The notes under the pieces: generated by a model
The model's input: the letters and a program-made list of their open reading frames with translations, nothing else
What the model was told of the DNA's origin: nothing
Database searches by the model: none
Assembly (NCBI GenBank): GCA_030248225.1
Contig: JASANE010012465.1
Coordinates: 1 to 64,000 of the forward strand
Source of the DNA: Trileptium ribeirensis
Taxonomy: Eukaryota; Nematoda; Enoplea; Enoplida; Thoracostomopsidae
Direction of reading: 5' to 3'
Length of the DNA stretch: 64,000 nt
In this document: positions 1 through 64,000 of the stretch, in pieces
Layout: the number at the start of each line of letters is the position of its first letter
Numbering within the stretch: position 1 is the first letter of the stretch
Made by a program: the position numbers and the translations under genes

Positions 1-1777
1 ATAGGAGTAAGAGGTTAGCTTCTAAGGATCGGAGCCCTACTCTTTCTGTAATTACTCCGCTCAGCTCGTGTGCCGAAAGTGCCTGAAATATTTTGGAAAA
101 TTTGGTGGGGTGGTAAACTGAACGGAAGGAGTGCCCCGACTTGATTTATAGGGGAGGTCAGTATGGCCCTGCCCATGTTCCTAGGTGTCTGTTTAAAATT
201 ATGCTTATCTTGCGTATATATAGCTGAGAATTATTTGAGTTATTATTAGTGCGAACTGCTGATGCTGCTGGTTAACTGTTCCCTAAAGATAACGTAGGTG
301 GCAGTTTTTTTATATTTTCGACGTAATATTTTCTATACTGTAGCAGCCTTTACAAAGCTATTTAATTGAAATTTCACCATCGGCTTCCGCTACGCGTGAC
401 CCCAGCGAGGTGTTGTGCCAATATTGCTCGTATGTTTCATCCTTTTCATCCAGGCCAATATGTATTATGGAATTATCCAAGGGGAACACCGGGCTATTTC
501 CACCTCGCCAAACAGCTTAGAAGTTCGACTACGGACCCTACCTCAAAACTTAAAAAAATTCTCTCCAAACTTAAATCGTGAATTTGACCGCCTCCACCCC
601 TGCCGAAATGCAAATCCTGTGCACACCCATGACGTATATATTTATATATTAAGTATATACATGCATATATAAATATATGTTTAATATATGATTATAGGTG
701 ATACATATCTTATTTATCGCTACTTTATTAAATAGAATTAATAAGGCTCCAAGTTTCACAGCTGCAGCATTCGTAACAAACACTGTGACGTTCAAAAATG
801 AACCAACTGGTCACATGATACCGACCAGGACTCTTGTTATTAAGTAGTTCATAGCAATATTCCCAACGAGATTTGCTTTAAGCTTTACTAAATTTTCAAC
901 ATAAGTTTCAAAGTTTTCGCAAAACGGTTTTGTCTTGGCTCATTTGCTTATTTTTAAGCAAGCTATGCATTAAGATTATCGATTTGGTCAAAGTCGTGAA
1001 AATCATTCATATCAACATTTATATATAAGATATAAAGTTGATTTTAGTGCTGTATATTCTTCCGAAAATACTTGACGTATATCTATAAACTTTCTATATT
1101 TTAGTTTCCAAAAATGTGTGTTTTCAGTAGTTTGTTTTTTACACGAATGTTCAAATACGCGTTTGCTCGCGTACTTTTTATTTTGTAGTCTCTGTTAAAT
1201 CTTCGTGGCGAATTGACTATCCAGCGGTTCTGTCAAAAATTACCAAAGAAAATTTATGTATAACAGGTACATTTACTGCGGCGTTCTAAATGACTGAATC
1301 GCCTTACAGGGTGTTGTAATTCATTGCTGGTTTGCGCTGAAAACTGGAAGCTAAGAGAAACAATTTGATTGGATGCTAGACATTCGTTCCATGGTTTCGG
1401 AGTTTCGGCGGCTTTTGAAATAACAGCAATATTTCTAAAAGATCTGTTGCCGTAATTCGTATTTTTACGTTGTTATATTCAGCGGACTTCGACTAGATTA
1501 CATTTAGTAAAACAACTCTGAAAAGCCAGTGGTAACTAAAATGCAATAATTACTTAGCCTATGTCTATCATCGACTTTCGTTAAGCAAATACACTGCGGA
1601 AACCTTGATAACATAAATGTGAGCTCAGCCGGGGCTTATTAGCTGCAGCATATCTCTAAGCGATCGTATTCAGCGTGGTCTTGCTTGACCGCGTGCGTAT
1701 ACCAGGTACGCAGGGGGAATCACTCCGTGGAGAGTGACACTTAAACGTTATTATAGGTACGTAGTAATATTGAATTA

Positions 1778-1996
1778 TTACTTGTCCGTAATGGGAATCC
1801 CAAACTTTTCAAAGAATTTGCAAATGTTTTTTATAGTCTGTGTTACTTCGAACTGTTTGGCGTTTGTGGCTTTAGGTGATTTGCAAGGTAATTCTGAGTA
1901 AGGTTCCATATGCTTGACGCATATATTGGTTTTGTACATTTGGGAATGAATTTGGCGCTGCATTTTTGCTCTGAGTAAGTTTGAGAAATTTTCCAA
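1778..1996 (-). other. Unassigned open frame, left-arm copy (72 codons)
   Basis: This frame opens at TTG rather than ATG and mirrors the frame at 18840-19061. The two translations differ at about seven residues (for example H/D, T/N, P/A, S/L and T/I), nearly all amino-acid-changing. That argues against purifying selection. No family was recognised. It may be a decayed exon or chance. Confidence 0.2.
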
Positions 1997-3244
1997 AATT
2001 TATAAAGACTGGTTCTGAAACTGAGTCCAATAATTTAGGTTCGTTGTTGCGAATATTTGCTTTGAATATTTAGGGCATGTAGTATATAACTTAAGAAACA
2101 TCCTATAGTTATGGTAGTTTTATGGTATATACATTTTAAATTATATTGATTTTTATTTGACAAGCCGAATGTGCCTAACACACCATTGATTATTTGGCGC
2201 GATTGATAAAATATTTTTTGGAATAACTAAGAAAATGTCACAAGTGGCTTTGGCAGGCAATTTTTAAAACCAAGAAAAGTAGTTAGATTAGCGGACAGGG
2301 CCGACCGAGATTGAAACAAGCCGGACCTGGCGAGCTCACTCAGCTTTGTACGCACCTCGTCCAATTTTAGACTGCACCGGCTCAGCCAAATAATATTCGG
2401 TTCAGTCTCTTCTTTAATTTGTTGCTAAACGTTACGTATAACAATTATAGCAAGAGACATTCAGGATTATTTTTTTAACTAAAACAATTCAGTCCCAGCT
2501 CAACTTTGGTTTTCCGAGCCTGAAACAATCTTCTTCTTAATTCTTTGTATATTATTCTTTAAAATACCATCCTAAAGTTTAATTACTTTAAATCTTAAAT
2601 GCCGTAATATTATTATCACAATTTATTGATATTACAGGCTGCCACCACTACTACTACAACTGCAAAAATTTAGCACTGTCACTCTTTTTGTGTGTTCAGT
2701 TCGCGAAACGAAGCTACCAAAGCATGTATTTTTCTACAATTTATTATTGTGCCCAGTGACCGAAAACTATTTTTAGACGAATTTCGGATTTTATAATATT
2801 CTAAACCTCTCTAAAATAAAATTAATTTGGTCTATTATATTGTACTATAACAAAGAATATAGCAGAAAGCAGTACAGCTGAAGGAGCTTTATCTATGGAT
2901 TTGTGTGCTGCTAAAGATGATTTAAAGTCTATTCTATTTGTTCTTATTTGTATTTTTTATGCCACAGTGCTCTGGTATATTTTTTGGTCTTTTTATGATG
3001 AGTATAATAAAACTAAAAATTGAATAGACTTTTACATTTAGTTTAAAGAGGGTTTTTTCGGGTATCCACCCAGCCCAAAACGTCCAATTCTAAAGATACT
3101 GTAATAACTATTCGACTTGACGAAGCGGTTCAGAAAATATGTATTTTGGTCACGCTTATTGCAATTTTTTGTTATTTGTGTTACCAATGAGTTAACGTCT
3201 CATGCAGGCTTAAACTAAGTGCAAGACCTAGGTTTCGCACAACC

Positions 3245-3494
3245 CAAAGCCTTATAGAAAATGAGCATAGCTTATTATACTGTTTTACCGCAAAGATATG
3301 GTCACCTGGTCGTGCCTTTCACTACTTTTGTCTATGTGCAAGCTAAAATTTGCCATACCGACGGTCCAAACAATTTTCTGCGTTACAATCTTGTGGCGGC
3401 TGATATAATAGCAAATTATTACATAGTTATGCACAAAGATTCTATTTTTGGTTTATGCTTGCTGTCTATCTTTTGTTTTTTCAATTACAATTAA
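3245..3494 (+). repeat. Conserved 77-codon block, left-arm copy of an interspersed fragment
   Basis: The open frame from 3261 to 3494 translates identically to its mirror at 17266-17499. A diverged third copy lies at about 33780-33990, inside an APIP intron, and shares the segments around 'accgcaaaga' and 'gacggtccaaac'. The fragment is therefore a dispersed repeat rather than a gene unique to the palindrome. No protein family was recognised. Confidence 0.55.
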
Positions 3495-4899
3495 AGTCCA
3501 ACAATTTGTACATGGTTGGAATTCCGCCACATAGGCTTTTAGTATAATTCTAATTAGTAATAAAAATTTCATAATATTTCACGCAAATATAACCGTCTAA
3601 AAATTACTATGCCAGTGCAAAATATATTATTGTTTACATTTGTTTTCCCTGTTGTATATATATCGGAAAAATTTTCGATAATTTTGGGTACCAGATTGGT
3701 AACTCAAAAATTGGAATATTGTTTCGTCATAAATATGGTCGAAATGCACTTGTTCTGAATTGAGTCTTCCAGCCACGTCGAAAGCTCGATACTAATAGTA
3801 TCAATGTATCTTTAAAATCGAAACAACCCGCTCAAGGTGAAATCTTTCATTTTTGTGGTCAAGTTGAGGATTATAAACGAAGAATAATGAATTCGGCACA
3901 CTAGACTGCGCTTCGGCCTCTCACGCTCTACTCAGCTCGATGTCCTTGTCTGGAAAAATATATCTATTGACAAAATTGTTTCCCGATTTCTTTGTGTACC
4001 ATAAATTTTCGAAAAAATTTTCTTGATAAATATATATCATTCGAACCGCATTGACGATGTGAGTCGAATGGTAAAAATTCGGCTGAATCGATACGAACCA
4101 GACATAAAATCCTCCGCTGACAACGGTAAAGGCAAATTTCGAAAGCTTCGAGCCGCTGACTTAACCTACTCAAGGACCTCACCTTTGCCAAACTATCGAG
4201 CGCCCCCTCCCCTGAGGCAACGGCCTTTGGACAGATATCCATTATTTATCTTCCTTTTCTATAATGCTAAATTACTTTAAAACAAAAGTGATCCATGTTG
4301 CCTTGTGCTAAGGTGCAACGGTACTTGGAAATTTATTTTTTATTGATAAATTCGAAATTGCCTTGGTCTGTAGTATTAGATTGCAGGGCATCAAATTAGC
4401 GCCAGAACTGTTGGCAGTGCGGATTTGAGCCGTTCATAGTCAGTTTTTGTTAATACAAATAAACCCAATCTCATTTTTGCTTCACAGTTTGTACTGCCTT
4501 TTCAATGTAGTTGTGGTGCTGCTGATCTGTTTGTGAACGCAGCGAAGCACGTAGTTAGCAAAACGAAACTGTCAAACTCAATTTTTGTCAAACTTTATGC
4601 GCAATATACAACAAATTTGTTTCTGTTCAAATTATCGTTTATTTTTGAATGAGCATCAAACAGCTAAATAACCCTCGGCGCCCGGTATGGCGGTGTTGCG
4701 CTATCTGTTTTCAATATCACCACCGTCAGGATTTAACATGATTTCCAACTTTGCTAGATAGCATGTTACCCTATTGGTCCCACTACATTTATTACAAAGT
4801 CAAATTTTGTCTGGTACTGCTCGCATATCTGCTTAATATGACTAAGATATTTTACTTATGTCAATTATACAATTTAGTTAGATTTTGTCTTGGTTCTAC

Positions 4900-5281
4900 G
4901 CTGTGGCGGATCCAGGAAATCATGGTGGGGGATCGCGGGGCACCGTCACGCACCGAGGCGACGCGCCTTGTCCCTGAGACTCCGCACAACTCCCGTGGCG
5001 CGCCACACTCTCCTGATGAGACGCCACACACCCTACTGAGGCGCCGCACCCGAGGTACCACACCCCTTCTACACGCCGTAACCTCACCCATAACTCCGCA
5101 AAATGTTTTAGGGCAAAGCGAGCGAGCGTTATGAAGCAACATCATGGAGAAAGATTTTGGTACTTCCCTGGCCTACCCCCGCCGAAACCAACAAACCCCT
5201 CTGTCTACGGACCGTGGGCACGTATCCATGTTCCGGTGAGGTACGGGTTCCTACCCGTGGATCCCCCATGGATCCGCATTT
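4900..5281. mobile_element. Small non-autonomous hAT-like element (left-arm copy)
   Basis: The 382-bp, GC-richer insert has inverted ends built on GCGGATCCA (CTGTGGCGGATCCAGG at the left, CCATGGATCCGCA at the right). It is flanked by 8-bp direct repeats GGTTCTAC (4892-4899) and GGTTCTAT (5282-5289), 7 of 8 identical. An 8-bp duplication is the hAT-type signature. The frames inside it show no transposase. It is mirrored at 15474-15856, so it inserted before the arms were duplicated. Confidence 0.75.
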
Positions 5282-5313
5282 GGTTCTATCTTCTGCTGGA
5301 ATACATTAGCAGC

Positions 5314-6308
5314 CAGAGATGGAACCGGGTTACCTTTTTGTAACCTCGTGACCCGCTGAGGTCATGGTAATAACTCGACGATTCGGTGACTTGGTCTTTA
5401 TAGTGACCCGATGACCGGGCTACAATAGTAACCTGGTGACAAGGCTATTTTGAGTAACCTATATCATGATGCAATTTGCGAATTTGTTAAACATGATCTT
5501 GGAAAACAGGTGAACATCTATTTGGCAGATAGATTACAATTGCGTTTAAGGTATCGTTGTAGACAGAGACTACATTCATGGGCAAAAGAAGGTGTTGAAG
5601 CGAAACGTAAATCAATTGTTGCGTCTTGGAAGTCGGGTTGCCATCTTTTGAAGTCGTTTGTGCGCTGATTGAAAACAGCTTGGAAGTATTAGCATACGAA
5701 ACGGATATGAAAACTACAGGTGAAAAAGAGCCAGAACTTCAAGATTTGACAAGGCTCGTCTCTTACTGAACCATGTCCGAGTCGATCAGATTCCACAGTC
5801 AGATCTTAGGATATGCCATTTTCAGGCTTTTCACAAACCATGTCAGACTTGACTCAGCTGTTTCGGCTAGGCATTGTTCTTAAGCTCTTAATAATAAGTT
5901 TGTAATTCAAGAATATATCTTAGAAAAAACTTAATATACAAACCGACAAATAAACTATATATAGCTGCTTTTAGAGCTTTTAAAACCCGACCCATTTTTT
6001 GAAGACACACTAAACTCGGCTTTTCCAAACAGATATTTGCTCTGGCTGGGCTGGATTCTTCTTGTGAGTTCTTAGAGGAATCGTCGTCGCAGTGCTTGGT
6101 TTACGTTAGTAGAGCGTATTTCTGTGGAGCATCTGAGCAGATAACGAAAAAGGCGCTGGTCAGCGCGGAGGAGAGTGCTTTCGGCTTTTTCATTAGGCCG
6201 GGTCAGTACAGGGTCAGACACCGCGACCTGGTGACCCTGTGACCCAACCACAGATATGACTCACAATACCCGGTGAAAAGGCGACCCGGTGACCCGGCTC
6301 CATCTCTG
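5314..6308. mobile_element. hAT-like terminal-inverted-repeat element (left-arm copy)
   Basis: The ends are CAGAGATGG (5314) and CCATCTCTG (to 6308), followed inward by GGGTTAC/GGGTCAC-type subterminal repeats at both ends. CAGAG-type termini are typical of hAT transposons. The candidate 8-bp target duplications ttagcagc (5306-5313) and gtagcacc (6309-6316) match at 6 of 8 bases. Open frames inside (for example 5450-5668) did not match a transposase that I recognise. It sits only 32 bp from the preceding element and is mirrored at 14421-15441. Confidence 0.7.
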
Positions 6309-6529
6309 GTAGCACCATCAAATGAAATTGCTGTCAGAGTCGGTAATAAAAGCTGCAAACTGAATTTCGGCAGTTAGAACTTCACGGCCCCCTCTCCCCC
6401 CGCAAAAAAATATTTCAATTGCAATGAAAATGCTGATGTACAGTAACACTAATGCTTCGCTTTTGTTGTAAGATTCAGAGTTGCGGACATTCACGATTTC
6501 CGATACTAAACTAGACGTGTTTCACAGGA

Positions 6530-6870
6530 GATGCCTTTGCGTAGTAACACAAATGAGCTTGAGGTATCATTTCGAAGCCTCACCTGCAACGCTACCTGCA
6601 GCCGACCACCGTCGACAATTTGGTCCGTGGAAATTGCCTACGGTATAGTCTGTCCGCTCAAAATAATTGAGCGACACCGTCTACCACATAAGCTGTTCTG
6701 GAGCCGACGACATGCGGGCTGGTATTGCCAGGTTCAACTGGCGCATGCTGCTCCTGGACGATTTCAACCGCGGCGGTATGTTCATCCTTTCCAGGATGAA
6801 TCCTGTGGGAGTGGACAAACCCGTCGTGGCTCATAAGCATATTTTTATAGTGTGCTTTTCTTTGTGATAT
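6530..6870. other. GC-rich conserved block with overlapping open frames (left-arm copy)
   Basis: This tract is clearly GC-richer than its AT-rich surroundings. Its translations in several frames are identical to the mirror at 13860-14200. It follows an AG that could act as a splice acceptor (tttcacag, near 6528). Plus-strand frames of 101 and 66 codons and a minus-strand frame of 79 codons overlap, and none matches a family I know. It could be a coding exon remnant or a transposon fragment. Confidence 0.35.
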
Positions 6871-8715
6871 CTGCCAATTGCCTTCTCCAACCCTCAAGAA
6901 TTAGCAATAATTTCAAAGAGTTCAAGTGTTATATGCAGTATCGGGATTGTCTTCGACATTCTACGGTAAGAACCTGACAAGTCAGCTATTTCAGTATAGA
7001 CACATGCAACCGACCTAAGCTTGAGCTGTTCATTGCATTAAAAGTGTTTAAAAAAGGTCTTACGAAGCTAAAAACCAATGCATATATTTACACATATTAC
7101 GGTGCTACATAGTAGTAGGTATATACATAGTGCTGTTTTAATATAAAAAAGCAGCATGTGCATGTTTTGTGTGTCAATAATCTGCACCATACAATCCACC
7201 GGTATACAGGACATACGTACACATAATAATAAGTAGTGAAGCTCGCTTGCTAGCTAGAATTCGAATGGTGAGAACAATCCCCCCAGGTCTGTTGTAGTAA
7301 AGCACACACAAACAAAGCCTCCATACAGTTCGCTGGTGCAGCTTTATATAATACGTGATTTATGAGTCATAATTACGTCAGAATCTTTTGATATCAAACG
7401 TATGCATTAGACAAAACATAATACAACGATTACAAAAACAATCACCGAACAATTTAATAATTCAATAAAACCTTAAATTGACAGTGAAAAGAACGTTAAA
7501 AGAACTCAAATCGACATTCTTGAGAAAAATCTCATTTTTAATACCAAGTATGAAGCAGAAGTGTGAACTATATTTGCCCCACAATATTTTTGACACTCGC
7601 AATCAGCTTGTTGGCCCAGAAATCCCCATATCAGACACTAAAACCAACAATAGGCACACATTTAGGTGCATTTTCCACGACTTTTCACCAAATATGAAAT
7701 TACCAACTAATAAAGCTTATAGACTCCAGATCGGGAAGTAGTTGAAAAACTTGTTATATATCATTGGAAATCCCTGGTAAAGCTACAATGGAATAGGCCT
7801 ATAAGTTTGCGGATACCTGGTGTAATTATTGAGAAGTCAAAAAACTGGAGGGGGTGCCCGAAAAATGGGTCAAAATGACACTATTTTGCCCCATAACTTT
7901 TCCCACGGCAAAAAATTCAAAAATCAGGGCTCCGTCACTATACCTAAATCGATCATTGCGGTTCGAATGAGCTATCTTGCATAAAAATCCACCCAACCTT
8001 TATCGAGATCCAGGTGCGCCAGACACACACAGACACACACATAGACAGGACCTCCTCAAGCCCCCTTCCAAAGCCAAAATTGAAAATTCTCGTTCCACTC
8101 GCTCGCTGCTTCGATCGCTCATTCCACTCGAATTCAAAAGGTGACGTATGACACACCGTCAACCAAAATGTGGTACCTACTTCAATGTATATCCTTAATA
8201 TTTCTGACGGGGTCATAGACACCATACAAAAAGATGTTTATGCAGGAAATGCACATAAACGCATGGTGCAGTTGACACAATACAATATGCATATTTTAAG
8301 GATATTATGCTGTATTCTATACGATTGTCAGTGCTGACGCTGCGCCAGCTATGTTTACCAAAACACTATGTTGTCAAAGATACCATATAATGGACTGTGT
8401 CAGGAACGCCAAGGGTGGACAAAACCTGCATATGGTTGGCCATTTATAACGTAAACGTCACATAAACTAAATTCCAATACAATTTGCATCCAACCCAATA
8501 CAATATAATTCCAATACAATACAATACAAGGTTCATTTGGTTTTGCATTAAGTAACTAAAACAGTTAGTAGTTATATATAGATAATGGATTTTAACGCAT
8601 TTACACAGGCTCATTTTTCTACTACGAGCAGTAGCGAACACGCTAACGCGAACCATACAATAGTGTTTTATCGAACTAACTGAATCTGGTGGCCCACATG
8701 AAAATATAATCATAA

Positions 8716-8866
8716 CCCTACAAATTGGTATTTTTGTACCTCCTCCAAATTGGTATTTGTAGGCTTTACAGACCCTACAAATTGGTATTTTTGTACCTTC
8801 TACTAAGGGCTTTACAGACCCTATAAATTGGCATTTTTGTACCTCCTACTAAGGACTTTACAGACA
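8716..8866 (+). repeat. Short direct tandem repeat (left-arm copy)
   Basis: About three copies of a unit of roughly 46-57 bp are present, built on 'aaattggtatttttgtacc' plus 'ggctttacagaccct'. The mirror is at about 11875-12025. Just before it, 8464-8530 is a low-complexity run of 'caatacaat' repeats. Confidence 0.8.
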
Positions 8867-10227
8867 CATAAACTCCTCTCATGTAACTAGAAACCACAAA
8901 ACTCTAACCTAAGATTCTATGATTCGATAAGACTTGATATTATATTTGTGTAAACGGGAATCGACTTTTTCTGGCATTAGTACGAATACCCCGTATGTTG
9001 GAATTTCAGTATGATGTAACAATAATCATATAAAGTTCATCTTTCCTCTGTAATTTGATGAGAATTCACACATAATAACCAAACCACATAGAGTTCTGCG
9101 CGCATGTAATAGAATTCCTGAATCGCTAACTTCTGAAATCAGTGTACAAATAAAAATAAAATACAAAGAAAAAACTGCAATTTCATGTGTATTTATCTTA
9201 ATACGTGGAAAACGAGTTATTGTTCGAAGCTTACGGATTTTGAATCTTGCGTAGTTTACGAAAAACTGGGCCTACGCTAAGACCGTTGTGCTGACGGGTG
9301 TGTAGTACAATGTCGGAACATTTAAAGTGTATTCACATATACTAGTTGAAACAACAGCTCTATTATTTGTCAAAACCCTAGCTGTACTGGCCCATTATCT
9401 GACTACCCTATGTTCCTTTACGAAATGGCTGTAAGTGTTTCTATGGGCTATTTTTGGTCCGCTGAACATATTTTGGGGCTTGTTGCTCATCAGGATTCGT
9501 ATTAAAGAAGATGAGCGTTGTAACCACATGTGTAATGCATAAATGATAACAATAGTTTCAGTTTATAGTATACACATCAGTACCGTGTTTGACGTAAATA
9601 GGTTTTTCCTGCCCTTAGCCCGATGCTAAAACTCAAGCAGGATGTGTATATTCTCCGTTTTAGCATATCATCAAATAGTATTTTTCACAGTATCTAAAAC
9701 CGCCAATATGCAGAAAAATGTCTAACTCTTAACTTTATCTTTAGTAACCTTTAGTGTTTGGTAAACTAACTCCAAACTGGGAATAAAATTCAATGCTGAA
9801 TTTGATTTATTGCTTTAGAGTACGCATGAATTTCAGTCTATTTAAACTGTCTATCTCGCCGGGTCAAATTTTCTGCGACGTTTTAACCTTTCTACATGAA
9901 CAGAACTCCAAATATTTGAGTTCTAGAATCATGTTGTACCACACATATCTAGTAAATTTGTTTAGGATTTCTTCAGTAGCCTTCTACAACGTCTTTTTTC
10001 CACGGTACATACTTGGATTCCCAAATTCGAAACGGTCCGATGTGTATTAACTTAACACTGCCATTTTGAATAATATCGTTGTAAGCGATTCGTTGACATT
10101 AACAGTTCTTTCACAGTTTATTCTTGGTTTAAAGGCCTGTACTATACATCAACGCATAGAATATGGTAGAAAAACAAGAAAACACGTATAAATGTTTTGT
10201 TCGAGCGTCGAAGCCAGGTTTCCAACA

Positions 10228-10503
10228 TGAAAGACATAAAACAACTACTATTCCAGGCAAAAAGAAACATGCCAATGCCAAACCGTTGCTTTTGCTTTTG
10301 GTTTATTTATACATTGCAAGTGTGAAATTGCAACCAACATAATCACTGAATTATGAATCCAGAATGGAAACAAAAAAGTGCTTGTTCACCCTGTCCAGAA
10401 ATATCGTGTGTTCAAAATTGCAATTATTTTCGGTCGATGCCTGCTATATATCTGCACAATCGCTAGCTATGTAATAATAACAGCATATTTCTATAGAAAG
10501 AGG
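10228..10503. other. Unique spacer between the palindrome arms
   Basis: The 276 bp between the arms show no mirror symmetry. Arm pairing stops sharply at 10227/10504, where the last paired segment is aagccaggtttccaaca. The spacer is AT-rich with no recognised coding capacity. Its presence argues against a simple missed-adapter hairpin read, which would leave almost no spacer. Confidence 0.9.
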
Positions 10504-13500
10504 TGTTGGAAACCTGGCTTCGACGCTCGAACAAAACATTTATACGTGTTTTCTTGTTTTTCTCCATAGTCTATGCGTTGATGTATAGTACAGGCCTTTA
10601 AACCAAGTAATAAACTGTGAAAGAACTGTTAATGTCAACGAATCGCTTACAACGATATTATTCAAAATGGCAGTGTTGAAGTTGATCCACATCGGACCGT
10701 TTTGATTTGGGAATCCAAGTATGTACCGTGGAAAAAAGACGTTGTAGAAGGCTACTGAAGAAATCCTAAACAAATTTACTAGATATGTGTGGTACAACAT
10801 GATTCTAGAACTCAAATATTGGAGTTCTGTTATGTAGAAAGGTTAAAACGCTCGCAGAAAATTTGACCCAGCAGAAGCCAGGTTAAATAGACTGAAATTC
10901 ATGCATACTCTAAAGCAATAAATCAAATTCAGCATTGAATTTTATTCCCCCACTTTTAAGAGTTAGTTTACCAAACACTAAAGGTTACTAAAGATAAAGT
11001 TAAGAGTTTAGACATTTTTTCTGCATATTGGCGGTTTTCAATACTATGAAAAATACTATTTGATGATATGCTAAAACGAAAAATATACACATCCTTGCTT
11101 GAGTTTTAGCATCGGGCTAAGGGCAGGAAAAACCTATTTACGTCAAACACGGTACTGATGTGTATACTATAAACTGAAACTATTGTTATCATTTATGCAT
11201 TACACATGTGGTTACAACGCTCATCTTCTTTAATACGAATCCTGATGAGCAACAAGCCCCAAAATATGTTCAGCGGACCAAAAATAGCCCATAGAAACAC
11301 TTACAGCCATTTCGTAAAGGAACATAGGGTAGTCAGATAATGGGCCAGTACAGCTAGGGTTTTGACAAATAATAGAGCTGTTGTTTCAACTAGTATATGT
11401 GAATACACTTTAAATGTTCCGACATTGTACTACACACCCGTCAGCACAACGGTCTTAGCGTAGGCCCATTTTTTCGTAAACTACGCAAGATTCAAAATAC
11501 GGTAAGCTTCGAACAATAACTCGTTTTCCACGTATTAAGATAAATACACATGAAATTGCAGTTTTTTCTTTGTATTTTTTATTTTATTTTTGTACACTGA
11601 TTTCAGAAGTTAGCGATTCAGGAATTCTATTACATGCGCGCAGAACTCTATGTGGTTTGGTTATTATGTGTGAATTCTCATCAAATTACAGAGGAAAGAT
11701 GAACTTTATATGATTATTGTTACATCATACTGAAATTCCAACATACGGGGTATTCGTACTAATGCCAGAAAAAGTCGATTCCCGTTTACACAAATATAAT
11801 ATCAAGTCTTATCGAATCATAGAATCTTAGGTTAGAGTTTTGTGGTTTCTAGTTACATGAGAGGAGTTTATGTGTCTGTAAAGTCCTTAGTAGGAGGTAC
11901 AAAAATGCCAATTTATAGGGTCTGTAAAGCCCTTAGTAGAAGGTACAAAAATACCAATTTGTAGGGTCTGTAAAGCCTACAAATACCAATTTGGAGGAGG
12001 TACAAAAATACCAATTTGTAGGGTTATGATTATATTTTCATGTGGGCCACCAGATTCAGTTAGTTCGATAAAACACTATTGTATGGTTCGCGTTAGCGTG
12101 TTCGCTACTGCTCGTAGTAGAAAAATGAGCCTGTGTAAATGCGTTAAAATCCATTATCTATATATAACTACTAACTGTTTTAGTTACTTAATGCAAAACC
12201 AAATGAACCTTGTATTGTATTGTATTGGAATTATATTGTATTGGGTTGGATGCAAATTGTATTGGAATTTAGTTTATGTGACGTTTACGTTATAAATGGC
12301 CAACCATATGCAGGTTTTGTCCACCCTTGGCGTTCCTGACACAGTCCATTATATGGTATCTTTGACAACATAGTGTTTTGGTAAACATAGCTGGCGCAGC
12401 GTCAGCACTGACAATCGTATAGAATACAGCATAATATCCTTAAAATATGCATATTGTGTTGTGTCAACTGCACCATGCGTTTATGTGCATTCCTTGCATA
12501 AACATGTTTTGTATGGTGTCTATGACCCCGTCAGAAATATTAAGGATATACATTGAAGTAGGTACCACATTTTGGTTGACGGTGTGTCATACGTCACCTT
12601 TTGAATTCGAGTGGAATGAGCGATCGAAGCAGCGAGCGAGTGGAACGAGAATTTTCAATTTTGGCTTTGGAAGGGGGTTGAGGAGGTCCTGTCTATGTGT
12701 GTGTCTGTGTGTGTCTGGCGCACCTGGATCTCGATAAAGGTTGGGTGGATTTTTATGCAAGATAGCTCATTCGAACCGCAATGATCGATTTAGGTATAGT
12801 GACGGAGCCCGATTTTTGAATTTTTTGCCGTGGGAAAAGTTATGGGGCAAAATAGCGTCATTTTGACCCATTTTTCGGGCACCCCTCCAGTTTTTTGACT
12901 TCTCAATAATTACACCAGGTATCCGCAAACTTATAGGCCTATTCCATGTAGCTTTACCAGGGATTTCCAATGATATATAACAAGTTTTTCAACTACTTCC
13001 CGATCTGGAGTCTATAAGCTTATAGTTGGTAATTTCATATTTGGTGAAAAGTCGTGGAAAATGCACCTAAATGTGTGCCTATTGTTGGTTTTAGTGTCTG
13101 ATATGGGGATTTCTGGGCCAACAAGCTGATTGCGAGTGTCAAAAATATTGTGGGGCAAATATAGTTCACACTTCTGCTTCATACTTGGTATTAAAAATGA
13201 GATTTTTCTCAAGTGTCGATTTGAATTCTTTAACGTTCTTTTCACTGTCAATTTAAGGTTTTATTGAATTATTAAATTGTTAGGTGATTGTTTTTGTACT
13301 CGTTGTATGATGTTTTGTCTACTGCATACGTTGGCTATCAAAAGAGGCGGACGTAATTATGACTCATCACTCACGGTTTATATAATGCTGCACCTGCGTA
13401 CTGTATGTAGGCTTTGTTTGTGTGTGCTTTCTACAACAGACCTGGGGGGATTGTTCTCACCATTCGAATTCTAGCTCGCAAGCGAGCTTCACTACTTATT

Positions 13501-13859
13501 ATTATGTGTACGTATGTCCTGTATACCGGTGGATTGTATGGTGCAGATTATTGACACACAAAACATGCACATGCTGCTTTTTTATATTAAAACAGCACTA
13601 TGTATATACCTACTACTATGTAGCACCGTAATATGTGTAAATATATGCATTGGTTTTTAGCTTCGTAAGACCTTTTTTAAACACTTTTAATGCATTGAAC
13701 AGCTCAAGCTTAGGTCGGTTGCATGTGTCTATACTGAAATAGCTGACTTGTAGGTACTTACCGTAGAATGTCGAAGACAATGCCGATACTGCATATAACA
13801 CTTGAACTCTTTGAAATTATTCTTGCTAATTCTTGAGGGTTGGAGAAGGCAATTGGCAG

Positions 13860-14200
13860 ATATCACAAAGAAAAGCACACTATAAAAATATGCTTATGAG
13901 CCACGACGGGTTTGTCCACTCCCACAGGATTCATCCTGGAAAGGATGAACATACCGCCGCGGTTGAAATCGTCCAGGAGCAGCATGCGCCAGTTGAACCT
14001 GGCAATACCAGCCCGCATGTCGTCGGCTCCAGAACAGCTTATGTGGTAGACGGTGTCGCTCAATTATTTTGAGCGGACAGACTATACCGTAGGCAATTTC
14101 CACGGACCAAATTGTCGACGGTGGTCGGCTGCAGGTAGCGTTGCAGGTGAGGCTTCGAAATGATACCTCAAGCTCATTTGTGTTACTACGCAAAGGCATC
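13860..14200. other. GC-rich conserved block (right-arm copy)
   Basis: This is the mirror of 6530-6870. The overlapping frames at 13833-14072 (+), 13863-14063 (-) and 13894-14199 (-) translate identically to those of the other arm, unlike the diverged AT-rich DNA around them. The function is unknown. Confidence 0.35.
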
Positions 14201-14420
14201 TCCTGTGAAACACGTCTAGTTTAGTATCGGAAATCGTGAATGTCCGCAACTCTGAATCTTACAACAAAAGCGAAGCATTAGTGTTACTGTACATCAGCAT
14301 TTTCATTGCAATTGAAATATTTTTTGCGGGGGGAGGGGGGGCAGTGAAGTTGCTAAGCTGCCGAAATTCGTTGCAGCTTTTATTACCGACTCTGACAGCA
14401 ATTTCATTTGATGTTGCTAC

Positions 14421-15441
14421 CAGAGATGGAGCCGGGTCACCGGGTCGCCTTTTCACCGGGTATTGTGAGTCATATCTGTGGTTGGGTCACAGGGTCACCA
14501 GGTCGCGGTGTCTGACCCTGTACTGACCCGGCCTAATGAAAAAGCCGAAAGCACTCTCCTCCGCGCTGACCAGCGCCTTTTTCGTTATCTGCTCAGATGC
14601 TCCACAGAAATACGCTCTACTAACGTAAACCAAGCACTGCGACGACGATTCCTCTAAGAACTCACAAGAAGAAGCCGAGCCCAGTAGCAGCCAAGGATCT
14701 GTCTGAAAAAAACCGAGCTTACTATGGCTAGAAAATCTGGTTTGGTTCTTAAAAGCTCTGAAAGCAACTACACATAGTTCGTTTGTCGGTTTGTATATTA
14801 AGTTTTGTCTGGTATACATTATTAAATCATAAAATTTTATTACTGGGAGCTTAAGCGCCGAGCCTAGCCCGGCTTCCTACGGAAAAATCCGAGTATAGCC
14901 TGACATCGTTTATAAAAAGCTTGGCAGAGCCATAGCCTAAGTTGTGTAGGTGGAATCCGAGCCGAGACGGACATGGTTCAGGAAGTACTGAGTCGAGTCA
15001 GAGCTTGAATATCTGGCTCTTTCTCACGTCAGCTTTTTACATCCGTTTCATATGCTAATACTTCCAAGCTGCTTACAATTTTATCGTACAAACGACTTCA
15101 AAAGATGGCAAAACGACCTTCAAGACGCAGCCGAGTGGTTTACCTTTCGCTTCAACACCTACTTTTGTTTATGAATATAGTCTCTGTTAAAGCGCTATCA
15201 AGAACAGCAATTGTAATCCATCTGTCAAGCAGATATTCAACTATTTTCCAAGACCCTTTTTACAAATTCGCAGATTCTGCATCTTGATCATAGGTTACTC
15301 AGAAAAATAGCCTTGTCACCAGGTTACTATTGTAGCCCGGTCATCGGGTCACTATAAAGACCAAGTCACCGAATCGTCGAGTTATTACCATCACCTCAGC
15401 GAGTCACGAGGTTACAAAAAGGTAACCCGGGTCCATCTCTG
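14421..15441. mobile_element. hAT-like terminal-inverted-repeat element (right-arm copy)
   Basis: CAGAGATGG at 14421 and CCATCTCTG ending at 15441 are the termini. The flanks gttgctac (14413-14420) and gctgctaa (15442-15449) match at 6 of 8 positions. Subterminal GGGTCACC-type repeats follow both ends. It is the mirror of 5314-6308. Confidence 0.7.
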
Positions 15442-15473
15442 GCTGCTAATGTATTCCAGTAGAAGATAGAACC

Positions 15474-15856
15474 AAATGCGGATCCATGGGGGATACAACA
15501 GTAGGAACCCCCACCTCACCGGAACATGCATACGTGCCCACGGTCCGCAGACTGAGGGGTTTGTTGGTTTCTGCGGGGGTAGGCCAGGGAAGTAGCAAAA
15601 CCTTTCTCCATGATGTTGCTTCATAACGCTAGCTCGCTTTGCCCTAAAACATTTTGCGGAGTTATGGTTGAGGTTACGGCGTGTAGAAGGGGGTGTGGTA
15701 CCTCGGGTGCGGCGCCTCAGTAGGGTGTGTGGCGTCTCAGCAGGAGAGTGTGGCGCGCCACGGGAGTTGTGCGGATTCTCAGGGACAAGGCGCGTCACCT
15801 CGGTGCGTGACGGTGCCCCGCGATCCCATACCATGATATCCTGGATCCGCCACAGG
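15474..15856. mobile_element. Small non-autonomous hAT-like element (right-arm copy)
   Basis: This is the mirror of 4900-5281. Its GCGGATCCA-type inverted ends are flanked by atagaacc (15466-15473) and gtagaacc (15857-15864). A long chance frame (15412-15993, minus strand) crosses the element and both flanks. Because it spans transposon boundaries and resembles no protein family, it is not called as a gene. Confidence 0.75.
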
Positions 15857-17265
15857 GTAGAACCAAGATAAAATCTACCTGAATTGTATAACTGATATAA
15901 GTAAAATATCGTAGTCATATTAAGCAGGTAGGCAGGAAAGTAAACAGCAGTATCAGACAAAATTTGACTTTGTAATAAATGTAGTGGGACCAATAGGGTA
16001 ACATGCTATCTAGCAAACTTGGAAATCATGTTAAATCCTGACGGTGGTGATATTGAAAAGAGATAGCGAAACACCGCCATACCGGGCGCCTGCTTTTATA
16101 CAGCTGCTTGATGCTGGTACGAAAATAAACGATAATTTGAACCAAACGAATTTGTGTGCGCATAAAGTTTGACAAAAATTGAGTTTGACAGTTTCGTTTT
16201 GCAAACTACGTGCTTCGCTGCGTTCACAAACAGATCAGCAGCACCACAACTACATTGAAAAGGCAGTACAAACTGTGAAGCAAAAATGAGATTGGGTCTA
16301 TTTGTATTAACAAAAACTGACTATGAACGGCTCAAATCCGCACTACCAACAGTTTTAGCACTAATTTGATGCCCTGCAATCTAATACTACAGACCAAGGC
16401 AATTTCGAATTTATCAATAAAAAATAAATTTCCAAGTACCGTTGCACCTTAGCACAAGGCAACATGGATCACTTTTGTTTTAAAGTAATTTAGCATTATA
16501 GAAAAGGAAGATAAATAATGGATATCTGTCCAAAGGCCGTTGCCTCAGGGGAGGGGGCGTCGATAGTTCGGCAAAGGTGAGGTCCTTGAGTAGGGTAAGT
16601 CAGTGGCTCGAAAGCTTTCGAAATTTGCCTTTACCGTTGTCAGCGGAGGATTTTATGTCTGGTTCGTATCGATTCAGCCGATTTTTTACCATTCGACTCA
16701 CATCGTCAATGCGGTTCGAATGATATATATTTATCAAGAAAATTTTTTCGAAAATTTATGGTACACAAAGAAATCGGGAAACAATTTTGTCAATAGATAT
16801 ATTTTTCCAGACAAGGACATCGAGCTGAGTAGAGCGTGAGAGGCCGAAGCGCAGTCTAGTGTGCCGAATTCATTATTCTTCGTTTATAATCCTCAACTTG
16901 ACCACAAAAATGAAAGATTTCACCTTGAGCGGGTTGTTTCGATTTTAAAGATACATTGATACTATTAGTATCGAGCTTTCGACGTGGCTGGAAGACTCAA
17001 TTCAGAACAAGTGCATTTCGACCATATTTATGACGAAACAATATTCCAATTTTTGAGTTACCAATCTGGTACCCAAAATTATCGAAAATTTTTCCGATAT
17101 ATATACAACAGGGAAAACAAATGTAAACAATAATATATTTTGCACTGGCATAGTAATTTTTAGACGGTTATATTTGCGTGAAATATTATGAAATTTTTAT
17201 TACTAATTAGAATTATACTAAAAGCCTATGTGGCGGAATTCCAACCATGTACAAATTGTTGGACT

Positions 17266-17499
17266 TTAATTATAATTGAAAAAACAAAAGATAGACAGCA
17301 AGCATAAACCAAAAATAGAATCTTTGTGCATAACTATGTAATAATTTGCTATTATATCAGCCGCCACAAGATTGTAACGCAGAAAATTGTTTGGACCGTC
17401 GGTATGGCAAATTTTAGCTTGCACATAGACAAAAGTAGTGAAAGGCACGACCAGGTGACCATATCTTTGCGGTAAAACAGTATAATAAGCTATGCTCAT
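17266..17499 (-). repeat. Conserved 77-codon block, right-arm copy
   Basis: The translation is identical to that of 3261-3494. I saw only a single base difference in the flanking stretch I compared by eye. The diverged third copy near 33780-33990 shows that it belongs to a dispersed repeat. Confidence 0.55.
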
Positions 17500-18839
17500 T
17501 TTCTATAAGGCTTTGGGTTGTGCGAAACCTAGGTCTTGCACTTAGTTTAAGCCTGCATGAGACGTTAACTCATTGGTAACACAAATAACAAAAAAATTGC
17601 AATAAGCGTGACCAAAATACATATTTTCTGAACCGCTTCGTCAAGTCGAATAGCTATTACAGTATCTTTAGAATTGGACGTTTTGGGCTGGGTGGATACC
17701 CGAAAAACCCTCTTTAAACTAAATGTAAAAGTCTATTCAATTTTTAGTTCTATTATACTCATCATAAAAAGACAAAAAAATATACCAGAGCACTGTGGCA
17801 TAAAAAATACAAATAAGAACAAATAGAATAGACTTTAATCATCTTTAGCAGCACACAAATCCATAGATAAAGCTCCTTCAGCTGTACTGCTTTCTGCTAT
17901 ATTCTCTGTTATAGTACAATATAGTAGACCAAACTAATTTTATTTTAGAGAGGTTTAGAATATTATAAAAACCGAAACTCGTCTAAAAATAGTTTTCGGT
18001 CACTGGGCACAATAATAAATTGTAGAAAAATACATGCTTTGGTAGCTTCGTTTCGCGAAATGAACACACAAAAAGAGTGACAGTGCTAAATTTTTGCAGT
18101 TGTAGTAGTAGTGGTGGCAGCCTGTAATATCAATAAATTGTGATAATAATATTACGGCATTTAAGATTTAAGAATGAAACTTTAGGATGGTATTTTAAAG
18201 AATAATATACAAAGAATTAAGAAGAAGATTGTTTCAGGCTGGAAAACCAAAGTTGAGCTGGGAATGAATTGTTTTAGTTAAAAAGAAATCCCGGACGTCT
18301 CATGCTATAATTGTTATAAGTAACGTTTAGCAACAAATTAAAGAAGAGACTGAACCGAATATTTATCGGCCGAGCCGGTGCAGTCTAAAATTGGACGAGG
18401 TGCGTACAAAGCTGAGTGAGCTCGCTCGAGGTCCGGCTTGTTTCAAATCTCGGTCGGCCCTGTCCGCTAATCTAACTACTTTTCTTGGTTTTAAGTTTTC
18501 CTGCCAAAGCCACTTGTGACATTTTCTTAGTTATTCCAAAAAATATTTTATCAATCGCGCCAAATAATCAATGGTGTGTTAGGCACATTCGGCTTCTCAA
18601 ATAAAAATCAATATAATTTAAAATGTATATACCATAAAACTACCATAACTATAGGAAGTTTCTTAAGTTACTACATGCCCTAAATCTTCATACCAAATAT
18701 TCGCAACAACGAACCTAAATATTTGGACTCAGTTTCCCAGGATGTCTACAAAAGAAACACCCTTAAATACTTGGTAAAAGCCTTCTCTAATTTAAGCGAA
18801 TATATACAGTTGAAATATGTTTGGAAACATTCTTCATAA

Positions 18840-19061
18840 ATGTTGGAAAATTTCTCAAACTTACTCAGAGCAAAAATGCAGTGCCAAATTGATTCCCAAA
18901 TGTACAAAAACAATATATGCGTCAAGGATATGGAAGCTTACTCAGAATTACCTTGCAAATTACCTAAAGCCACAAACGCCAAACAGTTCGAAGTAACACA
19001 GATTATAAAAAACATTTGCAAATTCTTTGAAAAGTTTGGGATTCCCATTACGGACAAGTAA
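18840..19061 (+). other. Unassigned open frame, right-arm copy (73 codons)
   Basis: The ATG lies directly after an in-frame TAA, so the frame cannot extend upstream. The protein is lysine- and asparagine-rich and matches no family I recognise. The mirror copy (1778-1996) has lost this ATG and differs at about seven residues, mostly by nonsynonymous change. Confidence 0.2.
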
Positions 19062-20852
19062 TAATTCAACATTACTACCTACCTATAATAACGTTTAAGT
19101 GTCACTCTCCACGGAGTGATGCCCCTTGCGTACCTGGTATACCCATGCGGTCAAGCAAGACCACGCTGAAGACGATCGCTTAGAGATATGCTGCGCTAAT
19201 AAGCCCCGGCTAAGCTCACATTTATGTTATCCTTTACGATCAAGGTTTCCGCAGTGTATTTGCTTAACGAAAGTCGATGATAGACATAGGCCAAGTAATT
19301 ATTGCATTTTAGAACCCACTGGCTTTTCTGAGTTGTTTTACTAAATGTAATATAATCGAAGTCCACTGAATGTAACAACGTAAAAATACTAATTACGGCA
19401 ACAGATCTTTTAAGAAATATTGCTGTTATTTCAAAAGCCGCCGAAACTCCGAAACCATGGAACGAATGTCTAGCATCCAATCAAATTGTTTCTCTTAGCT
19501 TCCAGTTTTCAGCGCAAACCAGCAATGAATTACAACACCCTGTAAGGCGATTCAGTCATTTAGAACGCCGCAGTAAATGTACCTGTTATACATAAATTTT
19601 CTTTGGTAATTTTTGACAGAACCGCTGGATAGTCAATTCGCCACGAAGATTTAACAGAGACTACAAAATAAAAAGTACGCGAGCAAACGCGTATTTGAAC
19701 ATTCGTGTAAAAAACAAACTACTGAAAATACACATTTGCTGGAAACTAAAATATAGAAAGATTATAGATATACGTCAAGTATTTTCGGAAGAAAATACAG
19801 CACTAAAATCATCTTTATATCTTATTTATAAATGTTGATATGAACGATCTTCACGACTTTGACCAAATCGATAATCTTAATGCATAGCTTGCTTAAAAAT
19901 AAGCAAATGAGCCAAGACAAAACTGTTTTGCGAAAACTTTGAAACTTATGTTGAAAATTTAGTAAAGCTTAAAGCAAATCTCGTTGAGAATATTGCTATG
20001 AACTACTTAATAACAAGAGTCCTGGTCGGTATCATGTGACCAGTTGGTTCATTTTTGAACGTCACAGTGTTTGTTACCAATGCTGCAGCTGTGAAACTTG
20101 GAGCCTTATTAATTCTATTTAATAAAGTAGCGATAAATAAGATATGTATCACCTATAATCATATATTAAACATATATTTATATATGCATGTATATACTTA
20201 ATATATAAATATATACGTCATGGGTGTGCACAGGATTTGCATTTCGGCAGGGGTGGAGGCGGTCAAATTCACGATTTAAGTTTGGAGAGAATTTTTTTAA
20301 GTTTTGAGGTAGGGTCCGTAGTCGAACTTCTAAGCTGTTTGGCGAGGTGGAAATAGCCCGGTGTCCCCCTTGGATAATTCCCTAATACATATTGGCCTGG
20401 ATGAAAAGGATGAAACATACGAGCAATATTGGCACAACACCTCGCTGGGGTCACGGCGTAGCGGCAGCCGATGGTGAAATTTCAATTAAATAGCTTTGTA
20501 AAGGCTGCTACAGTATAGAAAATATTACGTCGAAAATATAAAAAAACTGCCACCTACGTTATCTTTAGGGAACAGTTAACCAGCAGCATCAGCAGTTCGC
20601 ACTAATAATAACTCAAATAATTCTCAGCTATATATACGCAAGATAAGCATAATTTTAAACAGACACCTAGGAACAGGGGCAGGGCCGCAGCTGACCTCCC
20701 CTATAAATCAAGTCGGGGCACTCCTTCCGTTCAGTTTACCACCCCACCAAATTTTCCAAAATATTTCAGGCACTTTCGGCACACGGGGCTGAGCGGAGTA
20801 ATTACAGAAAGAGTAGGGCTCCGATCCTTAGAAGCTAACCTCTTACTCCTAT

Positions 20853-20866
20853 GGGCACATGTGCCC
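20853..20866. repeat. 14-bp perfect palindrome at the visible edge of the right arm
   Basis: GGGCACATGTGCCC is its own reverse complement. It begins at the base after the one that pairs with window base 1. Whether the arm homology continues through it cannot be seen, because the left arm is cut by the window edge. Confidence 0.85.
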
Positions 20867-21050
20867 CAAATATGTTTTATCTGATCTTGCCTCCTGGCGT
20901 GTTTTATCGTAGAGTGCACTCCAAGATGTGTTGTATTGTGGCTTGCTCCCGCAGACTCAAAATCGTTCCCCGGGCGCCCGATTTTAAGCACACGTTACTC
21001 CAAAAGATAGTGGATTTAGTATAATATAAGATACATACTACATGTGCAAT

Positions 21051-21697
21051 ATCGTTTTTTAACGAAAGATACCACAGTCACCAAAATAGACAGCCGAAAA
21101 GTTATATAGTCAGCCATACAAAGCGATAAAATAAATTAAATAAATCATATCTTGTAGTAAAGGTCTTGAACGTTTCTTAACATTATGAGCAAATGAAATC
21201 GATATTTAACAAATGACCCTATGAGTATCGCAGAGAACAATAATAATTCATAAAACTTGATATCGTTTTTTAACGAAAGATACCACAGACACCAAAATAG
21301 ACAGCCAAAAAAGTTATATAGTCAGCCATACAAAGCGTAAAATAAATTAATGAAATTATATCCTGTAGTAAAGGTCTTGAACGTTTCTTAACATTATGAG
21401 CAAATGAAATCGATATTTAACAAATGACCCTATGAGTATCGCAGAGAACAATAATAATTCATAAAACTTGATATCGTTTTTTAACGAACGATACCACAGA
21501 CACCAAAATAGACAGCCAAAAAAGTTATATAGTCAGCCATACAAAGCGCTAAAATAAATTAATGAAATTATATCTTGTAGTAAAGGTCTTGAACGTTTCT
21601 TAACATTGTGAGCAAATGAAGTCGGTATTAAACATATGATCCTATGAGTATCGCACAGAACAATAATAATTCATAAAATTTGATATCGTTTTAAATG
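21051..21697 (+). repeat. 211-bp tandem repeat, about three copies
   Basis: Units begin at 21051, 21262 and 21473 with 'atcgttttttaacga', and a truncated fourth begins at 21685. The period is 211-212 bp. The third unit is the most diverged. The unit is AT-rich with no open frame of note. Confidence 0.93.
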
Positions 21698-23379
21698 AAG
21701 TTCATATTAACAGTTCCATGAAATGAAATTGATAATACTACGTTCAGTTAGTTACTAATATCCACAGTTGAGAATTTGAGCACTTTTTACGCCCATTCAC
21801 TACAACGCGCTATTCAATTTGTCTGTCGTAGTGGTTCTGATCACTAGATATTTAGGAAGTTTATATATGGAGAATCAATCATTGCGTTAGAGTCTTGAAG
21901 AATCAGTCCGGTTTTTGCTGAAGGTTGGGTGGTAAGACACTGGATAAGAACAATTAGCAATAACAGCGAACGGATATGCACATTTAAAGACAGAAGTTTA
22001 GATGCGGTGAGCCAGTCTTTGAGTAACAGTTTGAAAAATCAAGTCGTTTTTTGTGGAAGGTTCGCAAAGTAGGACAATGAATAAGAACAATGGTAATAAA
22101 ACCGAATGAATAACTATTCAGATAACTGACACATTTAGTGCTAAGTACCAGGACACATATAAGGCAACGGATTCAACGTTTGATCAGTGTTCCATAGTTT
22201 CATATAAAGTGTTAACATCAATATCACCCAAATATATATATTTCAATGGCTTGAAATTACTATTAATGCAATTTGCTAGAAATACAAACATCGCATTGAC
22301 ATTCACAGACGATATAGCTTAATGACATCAACATTTTAGTTTTGACGAAATTCGACACTTCAAAGTGCCAAGCATGAGTTACAAAAACAAACACACCGCC
22401 TCAATCATGACTGTAGTAGTATAGCATCACTGGTCGAAGTGAGATAGTTGCTGATCATATTTCTTTGACACAAAGTAACAACAACCAAGTCAGTCTGATA
22501 GTGAACAACAAACCTTTAAGTACCCCGACAACAATCATGACAACTGAACGGAGAAATAAATATATAAATATAACTACATACCTACTATTAACAAGTGAAC
22601 AACAATAGTCAGAGAGCTTAAAGCTAGCACTGTGGAACAACATATACACATGTATATATTTACAAACGTGAAGAATGCATGCGAGCACAGAAACTATTTC
22701 TTAAGAAACCACCTTTTATTCAAAAAAGACGCAACGAATAAAAACTCTTGTGTTTGTAATAGTTAGTAGTACAACAACACTATTAGGTATAATAGTACGG
22801 TCGATATGAAAGAACCCAGCATGACGGCACTATTCCAAATTGCTCTTCAGGCCACGATAGAACAGCTGTTTGAAGTGAGGCCTTTCGGCACAATGAAGCA
22901 GCTACTACTAACTGCTATTTTAGAATAGCGCAACCAAAAGTGCCGCGCTGTCATGCGGTTCCATAATGTCTTTTGCCGAATAGAGTTTGGACGCAGTTAT
23001 TGTTGTTCTTCTCGGTAGCGTTGTGGCTATTTGTGTTGTTTATCGCCGAACCAGTGGGAACCTGCTTCAAACGTATGGAGGTACTGTGGCTGCGAAAGCG
23101 ATAAAAGTATTTAAGAACTGACAATCGTTTGGGTCACAAGTGTCTCATTTCGAACGGCAGTACCCTCCATAATTGAAACTGACCGAGTGAAGCAAGCGCA
23201 GTTTCAACTGACGGCTCTAAGGGCAAATTTCTTTTTTGCCTGCTTCTGTTATACATAACTCATCCTCGGAAGGATGGATTTCTCTAAATTTTTTATTCTA
23301 TAACAAAAGTGACGAGGATGTGCCCTTTAGTTGAACGCGATCTGCTCCGTCCCATCTTGGGCGCCATGTATTTTGCCGA
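21698..23379. other. AT-rich stretch without a recognised gene
   Basis: Two diverged direct copies of roughly 95 bp are visible at about 21891-21986 and 22020-22118; both contain a 'gaaggtt' segment followed by 'ataagaacaa'. Imperfect inverted repeats occur at about 22810-22965 (sharing 'gcatgac') and between about 23070 and 23175 ('tatggaggtactg' against 'cagtaccctccata'). Nothing coding was recognised. Confidence 0.5.
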
Positions 23380-23720
23380 ATATGGACACAGCGGTACCAG
23401 TCTCTCTCAGCCCATACATCGCAACACAGGCTTCGCATCGCAAAATCGAAACTTTCACATGAAATCAGCTCATCGAGATCTACGACATTGCTGACTACGA
23501 CTATTTTGTTGAACCACCTCTGGGCTGCGGTTGGCCTGAATATGGTTCATCGAGCGTTTGCCATAGATAGCGATTTCTCAGATTTCACAGTTTTATTGCT
23601 TGTTTGTACCTTACGATCAGTGGCTGTTAGGTTATCAAGCATACTGGATACGATGCTGTTGCCATCCAGAGTCCAACTTGACTATATTATGTAACAGCCC
23701 AATTTTATGAAAATGACAAA
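23380..23720 (+). repeat. Interspersed repeat family X, copy 1
   Basis: This shares an ordered series of segments with 37060-37700 (+) and about 50340-51300 (-): a 'cttcgcatcg' stretch, 'gatctacgac', 'gaatatggttc' and a distal 'gagtccaac' stretch. Divergence is high. No protein family was recognised, and the frames at 23309-23694 fall inside it. Confidence 0.6.
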
Positions 23721-24339
23721 ACGTTTGAAACGTAGCGAAATTTGTGGGGAAGGAAGGGAACGGACGACCGGATACCGGTGGAGTGTGACCTCCATTTGAT
23801 ATAATTGTATCATGTTATTATTAATGTGAAATAAAATATCGTATTTTTGCGTATTGTTCTTGTAAGGTCACACTCCATCACTCGGAGGCGCACGGGATGA
23901 TTTTGGCACCGAAAATAAAAGAAAAGTATCACGATTAAGGGTGTCCGGTCGATCCTCGTGAAAATGGTGAATAAAATAATTAGTGCATAAACTGTTTTGT
24001 ATATTATGCTATATCTGTTGTGCGGGACGGGTGTGCGTTCGAAGGGGCCAGGGACCGATGAACAATGAATTTTGGTGACACAAGAAAAACGGTCACCCTG
24101 AGTCTGATCCCAGCGCACACGCCGAGCGGTTACCAGTATTCATTTTATATCTGTCATACCTATAATTCATGTATATGTTGTTATGTAGGGTCAAAAATTA
24201 TCAGGACAAATTCAGAGTTTCATATATACAGGCCGGTCATGTTTAGATAATCAAATTTTCGGTCCTGGAGAACTGAAATTTCGTCTACAAAGTTTCTAAG
24301 GCACTATTTTAATGTATAACATTAAAAGTTCAATTTTGG

Positions 24340-25720
24340 GTTTTCCACTAAATTTAAGGGAACGGGGTTGACTAAACCTTATAAAGGACTCCCTAGGGGT
24401 GTCAAATTGTCCCGGCGGGTCAAAAAATTTGGTTCCCCTAAATACTTATGGACCCACGAACAGGCGCTTAAGCCTCCAATTTTCTAAGTCCTAAAGGGCA
24501 CCTAAAATAATCAAAAGTCCCCGATTTTTGGAGCCCAGTACACTTGTCGGGTCCCACCATAACTGTTTAGTCGATAACCGGGGCCGCCAACCCCCGCGGA
24601 TCCGCACAGGATCCTCCAAACCCAAATGGGACACCAAAATTGGGGATTTTGCACGCCTAAAATGGCCTCTAACGGGCCTCTCGTGGGAGATACGAATAAG
24701 TTTTTAATTTCTCCAGCAGCCGGTCTGCCAGGGTATGATGCTGGTCTCCCGACCGCCTACTGCTTTTAGATTCTGAGATATCGGCAAAAATGTGCCGGTA
24801 TCCCTATGAGAAAACAGCGCCCTGAGCGCCGTTATATTCTGCGCTTAATATTTTGCCGCACCGACCAGCAGGCGGTTTTGTTTTCTTGGCGAGCCTCGGC
24901 CACGTGTAGCTGCTGACCAGTGTGTTTTGTACGCGGCAATTGGTACAGTGTAATAAGCTTGTTGTTGTCTTGGCCGATGCAGTCTTGTTCTCTTGGCAGT
25001 TATATATTTCTTTGTACGTAATATGCTTACGTATAAATTTGTTTCGTTATGCTGGGGAGATGTTTGAAAATTTAAAATTTGGGACAAAAGCCAGAAAGCA
25101 GCGAGGGCTAAGCGACAAGAAAGGGGGTAGGAATAGTAGTATAAAAGCAGGCCGCCCGTCTAAGCAGTGGGACCAGTCGAGCCTTTCCATTTTATATTTG
25201 GTCGGTTTTGGCGGTTGTCGCCAATTTTTGAATTTTGCTTTTGCTTCGTTTCGGCTTTTCTTTTGCCCGGGTGGGCTCTTCGGCATGCAGCCGTGTGGAA
25301 GAGGCCCGCCCGAGGCTTTTCGTCGTTTTGGTTTTTGGTCACGCTTAGGACAAGAGACAGCACTTGCGGGTGCTGGGGGATCCGCTGGATGCCTCGCGCT
25401 CCCATAAGCGCTGCGCCCGCGTTTCGGGGAGACAGAGGGAACTCGGGAAAAATTTGCGGTTAAATTTGACAGATGACAATCAAAGAGGGAATGCTCCCGT
25501 GCTCGACTGGTTCCCCACCCACTGGGCAGTGTTCCTTGTGAGCGTCCAGTGGGTGCATCACCTGACAGTGGTTAAAGTTGTTTTTAGGTTCAGTCTAGAA
25601 AATTGGCTGTTAGTGAAGCACTCGTTCGGCATTCGGAACAGTTCGGGAAATTTTACTGGTGTTGATAAGCGCACGGCGTTCAGAGTAAATTTTAGGCATT
25701 GAAAATTTTAGGATCATGTT
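24340..25720 (+). mobile_element. LTR-like repeat family Y, copy A
   Basis: This is collinear with copy B (27170-28440) and, in part, with inverted copy C (60440-61440). Shared landmarks in order are a 'ggacccacgaacaggcg' type segment, 'aaaatggcctctaacgggcc', 'gcaccgaccagcaggcgg', a TATA box, 'gaccagtcgag', and a GC-rich tail with 'ggatgcctcgcgctcccata'. A promoter inside a repeat fits an LTR of a retrotransposon, but no flanking gag or pol was recognised. Confidence 0.6.
25140..25182 (+). promoter_or_regulatory. Core promoter of repeat family Y, copy A
   Basis: TATAAAAG lies at 25140-25147 and GACCAGTCGAG starts at 25171, 31 bp downstream of the TATA start. Copy B has exactly the same spacing to a GACTAGTCGAG motif. 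That is where a TATA-directed start site would fall. Confidence 0.65.
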
Positions 25721-25721
25721 T

Positions 25722-25900
25722 GGCTCGGGTCGACTCTTCGACCTGCAGACGCGTGGAAGAGGTCCGCCCGAGGTTTTAACAGATTTTCCAAATTTTCTCG
25801 CTGAAGCATAGTAACAAGGGCAGCCCTTGCGGATGCTGGGGTGTCCGTCGGATGCCTCGCACCCCCGTAAGTGCTGCGCCCGCGCTTCTGCGATTAAGCA
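25722..25900 (+). repeat. Partial direct duplication of the family Y tail
   Basis: This repeats about 25262-25430 with divergence. It has the same order: 'gtggaagaggtccgcccgag', then 'gcccttgcggatgctgggg', then 'ggatgcctcgcacccccgta' and 'gctgcgcccgcg'. Confidence 0.75.
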
Positions 25901-25960
25901 AGGTTATCTAGAAAACTTTAGGGTTAGAAATGATGACAAATTGTTAAATGTTCAACGTGG

Positions 25961-27169
25961 GCATCAATCTAGGGCTAAGGCTCCAACAATAAACACGATG
26001 AATTCTTATGCGCAAGTAAAGTTAAAGTGACCCCACCTACCGTCCTATTATATATTTTTGCAAAAATGTTATGGAGCACGTTTACACCACTTGAACTTCG
26101 GCGTAAAACTGCTCGCGATTGAAATTTAGAAATTTTTTGTTCACCAAAATTCAAGTAAAATTGCCTACGCTTTTGAGAACGAAAATTTGTCGAATTTGAA
26201 TTAAACCCGTTTGCTCGCCAACATCAAGAGTATAACGACAAGAACGATTTGCAAACAAATTATAAACTGACATTTTCATAGTGGTAATATTTCATATATC
26301 ATATATACATATGTGATCTTTCGCTATCTTGAGGATTTAGTTGCTACGCATACCTCCAAACATTTGAAGAGACCCTTTCTTAGGACTTAGGGTTCAAACA
26401 TCAGATGCCCCGAAATTAGTTTCGTGAAAATGTTTGGATTTTCCCGCTTCTTATGGAATGGCACCCCGGTTTCCGGTTTTCGTACAGGAAAAAATGAAGA
26501 TAACTTCTATAACATCGCCACTTTTGCATTAAATTTGTTCGCGATCACTGAGTAATCCAAATTTAAATGATTAGGCATCAGAGAACTGAATTTCTGCAAA
26601 TTGAAAACCCGTACATTCTTTTCGAACGCAAGATATAATTTCTGGAACTTGGATTTGATATTTCAACTTTTCGGTTAATGAAAAACCGAATAAAATATAT
26701 CCTTTTCAGCTGCAAGCCTACAAATGTCCTACTAGGACTTCGTAAAAAAACTTGTGCTCGCTTTAATATCTCTCAAATGATGCAACAAACGAAGCCGCAT
26801 TGGAAACAAATACATGTCTTACGGCGATGCAGGGGCGCGTGCATGGTATTAGTGTAGTACTTGATATGTTGTAATATGTATCGCAGGATGTGTGCCAGAT
26901 TGGGTCCAGGGCATCGCGCTGAAAATTTATAACCCTCTGGCCAAGACTTTTGTAATGCTTTAGCTTTGGTGGAGTCCTGGTCTGGCAGACGGCCGTAAAA
27001 TGGTAATTTGTTGGACTACAAACTTCGTACTTTTGTGAAAAGGAAATCGAGACTAAGACTAACAAGGCGAGAGCAAAACCGACAAATTCAGTTCAAGAAA
27101 CCTCCTTTGTTGGAGACGATTTAAATTCATAAATTGTAGAATTTTCTGGCAATTAAGATCAACCGGGTA
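25961..27169. other. AT-rich stretch, nothing recognised
   Basis: No gene, RNA or clear repeat boundary could be supported here on either strand. The longest frame (26763-27065, minus) has no recognisable similarity. Confidence 0.4.
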
Positions 27170-27980
27170 CTACAAAGTATCCTTAGGATCTTTTGAGAAT
27201 TCGAAATCACTTGCCATGGTCAACCCATTCCTCACCCATGAGTACATACGGACCCCCAATTAGGCGTTTAAGCATTCAATTTTCAAAACCCAAAAAGACA
27301 ACCAAAACTTCCCGATTTTTCGAACTCCACTCCTCCACGTAATTTTATACTAATTATGGCACCCTAAACCGGAACCCCCAACCCCTACTGGCTCGCCCCG
27401 AATCCCACTAACCCTCGTGGGACATCAAAATTATCTGTATTCTACGTCTAAAACGGCCTCTAACAGGCCACGTATGAGAGATCTACTGAATATCACATTC
27501 CTATCAGTAGGCGACCAGTCAGAGCAGGGACGTGATACCGCCCCCGGCCGCCTACCCCGCTCCGCTCTAAGTAGAAAAAGATTAACAAAATCTTTATTAT
27601 TAATTCTGAACATCTGAAGCTCCTTTATATTTTGTTGTTTATAAAACCTCGCGCCGACCAGCGCGAGGTTTATGCTAACTTGGCAGGCTTCGGCCACTGT
27701 CCAGCTAACAACAATGTTCACATTAGCATATTTTATGTTTTAATTGCAGTGCCACTGGTATATATATTTGTACGTGGCTCACCAATGCAGGCACGTTTAC
27801 AGGGGTTTGAGTTTTACCAGCTTATGTATACATGTATGTTGCCGTTTCTTATCGTATGCTGCCATATCGCTTAAAAGGATATCTGTCGTGTAGAGTTCTT
27901 TTGAAAAATTTAAAATATTCAATTTTAGCCATCGCTAGGGCTGGTAAGGGAACGGAGACGAAACGGGGGTAGCTGGGAGG

Positions 27981-28024
27981 TATAAAAGGAGTCTGCCTGC
28001 TTTAGCATCGGGACTAGTCGAGAT
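27981..28024 (+). promoter_or_regulatory. Core promoter of repeat family Y, copy B
   Basis: TATAAAAG is at 27981-27988 and GACTAGTCGAG starts at 28012, again 31 bp downstream. The pair is conserved while much of the intervening sequence differs from copy A. Confidence 0.7.
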
Positions 28025-28036
28025 TTATGTTTTTAT

Positions 28037-28074
28037 AGAAAATGTAAACATTGTCGCCAATGTTTACATTTTCT
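28037..28074 (+). other. Perfect 17-bp stem hairpin downstream of the family Y promoter
   Basis: The arms agaaaatgtaaacattg (28037-28053) and caatgtttacattttct (28058-28074) are perfectly complementary around a tcgc loop. It lies about 25 nt after the predicted start, so it would fold in the 5' part of the transcript. Copy A does not carry it. Confidence 0.85.
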
Positions 28075-28440
28075 CGGTCGTTTTAGGTCGCTGTGTTTAG
28101 CGCCTTGTTTCTCGTCTTTCGCTCTACCCAGGTGGGGCTCTTCCCGGGCAGCTCCGGTGGAGAGTGTCGCCTGGTTTTCTCTTTTCGTGTCTTTCGATCA
28201 TGCAAGGACCGCCTTTGCGGGCGTTGGAGCGTCGGAAGGATGCTCGCGCGCCCGTAAAGGTGGTGCCCCGACAAAATTTTGAATTGACAAAATCATTCCG
28301 TAAAGTTGTGTCGTGGCGCGTTCTCGACTGGTTTCCCGCTCATCGGACGGTGTCTTTGGTATTTCTCGCCCGTCCAATGGGTGTTGCCACTGTATCTTAC
28401 AAAATTTCAATGGGGAAAATTTTACATGCGTACTAGAGGG

Positions 28441-30800
28441 AGAAAGAAGAAATGTAAGGAACTCATGAACCCGGAAACGGTCGCGGTTTCACAGTATCGC
28501 AAGACCCCAATAAGTTAATCTGGCAAGTATATAAACCTTAACGTAACTGGGCATTCTCCCAGCGACGGTGACTGACGGCTGGTTCCGGCAATAATATAAT
28601 TTTGGCAGAGGACGGACAAAGCTTTAGGAGCAAAGACGGGACGTAGTCGTTTGCATGAGATGCGAAAATTTTATGTGTTTCTCAACCCACGTACAATCGT
28701 GTGACGGTGTGCCGGTTTTTCTTTTCCCGCGAAAGCCATTCGTTCAGGGGTATGACAGACAAGTGATGCAAACGACTACGGACCTGGATAGGATAAAACT
28801 GGTGTGACTTGCCAGGGTAGCGTGTAGAACAGGAAGGACTGGAGTCGGCCGCGAGCATTACGGGCTCCAAAGTTGGCTTGAGTGGCTCCCTTTTAACTGA
28901 GCCTTTCCTTGCTATTAAAGCAATTTTAGGACGTCGGCTCTCCGGTCGTGCCTCCACGGTAGAAAGCGTCGTCGGAATTACATTTTTCACTGTCAGGGGG
29001 TGAAGAAGGCCGGCAATGTCACCCTGTTCTTAGGGAACGCGGCCTTGGCTTCTGGCTCTCCGGTTCCTCCTTGATCCCTCGCTCATCTCGGTACACCCCA
29101 CTTTTCGGCAGGCGGCGATTGCCGGCCCGCGTAATTATAAGTGGAAGCTCGCGCGCAACACAAGGCTTTCCGAAGTAGTGTAAAACAGACAACATAAATG
29201 TACTTACTTGGACGTGGGGGTTTTTCTAATGTTGGACAATCGCTAGAGCTTAATTTTCGAACCCGTATCGAGAAACGTGAAACTGGTTGAGCAAACTGGA
29301 GCACATTTTTCATGAAACCGAAAGTAACGAATGTGGGTCAGTTAATTCTTTAATGGAATGTCACAGTACGGGTTATGCGATTTAGTTGTGTGCCCTGCGC
29401 GGTACGTTTTGAAATGAATCTGTTGTTTAATTTGTGGTATATTCTTAATCAGGTTGTCAATCAGTAAATAGCTGAGGTGGTTGTGCTAGTTCTCTAGTGA
29501 CTAGGAGCTTGCCGGAGTTACACATTTCATCAAGATAGTTCAGACTAGATTTAACCTGAGGTAACACATATTTAGTAGCAACGGTAGACTCGGAGGACCG
29601 AAATTAAAGTAATCATCATAACGGAAAGCCCAGTAACCATTACCTGATTTCCCATTTAGGAACAGCGGGAGTATTCATGGTTTCAATATGGGAAGTATAG
29701 ATTGCATATATTTGGAGTCTCGATGTCAAACCCAAAATAGGGATGCATTAGTTTTAGTCCAAGGGTTCCGGGGCAGCTCCCCAGCGACCTATTGCTAGCT
29801 CACATACGCGAGAACATAAGGTATGTTTGTCCCGAATCCTTTATGTAGAGCCTACACGCAGCCCAATGGGGCACGTAAACCCGGAATCCCGGCAAATCTT
29901 AAGCAAGCTAATGAGGGAAAGGCGGGTGAGACTTATTACCTGCGAGCAGGCTTAAGGGCCGACCCTCCCTCAGGGGGACCTCCATACCATTATATACGTG
30001 GGCCAAAATAGGGGCCAGGCTGACCACCCTGGTTAACCCGCCAGCAGCGTGCTAAGCTAAGCGATTCCCTTAGGTCAACCAGCGGCGAGTCGTGGAAGTC
30101 GGGGTTGTCCGGGCACGCACCACGCTAAGAACAATGGTGGTGCAGCTGAGATCCCTTAGGGACAGAACTGGTCCTAGTACAGAAAGGCTTGCTACATAGA
30201 ATACGCAGTCACTGACTGGTTTATTTATTCAGAGCTGTCGAAAAAATACAGGAGTAATCAATTTCACAATGCCGTTAATAGCTCAAAATGCCGGCAAGCC
30301 ATTGACATTATTTGCAGCAGCTCATTGAGAAAATCGGTTTCCTTGACCACCAATGAACGGCACAATGGTTTTCATAACCCGTTTGTTTTTCGCTCATTTA
30401 TTTTAAACACTTAGAAATAGTCAAATGGTATATTAATGACGATTTTTGACTGCCTTTTTGGCCCTCCTGAAGCATAGGGAATCAGGTAGGATCCCACCGT
30501 CTTTTCAGGCATAGCCCCCATAGTCTCTGGACCCCAATCACGTCTCACCCCAAAAGGTTTCTCCGAGACAAGGGTCGCCCCTTTTCCGGGAAAGCCGCCT
30601 GATAATGCTAATTGATAACAAGATATGGTGTCAGACATTGGGAATACAAGCAAAAAATGGATATTTTGAAATTTGGTAAATGTTTGATGCATAGGAGCGT
30701 AATGTTTTGGTGGAAGAACAGCTTAGGCTTAGTCTCAGCCTAAGCCTTAGATTTTGTATTTTTTCATATACTATATTTCAAATATGGTTAGCCGCGGTAG
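28441..30800. other. GC-richer tract, content not recognised
   Basis: The subregion 29740-30220 is noticeably GC-rich and contains many short self-complementary words. I tested it against the ribosomal RNA and tRNA motifs I know and found no match. Frames at 28682-28990 and 29083-29313 (both minus) show no family resemblance. It could be transposon interior. Confidence 0.35.
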
Positions 30801-31680
30801 ACCAAAAAATTATCCTGTTATATATTATTATTTATCCAGCTAATGTTATCGGGCAACATGAAATTGGAGAGTTAAATATAAAATTTATTGACATTTGCCA
30901 AATAACGGCGAATTATGCTGGTACTATTGAATACTTGGCTAACCTGGGGTTAATTAGTAATAGTTATGTATGTGACTGTGGGAACCCTTCCTATCTGGCT
31001 AAACGGGGTCATATGGTCCGTCAGGGCAATTTAGAATGGCGATGTTCCGACACTAAAACTATCGAAATATTGAATTCGTATTAATTCCTTCTTTAATAAT
31101 CATAAACTGCCTCTCTATAAAATTATTCTGATTATGGTTAATTCCATCAAAAATTAAAAGGAACGATTTAGTCGTGAAGTTGGCGTTTCGGAGCAGTTGG
31201 TATGTGACTGGTACATATTATTGCCAGGACATTTCTGTGGTTTATGAACGGACAATTGGCAAGATCTTATCCCGGGAGGCCTAGGGATTGACGTTGAAAT
31301 TGACGAGTCAATGTATTTTCCTCAAAAATATAATCGTGGGTTACCTTGTCGAAAACATTGCTGGTAGGTGGGAATGCCGGAACGCGGAACACAAAGGTGT
31401 CTACTTTTCTAGGGTTCCCGCGAGAACTACCAGTGTCATCATGCCCTTAATTCATATCCGCCCAAGTTAGTCGTGTACTCACCTATAGCTTTGTTACATA
31501 CATTTATGAAAGGGTTAATTACTATAAAAGAAAACTCGTTAATTCTAATAACGCCGAAGTTCAAACCCAGAATATTGATGAGTTATGGGGTCGGCTAAAG
31601 ATGTTTTTGAAAACCGTAGGGGTACTTCGAATGGATTATTCGAAAGATACCGGGCTGAATTTGTATCGTGTCAACAGTTT
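30800..31680 (+). pseudogene. Broken Merlin / IS1595-like DDE transposase
   Basis: The pieces are collinear with Merlin/ISXO2-type transposases. An N-terminal zinc-ribbon-like segment with CDCG followed by WRC lies at about 30970-31050. The DDE core start, VEIDES, lies at 31293-31310 (catalytic Asp codon at 31302) and is followed by a KYNRG motif. A C-terminal 'QTQNIDELWGRLK' resembles the family's conserved IE-W--LK end. The pieces lie in different frames with several stops, so the gene is dead. The assignment comes from motif order recalled from the family. Confidence 0.75.
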
Positions 31681-31779
31681 GGTGCTCATCCATTTGGGGC
31701 CATGGATCATCAAATCCGAGAGATAGTTTAAGATATAAAATGTAAGTGCATTTTTCTTTATTTTGTTTTTTAAATAATT

Positions 31780-32050
31780 CAACACTATGTGGTTCAATTT
31801 GAAAATTGGTACCATTAAGCTTGCCTCGTCGAGCTACGTTCAGTGGTGATAGCTCGAAAATAGGAATTTTTTCGATTTTTGGACGTACCTTATTACCTTC
31901 GTGCGGAGTCAAAAAAATGTAAGACTTTTTTTCTGAAAATGGTCATAATGAGTACCATTAAACTCAGCTCCTCGAGCTCAGTCCAAATATACCAAAAAAT
32001 TTTCTGTATGGCGATTGTCTGATTTCCCCACCCTCTGCTTCAACAGTGCT
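31780..32050. mobile_element. Fragment resembling the hairpin element at 59217-59782
   Basis: 'accattaaactcagctc' here resembles 'accattagactcagctc' in the 59.2-59.8 kb element, and nearby sequence on both is similarly rich in 'ttttttcgattttt' words. No termini or target duplication could be defined. It lies just after the broken Merlin transposase. Confidence 0.4.
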
Positions 32051-33248
32051 CAATTTAGGTTTTTATTTTACACTATATAGTCGCACAATTTCATATTATA
32101 ATCAAATTTCATTTAATAAACACATATACGCTATATATAGACACTTATAGAGTTTTATAACGTGTTAAAATGTATGAAACTATTTAAATGGCAATTATAT
32201 TCTTTAGAGTATTAGTGCCGCGAATGAGCTGTGGAGAGTTTACTTGCGTTAGTGGAACACGTGTATATCAATTTATATTTTATCACGATTAGGTAACTAT
32301 TTAGGAGATAACAGAGTTTCAATGAACTTTATCTCAACAAGCTTTTAAACCGAAGATGACGCTGCTAGAAAAAAAAAACTTTAAATTAATGACTAATATT
32401 TTCTTACTAATATGCCAATGAACATTCACCAGCCATGAATGACCGCTATGTTAGCTTGCTATTCGCAAGCTCGAAAGGTGATAGTCATTTCTGATCCTTG
32501 CGCTCTGCTTGCAAGAACATGCTAAAGTAGCGTAATCTCTAAAACTTAAACATCGACAGAAAAGACAATAACAACTGTGTTTATGGTGACGACTTCGACA
32601 TTTAACGACGTAATACTCGCGTAATGCACGAGTCGCCAAATGTCCACGCACAACCCCTAACAAAGCAAACAACCTGCGTTCATTCATTTTTTATATAAAT
32701 GGTTTCATTTTGCATTATTAGTATAAATATATCAATAAATATGCAGAAAGCAAAATGTGATACAAAATGTTAGACCTGTAACACTTAAGCATAAGCTAAA
32801 AAGAAACACTTAAGCTACAAGCATTTAAGCAGAACGTACCACTTTTCCACTGCAGCGCAGAGAAGCCTTAAAATTTGTGACCCCAGCCTGGAAATCTCGG
32901 ATCAATAACTCACTTCATAGAGTTCCAAGATCCGTCAATCCAGGGTTACACGGTCACGGAGGGGATAGGCTAGGGTGTAACAGAAACTTTCCCCTGGCTC
33001 CCCCATTTTTTACTACCACTTTTCAACTGTCCCTTAAAATATTTGTAATGTTGCTAAAATCCGTAAAATTTTCCGCACGCCTTCGATGCGCTCGGGGATG
33101 CTCGTCCCGAGGCTTAGACTCGTCAAATATGGCTTAAGTGGGCACAACATTTAGGCGGGGTATCATTTGGACACCTGTAAACCCATGTTTTGTTGTAAAA
33201 ACAGGATGCTTATGCATCTGAAACAGTATGACACGAAAATCTTGCAAT
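32051..33248. other. 3' flank of the APIP gene
   Basis: This stretch lies downstream of the APIP stop codon (minus strand) and should hold its 3' UTR. No well-placed AATAAA signal could be fixed. No other gene was recognised. Confidence 0.4.
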
Positions 33249-33327
33249 TTACATATTCTTTACCAATGGCAAACTGTGTTTAATCATTTCACACGCAATT
33301 TCAAACAGGTAATCGTAGCATTCGCAC
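33249..33327 (-). CDS. APIP: APIP last coding exon
   Basis: The exon follows the acceptor aaatttcag. Its first G completes the split Met codon, giving [10 protein letters not shown], the conserved C-terminal helix start of APIP. It ends at TAA (33251-33249) after a tail that is shorter than, and diverged from, vertebrate APIP. The upstream intron is 2204 bp. Confidence 0.93.
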
Positions 33328-36300
33328 CTGAAATTTGAGAAATCAAATTATGAGTTTTGAACAGTTGTTACTTTACTCAGTACATCCTCGAACATCAGGA
33401 CGAGCTAATCAAAATAACACGTCTTAATCAACAACTACAACCCAGAAACCAACATCTTATGAAGCGCGGAATTCTTCATGTCAAATTTACTTTGGTCGTC
33501 ACCTTTCGTAGGATCTATGATGAAAATATTTACATAATTTTCATAAATAGATGAGTAACTAAGTGTATAATATTCAGCAATATATCAAATTCACACGCAC
33601 CACCAAATTACCCGTGACAAGTTTACGTTATTCACCAATTTTTGCGAACCTGTCTTGTCCCATTATAAATTTATATTTTAAATAAGATCTAACTAATTTG
33701 CATTGTCAGTTAGCTACTCCTAACAACCATTAGGCCTTTCACTAAATTTGATCAAATACGCAGTTTTTGTATCAAATCCAAACTTTATAGAACATTATGC
33801 TAGTTTACCGCAAAGAGCCCCCTAGTTTGTCTTTTACAATATCTGGGCATGTTCAAGCTCAGTTTCGCGACGGACGGTCCAAACGAATTTCTATTCCTTT
33901 CTCACGTAGATCTCCTGGCGGTTAATATATTGGCAATTTGATTTACATAGCAAGGCATAAGTTCTCAGAATCTAGTTATTTTTGTTGATTATGACAGCTT
34001 CATATTTGCAATGAAATTGGACACGGATAGCTGAGTCGGCAGAGTGCCTGCTTGCAGATGCAAACGTAGAGGGCAGAGGTTTCGAATCCCACCAAGCCCG
34101 ATTTTTCAAGCGGTTGCTTTTCACATCCTTACGCCAGTTCGCATCAATGTTTATACCATGATATCGTGCGAAAACATCGGATACTACTGTGGCCTTGCTC
34201 TGTACCCAGCATCAAAAACCTACACCTTTCCCCCAGTAACTAATTTCACTCTTTCGGCGTTGTAGGCCCCGATATATGAAAATGAAACTGCCACCTGTAT
34301 ACAGCAGAGTGCCGATTTCTATTATTCCTACCGGGTACTACGCTCAGAGTTGCAAATGGAACCACAAGTGGCATCCTTGCAGTCCATTATTTTCGCGCTT
34401 ACGTTACTTAATTTTACAAACTCGGAAGAATGGCATTATAAATCATCTCGATCCCCACTGGAACACCCGCCTTTATGATCAATAGTCCGACGCTTTCCCA
34501 ATTGACCCGCTGAGCCATATATTATGTATAATTGAACGCAGTTCATAAATGTTACAAAATTGCTCATCTCGAAAAGTAAAATTTAATTTAAATAATTTAG
34601 AAATAAAGAGGTAAATTCGCTTACCGTTCTTTATTACTGAAATTATGCTCGACAATAGCGTTTTTGATCATTTTTGTTTATAATTTATGAAATAATTTGC
34701 GGTTATTCAATAAACTACCTATCTATTGTGAATAATAATAAATTTGTTGAGACTTGCAGGTGCGTCGCAAAATGGGTGAGCAGGGGCTTCCGTCGCATCC
34801 CATTTTTTACTGACAAAAATGAAAAAATTAACTGACGGGATTATAACAAAAGTAATCAACAAATCGGCCCCTCGACTTTTTTTGCCAGCCCCTCCACTGT
34901 TAAAAAGCTTGCGGCGCCCCTCAAGACCTATTTAGGATGACATTTGTCAGAAAATTTTATACTATCGCTTTTACTGCGAAATTAGCCAATAGTTAAACAG
35001 AACAAAATAGCCTTCCTAGGTATCGTCCGAGACCTAAAAGGAGCTCTAGATTTATCTGTCCCTTTGTACTATCACCTGGCCTCCCCAGAGAGGGGAAAGG
35101 AGGGCAGGATTTTCGAGTGCCCCTGGATTTCGGGGGATCCCTTAGGTCAATTTTGGTTTCCCCCAGGTCAACAACAGCGCAACAGGTATTTTGTGGTGAC
35201 ATCAAAAATGACCACAATGACAAAAACCGGTTATACCCAAAACTCATCACTACTATTTATATTTCGCATATTTATGACAAAATCCTAAGTAAAATGAATT
35301 GTCTTCTGCAGAAATGCGAAGTTTCAGTAGGTAATATATGAACAGAAACAACAATATACAGGCTGTAAATGCATGAAAAACGCGATAAAATGCAGATACA
35401 AGATCTCACAGTTGACATAGGGGCACAGTTTTCACCAACTAATCTGTGCAAAATTTATATCCGGTATATCGGGTTCCCCGAGGTTGGAGCTGTGGCCCCC
35501 AGCTCGGAGCCCAAAAATAATCATCGCTTACATGGATTTGGCTTGCTGCCATGTATCACCCCATACGTAGACACCATGTTGTCGTACCAACACCGCACAC
35601 GTTTCAGGATATTTAAGCATACATGAAGCCATACTTTCCTGCAAACGATAAGAGTATTGTATAATAACACAAAAGTAGTGTTCATTGACTAAAACTGTTA
35701 CCGTAAAAATCAACATAGAAAAACACAACAAATCAAATGGCAAACACTCAATACAGACAAGCAGCCATCAGCAAAAGGAAATCGTGTATCACCTTTAAAT
35801 ATATATTTCATGTGACACCTAGTTTATAGTAGGGGTCAAAACACGCTAATTTAAAAGTGGAGGTGCACTCAAAAGTGAGGGAAGACTCTATAAAATTTTG
35901 GGAGAGAGGGCGGCTCTCCGTACCACCGAAGTGACCTCCGTCCGCCCCGATTTATGGCTGAACCCCTGGTTTATAACTTCTGGACCTTAGTCAATAGCTA
36001 GTGACCTAAACCTAGAAAACTTTAACTTTTAGGAATTGTATAAAGCGCACGTTTGACATTACCGGAAAGACGTGGTACTCTGGACAAAACAGGGCATTCA
36101 TCTGTATCGAACCAAAAACAGCATATTGCAAAAATCAAAAATCATACGTTTGCCACAGTACTGTATATACCCTGCTGGCATGTTACTGGCTGCAAATACG
36201 AACCCGCATGTAAGTTACCTTCTCAAAACAAATGCCGACCGTGAACATAACGTGTGAAGTACATATCCCGCTGAGAAATAAAACAAGAAATATGTTAGCC

Positions 36301-39300
36301 AAAACTTATGATAAACAAAATATTAACATACACCACTAATTCACTGCTGAATGCCACTATGACTCCACATTAAATACTTTAGTCCCGTCAAATTAATGTA
36401 GCACATATGTCGTCACTTGACAATTCCAATTTGCTGAAGGCTCGTAAAATTATTTACTGAAATAATATATTCACTTCTAAATCCTTTTCTTCGCAAGTGT
36501 TTTCAATTATTGGAACAATCAGCGTTTCATCGAAACGTTTTGCTTTATTCGTAACCTGATTTCGAACGCCTTTAATCATCTCTTGGTGACTAATACGGAA
36601 TTCCGAGCCCTGAGTGAGAATTGTTATTAGATTGGCAAATTTGCTATGGGTATGAATGACCGCACCAGCATCTAAAATATATAACCATGTTTGTGGTTTT
36701 AACCATGACTGACATTAACCTACATTTATTTAAGTTTTTCGATACTATCCCAATAATATTATCAAGAGTCAGCTGTGGGGATTTTGTGTATAAAAGTATG
36801 ACAGTCCGTTGTACCCATGTACTATCAGTTATCCGATGCATGGTCGTTTTTCGTTTAACTCCAGTCCCCAAACGTTTCAGAAGCAGCCGCCAAGGTTCTC
36901 TGCAGTATCGGATGTTTCTAGGTTTCTAAATGGTCGCCTATAACCAATGATGCAAAGTTATAGATTTAAGCTGCAGTTTGAGTATTATATTTTCGGTGAT
37001 GGTCGATTTACCAAACATAATCCCGCTCTTCGACGGGTTTTTAAGCATTCTTTGTCAAATCTGGCCATACGGGTACCAGCGTTTCGCAGCCCATATCTCG
37101 CGGCATAAGCTTCGCATCGAAGAATTGAGACCAACACACAGATTCAGAATCATCTGATCAAGATCTACAACTTTGTTGACCATGATTTTTTTGTGGGACC
37201 ACTCCCTGGGCCGCTATGGACCCGAATATGGTTCGTCGACCCTTCGCCGCAAATTGTGATTTTTCAAATTTCGCCGAATATACTATATCATACATTTCCA
37301 TAGGATTTCAAGGGATTTAGGGTCGATGAACCCGATTTCCAAAGCGTAGTGCGCTTTGATTTGTCTGATTATGTATTTCGGGCAGCACATGAAGAATGGT
37401 CTAGATAGAAATTTTCGAAGGCTGCATACAATGCTTTGGTTAGAGTCCAGCGTGTATATTTAATACCTTTTCGCGGGTGTTCAATGGGTGTAGGGTCAAT
37501 GAAGCCGATTCCCAGAATATAGTCTGTGTGGCATGTTTAGTTACGTATTTCGTACAGGCCATCGAGAATTATCTATATAGGTTTTCCGGTAGGCTGAATA
37601 CAATGGCTTGGTTATCTAGAAACCAGCACAAATATGTGATGCGTCGTCAGTTGTTTTCGATGCGTGTATGGTCCACAAGGTTTTAGGATTTTCAATGGCT
37701 TCAGGGTTCAAGAGGTTTTAGGGTTGTATATACATCAAACACAGTCTGTACAGGCGATTACACAAAATTACTTAAAAATTAAACCACGCTGGTTCCGTAT
37801 CACGCTCACGTGCTAAATACTAGTTTAATTGAGAATATGATTGATTCGGAGCACTAGCTAGCAGGTTGTAAATGTTTTGTTGTATTGTTTGGTGCTTTTT
37901 AATAAAACATGTTATAAATATTGTATTTTAATAGATGAGCTGACTCTTCATACAAATCAGACATATAGTTAAGCTTGGACATTTTTTGTAACCTTACAAT
38001 GCTTCTGAGAAATATTATGGTTACGTACGTTAGAAAATAAGTTTAAAATTGTGGGACAGTAAGCACACAAATCGTTCACAAATCTCACAGCATAAGGGAC
38101 CTGATATCTCGGGTGTTTAGTACCCCTAATGCTCATGCACGCTGCAATATGTATACAGATAAGTAGTCAACAATATCAACTATATCAGTGTTGGAATGGC
38201 TAATTACTTTATGCATTAATAACTACGTCATTTCAAGGTCACTCGGCTCCGTCAACCGAGAAACTGTGTTCAAAGGCTCCCCTTATACTATTAGCGATAT
38301 TTTCAAAAGTCATGGGCTTGAACTTTAGTTACGTTCTCCCTCTTGTTATTGGTCAGACAGCTGACCATATAGTCTCTAACCCTTCGCCTCAGAAGCCTAA
38401 AAACCAGGGACAAGCCCGTGAGAAATACGGACTGAGCTCTGTAAATCATTATAAGATTTCGTATGAAACAATATTGAAATCAGAACACATGATAATGAGC
38501 GCGGAAAATAAAAATGTTTTCGCAGGACTATTTCACCTCACCTCGCATTCGATATTTCGTATGAAACAATATTGAAATCAGAACTCATGATAATGAGCGC
38601 TGAAAATAAAAATGTTTTCGCAGGACTCTTTCACCTCACCTCGCATTCGATATTTCGTATGAAACAATATTGAAATCACAACTCATGATAATGAGCGCTG
38701 AAATTAAAAATGTTTGCGCAGGACTCTTTCCCCTCACCTCGCATTCGATATTTCGTATGAAATAATATTGAAATCAGAACTCATGATAATGAGCGCTGAA
38801 AATAAAAATGTTTTCGCAGGACTCTTTCACCTCACCTCGCATTCGATATTTCGTATGAAACAATATTGAAATCAGAACTCATGATAATGAGCGCTGAAAT
38901 TAAAAATGTTTGCGCAGGACTCTTTCCCCTCACCTCGCATTCGATATTTCGTATGAAACAATATTGAAATCAGAACTCATGATAATGAGCGCTGAAAATA
39001 AAAATGTTTTCACAGGCTCTCCCCCCATCAAAAAAAAAAAAAAAAAAAATGTTTTCGCAGGACTCTTTCACCTCACCTCGCATTCGATATTTCGTATGAA
39101 AAAATATTGAAATCACAACTCATGATAATGAGCGCTGAAATTAAAAATGTTTGCGCAGGACTCTTTCCCCTCACCTCGCATTCGATATTTCGTATGAAAC
39201 AATATTGAAATCAGAACTCATGATAATGAGCGCTGAAATTAAAAATGTTTGCACAGGACTCTTTCCCCTCACCTCGCATTCGATATTTCGTATGAAACAA

Positions 39301-42300
39301 TATTGAAATCAGCAATGGTGATAATGAGCACTGAAATTAAAAATGTTTGCACAGGACTCTTTCACCTCACCTCGCATTCGATATTTCGTATGAAACAATA
39401 TTGAAATCAGCAATGGTGATAATGAGCACTGAAATTAAAAATGTTTGCACAGGACTCTTTCACCTCACCTCGCATTCGATTGAAAAAGAAGAAAAGCGGC
39501 CCCCCCCCCCCGCGGCCCCGCACCCCCCCCCCGCACTCGAACAACGCAACACTATCTCTTTCACCTCACCTCGCATTAGATATTATCGTAATGAAACAAT
39601 ATAAATAATATGGTGATAATGAGCATGAAATTAAAAATGTTTGCAAGGACTCTTTCACCTCACCTCGCATTCGATATTTCGTATGAAAAATATTTAAATA
39701 GAATGGTGATAATGAGACTAAACACAAATAAAAATGCACAACTCTTCACCTACATATATTTTATGAAACAATATTGAAATCAGCAATGGTGATAATGAGC
39801 ACTGAAATTAAAAATGTTTGCACAGGACTCTTTCACCTCACCTCGCATTCGATATTACGTATGAAATAATATTGAAATCAGCAATGGTGATAATGATAAA
39901 TGAAATTAAAAAGTTTGCACAGACTCCATCACCTCACCTAGTATAAATATTTATTATGAATAATATTGAAATAGAATGGTGATAATGAGCACTGAAATTA
40001 AAAATGTTTGCACAGGACTCTTTCACCTCACCTCGCATTCGATATTTCGTATGAAACAATATTGAAATCAGCAATGGTGATAATGAGCACTGAAATTAAA
40101 AATGTTTGCACAGGACTCTTTCACCTCACCTCGCATTCGATACGCATTCATAAACAAAGGGGTGCATTGACTTTTTGTAAGCTTAACGCCAAACCGCGGT
40201 TCCGGAATTTGGATATCGCGTCCTTCAACATCTTGAATGAAAATATCATGTGGCTGAAAAATTATTATTACACGAATTATTCCAATTAGCCAATGAATTA
40301 TTCACATCAGCCTCAAGATTTTTATAGGGGGTTGTAGGTCGACCCCCTAACCCGCTGCGCCAACTCCTTGAACGTGACCAGCGAAACTCTAAAATTTTTG
40401 CTGCACTTCCCCGAGATTTTTCAGGCAATTTCTCACCTCACATTTCTCTGTGATTCGATTTGGTCGTGCATTATAGCTTGTAGTTTTCCGTTATACTGTT
40501 GTATATGTATCGATCTTAATGTGTTAAACCTGTAATAATGCATAATGCATTATATGTGCTATATAATGCGATTACAAGATGAGTATTTTTCGGTATGAAA
40601 TCTCTGAAAATTTTAGGCCAATAAATTCCGGTCTATTACCCAAGGTGCCTATAGTTATCGTATGAGAACATACGATCGTTTGATATTTTTGCTAAATTTC
40701 AAATTTTTATTGCGCTTTTCAAATTTGTTCAGCTATTTTTCTCCAAGGGCTCAAGATTTGAGATAAATCCAGTTCATTTCAATGTTCTTTCGTTCGAACT
40801 TCGAACAGCCAGCTGCGCCAAGTACAACAATTTATGCAAATTGAAACTAATATCCAATCTTTTATAAACGTATGTACAATTTGCTACCCCAAACACAAGT
40901 AGGCATAAACTAAGCTCTGTGCGTGCTAATAATGTCAGATATGATGCTATAAATAAGTCCAAAACGTCGCAACTAATTTTCTTTCAGTCATTACCCGGAT
41001 TGTTCGAGAAGTGTTCGTTGCTAGCTGGAAGACTGTTGTTTTGAAACCGATAGTGGTTTCCGATAGGGAAAGTTGTAGTAGAATACGGACGCTCAAATAT
41101 AAGTATGAAATTAATCGCATTACAATAGGAAGATAGCAATAATGAAAGTATTCGTATGGCCAGCAAACAACACAAATATATACGATTATTTTACAGAATA
41201 ATAGAAGTACATAATGTAAAATACAATTTGGTTATAGCAGATATCATCGCAACATAATATATAAAGACTAGTTTTCAAAGAAATGATTATCCAATACGGC
41301 CATTTTTGTTACTGTCACAAAAAATCTGTCGCATTTATAATCGTCGAATTAAACTCGGATTCTGAAGGCGTGCGCATAATAGTGAAAGGCAAGGACATCT
41401 GTGCATCGAAATATCCGGAAACGATTTTATATGTCCACGATGCCAAGATATCTGGAGACGATTTTATATTAACCGCAACGTCAAGATATCCTCACACCGC
41501 ATCCAGTGACCACGTTCAATACTGTGATGTATTGATGGATTAAGTTGAAATAATTGCAAAAATGCAAATTGAATGATCTTGGGATTATACTAATTAGGTT
41601 TCCTAAATAGCCATGTCGAAGACTACTATATATAAGCTGGTTTTAACTCTCATTTGATGCGTTTTATTTCCACTGCCTTAAGCTCACTGATCGTCGATCG
41701 TCAATAAGTTCAGAACTTACAGTTAACTACAACAAGCACTGACGGGAACAGCAAGTGGCTTGCCATTCAAGGTCAACGAATTATGCCGGTAGAGAAGCCG
41801 CAAAACCTTGATTCTAGGATTGGTTACTATTGTTTTCCTATGACTGTTTGGGAAGAGGTTTTGTACTTGCATCCACATATTGTGGCTTTAAGTGGTCAAT
41901 TTTACTGTACATATATCTTACCGGACCCCGCGAGTGTCATGGGGCGTCTTTATCCAGCAGTTGGTACGCCAAGCAACTCAACTTTGAGCCAGGTAACTTC
42001 AAAACAGATAGGCTCTTCATGGGTAAGAACTTGACGCCATGTCAAGAAGGGGCGACCTCGAGGGCGCTTCCAGCCAGGCATGTCTTTGCTCACCAGTCCC
42101 TGTTTCAAAGTAAGGCGTAAGTCAGGCATTCTGAGAAATTATGGCCACACAGTTGAGGTAGCTTGTACGCAACAGCTATGAAATGGCAGCATCGTGGCCA
42201 CATAGCGCGCAGGCTGACGACTGATCCATAATTACACCCACAGATACCGACCATACAACGACGGCAGTAGGATTCGAATGGATTTATGAAAGCTATGTCC

Positions 42301-45300
42301 TTAATGGTGACAGAATAGGTTTCAGTACCATACAACAGGTCGTCCGGCTGCGTTGAGTTTGGTTGGCAAATTAACTTCTTTATGCGATTAGAGACAGCGA
42401 GATAACCTGCCAAATGCTTGTAGTTCCTTCGATATGCGCACCTGTGCTTCCAGCTTATACTATCCCGTATATATGAAGACGGCTGTAAGGTAGCACACTG
42501 ATTACACCTATTCCAGCATATTGCTGTTCAGCGACACTGACAAAGGCTCTTGGTCGCAACAGACCATTTCCTTTGTTTTAATCTCAAGCCCTATTCGACG
42601 TCCTGCAATGATTAGCCTTTCGAGCATATTATTTAGTTGTGCTGGCGATTCTGCCAGCTTTACAATGTCATCCGCATATTCTAGATTAACGCGACGAGAC
42701 AAGGTATTGGGAAACTTTATTCGCTCCTAGGTGACCGCTGAACTTTCCAATACCATCACATATTTAAATCCAAATAGAAGCTGTGGTAAGATCAAACCTG
42801 TACAGCCTTCGGACTGACCAACATCAGCGCGCACTGAGGAAATTGTATAACCGTACATTAATCTTATGACCGATAGCACTTTTTTGGGCATCCTTTAGGC
42901 TTCCATAATTTGAAACAGGGATTGCCAATGGATTGAGCTGAAAGCAGCCCGAAAGTTGACGAAAGCCACAGAAGTTTTCTGCTTAAATTTACGGCGCTTT
43001 TCATATATACGCCTTAAGCCAAGGAGACGAAATTACTTCATTTGACCGTTTCACGTTACTGGATAGCTGGAAACCCAAGATGCTTCCACTTTTAGAAAGG
43101 TACGGATTTCTGTTCCTTCCTCGTCTTTCCACTATAAACTAATTTATGATGCAGTATTATTTATTGCAGTGAACATTTAACGTACTGAACTAGAATCATC
43201 CACCGTTATAATTTTTAGAAGATTATTAATCTGACCGAGTTGTAACCGAAAACCATGTTGTAATTTCGCATTTACGATGTTTTAAGACTCACAGCTATTT
43301 GTTTCTTTTTAATTCTCAGTTGTCTTTTTGTATTATTTGGATTTTTCAATTCCACACTTGATGTTGCAGTTTGTAACATAACAATGATATAAATAACAAA
43401 ATACGTGCAGTGCCATGGCTATAAATGCGCTCAGGGTATCTATCCACATGGCCTGTCCTGGTTTTGGACCAATCCTATTTTGGTTATTTTAGACGGTTTC
43501 TGTATTTTGAGCAAAAGTATCTTGCGATCCAGGAAAATTTTTTAAATTTGCCACGCTAATTTTTGATGGAATGTGTCATAGTTTGAACTAACAAATTTAA
43601 CCATACAAATCGGGAAACTTCAGAAATTGCATTTTGAAAAGGCAACTTTGTGACGTTTCATATTCTCCTGGACACTTCCTGTCAAACAACGAAAAACCTT
43701 TACTTTTTGTCCAAATTTATGTATTTAGCCAGGCCATTTGGACTAGATCTGCAAGCTGGCAGCTTTGGGACAATCCCGCATTTCTCCCTTCCAGTTCGGT
43801 TCCGACGAGATACCACCATGCACAAAACACGTACAGGCTTTATAAAAACTAAAATACAAGTCCCATCAGGTGAAATTTTCCCTTCCTTTTCGGTCCACAA
43901 TCCCATTATATCTAATTAGTACGTATTGGTTCAATATATCAAAGTACACAATTGCCTTTGGTACATAATAGGTACATTCTTAGTACATAAAACCTTTACA
44001 TCGCAGAAAAGCAAACTGTGCTCCAAGTAATAATTGTAGCACAGCCATCGTGCGTTAAGTGATTTGTACGCACGGTTGTGCGAGTTCAAACGAGTGCGTC
44101 AGCACGAGTTTGAACGAGGTAAACAACACAACCGTGCGTACAAATCACTTGACACACGCCTGCCTGTGCTACAACTGACTTGTAATACAGCTAATTTAGC
44201 TAAACGTGCGTTAAGTCATTTTGATGCACGGCTTTAACTATATAAGCTGTGTTACAAATTATTATAATACACAACACGCACAGAACGAGATAGGAATAGT
44301 TATTTAAGCTTTAATTGTTATTTTTAAGTGAATTGTACACAGCTAGCAACGATAAGCGCTTATTATTAAGTGATATTCTCACAGCACTGTCACCATTTTA
44401 GCAAAAAGAACTACAGCAAATTGGTTAAATAAAAGCTTTTGCTATTTTGATTTAGGTTCTCCGACTTTCTGACTCTGTGGAACTGGAAATCAACACCTTC
44501 GCCAGAACTATGCTAAATTTTTATTCAACATAATCAAAGTAGTAAATAATTATTATGATAAGGATAAATTCTAAATCAACTTTTACTAAATGAAGCGCAC
44601 ATATAATATTGTAGTTTTAGTTAAGGATTTTTAGACAAAAAATAATGTTGCTTTGAGCATAGTTTATTAATAAGACTAAATGATTTATAAATGGCCTTAA
44701 ATTTATTAAGAATTTCCTCCAAACATACGAACCCGTAACTCACAACGGCTTAAATTGGATTTTTCTGTACTAAACATTCGGTCGCCTTAACGAAAATATG
44801 TTAACGTTATACTGTTTGCTGCGTTCCCCACGATAGCTTCGATAAGCTTATTTCCACTGGCTTGTTTCTATTTTAATACGAAAACTCCTAAAGCTACAAT
44901 CAACTTGAATGCGTTCTTCTCAGTATGTTAACGTTATACTGTTTGCTGCGTTCCCACGATAGCTTCGATAAGCTTATTTCCACTGGCTTGTTTCTATTTT
45001 AATACGAAAACTCCTAAAGCTACAATCAACTTGAATGCGTTCTTCTCAGTATGTTAACGTTATACTGTTTGCTGCGTTCCCACGATAGCTTCGATAAGCT
45101 TATTTCCACTGGCTTGTTTCTATTTTAATACGAAAACTCCTAAAGCTACAATCAACTTGAATGCGTTCTTCTCAGTATGTTAACGTTATACTGTTTGCTG
45201 CGTTCCCCACGATAGCTTCGATAAGCTTATTTCCATTGGGCTTGTTTCTATTTTAATACGAAAACTCCTAAAGCTACAATCAACTTGAATGCGTTCTTCT

Positions 45301-48300
45301 CAGTATGTTAACGTTATACTGTTTGCTGCGTTCCCCACGATAGCTTCGATAAGCTTATTTCCACTGGCTTGTTTCTATTTTAATACAAATGCGAAAACTC
45401 CTAAAGCTACAATCAACCTGAATGCGTTCTTCTCAGTATGTTACTCGGCACAATTTTTAATGGATTTACAAACTTATATTACCTCTGTGATAATGCGTCA
45501 GTTTCGTGTTAATCACTTCCTATAGACCAAAAGAATTACCAAAAATAGGAAAACTACATTTTACCCAGCAATAATATGTGACCATACAACTGCTATAACA
45601 AAGTCGAAGTGCTGCGACATTTTTGATATTTTGGATATATATGACAAATACGGTTGGGTTCCATCAGGGTACGCTGTCGAATTTTGCCACGAAAATATTA
45701 GAACTTATTTGAACAGCTTTAAAAAGACACTGTCCGATATCAATATTGCGCTGAATTAAGTTTCCGTGATGTACAAGTGGTGCGCTTAAATAAAACCTCG
45801 AAAGGAAGTCACCGATTTCATGAACGAATTAGAACTGTTAGCCAGTGAACTGTGGTGTATTTCCGGAATAGTCGATGTGTCATCAGGTTCGACGCCGCTC
45901 ACAACATCATCGGGCGCCGCAATCGTCAATATGCCTTCAAGTTTAACCCCATTTGCAACAGCGTCTTTGTCCGCCGCAGTTGCCAATGTGCCTTAAGGTA
46001 CGGCGCCGTTTGCGATAACCCCGTCGTCCATCGTAAATGTGAATCAGATTTCAGATTTGTCGCTGAAGCTAAGTCAGCAGATTTCGCCGTCGATGTGCAC
46101 TCACACCAACGGCGCAATACAAGTTCATCAAAATTCTGCTGGTTCCCATGCAGTAGTAGCAGTACGTTTTACATGGCGTCTGCTGACAATGACAAGCAAC
46201 GACGAGCAGGTCTTTGCAAAAACGGACAGTCCGTAATACTATAGACGAAGAACGATCTGAAAGCGGTGACATCGATTCTGATGACAGCACGCCGATGAAA
46301 TAACGAAATTAAGAGATGCAAGAATGACGTTGGTACTGATGATGGCATGGCAGTAAACCGTAGTAAACTCTCGAGAACGCGGAATAAAATACCAGGGCCT
46401 GTTTCGTTGGCACGGAATGTTTAATAAAATGGCCGTTTAGCTGGTCAGATATACATTTCGATATATGAAAAGTTATGGGTGGACGACAAATTTTGCCTTA
46501 TGAGTGCTTCCGTAAAAAGAAGCGCATGGACTCTATTTTGCGGAAAAAAGATAAGCACTATCTGACGCTTATTACTCACATAATGCTAAAAAGTCTCAAT
46601 ACAAATTTTTGCTTCGACAGCAAACGATAGCGAAAGTAGACCGACATCTATCACAAAGTGATAACTAAGTTCACAACGGCCGTCTCGTTATACTACAATA
46701 TAAGAGTCGATGACAAAGAGATTACGTTTTGCGTTAGTTTTTTACTAGCTACATTGGGTATGTGAAATAATAGCGCTCTGATGTGACAATGTACTTCGAT
46801 TCTTGCGGGGGTCAAACCGGAATGCACTTTAATGAAACCGAAGCCCCGATATTGACCTTAAATTTCTCTACTCTTGATATTCAGTGATGAGAATAGTTTC
46901 AATATACGCTATGATGAAAGGGTAGAAAATATCAACGTGTGATTTATCCTGGTACGTAGGCTCTTGATATTCAGTGATGGGAATAGTTTCAATATACGCT
47001 ATGATGAAAGGATAGAAAACATCAACGTGTGATTTATCCTGGTACGTAGGACTCTTGATATTCAGTGATGGGAATAGTTTCAATATACGCTATGATGAAA
47101 GGGTAGAAAACATCAATGTGTGATTTATCCTGGTACGTAGGACTCTTGATATTCAGTGATGGGAATAGTTTCAATATACGCTATGATGAAAGGGTAGAAA
47201 ACATCAATGTGTGATTTATCCTGGTACGTAGGACTCTTGATATTCAGTGATGGGAATAGTTTCAATATACGCTATGTATGATGAAAGGGTAGTAAACATC
47301 AACGCGTGATTTATCCTGGTACGTAGGACTCTTGATATTCAGTGATGGGAATAGTTTCAATATACGCTATGATGAAAGGGTAGAAAACATCAATGTGTGA
47401 TTTATCCTGGTACGTAGGACTCTTGATATTCAGTGATGGGAATAGTTTCAATATACGCTATGTATGATGAAAGGGTAGTAAACATCAACGCGTGATTTAT
47501 CCTGGTACGTAGGACTCTTGATATTCAGTGATGGGAATAGTTTCAATATACGCTATGATGAAAGGGTAGAAAACATCAATGTGTGATTTATCCTGGTACG
47601 TAGGACTCTTGATATTCAGTGATGGGAATAGTTTCAATATACGCTATGATGAAAGAATTATTACCAACATATAGATAAGCAGATACATGGTAGAAAACAT
47701 CAATGTGTGATTTATCCTGGTACGTAGGACTCTTGATATTCAGTGATGGGAATAGTTTCAATATACGCTATGATGAAACGGTAGAATACATCAACGTGTG
47801 ATTTATCCTGGTACGTAGGACTCTTGATATTCAGTGATGGGAATAGTTTCAATATACGCTATGATGAGGAACATCATGTGGTATTTACCGTCCCTGACCC
47901 CCACCGACACCACGTGATTTATCCTGGTACGTATGACTCTTGTTATTCAGTGATTGGTATAGTTTCAATATACGCTATGATGAAAGGGTAGAAAACATCA
48001 ATGTGTGATTTATCCTGGTACGTAGGACTCTTGATATTCAGTGATGGGAATAGTTTCAATATACGCTATGTATGATGAAAGGGTAGTAAACATCAACGCG
48101 TGATTTATCCTGGTACGTAGGACTCTTGATATTCAGTGATGGGAATAGTTTCAATATACGCTATGATGAAAGGGTAGAAAACATCAATGTGTGATTTATC
48201 CTGGTACGTAGGACTCTTGATATTCAGTGATGGGAATAGTTTCAATATACGCTATGATGAAAGGGTAGAAAACATCAACGTGTCATTTATCCTGGTACGT

Positions 48301-51300
48301 AGGATAAGATAAAGTCAGTCAGTAAGGTAGTCAAAATTTATGCGCCACAGGACAAACCAAAAATATTACGATAGTAGAACACACCAACAAATATATAAAA
48401 GTTAAAGACATTAGCATCAGCTACTATAACGAATAAAAACAGGGCATTATCTGGTGCCGAATTAGATTATGACTACAAAAGCGTTCATTACTGAAAATCG
48501 GACCAAAATTCTATTTTATGGAGGATTAAGTATAGCGACGGTGGTTTTTAACAACTAATTGTTATAATTTGGTGTTTGCACTCGTCGTAAAAGTGGTGAC
48601 GCAGAAAACTATAAACGCACCCATAACCTGAAGATTCAGACAAATGCAAATAAGTGCAGATATCTAATTTCACTAATTGAGAGTGGAATCATCCCGAAAT
48701 ATACGGCATTGCAGACTACTACTGATTACTGCCGTTCATTAGGAAACACGGCCACGTCCCATATATTCGTTCGACAACGGACTGGAAATCCACAATGAAT
48801 CGTTCGTTATGAACGCAATAATCAACCCATGAACAGTTTAATTTCACTTTTAGCTGGAAAATTTAAATATTTCACGTCACCGATACTATTTTGATAACTC
48901 TACTGTTTCTGATTAATTTCTTAGACAAACAGTTCAATAGCAAGGTTTTCGCCAGCAATTTTAGGCAGCATGCTCATTTTTCAATGAATACAGCAATTGT
49001 ATGCGACAGTAGATAGATGACAACAGCCCAGTGTTGATTCTGATGTTCACAGTTCTATTTTTAAATCCAATCAGAGACAAAAATGGCACAGTGCTTCGAC
49101 CGGATTATAGCTCTGACATATGACAACTCAACAGTCAACATGCAGAGGAGTTGAACTTTAAATATTTGTTGATCCAGGGCGGAGATTCGTTACACTGCGT
49201 TGTATAGCTGCTTATGAGGGATATTGGGGTCACGCCTCCTCATGGTCGGACCCCTTCCTGCCTTAAAGCCACATCTAGCCGCTCTCATACCACCATCACC
49301 CTGCCCCGCAAGCGAAAAACGCGCGGACAATGTTTGAGACTTTTAGCAAACTTTGGGACAAAATTTGGTGAAAATTACTATATAATACTGGCCTGTCCAC
49401 AGCAATCCGAAAAGTGTGGGGGGAACTTCGGGGGCCCCATGTTCATTCTCAGGGGAAATTTCAAAGTGGGGGGGGATAAATTGTGCTTAAAAATACAAAA
49501 TATTTCCATTGTGAACGTACTTTCAAGCTAAAAACAATATTTTAGCATTATAAATAGTGGTAATTAATGTTTAAAAACAATTTACAACCAAAGAACATAA
49601 ATTTTCAGACATAAAAAATTTTTGGAATTAGTTGAACATGGGGGTTTCGGCCGAGTAGGGGGGACGGACATGGGGGAAAATCTCACGAACATGGGGGATT
49701 TGAAAGTGGGGGTCCCCCCACTGTGGACAGGCCAGTAATAGAAAATCTTGGAAATTTAGCAAAATACAAGAATATAGGCTCCGTTTTAGCAAAACTTGCG
49801 GGCTCCATGCGCCCACCCCAAGCTCATTTTTGGGTGTAATGACCACAAAGACCCACACCCCCCATTTTACGCTAGTATCCACATCTACCCATGATGCTAA
49901 AATGTTATCCTATTTTCAATTTGCAATAAAAATGTTAACACGACCCTGAATTGGTTAACAATAACTTAGGCTAACAATACTCTGCTTAATAACTGTTCAG
50001 TTAGACGCATGTACCATACACGCACAGTGAGACAAATGCGAAGACAATGCGTCATGTTCAGAAACGGTGCCATAACTCCAGGTATGTAATAAATTGTGTC
50101 ATAACCAAGATATTATAAGGTAAATAAAATAGCTTAAACTAGTAACTTGCAAGCGAGGGTAAAACAGAGTAAACATTGTTTCACCAAACGGTAATTTTGT
50201 GAAATCACCTTCCAACAGGTTTATGTTTGATGTATCTATTACACTACAACCTCTGCAGCAGTGCGCCCATTCAAACCCGTCGAGCCTAACCCGCCGAAAA
50301 CGAAAACGCACAAAGTATTCGTATTTTGTGCTAGACAACTAAAAACCATCGTATCCAGCGAACCGAAAAACCTATACATAGAACATTCTTCATACCATTT
50401 ACGCAATACGTAAGCAAGATACTAAAAACAAACCACATTCTGACAATCGGGTTCATTGAACCTGAACCCATACATGCCGAAGCAGGGATCAGGTAGTCTA
50501 CTCTCTCAGGCCTCGGACCCCCGAGTGCCTGGCCTACCCAAATACCTTACCTTACCCCTCCCTGAGACTCGCAACCGTCCTCTCGACTTCGCACACGGCG
50601 TGCGAAATTTTTTTGCCACAATGGGGGAAAATTGGAGCAAAAATTCGCGAAAATGAGGGTGCGACGGGGTAGAGGAAGGTCGTCACCGTTTTGTCACCAC
50701 AACAACATCTCCCACGCCGACCGCGGCTACCCTAAAGACATCGGAGCGTCAGCATCTATGCCTTAGATTCGTTGAAAACATCCGAAGAGGTGTGACATAT
50801 GCGTGCTCGACTCTTGGTAACCAAACCATTGTATTCAGCGTTAAGAAAAATCTAAATCTAGACCATTGATGCCCAGCACGCAATACACACAATCAAACAA
50901 ACGAAAACACGCATTTTTGCAGTCGGATTCGTCGACCGTAAAACCCTTGAAACCCTATGAAAAGTTATAGTATACTCAGGTTGGACTCTAAACAACAAAA
51001 CCATTGTATTCAGCGCACTTGATAACCTAATAGACACCCGTTGTAAGGCAAAACACAACATGCAGAAATATGAAAAATTGCTATTTCCGGTGAAGGGCCC
51101 ACGAGCCATGTTTGGGCCCACAGGACCCAGGGAGTGGTCCCACAAAAACGTCGTCTCGAGGAGCTGATCCTGTATGGTGGTCTCGGTTTTTCGATGTGAA
51201 GATTGTGTCGCGAGATATGGATACAAAGCCTGGTACCCACTCGCACGGCCAAATTTAGCAAAGAATCCTTATAAAACTTTTTTTGCCATTTTGACCCCGA

Positions 51301-51691
51301 AAATGGGACCGGAGCTGTTCGAAAGGATATATCCTAATCACTTCTGCTATCGACAAAAACATTTTATCGAAATCCATCCACCCGACGTTGAGTTTTATGA
51401 ATGAAGAAACGGACAAAAAATTTTCTCACGATTTTCCTGCTGCATCCTCAGTAGAAACTCCGTTCGCTCCGTTTTAATAAATAAACGATAAAATGATATG
51501 ATTAAATAAATTTTTCTATAATATATATAGATTTTAGCAATGCTTACTAAAACTCTTTCTTTCTGAACGCCCGAGGGTGCGATATAGATTTCGTTGCCCA
51601 GTCGTACCGATATGCCACCGCCAGTTCCAGTAACCCAGCCAAGCCAATAAAATTGTTGTAGCAATTCAGGAATTAACACTGCTGGATCCTC
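33249..51691 (-). CDS. APIP: Methylthioribulose-1-phosphate dehydratase (APIP/MtnB), five of its coding exons
   Basis: The enzyme dehydrates 5-methylthioribulose-1-phosphate in the cytosolic methionine salvage pathway. It is a zinc enzyme of the class II aldolase/adducin fold. Exons at 51691-51548, 40253-40130, 36671-36475, 35638-35532 and 33327-33249 join in phase (intron phases 0, 1, 0, 2) with AG acceptors and GT donors, giving 216 residues to a TAA stop. Visible landmarks are [30 protein letters not shown] (substrate-site Cys), the zinc ligands in AGAVIHTHS, the catalytic Glu of HQEMIKG, and the third zinc His in [12 protein letters not shown]. The order and catalytic residues match animal APIP, and no stop or frameshift is present. 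Only the short N-terminal exon is missing; it should lie above 51692. The gene looks functional. Confidence 0.95.
33780..33990 (+). repeat. Diverged copy of the 77-codon palindrome block
   Basis: This matches 3285-3490 in order ('ttaccgcaaaga', 'gacggacggtccaaacga', then a shared tail), with many substitutions and indels. It lies inside an APIP intron. Confidence 0.6.
34029..34110 (+). other. tRNA-like sequence (probable SINE head)
   Basis: A box A-like 'tagctgagtcggcagag' is followed by a box B-like 'ggtttcgaatcc' (one extra base against GGTTCGAATCC) and 'ccacc'. The anticodon stem does not close properly. This is therefore a degenerate tRNA-derived element rather than a working tRNA gene. 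Confidence 0.5.
34444..34522 (-). other. tRNA-like sequence, opposite strand
   Basis: The minus strand reads GGCTCAGCGGGTCAATTGGG (a box A-like D-arm), then a GTCGGACTATTGATCA anticodon-arm-like region, then a degenerate box B. The T-arm is broken, so this is a pseudogene or SINE head. With 34029-34110 it forms two tRNA-like ends in opposing orientation about 400 bp apart. Confidence 0.5.
35532..35638 (-). CDS. APIP: APIP coding exon carrying the third zinc histidine
   Basis: Acceptor tttgcag and donor GTAAGC bound a 107-bp exon ending on a split Met codon (phase 2). It encodes a [20 protein letters not shown] stretch in which His of RQHG is the conserved zinc ligand. Confidence 0.95.
36475..36671 (-). 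CDS. APIP: APIP coding exon with HTH zinc motif and catalytic Glu
   Basis: Acceptor atattttag and donor GTGAAT bound a 197-bp exon. It starts on the last two bases of a split Asp codon, giving [17 protein letters not shown] and VPIIENT follow, as in animal APIP. No stop is present. The exon is 836 bp from the next one. Confidence 0.95.
36672..38454. other. APIP intron, non-satellite part, with repeat family X copy 2
   Basis: About 37060-37700 is a copy of interspersed family X (see 23380-23720), including the 'gaatatggttcgtcgaccc' segment. It also has a partial internal duplication of a 'ggtttcaatggg..agggtcaatgaa' type module. The rest shows nothing recognisable. Confidence 0.55.
38455..40142. 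repeat. 98-bp satellite array abutting an APIP splice donor
   Basis: About 17 units have a 98-bp period (for example 'gatatttcg' at 38551, 38649 and 38747). Read on the APIP strand, each intact unit contains TATCGAATGCGAG, identical to the last 13 bases of the APIP exon, followed by GTGAGGTGAAAG, the exon's splice donor. Each also has a TTTTTATTTTCAG or TTTTTAATTTCAG acceptor-like tract. Two sequence subfamilies exist: 'gaactcatgataatgagcgc' units are distal, and 'gcaatggtgataatgagcac' units are next to the exon. Homopolymer runs at about 39016-39050 and 39500-39530, and ragged deletions at about 39600-39760 and 39890-39970, look like poor consensus. Confidence 0.95.
40130..40253 (-). CDS. 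APIP: APIP coding exon with substrate-site cysteine
   Basis: Acceptor tttttcag and donor GTGAGG bound a 124-bp exon (phase 0 in, phase 1 out). It encodes [13 protein letters not shown] and [16 protein letters not shown]. The Cys in SQCTPLF is the substrate-site residue of the family. Its 3' end coincides with the edge of the 98-bp satellite. Confidence 0.95.
40254..42104. other. APIP long intron, distal part
   Basis: This is AT-rich. A plus-strand frame at 41283-41543 contains a short internal direct repeat ('gaaacgattttatat' and 'gagacgattttatat'), but resembles no family. No gene was recognised. Confidence 0.4.
42105..43050 (-). pseudogene. Non-LTR retrotransposon (LINE) reverse-transcriptase remnant
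   Basis: The landmarks fall in order on the minus strand. [17 protein letters not shown] segment leading into the motif A region lies near 42930-43000. [15 protein letters not shown] (motif B region) lies near 42800. The YADD box, in [13 protein letters not shown], lies at about 42650-42690. A C-terminal LLYGTET lies near 42320, followed by a CRRCMVGI segment. Stops and frameshifts separate the pieces. The LLYG-ET block resembles RTE- or CR1-type LINEs. It lies within the 11.3-kb APIP intron, in the same orientation as the gene. Confidence 0.8.
44034..44174. mobile_element. Hairpin element (foldback or MITE-like)
   Basis: TTGTAGCACAG at the left and CTGTGCTACAA at the right begin an inverted repeat of about 45 bp. 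It includes AAGTGATTTGTACGCACGG and its complement, with a short central part. A second partial copy of the 'cgtgcgttaagt' module follows at about 44205-44240. No transposase is present. Confidence 0.75.
44798..45437 (+). repeat. 126-128-bp tandem repeat, five copies
   Basis: Units begin with ATGTTAACGTTATACTG at 44798, 44925, 45051, 45177 and 45305; the last is 133 bp. Differences are mainly single-base indels (CCC/CCCC) and one 5-bp insertion. It lies inside the long APIP intron. Confidence 0.95.
45590..46850 (+). other. Decayed coding-like tract of unknown origin
   Basis: A 50-codon open stretch at about 45600-45760 is interrupted by TAA. It is followed by a Ser/Thr/Ala-rich open stretch from about 45820 to 46150 with one internal stop. 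The composition reads like a broken transposon protein, but no diagnostic motif is visible. The frame at 45852-46244 overlaps it in another frame. Confidence 0.3.
46870..48303 (+). repeat. 91-bp tandem repeat with higher-order structure, about 15-16 copies
   Basis: The unit runs from 'actcttgatattcagtga' to 'atcctggtacgtagg', with a 90-91-bp period. A 95-bp variant carrying 'gctatgtatgatgaaagg' and 'gtagtaaacatcaacgcg' recurs at about 47271, 47459 and 48067, between ordinary units. Two units are interrupted, at about 47655-47690 and 47865-47910. The array lies in the APIP 11.3-kb intron. Confidence 0.95.
48304..49385. other. APIP intron sequence, nothing recognised
   Basis: This is AT-rich DNA between the 91-bp array and the TIR element at 49388. 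No motif or reliable frame was found. Confidence 0.4.
49386..49737. mobile_element. Small TIR element flanked by TA
   Basis: CTGGCCTGTCCACAG (from 49388) and CTGTGGACAGGCCAG (to 49735) are perfect 15-bp inverted termini. TA sits on each side (49386-49387 and 49736-49737), the target duplication of Tc1/mariner-type elements. The 348-bp interior has G-rich runs but no transposase. Confidence 0.85.
50340..51300 (-). repeat. Interspersed repeat family X, copy 3
   Basis: On the minus strand it reads the same ordered modules as 37060-37700: 'cttcacatcgaaaaaccgag', then 'ttttgtgggaccactccctg', then 'ggttatcaagtgcgctgaat'. The 'ttgtgggaccactccctggg' segment is shared almost exactly with copy 2. Confidence 0.7.
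51548..51691 (-). CDS. APIP: APIP coding exon with glycine-rich phosphate-binding motif
   Basis: Acceptor gttttatag and donor GTAAGC bound 48 whole codons. It encodes [22 protein letters not shown] and [12 protein letters not shown], which are hallmarks of MtnB/APIP. It begins at the position of the E in the animal EHPR segment, so only a short first exon remains to be found upstream. The following intron is 11294 bp. Confidence 0.96.
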
Positions 51692-52447
51692 CTATAAAAC
51701 ATTATGAGGTACAAAATTTTGACATATATTACACTGAATGTTACTTGATGTTGCATTGTTATTATACGAAAAGACATTATGTACATTTAATAGTGCGACA
51801 TTGAAGCAGATTATGGTGATCCTAACACATTCTCTTTACAAGCAATTTGTTAGTAACTGCGCTAGGAAATCCAGGTAACTACAGAGCATCGCATCATAAT
51901 ATAAACCGCAAACCGAATAGCTTGTCTGAATGATGATACAATTTCAGCAAGATTATCCACCAAATCCGGGCTTACGTCTCTCAGACACAACCAGTCATGA
52001 CACACGCCAGGTAGAAGAACTGAGTTCTAAAGCATTGGGAACCTAGCAACTTCCTGTAACTAAATAATAATTGCAGCTAATTTTGCTAAATAGTTCAAAT
52101 GGGAACAAAAATGTAATGTAAACAACTTGTTTTAGTACTTCTTAAACTGTTTAACATTATTATACTTGGATATCTACTTGGTTCTTATATATATATCCGT
52201 ATATTCCAAAAGTACAATGCAGTTTTGGAAACGAGTTCGAATTGCATATAAACATAATCTTATATTGTGACAAACTATAACACAAAACCAATATGCTTAA
52301 ATGAAACGTAATAGGGCCAATACTAAGCAGTTTACCAAAAGATAGATGCAATTCGATGCGATTGCAATGCAATCTACACAATAGATGCTACGATAAAGTG
52401 TGTCACTTTGTGCACGAAAAAATAATTATATATCAAGATTGAAGATG
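51692..52447. other. Upstream of the recognised APIP exons
   Basis: This should hold intron 1 and perhaps the first exon of APIP. The missing N-terminus is probably under 25 codons and poorly conserved. I could not identify it here or further upstream. Confidence 0.4.
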
Positions 52448-52830
52448 AATTTTTGTAGAAGAGTATGACACTCGGTCATAATCATGCACTTTTCTTTTCT
52501 CATCCGTCGTAGTTTTTCGGCTAATCCACCAAGGATTGTAGAGATGCAACCCCCCGAAGGTTTTACGAGCAGGCAGGTATCCGATATCTGCACCCAAACT
52601 TCCTTGGGGTACCACCTATCAGATCGTCAATAACTAGCGAGATTTAAACAAAAATAGAAGTCATTAATGATTGCTATTCCTGCTCGAATCTCTTTGATAA
52701 ACATAGGAAGATTGGTGAATAGCCGATACCCCCAGAGAACCTTGGTGGAGGGGTAAGCCGCAAAACCGACATTATCGGATAATGTAAAGTATATGAGTAT
52801 GACCGAGTGTCATACTACTCTACAAAAATT
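52448..52830. mobile_element. TIR element of 383 bp
   Basis: Inverted termini of about 36 bp begin AATTTTTGTAGAAGAGTATG at the left; the complementary right end terminates at 52830 (ctctacaaaaatt). They contain a shared 'gacactcggtcat' core. The target duplication is unclear. There is no coding interior. Confidence 0.8.
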
Positions 52831-54143
52831 AATAATCGACTCATCACATACTGATCATCTTATATAAACAGATATAAAAAGAGTACAAGCCAAAAATAAA
52901 AATTACTGCCCCGAGCTTACAGCCGCAGCTAAAAATAACCCCCAACATTTCAACTATCTCCACCTATTCTCATTTAGCAAACTCTACATGTGTTTGGTCG
53001 GTTAACTTAGTTCGGTGATTGATAACTCACGGCTTCCTTTCATTAATTCCATGAGTAATTCGTGTTTTATATTACCTTGTTATGGTTGCCCGTTTCTTTA
53101 TCACATCTGATTCGCATGGAAGGCAATACGTTCATATTATATCAATAAAATTATCTATAATAGTGTACGAAACTACCAATATACGGGCGAATTGACATAC
53201 GACAACCCTACAAACACTGAATAGGCGTATATACATCGCTGTAGTCAAGTGCGTGATCAAGTCGGTACACTATGGTTGTTTTTTGCCAAAATCACGAACG
53301 TTGAAGTGAAAACTATACTGCTGCAGAACCCTAAATAGTGTCACACACCATGCGAAACTTAATATTTTAGATGAAAAAGCAGTGCAAAAACAAAAAATAC
53401 TGTCACCAAAAATATTAGCTGCACCAGCTGTACTTCATTATGCATTAGTTTCGTTATACTTTTGCTAGTTTCGGCTTTTAGTTCAAAGCCTCTTTAGCTT
53501 AGTAAAGTCACCTATTTTGTTACAAAAACTTACTGCCGATAGGTAACTTGCTATTTTTCGAACTATAACTACAGATGGATTGCCTGGGTAGCGACACGTT
53601 TCATTACTGACACAGCAAACGAACATGCTAATCTAAGTCTTCATCCGCATATTAGTGACATCTTTAATAATAAAGGAAGTACCATAATTTTTAAATAAAC
53701 AAAGTACCGACTTCATTCTTATAACAAAACAATTAATACTTTCCTACAGCATAAATGGTTTCTAAAGTGTTTGAGCTGACGGAGCTCATCAAAATCATTT
53801 AACAATATAAACCCAGCCAGATTTGCCTCTATACTGTATAAGAGAGCAATCGTCTGGTCATTAGGCATATCATTGTGATAAAATGGTAAATTTGAGTAAT
53901 GCGCGAGCGATCGCAGCGATCTTGATGATGATTAAATCAGCAATGCTGTAAATGTTTTAGAAATATTTGAAATTTGCGGCACAAGTGAGAACACGGGCAA
54001 ACGCAAATATCGGTCACAAAACCCATATTTTATGAAGATAACTACTGCACTCTGTGTAGTTAGTAAAACGAAGTTATTTTCTAAAATTGACACTATTTAT
54101 GAGAAACATCAATATATAACTTGGCTTTTTGACGAGCAACATT
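52831..54143. other. AT-rich stretch; its right end probably continues the mariner relic
   Basis: Nothing was recognised over most of it. The last 50 bp (54094-54143) read on the minus strand as an open continuation of the mariner C-terminus found at 57144, if the intervening pogo-like element is skipped. Confidence 0.45.
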
Positions 54144-54594
54144 TATAGTGCTTGGGGGTATTAAGGACACCGAAAAAATTTGCTGTCGCCTAATAAGGAC
54201 ATTGACACTTTTAATCGTAAAATCACAACAACTAAACAAAATTGAAAAACGTTTTTTTACATATTCCAAATCTGCGAAATGGCATAATGTCTTAAACGAA
54301 AAATTGCGCCACAGCATCTTGTTGCTAAGACTTGGGCGAATAAGGACATTGGATCCGGCTAAATGTCCCAGTCGTTCCGGGTAATAAGGACAATGTGGAT
54401 AACAAGATTTTCCATCAATTAACTACCCGCACATAAGTTCGTCAAGCGTAATCAGTAACTCAAGGATTAGCAGAATCATTGTAATGTCTCAGAATAAGGC
54501 AACTAGAGGCTTGTTGCTGTTAATTGTGCCGACTGAACGGAAACAGTTATAGATGCTTTTATAACCGTATATATCATGTTTGAAATATGTAGTT

Positions 54595-54902
54595 TTAGAT
54601 AGCACAAATATGTAAAGATCCCTCTGCTGTCATAATATTTGTATGCAACATCACTTTTTTCTCATTTGTGCAACACAAATCTTGCAAAAAATATCGCAGC
54701 GTCTGTTTTCGTTGATAAGAGATATTCTCATGCTGCCAGCGTTCGCATTGGCTACATTGCGACCATTTAGCTCCTGTGTTACGCTTTTTGTCTTTGTTCC
54801 ATGACATGTCGCATCCAGGACACATCCATGCGCCATCAGGGATGAATATATTTTTCGAACCAGAACTGCGCCAAATGTTACTGCTCTCGTCTGTATCTTC
54901 AA
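54595..54902 (-). pseudogene. PHD-like zinc-finger remnant of a transposase
   Basis: The minus strand reads a WMCPGCDMSWNKD segment followed by KWSQCSQCERWQHE. That is the C-x2-C ... W-x-QC-x2-C-x2-W-x-H pattern of PHD-like fingers found at the C-terminus of some pogo-type transposases. An acidic 'EDTDESSNIW' stretch precedes it. A diverged partial duplicate of that stretch's DNA lies at about 55870-55935. No full protein is present. Confidence 0.6.
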
Positions 54903-56324
54903 GTTTTCCGTTTTATTTGATCAGAATATTAGTCGCGGCTAGATCTGGCTAGCAAATAATTAAAAACAATGGCGCTAAACCGCACAGTCTCAACGCATCG
55001 TCTAGTTTTTTCTAAGCAATCCGTACAAACATTTGTGACAATATTCACATGTCCTGGCGCTGTTATATAAATATTGTTTTCTTCTTACTTTGCTGTAATC
55101 ACAATCTGCTTTTTCTAGATCTATATAGCCATTAAACTTCTCTGTTTTCCCACGTCTGCCATTCGTTTTCGACTACGCATATCACAGACAATAATTCTTC
55201 CAATTTACATATTGCATTTTTGTAGAAAATATAGCGAGAAGTTATTACCGTTGGGTTTACCCTATGTAATACCAAACAAAAATTCGGCAGAACGTGGTTA
55301 TGGCCCCTCTAGATACTAAACTCAAAGATGGAAACATACAAACGTTGTTCAAGTTATAGGCAGGAATAACCGTCATCTATGAATCATTAACCTATCGCGA
55401 TAGATTTTACTCTGAGCAAGAGACAATTGAAATAGTGCTAAATTTGAAACCATAAGCTGCTAAATTTTGTGCTGAGGATAGATTAGCAGTTGCTAGGTTC
55501 CCGCGCTAACCCAAAGTTTTGTTACAACAACAGCAACGGTTGGGTTAAACAATTTTTTTACCACTGATTGCAGTTAACCATCGGCACATAGTGGTAGGAG
55601 CATTGCTCTGTATGTGTCCCTTTCGAAGAGGCGGGATAAAATTAAACACTTTTAACATAACTTTCACAGTGCAGTGGGCCTGTGTTTTTGCAACCGCATG
55701 ATTGAAATCTATCCGATAACGGCTTTAACAACTGAAACGAAGCAAAAATCCAATATTTTGTCAAAATCGCGCAGGTATTGCTGTTGTTGATTGCTTAAGT
55801 ATGATGCATGGTATTTAAAATTTTAACCGTGGTGTACCTACAAAGTGCATACTGTACAGTCGACATTTTCCTTTCGAAATAAGGGGTACATATTTTCCGG
55901 ATCAAAACGCCCAAATGTTACTGCTACCGTCTGTAACTTTGCATAGAATAGAACGATTTGTTTAAAGTTCAGCTATTAATAATTGATGTCTATAAATTGA
56001 GTTTATTACCGTTTGAACTAGGTGTTAATCAAGGTTTGATCTGAATCATACATGCTCGTAAAGGGGGTAGTGGGACTATCGCATGGGGCTCAAAAACCCT
56101 CCACACTGGGAGGGGACCTGGAAATTTTTTCCCAGGGGGATAGTGACTTGCCCCAAAGGTACTGACCGCCTCCCTCCCCTGGAAGGTAGCCTGATCCTTC
56201 GAGGCTCCGCGCATCCTGCGCCGAAGGTCCGCCGAAAATGGCGGCAAAAACTGATAGGAAATAGGCAAAATTAGTGGGGAATATGCAAATATTGGTGCAA
56301 AATATGAAAAATTGGTATCAATTG

Positions 56325-56414
56325 GCGACTGTGCGGAATGCGACTGTATGGAATGAGACTGTCTGGTATGATACTGTGTGGAGTGTGACTGTGTCGAAGC
56401 CGACTGTTGAATAA
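56325..56414 (+). repeat. 15-bp minisatellite, six copies
   Basis: Six consecutive 15-mers are built on gcgactgtgtggaat (gcgactgtgcggaat, gcgactgtatggaat, gagactgtctggtat and so on). The period is a multiple of three and no stop interrupts the repeat in some frames, but no larger open frame holds it. Confidence 0.9.
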
Positions 56415-57143
56415 TTTAAGCCTTAACTGTTGATAGGTAAATCGTGTGAACTATACCGTTTCAGTTTTGAATACAGTCTTCGTTTCTTTAGTGTAGAATT
56501 TTAGAAAATCATATAGGCTAGCTATCGAAGTTGCTGTTTAGCTTAAGTACAGACGACGGCCGACGACATCATTCAATCCGGATTAAAGCTATAAATCCAC
56601 CACTATATATGCCAGACAAAACAGGTGTACTGACACTAAAATTTGTTTCTTGTTTTCAACTTTACTTATATGTAGCAAACTGTAGATCTAAACAATTTTC
56701 CTTATTACCCTACCGAGTGTCCTAATAACCCGATCAGCTGGTCCTTAATACCCGGATGTTGTCCTTATTACACGGTTCGAAATGCAACAAGCTTTGTTCG
56801 ATAAACATATTTTTGTTAATTTAACACACACACAGAGATTGCTACAATCTTTTCAGTTAGTTGTAAAAAAATAAGCCAATAAGTCAATCCATTAAAAAGT
56901 TAATCGAAAAACAGCTTAGCACCTCAAAGATCGTATTGAAAACAAATTACATAAAAACTAAACAAAATTCGCTTGATGTTGTTTATTGAATGAAGAGCAC
57001 ATATATAGACCGAGATGGCATAACATTCGTGTAGAGCAGAGGCATAGCTATTCGTAAATCCAAGTCACGTGCTCCTGTATAGCGCCAATCAGGCGATAGG
57101 TGGGCTCAAATTAAAAGTTGTCCTTATTACCCTCAACACTATA

Positions 57144-57900
57144 TCGTGCGGACCTGGGCGCCTCTAAGATCAAAGCATTCTTCCAGTCAAAACACACACT
57201 TTGGCAGACTTTTAGAATCATGGCAGGCTCCAGAAGGGAGAGCTCCTCCGAGATAGCCTCTTTCAGGCACACCAGAGTTTATGGTTTGCATTTGTATATC
57301 GTCTCCTTCAATGCTCCCAACACAAAAAGTCAGGAAGGTTTGGATATGGAGAACCAGCAGGCAATTCGACAGGTCCTCGGCGACATAGCCAACGAAGTTT
57401 TCGTCCAATCAATGGCGCACACCCATCGCGAAATGAGGAGGCGCGCCATCCTGCATAAAGTAAAGCCTGACAATATTTGGTGTTAATTATTACAAAAAAA
57501 TTACTTCAAAGCATCATTAGTTGTCTGCATTCACTGTGCCGTCGAAAAAGAACGGCCCCAAAAATCCACCAGATCACATGCCGACCCAGTCAGACCAGGG
57601 GCATTCATATGCTGTTCGATAGCGCTATGAGGATTTCCTGCGTGCCAATAAATACAATTATGCGGGTTAACGGGGCCGTTCCGTTTAAATTGATTTCGTT
57701 GGACCAAATGACTTTATCAGCTAAGTCCGGACCATCGTGAAGACGCTGTAGCCATTTCTCGCAAAATTCAACCCTGCCATCATCATCGTTCAAATCTTTA
57801 ATTAAAAAGGTTCTAAACCAAGACTTTTAACAATTCGGACAATTCGATTTGTTGATGCCGGTTTCAACAGCACAGCGATAAAGTTTACTTTGTCTAACGA
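57144..57900 (-). pseudogene. Tc1/mariner-family transposase relic, copy 1
   Basis: On the minus strand the order matches mariner-type transposases. VEFCEKWLQRL comes first, then VIWSNE (first catalytic block, Asp replaced by Asn), a GGFLGPFFFDGTVNAD segment, the second catalytic block QDGAPPHF, and a C-terminal LKEAISEELSLLEPAM region. Frameshifts and stops break the chain. It stops at 57144, exactly where the TA-flanked pogo-like element begins, and appears to resume at 54143. Confidence 0.85.
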
Positions 57901-58680
57901 TTGTGAAAATGATAAGAAATAACAACTATCCCAGCATCACCGCATGCCGTCGGTGGTCTCGCTGTTCGGGGCAAGTTAGCTATGTAACCTGTTAGATTAA
58001 ACCTTTTATTATTTGAAGCAGTAATTTTATGGTATGAGGGCTGTAGAGACGAATGCCAGAACCGTTGTCGTACAACTTCACGTCTATTTTGGTTAACGGA
58101 ATACAGTCTTACTGCAGTTATTTGATCAGCGAAATTAAGTCAGGTATTAGATATGTTGTTACACTTAGATATTTATAATATGCTCGGTTATAATTCCTGA
58201 AAGTATGAGGGTTGTAAATATATCATATCCGTCTCAGCGACAGAGTAAACTTGGGGCGTTACTTATGGGGCAAACTATATACTGTACTGTGGCGTCTAAA
58301 TGCAAGCTCCCGGTGAGTGCTCACGTGTAAATTCTCCACGCTGTAACTAAAACGCGAAATATATACATGTGTAATTATAAGATGTCTAGTTCTAGGTTAT
58401 CCTATAACACACAATGCCAGCATATAAGCTTAAGTTTAAATCGATATACGTCCAAGATTAAGGCATCCTCCAGAAAGTCTGTCAGCATGTAGTTACTACT
58501 TATAAATATCTCCCTTTTTGAAAGTTATTTAGCAAAACAATATCAAAACCAAGCAGAAAACATAAAATATTTTGGTTGCACTCGATAATGGTTAGTTGTG
58601 TTGCAACGTAAGTTAGTTGCGGAATAAATTTATCGGCTGTCCGTTCCATTTTTATTTTCCTCCCCCGTGGTTCTTTATTT
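57901..58680. other. AT-rich stretch, nothing recognised
   Basis: No gene, RNA or repeat boundary could be supported on either strand. Confidence 0.4.
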
Positions 58681-58880
58681 ACTACAAATACGTTGAGTCA
58701 AATTGGGTCCGCTTAGTTGAACTTTGAAGCAATTTAGGCCAAATTTGGCTCAAATTGAGTCAAAACATGACTCAACTTGAGTCAAAACTTGACCCAAGTT
58801 GAGCCAACCTTAACACAAGGTTACATATAAAAAAGTAACGACTCAGTAGTTAAAATAATGACTCAACGTTTTTGCAGTGT
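58681..58880. mobile_element. About 200-bp MITE-like element
   Basis: ACTACAAATACGTTGAGTCA at the left and TGACTCAACGTTTTTGCAGT at the right are inverted termini (17 or more of 20 positions). The interior is made of alternating TTGAGTCAA/TTGACTCAA words in both orientations. The target duplication is not clear. Confidence 0.65.
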
Positions 58881-59208
58881 TTTGATCTTTTCTTGATGGC
58901 GGTCAAACGTATTGACAATCAGCCATAATGTGGAGGATTGTAACGAGGTTATTGTTATATAATGTATTCACAGAATGTATCTAAAGGTCCAAAACTAAAA
59001 TGTGCTAAATCCGCGAGCGGAGAAAACGGTCGCACGCCTTATACTGTAAACTATGCCATTCCCTGAAGGATTAAACTTTGTCTAAGTGTAAATGCTATTC
59101 AGCAGGCCTGGTCAACCGGTTAATTTAAAATAGTAATTGTGCAATAAAATTAACGTGTACTGCATTATATAACTTTTCGAAAATCCATCTAATCACTACA
59201 CATACGTA
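58881..59208. other. Intervening DNA, nothing recognised
   Basis: Plain AT-rich sequence lies between two small transposable elements. Confidence 0.4.
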
Positions 59209-59790
59209 CATGTTTAGGTTCTTTTCCAATATCCTCCCAGCCCGTGTTTGCCCAAAAATGATGAGATTCTGGAAATTTTGGCATTTTTGTGATCCTCGAG
59301 AGTTCCTCTAATCATTTTAACCCAAAAAATTTTAGATTTTTTCGGGCCCCCCTTGGGAACCCATTGTCTTGAAAATTAGATTTTTACAACCATTCGGCGC
59401 GGCTTAACGAGCTGAATCGAATGGTGATATTTTTATGGGATCCGGGAACCGGATTCTAAGTTATGGTCAAAAACTAGCGGGGCTGAGAGGCTCAGCAATT
59501 GAACAGTTTTGGTCATAACTTAGGCTGCTTTTATCGGATCCCGTTAAAAATAACACCATTAGACTCAGCTCGTCAAGCGCGTCGAATGATGGGTAAAAAT
59601 CCAATTTTTACGAAAAAGATTTCTTGGTCTCCCATGGGACCCAAAAAAATCGAAAACTTTAAAAATTTAATTTTTTGGTCGAAATGATAAGGGAATGTCT
59701 CGAGGATCACAAAAATACCAAAATTTCCAGAATATGAACATTTTGGGGCAAATGCGGGCTGGGGGTATAATGCAAAAGAACCCATGTTTA
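59209..59790. mobile_element. Hairpin TIR element with perfect 8-bp target duplication
   Basis: The element spans 59217-59782 (566 bp), from GGTTCTTTTCC to GCAAAAGAACC. Long inverted arms include CTGGAAATTTTGGCATTTTT against its near-complement and extend more than 150 bp inward. CATGTTTA lies directly on both sides (59209-59216 and 59783-59790). An 8-bp duplication and a GG start fit Merlin- or hAT-type mobilisation. No transposase is encoded. Confidence 0.9.
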
Positions 59791-60439
59791 AATAAAAAGT
59801 CTTTGTAACAACACGAAGCTGTTTTGTATATTTTGTCGCTGCCTTAGAACTCAGCCGTGGGTTTTTATTTAAGGCGACACGACTTTGAAGCGGCGTTTCT
59901 TTGAAAAGGCGTAGGCCTTTATTTGCATATAGGAAAACTTTGGAATATAATAAGCGTTGTTGTCTGTTAAGAATGACATGGTTCTGGCCTTCTCTTCAAA
60001 ACGAAGTAAGACCAACGGGTCTTACATTGACGAACCCGGCGTGATAGCCGTCTTTTCGACATCCCCCCGTGCGATAGGAATTTGAATAAATAAGTAACTC
60101 TATCAAGCTTGCGGAGCGTAGTGAAGCACCTACGTACACCTACGCCTTTTGCGTACACAGCCTGTCAGATCCCGATAGCATACGGCCATACGCAATAACT
60201 TTGCTACGCCCGAAAACCCCCAAGTGAAACTTTTCAGTCGCCCAGGATGTCAGAACAAATTTTCAAATTTTGGGCCGATGAACCATGAGGTGCCATACCT
60301 CAAACACCATAACTCCGGTACCGAAGCCTTTAATCGAAAAACAAAAAAGAGGTATCGGCGTGTATCATTTTACTATGAAATTAGGAAATTAATATAAAAA
60401 TAACCTTGCTTCCGTGTAAGGGTACTAAAATTGGATAAA
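59791..60439. other. Intergenic DNA, nothing recognised
   Basis: No supported gene. Frames here are short and overlap on both strands. Confidence 0.4.
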
Positions 60440-61440
60440 CGCACTCAATTTGACCGCTGATTCCGAACCATATTGACGCTATATCCCCATACCCATGGAA
60501 CAATACGTGACACATCAACAAATCTTGAGTCCGAGCGAGCAAACCCTAAGCAATATACAAGACTCGCAAACGGAAGAGTTCCGAGGCACACAACAAAATG
60601 ACCGGCAGCTTGCAATTGAACTAAACAACAAAGTCGATTATCTGTAGTTACATAAATAGCGCAAAAATTGATGCCGCACAATACCCACATAGGCGACGTT
60701 GCCACAATAACAAGGCACCCGCACAGTGGCCGGAGAGTGCCAAGACAGCATAAACCTCGCGCTGGTCGGCGCGAGGCTTTCACGAGAACACATATCAGCG
60801 CACAAAGGGCTTTATTTTGATGTTTTTAATTTTATGGTAACGGAGGACAGTACACGGGCGGGACCTGGTCCATGCCCTGACGTGTTGCCTACCAGCGAAA
60901 AGAGAAATTTTGATGTATGTCCAATAAGTAGACCGTGAGAGTGTTTTAGGTGAGAGTAGAGGAGGTTTTTTGTGTAACAAGAGGGTTATGGGGATCCTGT
61001 ACGGTGCCGTGAGGTTTGGTGGCCCCGGATTAGAATAACACCCCGTGGAGGTGCGGAGCCTAAAATTGGGAGTTTCGATTATCGGTAGAGGCATAGTTAG
61101 GGAGGTTAGTAGGAGTACATTTAAATGCCTTGATAGGAACCCCTAAGTAGTTAGGGGTGAAGGCTGGCTGGTCCCAAAGTGATTTGGAAACTCGAGCAGG
61201 CTCCGCTAAGAGTTCCGTAGCCCAAAATTTCACGAGTATACAAAATTCACAAGTATACCAACATTTTGAAATTGTGTTCCCCATTGGAAAAGATCGTAAC
61301 CAAGGTTTATCCTATTTATCGAACATACCTACTATGTGCACTTTCTGTAACAACTCGACATATGTGCCAGGACCGGTCCTTTCGAAGCCTAGAGCGTACT
61401 AAAGGTCCCAATCCCCATTTTTTATAAGAATTTTGACCGG
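60440..61440 (-). mobile_element. LTR-like repeat family Y, copy C
   Basis: Read on the minus strand, it shares with copy B the 'cctcgcgccgaccagcgcg' hairpin block (here at about 60750-60775), the 'ggttatgctgtcttggcac' type follow-on, and upstream blocks. The TATA and start motif of copies A and B were not found, so this copy is probably truncated before its promoter. Confidence 0.5.
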
Positions 61441-63529
61441 TGCCCCGGGCCCGTCGTGACACGCACTACATAATACACATTACACCGTGTTGAGTATATA
61501 TACATATTGTTTGGAAGGCGCACAGGGACCATCCTTAAGGCGCCGAAATCACCAATATAATACTTTGACCGATGTGCCCGACTCACCCAAGTGCGCACCC
61601 GTTTCCTTGGTACACATCATCAAAATAAATATCGTTATTGCACGCGTATAATACCTGCGATTTGGATTCAATTGGTTTTACAGAATTATGTGAAATATCA
61701 TGCCGGCACATATCGGGCTGGTGGAGCGTGATTATCAATGATCGGTACAACAAAATAACATATTGTTTATTGAACACAAACGTACATTACACAATGATCG
61801 GATAAAACTCCACCGGTATCCGGCAATCCGTCAGGTCCAAATTCGCCCCTGTTAATCGCCACATTGAATATCCCCTAAGGTTTCCTAAAACCTCGGGCTG
61901 TTCCAATATGTATACTTTACCGGGGAAGAATTCAACGCTGAGCTATTCAAATGATAGGATGACATTTCGGAAACCGTTGAATCCAAAATCGACGTATTCA
62001 TACTACGTACGCTCATTTCTATTGACATACCTACATAGAGGGAGGTGTTTGTGTAAAGTTTACTGAAAAACATTGTCAAGTGACATAACAGAAAAAAAGT
62101 TTACAGGTAAACAAACACATTAACATGCACTTTCGTTGATGGTAATAAACGGGTCCAAAAATGACTGCACTTTAATTTCCGCAAATATATTATATGAAAC
62201 ACTTCGGCCATCATTTTGCTAAGGATTCCGAATTTTTCTAATATGCCGCATTATGCTATGGAACAAGAAACCTGTGAATGCTATCACTGCGCATTCTGAG
62301 TGATGTCTATAGAATATGTTAAGAACTGTTATATATTATATATGTAAACGTTGCACGATGCAAATATATTTATTAAGACTTACGGTCCCAGTAAGAACAG
62401 TTTCACAGATTTTTAAATAATCAGCAAATCGTCCAACAGAGAACTACTTAACATTATATATACTTTCTACTAAGAAACCAAAACCTAATCGGTTACATAT
62501 GCGTTCATTTTATACACTCCATAACATAGTTGCAGCTTTTGATGTTTGCCTTCTCTATTGAAATTTGTATGATGACAATTCCTACAATTGTGTGGCAGTA
62601 TTTTGCTACAATGTGTACAACATCTATATCAAATACACGTAATTGTATGGCGAACAAATCCTACATCAACTGTGTACTAAATTGTACATCAATGTATGAT
62701 TATGTCAACATAAGTTGTAACAAATTGACCATAATAAATGTATAACACATTGTATACATTTTGTATGAATTGTCATACAGAGTACGTATGATTATGGTGT
62801 CCCTATGTTTTATTTCAATACTAATGCATTTAAAAGAACATTTTAAAAACCAATGGTTAGAAATATAACTTTTTAAGAGGTGCAATATGGTAAGTTTCGG
62901 AATTAGCCCATGTTCACTGTTTCATTTTTATTACTTCGACCGGGGCGGCACAAGGTTTACTGCACAACTAAGGGCACTAAATTAAGGAAAACTTTACGAA
63001 CGTGTTTTTGAATGAATATAATTGTTTGTGAAGCCGGGTCAAATAGCACAAACACATACCTTGATGAATAGAATAATATACGTACATAGACATTTCGTTC
63101 CGTATCCGTTTCCCAACCTGATTTTCATTTCATGGATAACAAAAAACAAAGACGTTATTGTTTATTTATATTACCATATAAATATATTTGACATACCTAA
63201 ATGAATGGCTTGTAGATATATTCGGCCGTAGCTAGATTCTGATATAATTCGCGCAGTATAGCATTGCACACTGTATACACATGTCCACGGTCCATAGTCC
63301 CGGGGAGTGGGGGTTGCCGGTGCCCTCGAGGGAGTAAGCTTCGTCCACCCAGGGTGAATCAGCAGATTGGCCGTGGGAGGGTCGCTTCTTCGAAACCATG
63401 TCCACTGGGACAGGGGCTTAGCCAAGGGGTGGGGCGAGGGCCGTGCCCTTCCTTCGTGCAACCGGGCGCCCCTCAGTGTGGGATAACACATAATGAAGTG
63501 CATGTGCAAACATACTGAAAACCCTCACA
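61441..63529. other. Intergenic DNA without a recognised gene
   Basis: About 62540-62790 is unusually rich in 'tgtaca' and 'acaattgta' words. A GC-rich island at 63290-63480 has several frames but no family match. Nothing else is supportable. Confidence 0.4.
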
Positions 63530-64000
63530 ACACTATCGAACACCATATAAATATGCATCAGCAGATGTGACAGTATGGGTGGGCATGTGGTCTGGTGTAC
63601 TGTTGGAGCGTTCTTTTTCGATGGTACTGTGAATGCAGACAAATATCAATGATGCTGCGAAATGAATTTTCCGCTAATATTCAACAGTTACAAATATTGA
63701 CTGAGTTCACTTTATGCAGGATGGCCCGTCTCCTCATTTCACGATGGCTGTTCGCCGTTGGTTAAACAAAATCTTCATTGAATGTTAGCTGGATCGCCGA
63801 GACCCTGTCAATGGCTTATTCGTTCTATTTACTTTTTTCTGTGGAGAGTATTGAAAGAGAAGGTATAAAAAGACAAACCCCGTATGTGCCTGAAAGAGGC
63901 TATATCAGAAAAGCTCCTTTATGAAACCTGACATGGTTCGAAAAGTCTACCGAAGTGTGCGTTTTCAACTGGAAGAATTCATTGATCTTAGGGGTAATTA
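63530..64000 (+). pseudogene. Tc1/mariner-family transposase relic, copy 2, cut by window edge
   Basis: This is the same family as the minus-strand relic at 57144-57900. The 'ggtggactggtgtac'-type segment corresponds to WSGVLLERSFFDGTVNAD, followed by a QDGPSPHF-like block near 63720, an RRWLN region, and a C-terminal LKEAISEKL segment near 63890. Frameshifts and stops are present. The window ends in its C-terminal region. Confidence 0.8.

Follow-up and report, generated by a model that had tools for sequence, protein, structure and literature searches.

A coding exon (E3) of the APIP gene ends within a tandem array of about 98-bp units, each of which carries a copy of the exon's end together with its splice donor, so that 16 decoy donors follow the true one. 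We consider it probable that this is a locally born minisatellite straddling the E3 boundary, in which the first donor is used and the decoys stay mostly silent.

APIP and the array at the end of exon E3

Within the window (the whole 64-kb stretch of DNA analyzed), E2, E4, E5 and E6 were placed by tblastn and exon joining, and E3 by these together with reading frame and conserved residues.

51548..51691, minus strand: APIP exon E2, upstream of E3
40130..40253, minus strand: APIP coding exon E3, 124 nt
36475..36671, minus strand: APIP exon E4, acceptor TATATATTTTAG/AT (a slash marks the splice junction)
35532..35638, minus strand: APIP exon E5
33264..33327, minus strand: APIP exon E6, with a putative 3' end placed at a GT
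38455..40142, minus strand: tandem array of 17 units of about 98 bp (86–143 bp as assembled), its core found in the assembly only at this locus

The joined exons aligned with 4m6r (E 1.5e-89; query residues 1–209 of 212), an alignment over the whole length that supports the earlier note's naming of the gene and places it in the APIP / MtnB group of the class II aldolase family. Among the 120 proteins listed, identity to the joined protein reached 69 percent over 97–100 percent, and the named proteins among these matches were all from animals, of many phyla, so that the genome is presumably an animal's. As assembled the gene is single, since the protein matches (5/5) were the five exons at the locus. 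Joining E3 to position 36671 kept the frame and produced a conserved protein stretch, in agreement with the exon limits (40253-40130) proposed before. At the end of E3, residues Y86 and R89 were nearly invariant in 22 aligned sequences; because these exon-end residues are conserved, the array sequence belongs to APIP and was copied from the gene. Both introns around E3 are long (E2–E3, 11,294 nt; E3–E4, 3,458 nt). Rfam gave no match in the 64-kb window at gathering scores.

The repeat unit consists of 13 nt of the coding end of E3 and 85 nt of intron from the donor onward. As had been noticed earlier, the 13 exon bases are shared: the last 13 nt of E3 (40142-40130) form the exon part of unit 1, and most units start with the exon-end copy TATCGAATGCGAG. 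In four units GTGAGGGGAAAG replaces GTGAGGTGAAAG. The count of 17 was obtained by cutting the array at the donor motif; with up to 3 mismatches allowed, a 33-nt core was matched 14 times in the window, whereas 100 dinucleotide shuffles averaged 0.00. The word "satellite", used in the earlier note, is loose for a single array of 1.7 kb: the head-to-tail period of about 98 bp and the 17 units at one locus are those of a single-locus minisatellite, and the large or numerous genomic arrays of satellite DNA were not seen, repeat counts being lower bounds. Further tandem arrays lie inside APIP at 44797-45443 and 46870-48304.

The true donor, the decoys and their use

The donors in the array are as follows.

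40121..40132, minus strand: true E3 donor, GAG/GTGAGGTGA, first intron base 40129, placed by the joined-protein frame
38540..40031, minus strand: 16 decoy donors, described by motif cut, scores and modelled outcome of use
Decoys 1–8, minus strand, first intron base: 40031, 39937, 39841, 39749, 39663, 39569, 39468, 39370
Decoys 9–16, minus strand, first intron base: 39272, 39174, 39076, 38933, 38835, 38737, 38639, 38541

The conserved reading frame indicates that the first donor of the array is the true one; a donor shifted 5 nt downstream (GTGAG/GTGAAA) was ruled out, as it breaks the frame. With the true one included, 17 donors were counted, matching the roughly 17 copies announced earlier. 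The exact motif GAG/GTGAGG occurs in 15 of the 17 units, the true donor among them, and hence in 14 of the 16 decoys; units 3 and 5 differ, the variant decoys being TAG/GTGAGG at 39937 and TAG/GTGAAG at 39749.

Scored with a human table, the true donor reached 11.5, the top value of the five APIP donors scored. On the minus strand of 33000-52000 (19 kb) 15 donors scored at least as high, all 15 of them in the array; the whole 64 kb held 17 on the minus strand and 2 on the plus strand. In a 271,931-bp control with 16 tandem-array entries, a donor of that score appeared only in the two entries of this array, and the maximum in the other 14 was 7.9. As for the U1 genes of the assembly, ACTTACCTG was kept in two of the five best matches read, while the start was altered in the other three, one of which lay above the Rfam cut-off. 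Among 90 nine-base windows, the donor motif ranked first in conservation over the 17 units and fourth (ties included) over units 3, 5, 6 and 7, ranks that are biased by the cutting of units at that motif and were given no weight.

When joined to E4, every decoy (16/16) added 20 residues and then ran into the same stop, at codon 110 of the joined frame, with 109 residues before it. The earlier claim that decoy use breaks the frame was thus borne out.

The pre-mRNA would offer one true and 16 decoy donors, nearly each copy being a strong U1 site. Tolerance of such an array is, in our preferred explanation, due to the long introns: E3 would be recognized by exon definition, the donor nearest to its acceptor (the first) would be paired with it, and the decoys would remain mostly silent. 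According to the available part of PMC9225289, when equal donors compete between long flanking introns (>250 nt), the upstream one is preferred, a rule drawn from human data and from minigenes in which two donors compete rather than 17, and not from this organism. Those minigenes had a strong acceptor, and weakening of the donors led to skipping of larger exons (PMC9225289, same portions). The question of site choice, left open in the earlier note, is partly answered by this upstream preference. Leakage to any decoy would be expected to yield the 20 residues, the stop and nonsense-mediated decay.

The identity of 14 of the 16 decoys with the true donor, and the one early stop reached from all 16, could also fit a splicing attenuator, in which decoys are used enough for the share of APIP mRNA lost through premature stops to be set by copy number; the classical intron-centered proximity rule, as discussed in the portions of PMC9225289 at hand, favors the last donor. 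We regard this as unlikely, because both flanking introns are far longer than 250 nt, where the same portions report preference for the upstream donor, and because a strong loss of mRNA should presumably be costly for a single, conserved gene. Slightly more doubtful is a copy-number rheostat, in which the donors would hold U1 and direct an allele-dependent share of APIP pre-mRNA to premature-stop transcripts; if it were true, repeat length would tune methionine-salvage capacity.

Assembly of the array and its acceptor-like sites

Units 2–7 and 12 are irregular in length (unit 4 through one 6-base gap only), and two stretches, in units 7 and 12, are possibly poorly assembled.

39496..39569, minus strand: replaced interior of unit 7, containing runs of G/C (plus strand: C12, C10)
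39026..39076, minus strand: 45-nt insert in unit 12 with a 20-nt homopolymer (A20), bounds approximate

Given these irregular units and the C12, C10 and A20 runs, the exact copy number is uncertain. An assembly artefact, in which a true allele with few extra copies, or none, has been inflated or distorted by misassembled reads, would account for the indels or inserts in units 2–7 and 12 and for the fact that the only A/T run of at least 11 in the window, and the only two of G/C with at least 9, are within the array. Moreover, the contig starts with a 10-kb palindrome, itself of uncertain reality, and the mean contig of the assembly is about 34 kb. We nevertheless hold an artefact to be improbable, since the clean units form coherent variant types with graded distances (u01/08/09; u10/11/13/15; u14/16/17), unlike random errors, and since in a genome sample 6 of 8 G/C runs of at least 10 lay elsewhere than in the array, which weakened homopolymers as proof of misassembly. 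A COX1-like match in the assembly contains stops and is located within a contig of 69 kb; it is probably a nuclear copy.

Besides donors, the units contain acceptor-like sites, examined for context and background frequency.

38599..40089, minus strand: 13 acceptor-like sites
Sites 1–7, minus strand, first base after AG: 40089, 39991, 39801, 39717, 39428, 39330, 39232
Sites 8–13, minus strand, first base after AG: 39134, 38991, 38893, 38795, 38697, 38599

The earlier note had described a good acceptor 40 bp past the donor. The spacing held in 11 of 13 cases (32 nt in one, 85 in one), the quality less so: on the minus strand of 33000-52000, 150 sites, or about 1 per 127 nt, scored at least as high as the commoner unit acceptor, the 13 that fall within the 1.69 kb of the array have the same density, and the AG-rich donor motif puts the previous AG 22–24 nt before the unit acceptors, compared with 35–56 nt at the five true acceptors. 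The AG is kept in 13 of the 17 units; the form named earlier, TTTTTATTTTCAG, is present in only three, with TTTTTAATTTCAG in nine and another form in one. Likewise, the predicted 58-nt distance from acceptor to next donor applies to 10 of 13 pseudo-exons, two being of 54 nt and one of 52.

Very improbable, in our view, is that the units are turning into real exons or introns, by intron gain or exonization through tandem duplication. The array does hold 13 donor–acceptor pairs, and the unit acceptors (scores 3.8–6.9) exceed E3's own (2.4), which would favor pseudo-exons; there are also precedents, in the accessible portions of the sources, for intron gain from boundary duplication in potato (PMC4974935) and for novel introns out of boundary repeats in human paralogs (PMC2812944). 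However, the 40 nt between donor and acceptor within a unit (11/13) are far below APIP introns, and no yTnAy branch site was found in the zone before any of the 13 unit acceptors, a test that discriminates poorly, since such a site precedes only 2 of 5 true acceptors. Stops follow from 12 of 13 single pseudo-exons (the exception, of 54 nt after unit 2, is in frame and open) and from all 78 pairs and 286 triples. The signs seem, then, mostly against a new intron between copies; pseudo-exons would be disfavored, the donor motif occupying the position at which a branch point would be required.

Origin of the array and related systems

Searched against the 687-Mb assembly, the 1.8-kb array stretch matched only itself, with no second allele among the matches in this one assembly. 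A 27-nt core, at up to 3 mismatches, gave 15 matches, all in the array, and the backwards-pattern control gave none. Since the core was not found elsewhere in the assembly, the array was born here by local duplication: one tandem duplication across the E3–intron boundary, with a 1-bp overlap at its ends, would have been followed by expansion and homogenization through unequal exchange. Growth into the intron keeps the first donor in place, a possible reason for the expansion of arrays of this kind. Insertion at the donor of a pre-existing dispersed satellite or transposon that replaced the end of E3, an idea that the other tandem arrays in APIP (44797-45443, 46870-48304) might encourage, was rejected as extremely improbable, because the core was found only at this locus in 687 Mb and the residues encoded by the exon bases are conserved among animals.

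Turri, Cuin and Porter reportedly found in 1995 that the minisatellite of human IFI6 (6-16, G1P3) gives multiple splice donor sites. Their work is cited in PMC2572611 and PMC4526556, and in the available text of the latter two downstream repeat units are used as donors, giving three mRNA species. Repeat-borne multiple donors are therefore already known, and the APIP array is a variant thereof: as in IFI6 (so far as those texts describe it), a tandem repeat at an exon boundary supplies multiple donors, and the unit donor matches the authentic one (15/17 exact, 2 variant). The APIP unit, however, has 98 bp, 13 of them coding, and every decoy runs into a stop, whereas the IFI6 unit is of 12 bp and its insertion is in frame. 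No published report of this donor array was among the matches listed from titles and abstract openings of the open-license literature.

Similarly, in human segmental-duplication paralogs, as given in the consulted sections of PMC2812944, minisatellite expansion across exon boundaries changes splicing choices; there, however, the boundary repeats average four 30-bp units in large paralog groups, and nearly all of the 27 intron modifications have RNA support, whereas APIP has 98 bp x 17 in a gene single as assembled and described from its genomic sequence. In a potato RdRp gene, the available part of PMC4974935 describes one boundary-spanning duplication that, as in APIP, copied splice signals; it was on the acceptor side and made a new intron that is used, whereas that of APIP is on the donor side and repeated, and its evidence is genomic.

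The arrangement is paralleled by the minigenes of PMC9225289, in which, according to the portions available, a single acceptor is likewise followed by a row of equal donors, with introns that allow exon definition. In that source choice among identical donors was tested with engineered pairs, whereas APIP offers a natural series of 17, in a conserved gene, with the true donor first and the decoys marked by a common premature stop. The array is thus a natural test of exon-centered versus intron-centered proximity rules, with far more competitors than in minigenes.

The APIP gene, its exon end and the array

The window covers the opening 64 kb of a contig of 121,931 bp (assembly: 687 Mb, 20,229 contigs; probably of an animal, judging by the protein relatives). 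It holds five exons of APIP (methylthioribulose-1-phosphate dehydratase), forming a partial model in which the first exon and the exact C-terminus are not fixed. The GT-AG borders were set by us, the last one being itself placed by a GT.

Exons of APIP and the tandem array
51691-51548, minus strand: exon E2
40253-40130, minus strand: exon E3
40142-38455, minus strand: tandem array, 17 units when cut at the donor motif
36671-36475, minus strand: exon E4
35638-35532, minus strand: exon
33327-33264, minus strand: exon, last border placed by a GT

The 212-aa product of the joined exons matched human APIP (4m6r; E 1.5e-89), and its identity to other proteins was at most 69 percent among the best 120 of 3,493 matches. 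A protein search of the full assembly gave five matches, each of them one of these exons, so the gene is single as assembled.

Joining 40130 to 36671 gave an in-frame 16-residue junction peptide. When the product was aligned with 21 relatives chosen from the 120 listed, A91 was invariant, Y86 and R89 were nearly so, and D at position 90 recurred in four of the 21 (P0096, P0110, P0111 and P0120). A donor 5 nt downstream would break the frame, with a stop at codon 106 (105 residues before the stop). Because the joined frame is conserved and the later donor disrupts it, we place the true donor at 40129, fixed as far as it can be short of cDNA.

This agrees with the earlier note, which had the array begin at the true exon end; its description of a 98-bp unit carrying the last 13 exon bases plus the donor was likewise borne out. 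The unit starts with the last 13 bases of E3, and GAG/GTGAGG (slash, exon border) is exact in 15 of the 17, unit 3 reading TAG/GTGAGG and unit 5 TAG/GTGAAG. Nine units measure exactly 98 nt, as does the last once trimmed; that unit is complete and followed by unrelated sequence, and direct reading shows a one-base overlap (T) between the unit's two ends. The array occupies 1,675 of the 3,458 nt of the downstream intron (48 percent). Seventeen is the copy number as assembled, a provisional count that should be checked, given the indels or inserts in units 2-7 and 12. All of the window's G/C runs of at least 9 lie inside the array, as does the one A/T run in it that exceeds 10; G/C runs of at least 10 were found in other sampled stretches too (6/8).

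Donor strength and donor choice

Scored with a human weight table, the true donor reached 11.5, as against 3.4-7.6 for the other four APIP donors scored. Between 33000 and 52000 on the minus strand, all 15 sites reaching 11.5 were inside the array; across the whole window such sites numbered 17 (minus strand) and 2 (plus strand). As a control, we scored the consensus units of tandem-array rows (period at least 40, copies at least 2.8) in the window and 21 other stretches, 271,931 bp in total, six of the stretches coming from the same contig. Among 16 such rows, where a single array may yield more than one, two were this array (11.5) and the other 14 did not exceed 7.9. Three U1 genes in the assembly scored above the Rfam cut-off, and in two of them (L039, reverse strand, and L040) the U1 start ACTTACCTG was intact; among the five best U1 hits, read by eye, it was altered in L038, L041 and L042.

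Use of any of the 16 decoys (the later donor copies) would add 20 residues before translation ends at codon 110 in the joined frame (109 residues before the stop). The stop is always the same one, since it is present in the first unit that is read through. Intron retention would lead to the same stop.

The array may be tolerated through exon definition of E3. According to Carranza, Shenasa and Hertel (PMC9225289), exon definition applies where the flanking introns exceed about 250 nt, and exons of this kind favour the upstream of comparable donors. In five of their minigenes, each carrying a pair of identical strong donors, the upstream one was used exclusively, and when the donors were weakened, most of the larger exons' splicing was lost to skipping. 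As the introns on either side of E3 measure 11,294 and 3,458 nt, the first donor is predicted to win, and would be preferred whatever number of copies follows. The older intron-centred rule would predict the opposite.

Unit acceptors and pseudo-exons

The earlier note credited each unit with a good acceptor, which holds in part. The acceptor-like AG is retained in 13 of the 17 units, and these sites (3.8-6.9) outscore the true acceptor of E3 (2.4), which counts against a weak-acceptor reading. However, this gene is AT-rich, and sites equal to or better than the commoner unit acceptor number 150 over 19 kb, the array contributing 13, so the unit acceptors occur at background density. The preceding AG is only 22-24 nt away, whereas at the gene's five true acceptors that distance is 35-56 nt. 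A yTnAy branch site within the AG zone was found at none of the 13 unit acceptors and at just two of the five true ones, so this test discriminates poorly.

The earlier note expected pseudo-exon use (unit acceptor to next donor) to shift the frame. Of the 13 single pseudo-exons, 12 would give a stop, and one of 54 nt, after unit 2, would stay open. All 78 pairs and all 286 triples would give stops.

Origin, precedents and neighbouring features

The sole match of the 1.8-kb array stretch in the assembly was itself, and a 27-nt core, at up to three mismatches, occurred in 15 places, all within the array; the same core written backwards gave no match assembly-wide. Repeat counts from this DNA search are lower bounds, and very common words are skipped in it. 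As conserved residues are encoded by the 13 bases that exon and unit have in common, copying ran from gene to array. Among the clean units, u01, u08 and u09 (numbered from the exon side) differ by 0-1, u10, u11, u13 and u15 by 1-3 from one another, and u14 and u16 by 1, with u17 at 3-4 from both; u01, u08 and u09 are 6-12 differences from the distal clean units. The pattern suggests that a duplication occurred first and unequal exchange came after it, a step that is inferred.

The nearest precedent is the IFI6 minisatellite, as portrayed in two citing papers; repeats that border exons in human paralogs (PMC2812944) and a potato intron gained by duplication (PMC4974935) are of the same broad kind. 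The present array is set apart by a 98-bp unit that includes part of the coding sequence, by its 17 copies, by a host gene that is single as assembled, and by the stop to which every decoy would lead.

The intron between E2 and E3 contains a 126-bp repeat (about 5 copies, 44797-45443; unit without a strong donor), several blocks of a 91-bp repeat with a 186-bp higher order (46870-48304; best donor score 7.9, plus strand), and a minus-strand ORF (42508-42726) resembling a reverse-transcriptase fragment, whose YADD motif we take as a sign of that enzyme. Further along the contig (97.5-102.8 kb; L018, 3539-8786) are tandem arrays of a 106/212-bp unit, three in number, which seem to lie in both orientations. 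Positions 1-20852 form a large palindrome (arms 1-10227 and 10504-20852, 276-bp spacer) with 95.5-96.9 percent identity, 305 substitutions (169 transversions vs 136 transitions) and 87 gaps, of which 72 are a single base long; lying at the contig's start, it could be a fold-back chimera. Elsewhere, a COX1-like sequence with stops (L036, 1501-1962), within a 69-kb contig, is probably mitochondrial DNA that was copied into the nucleus.
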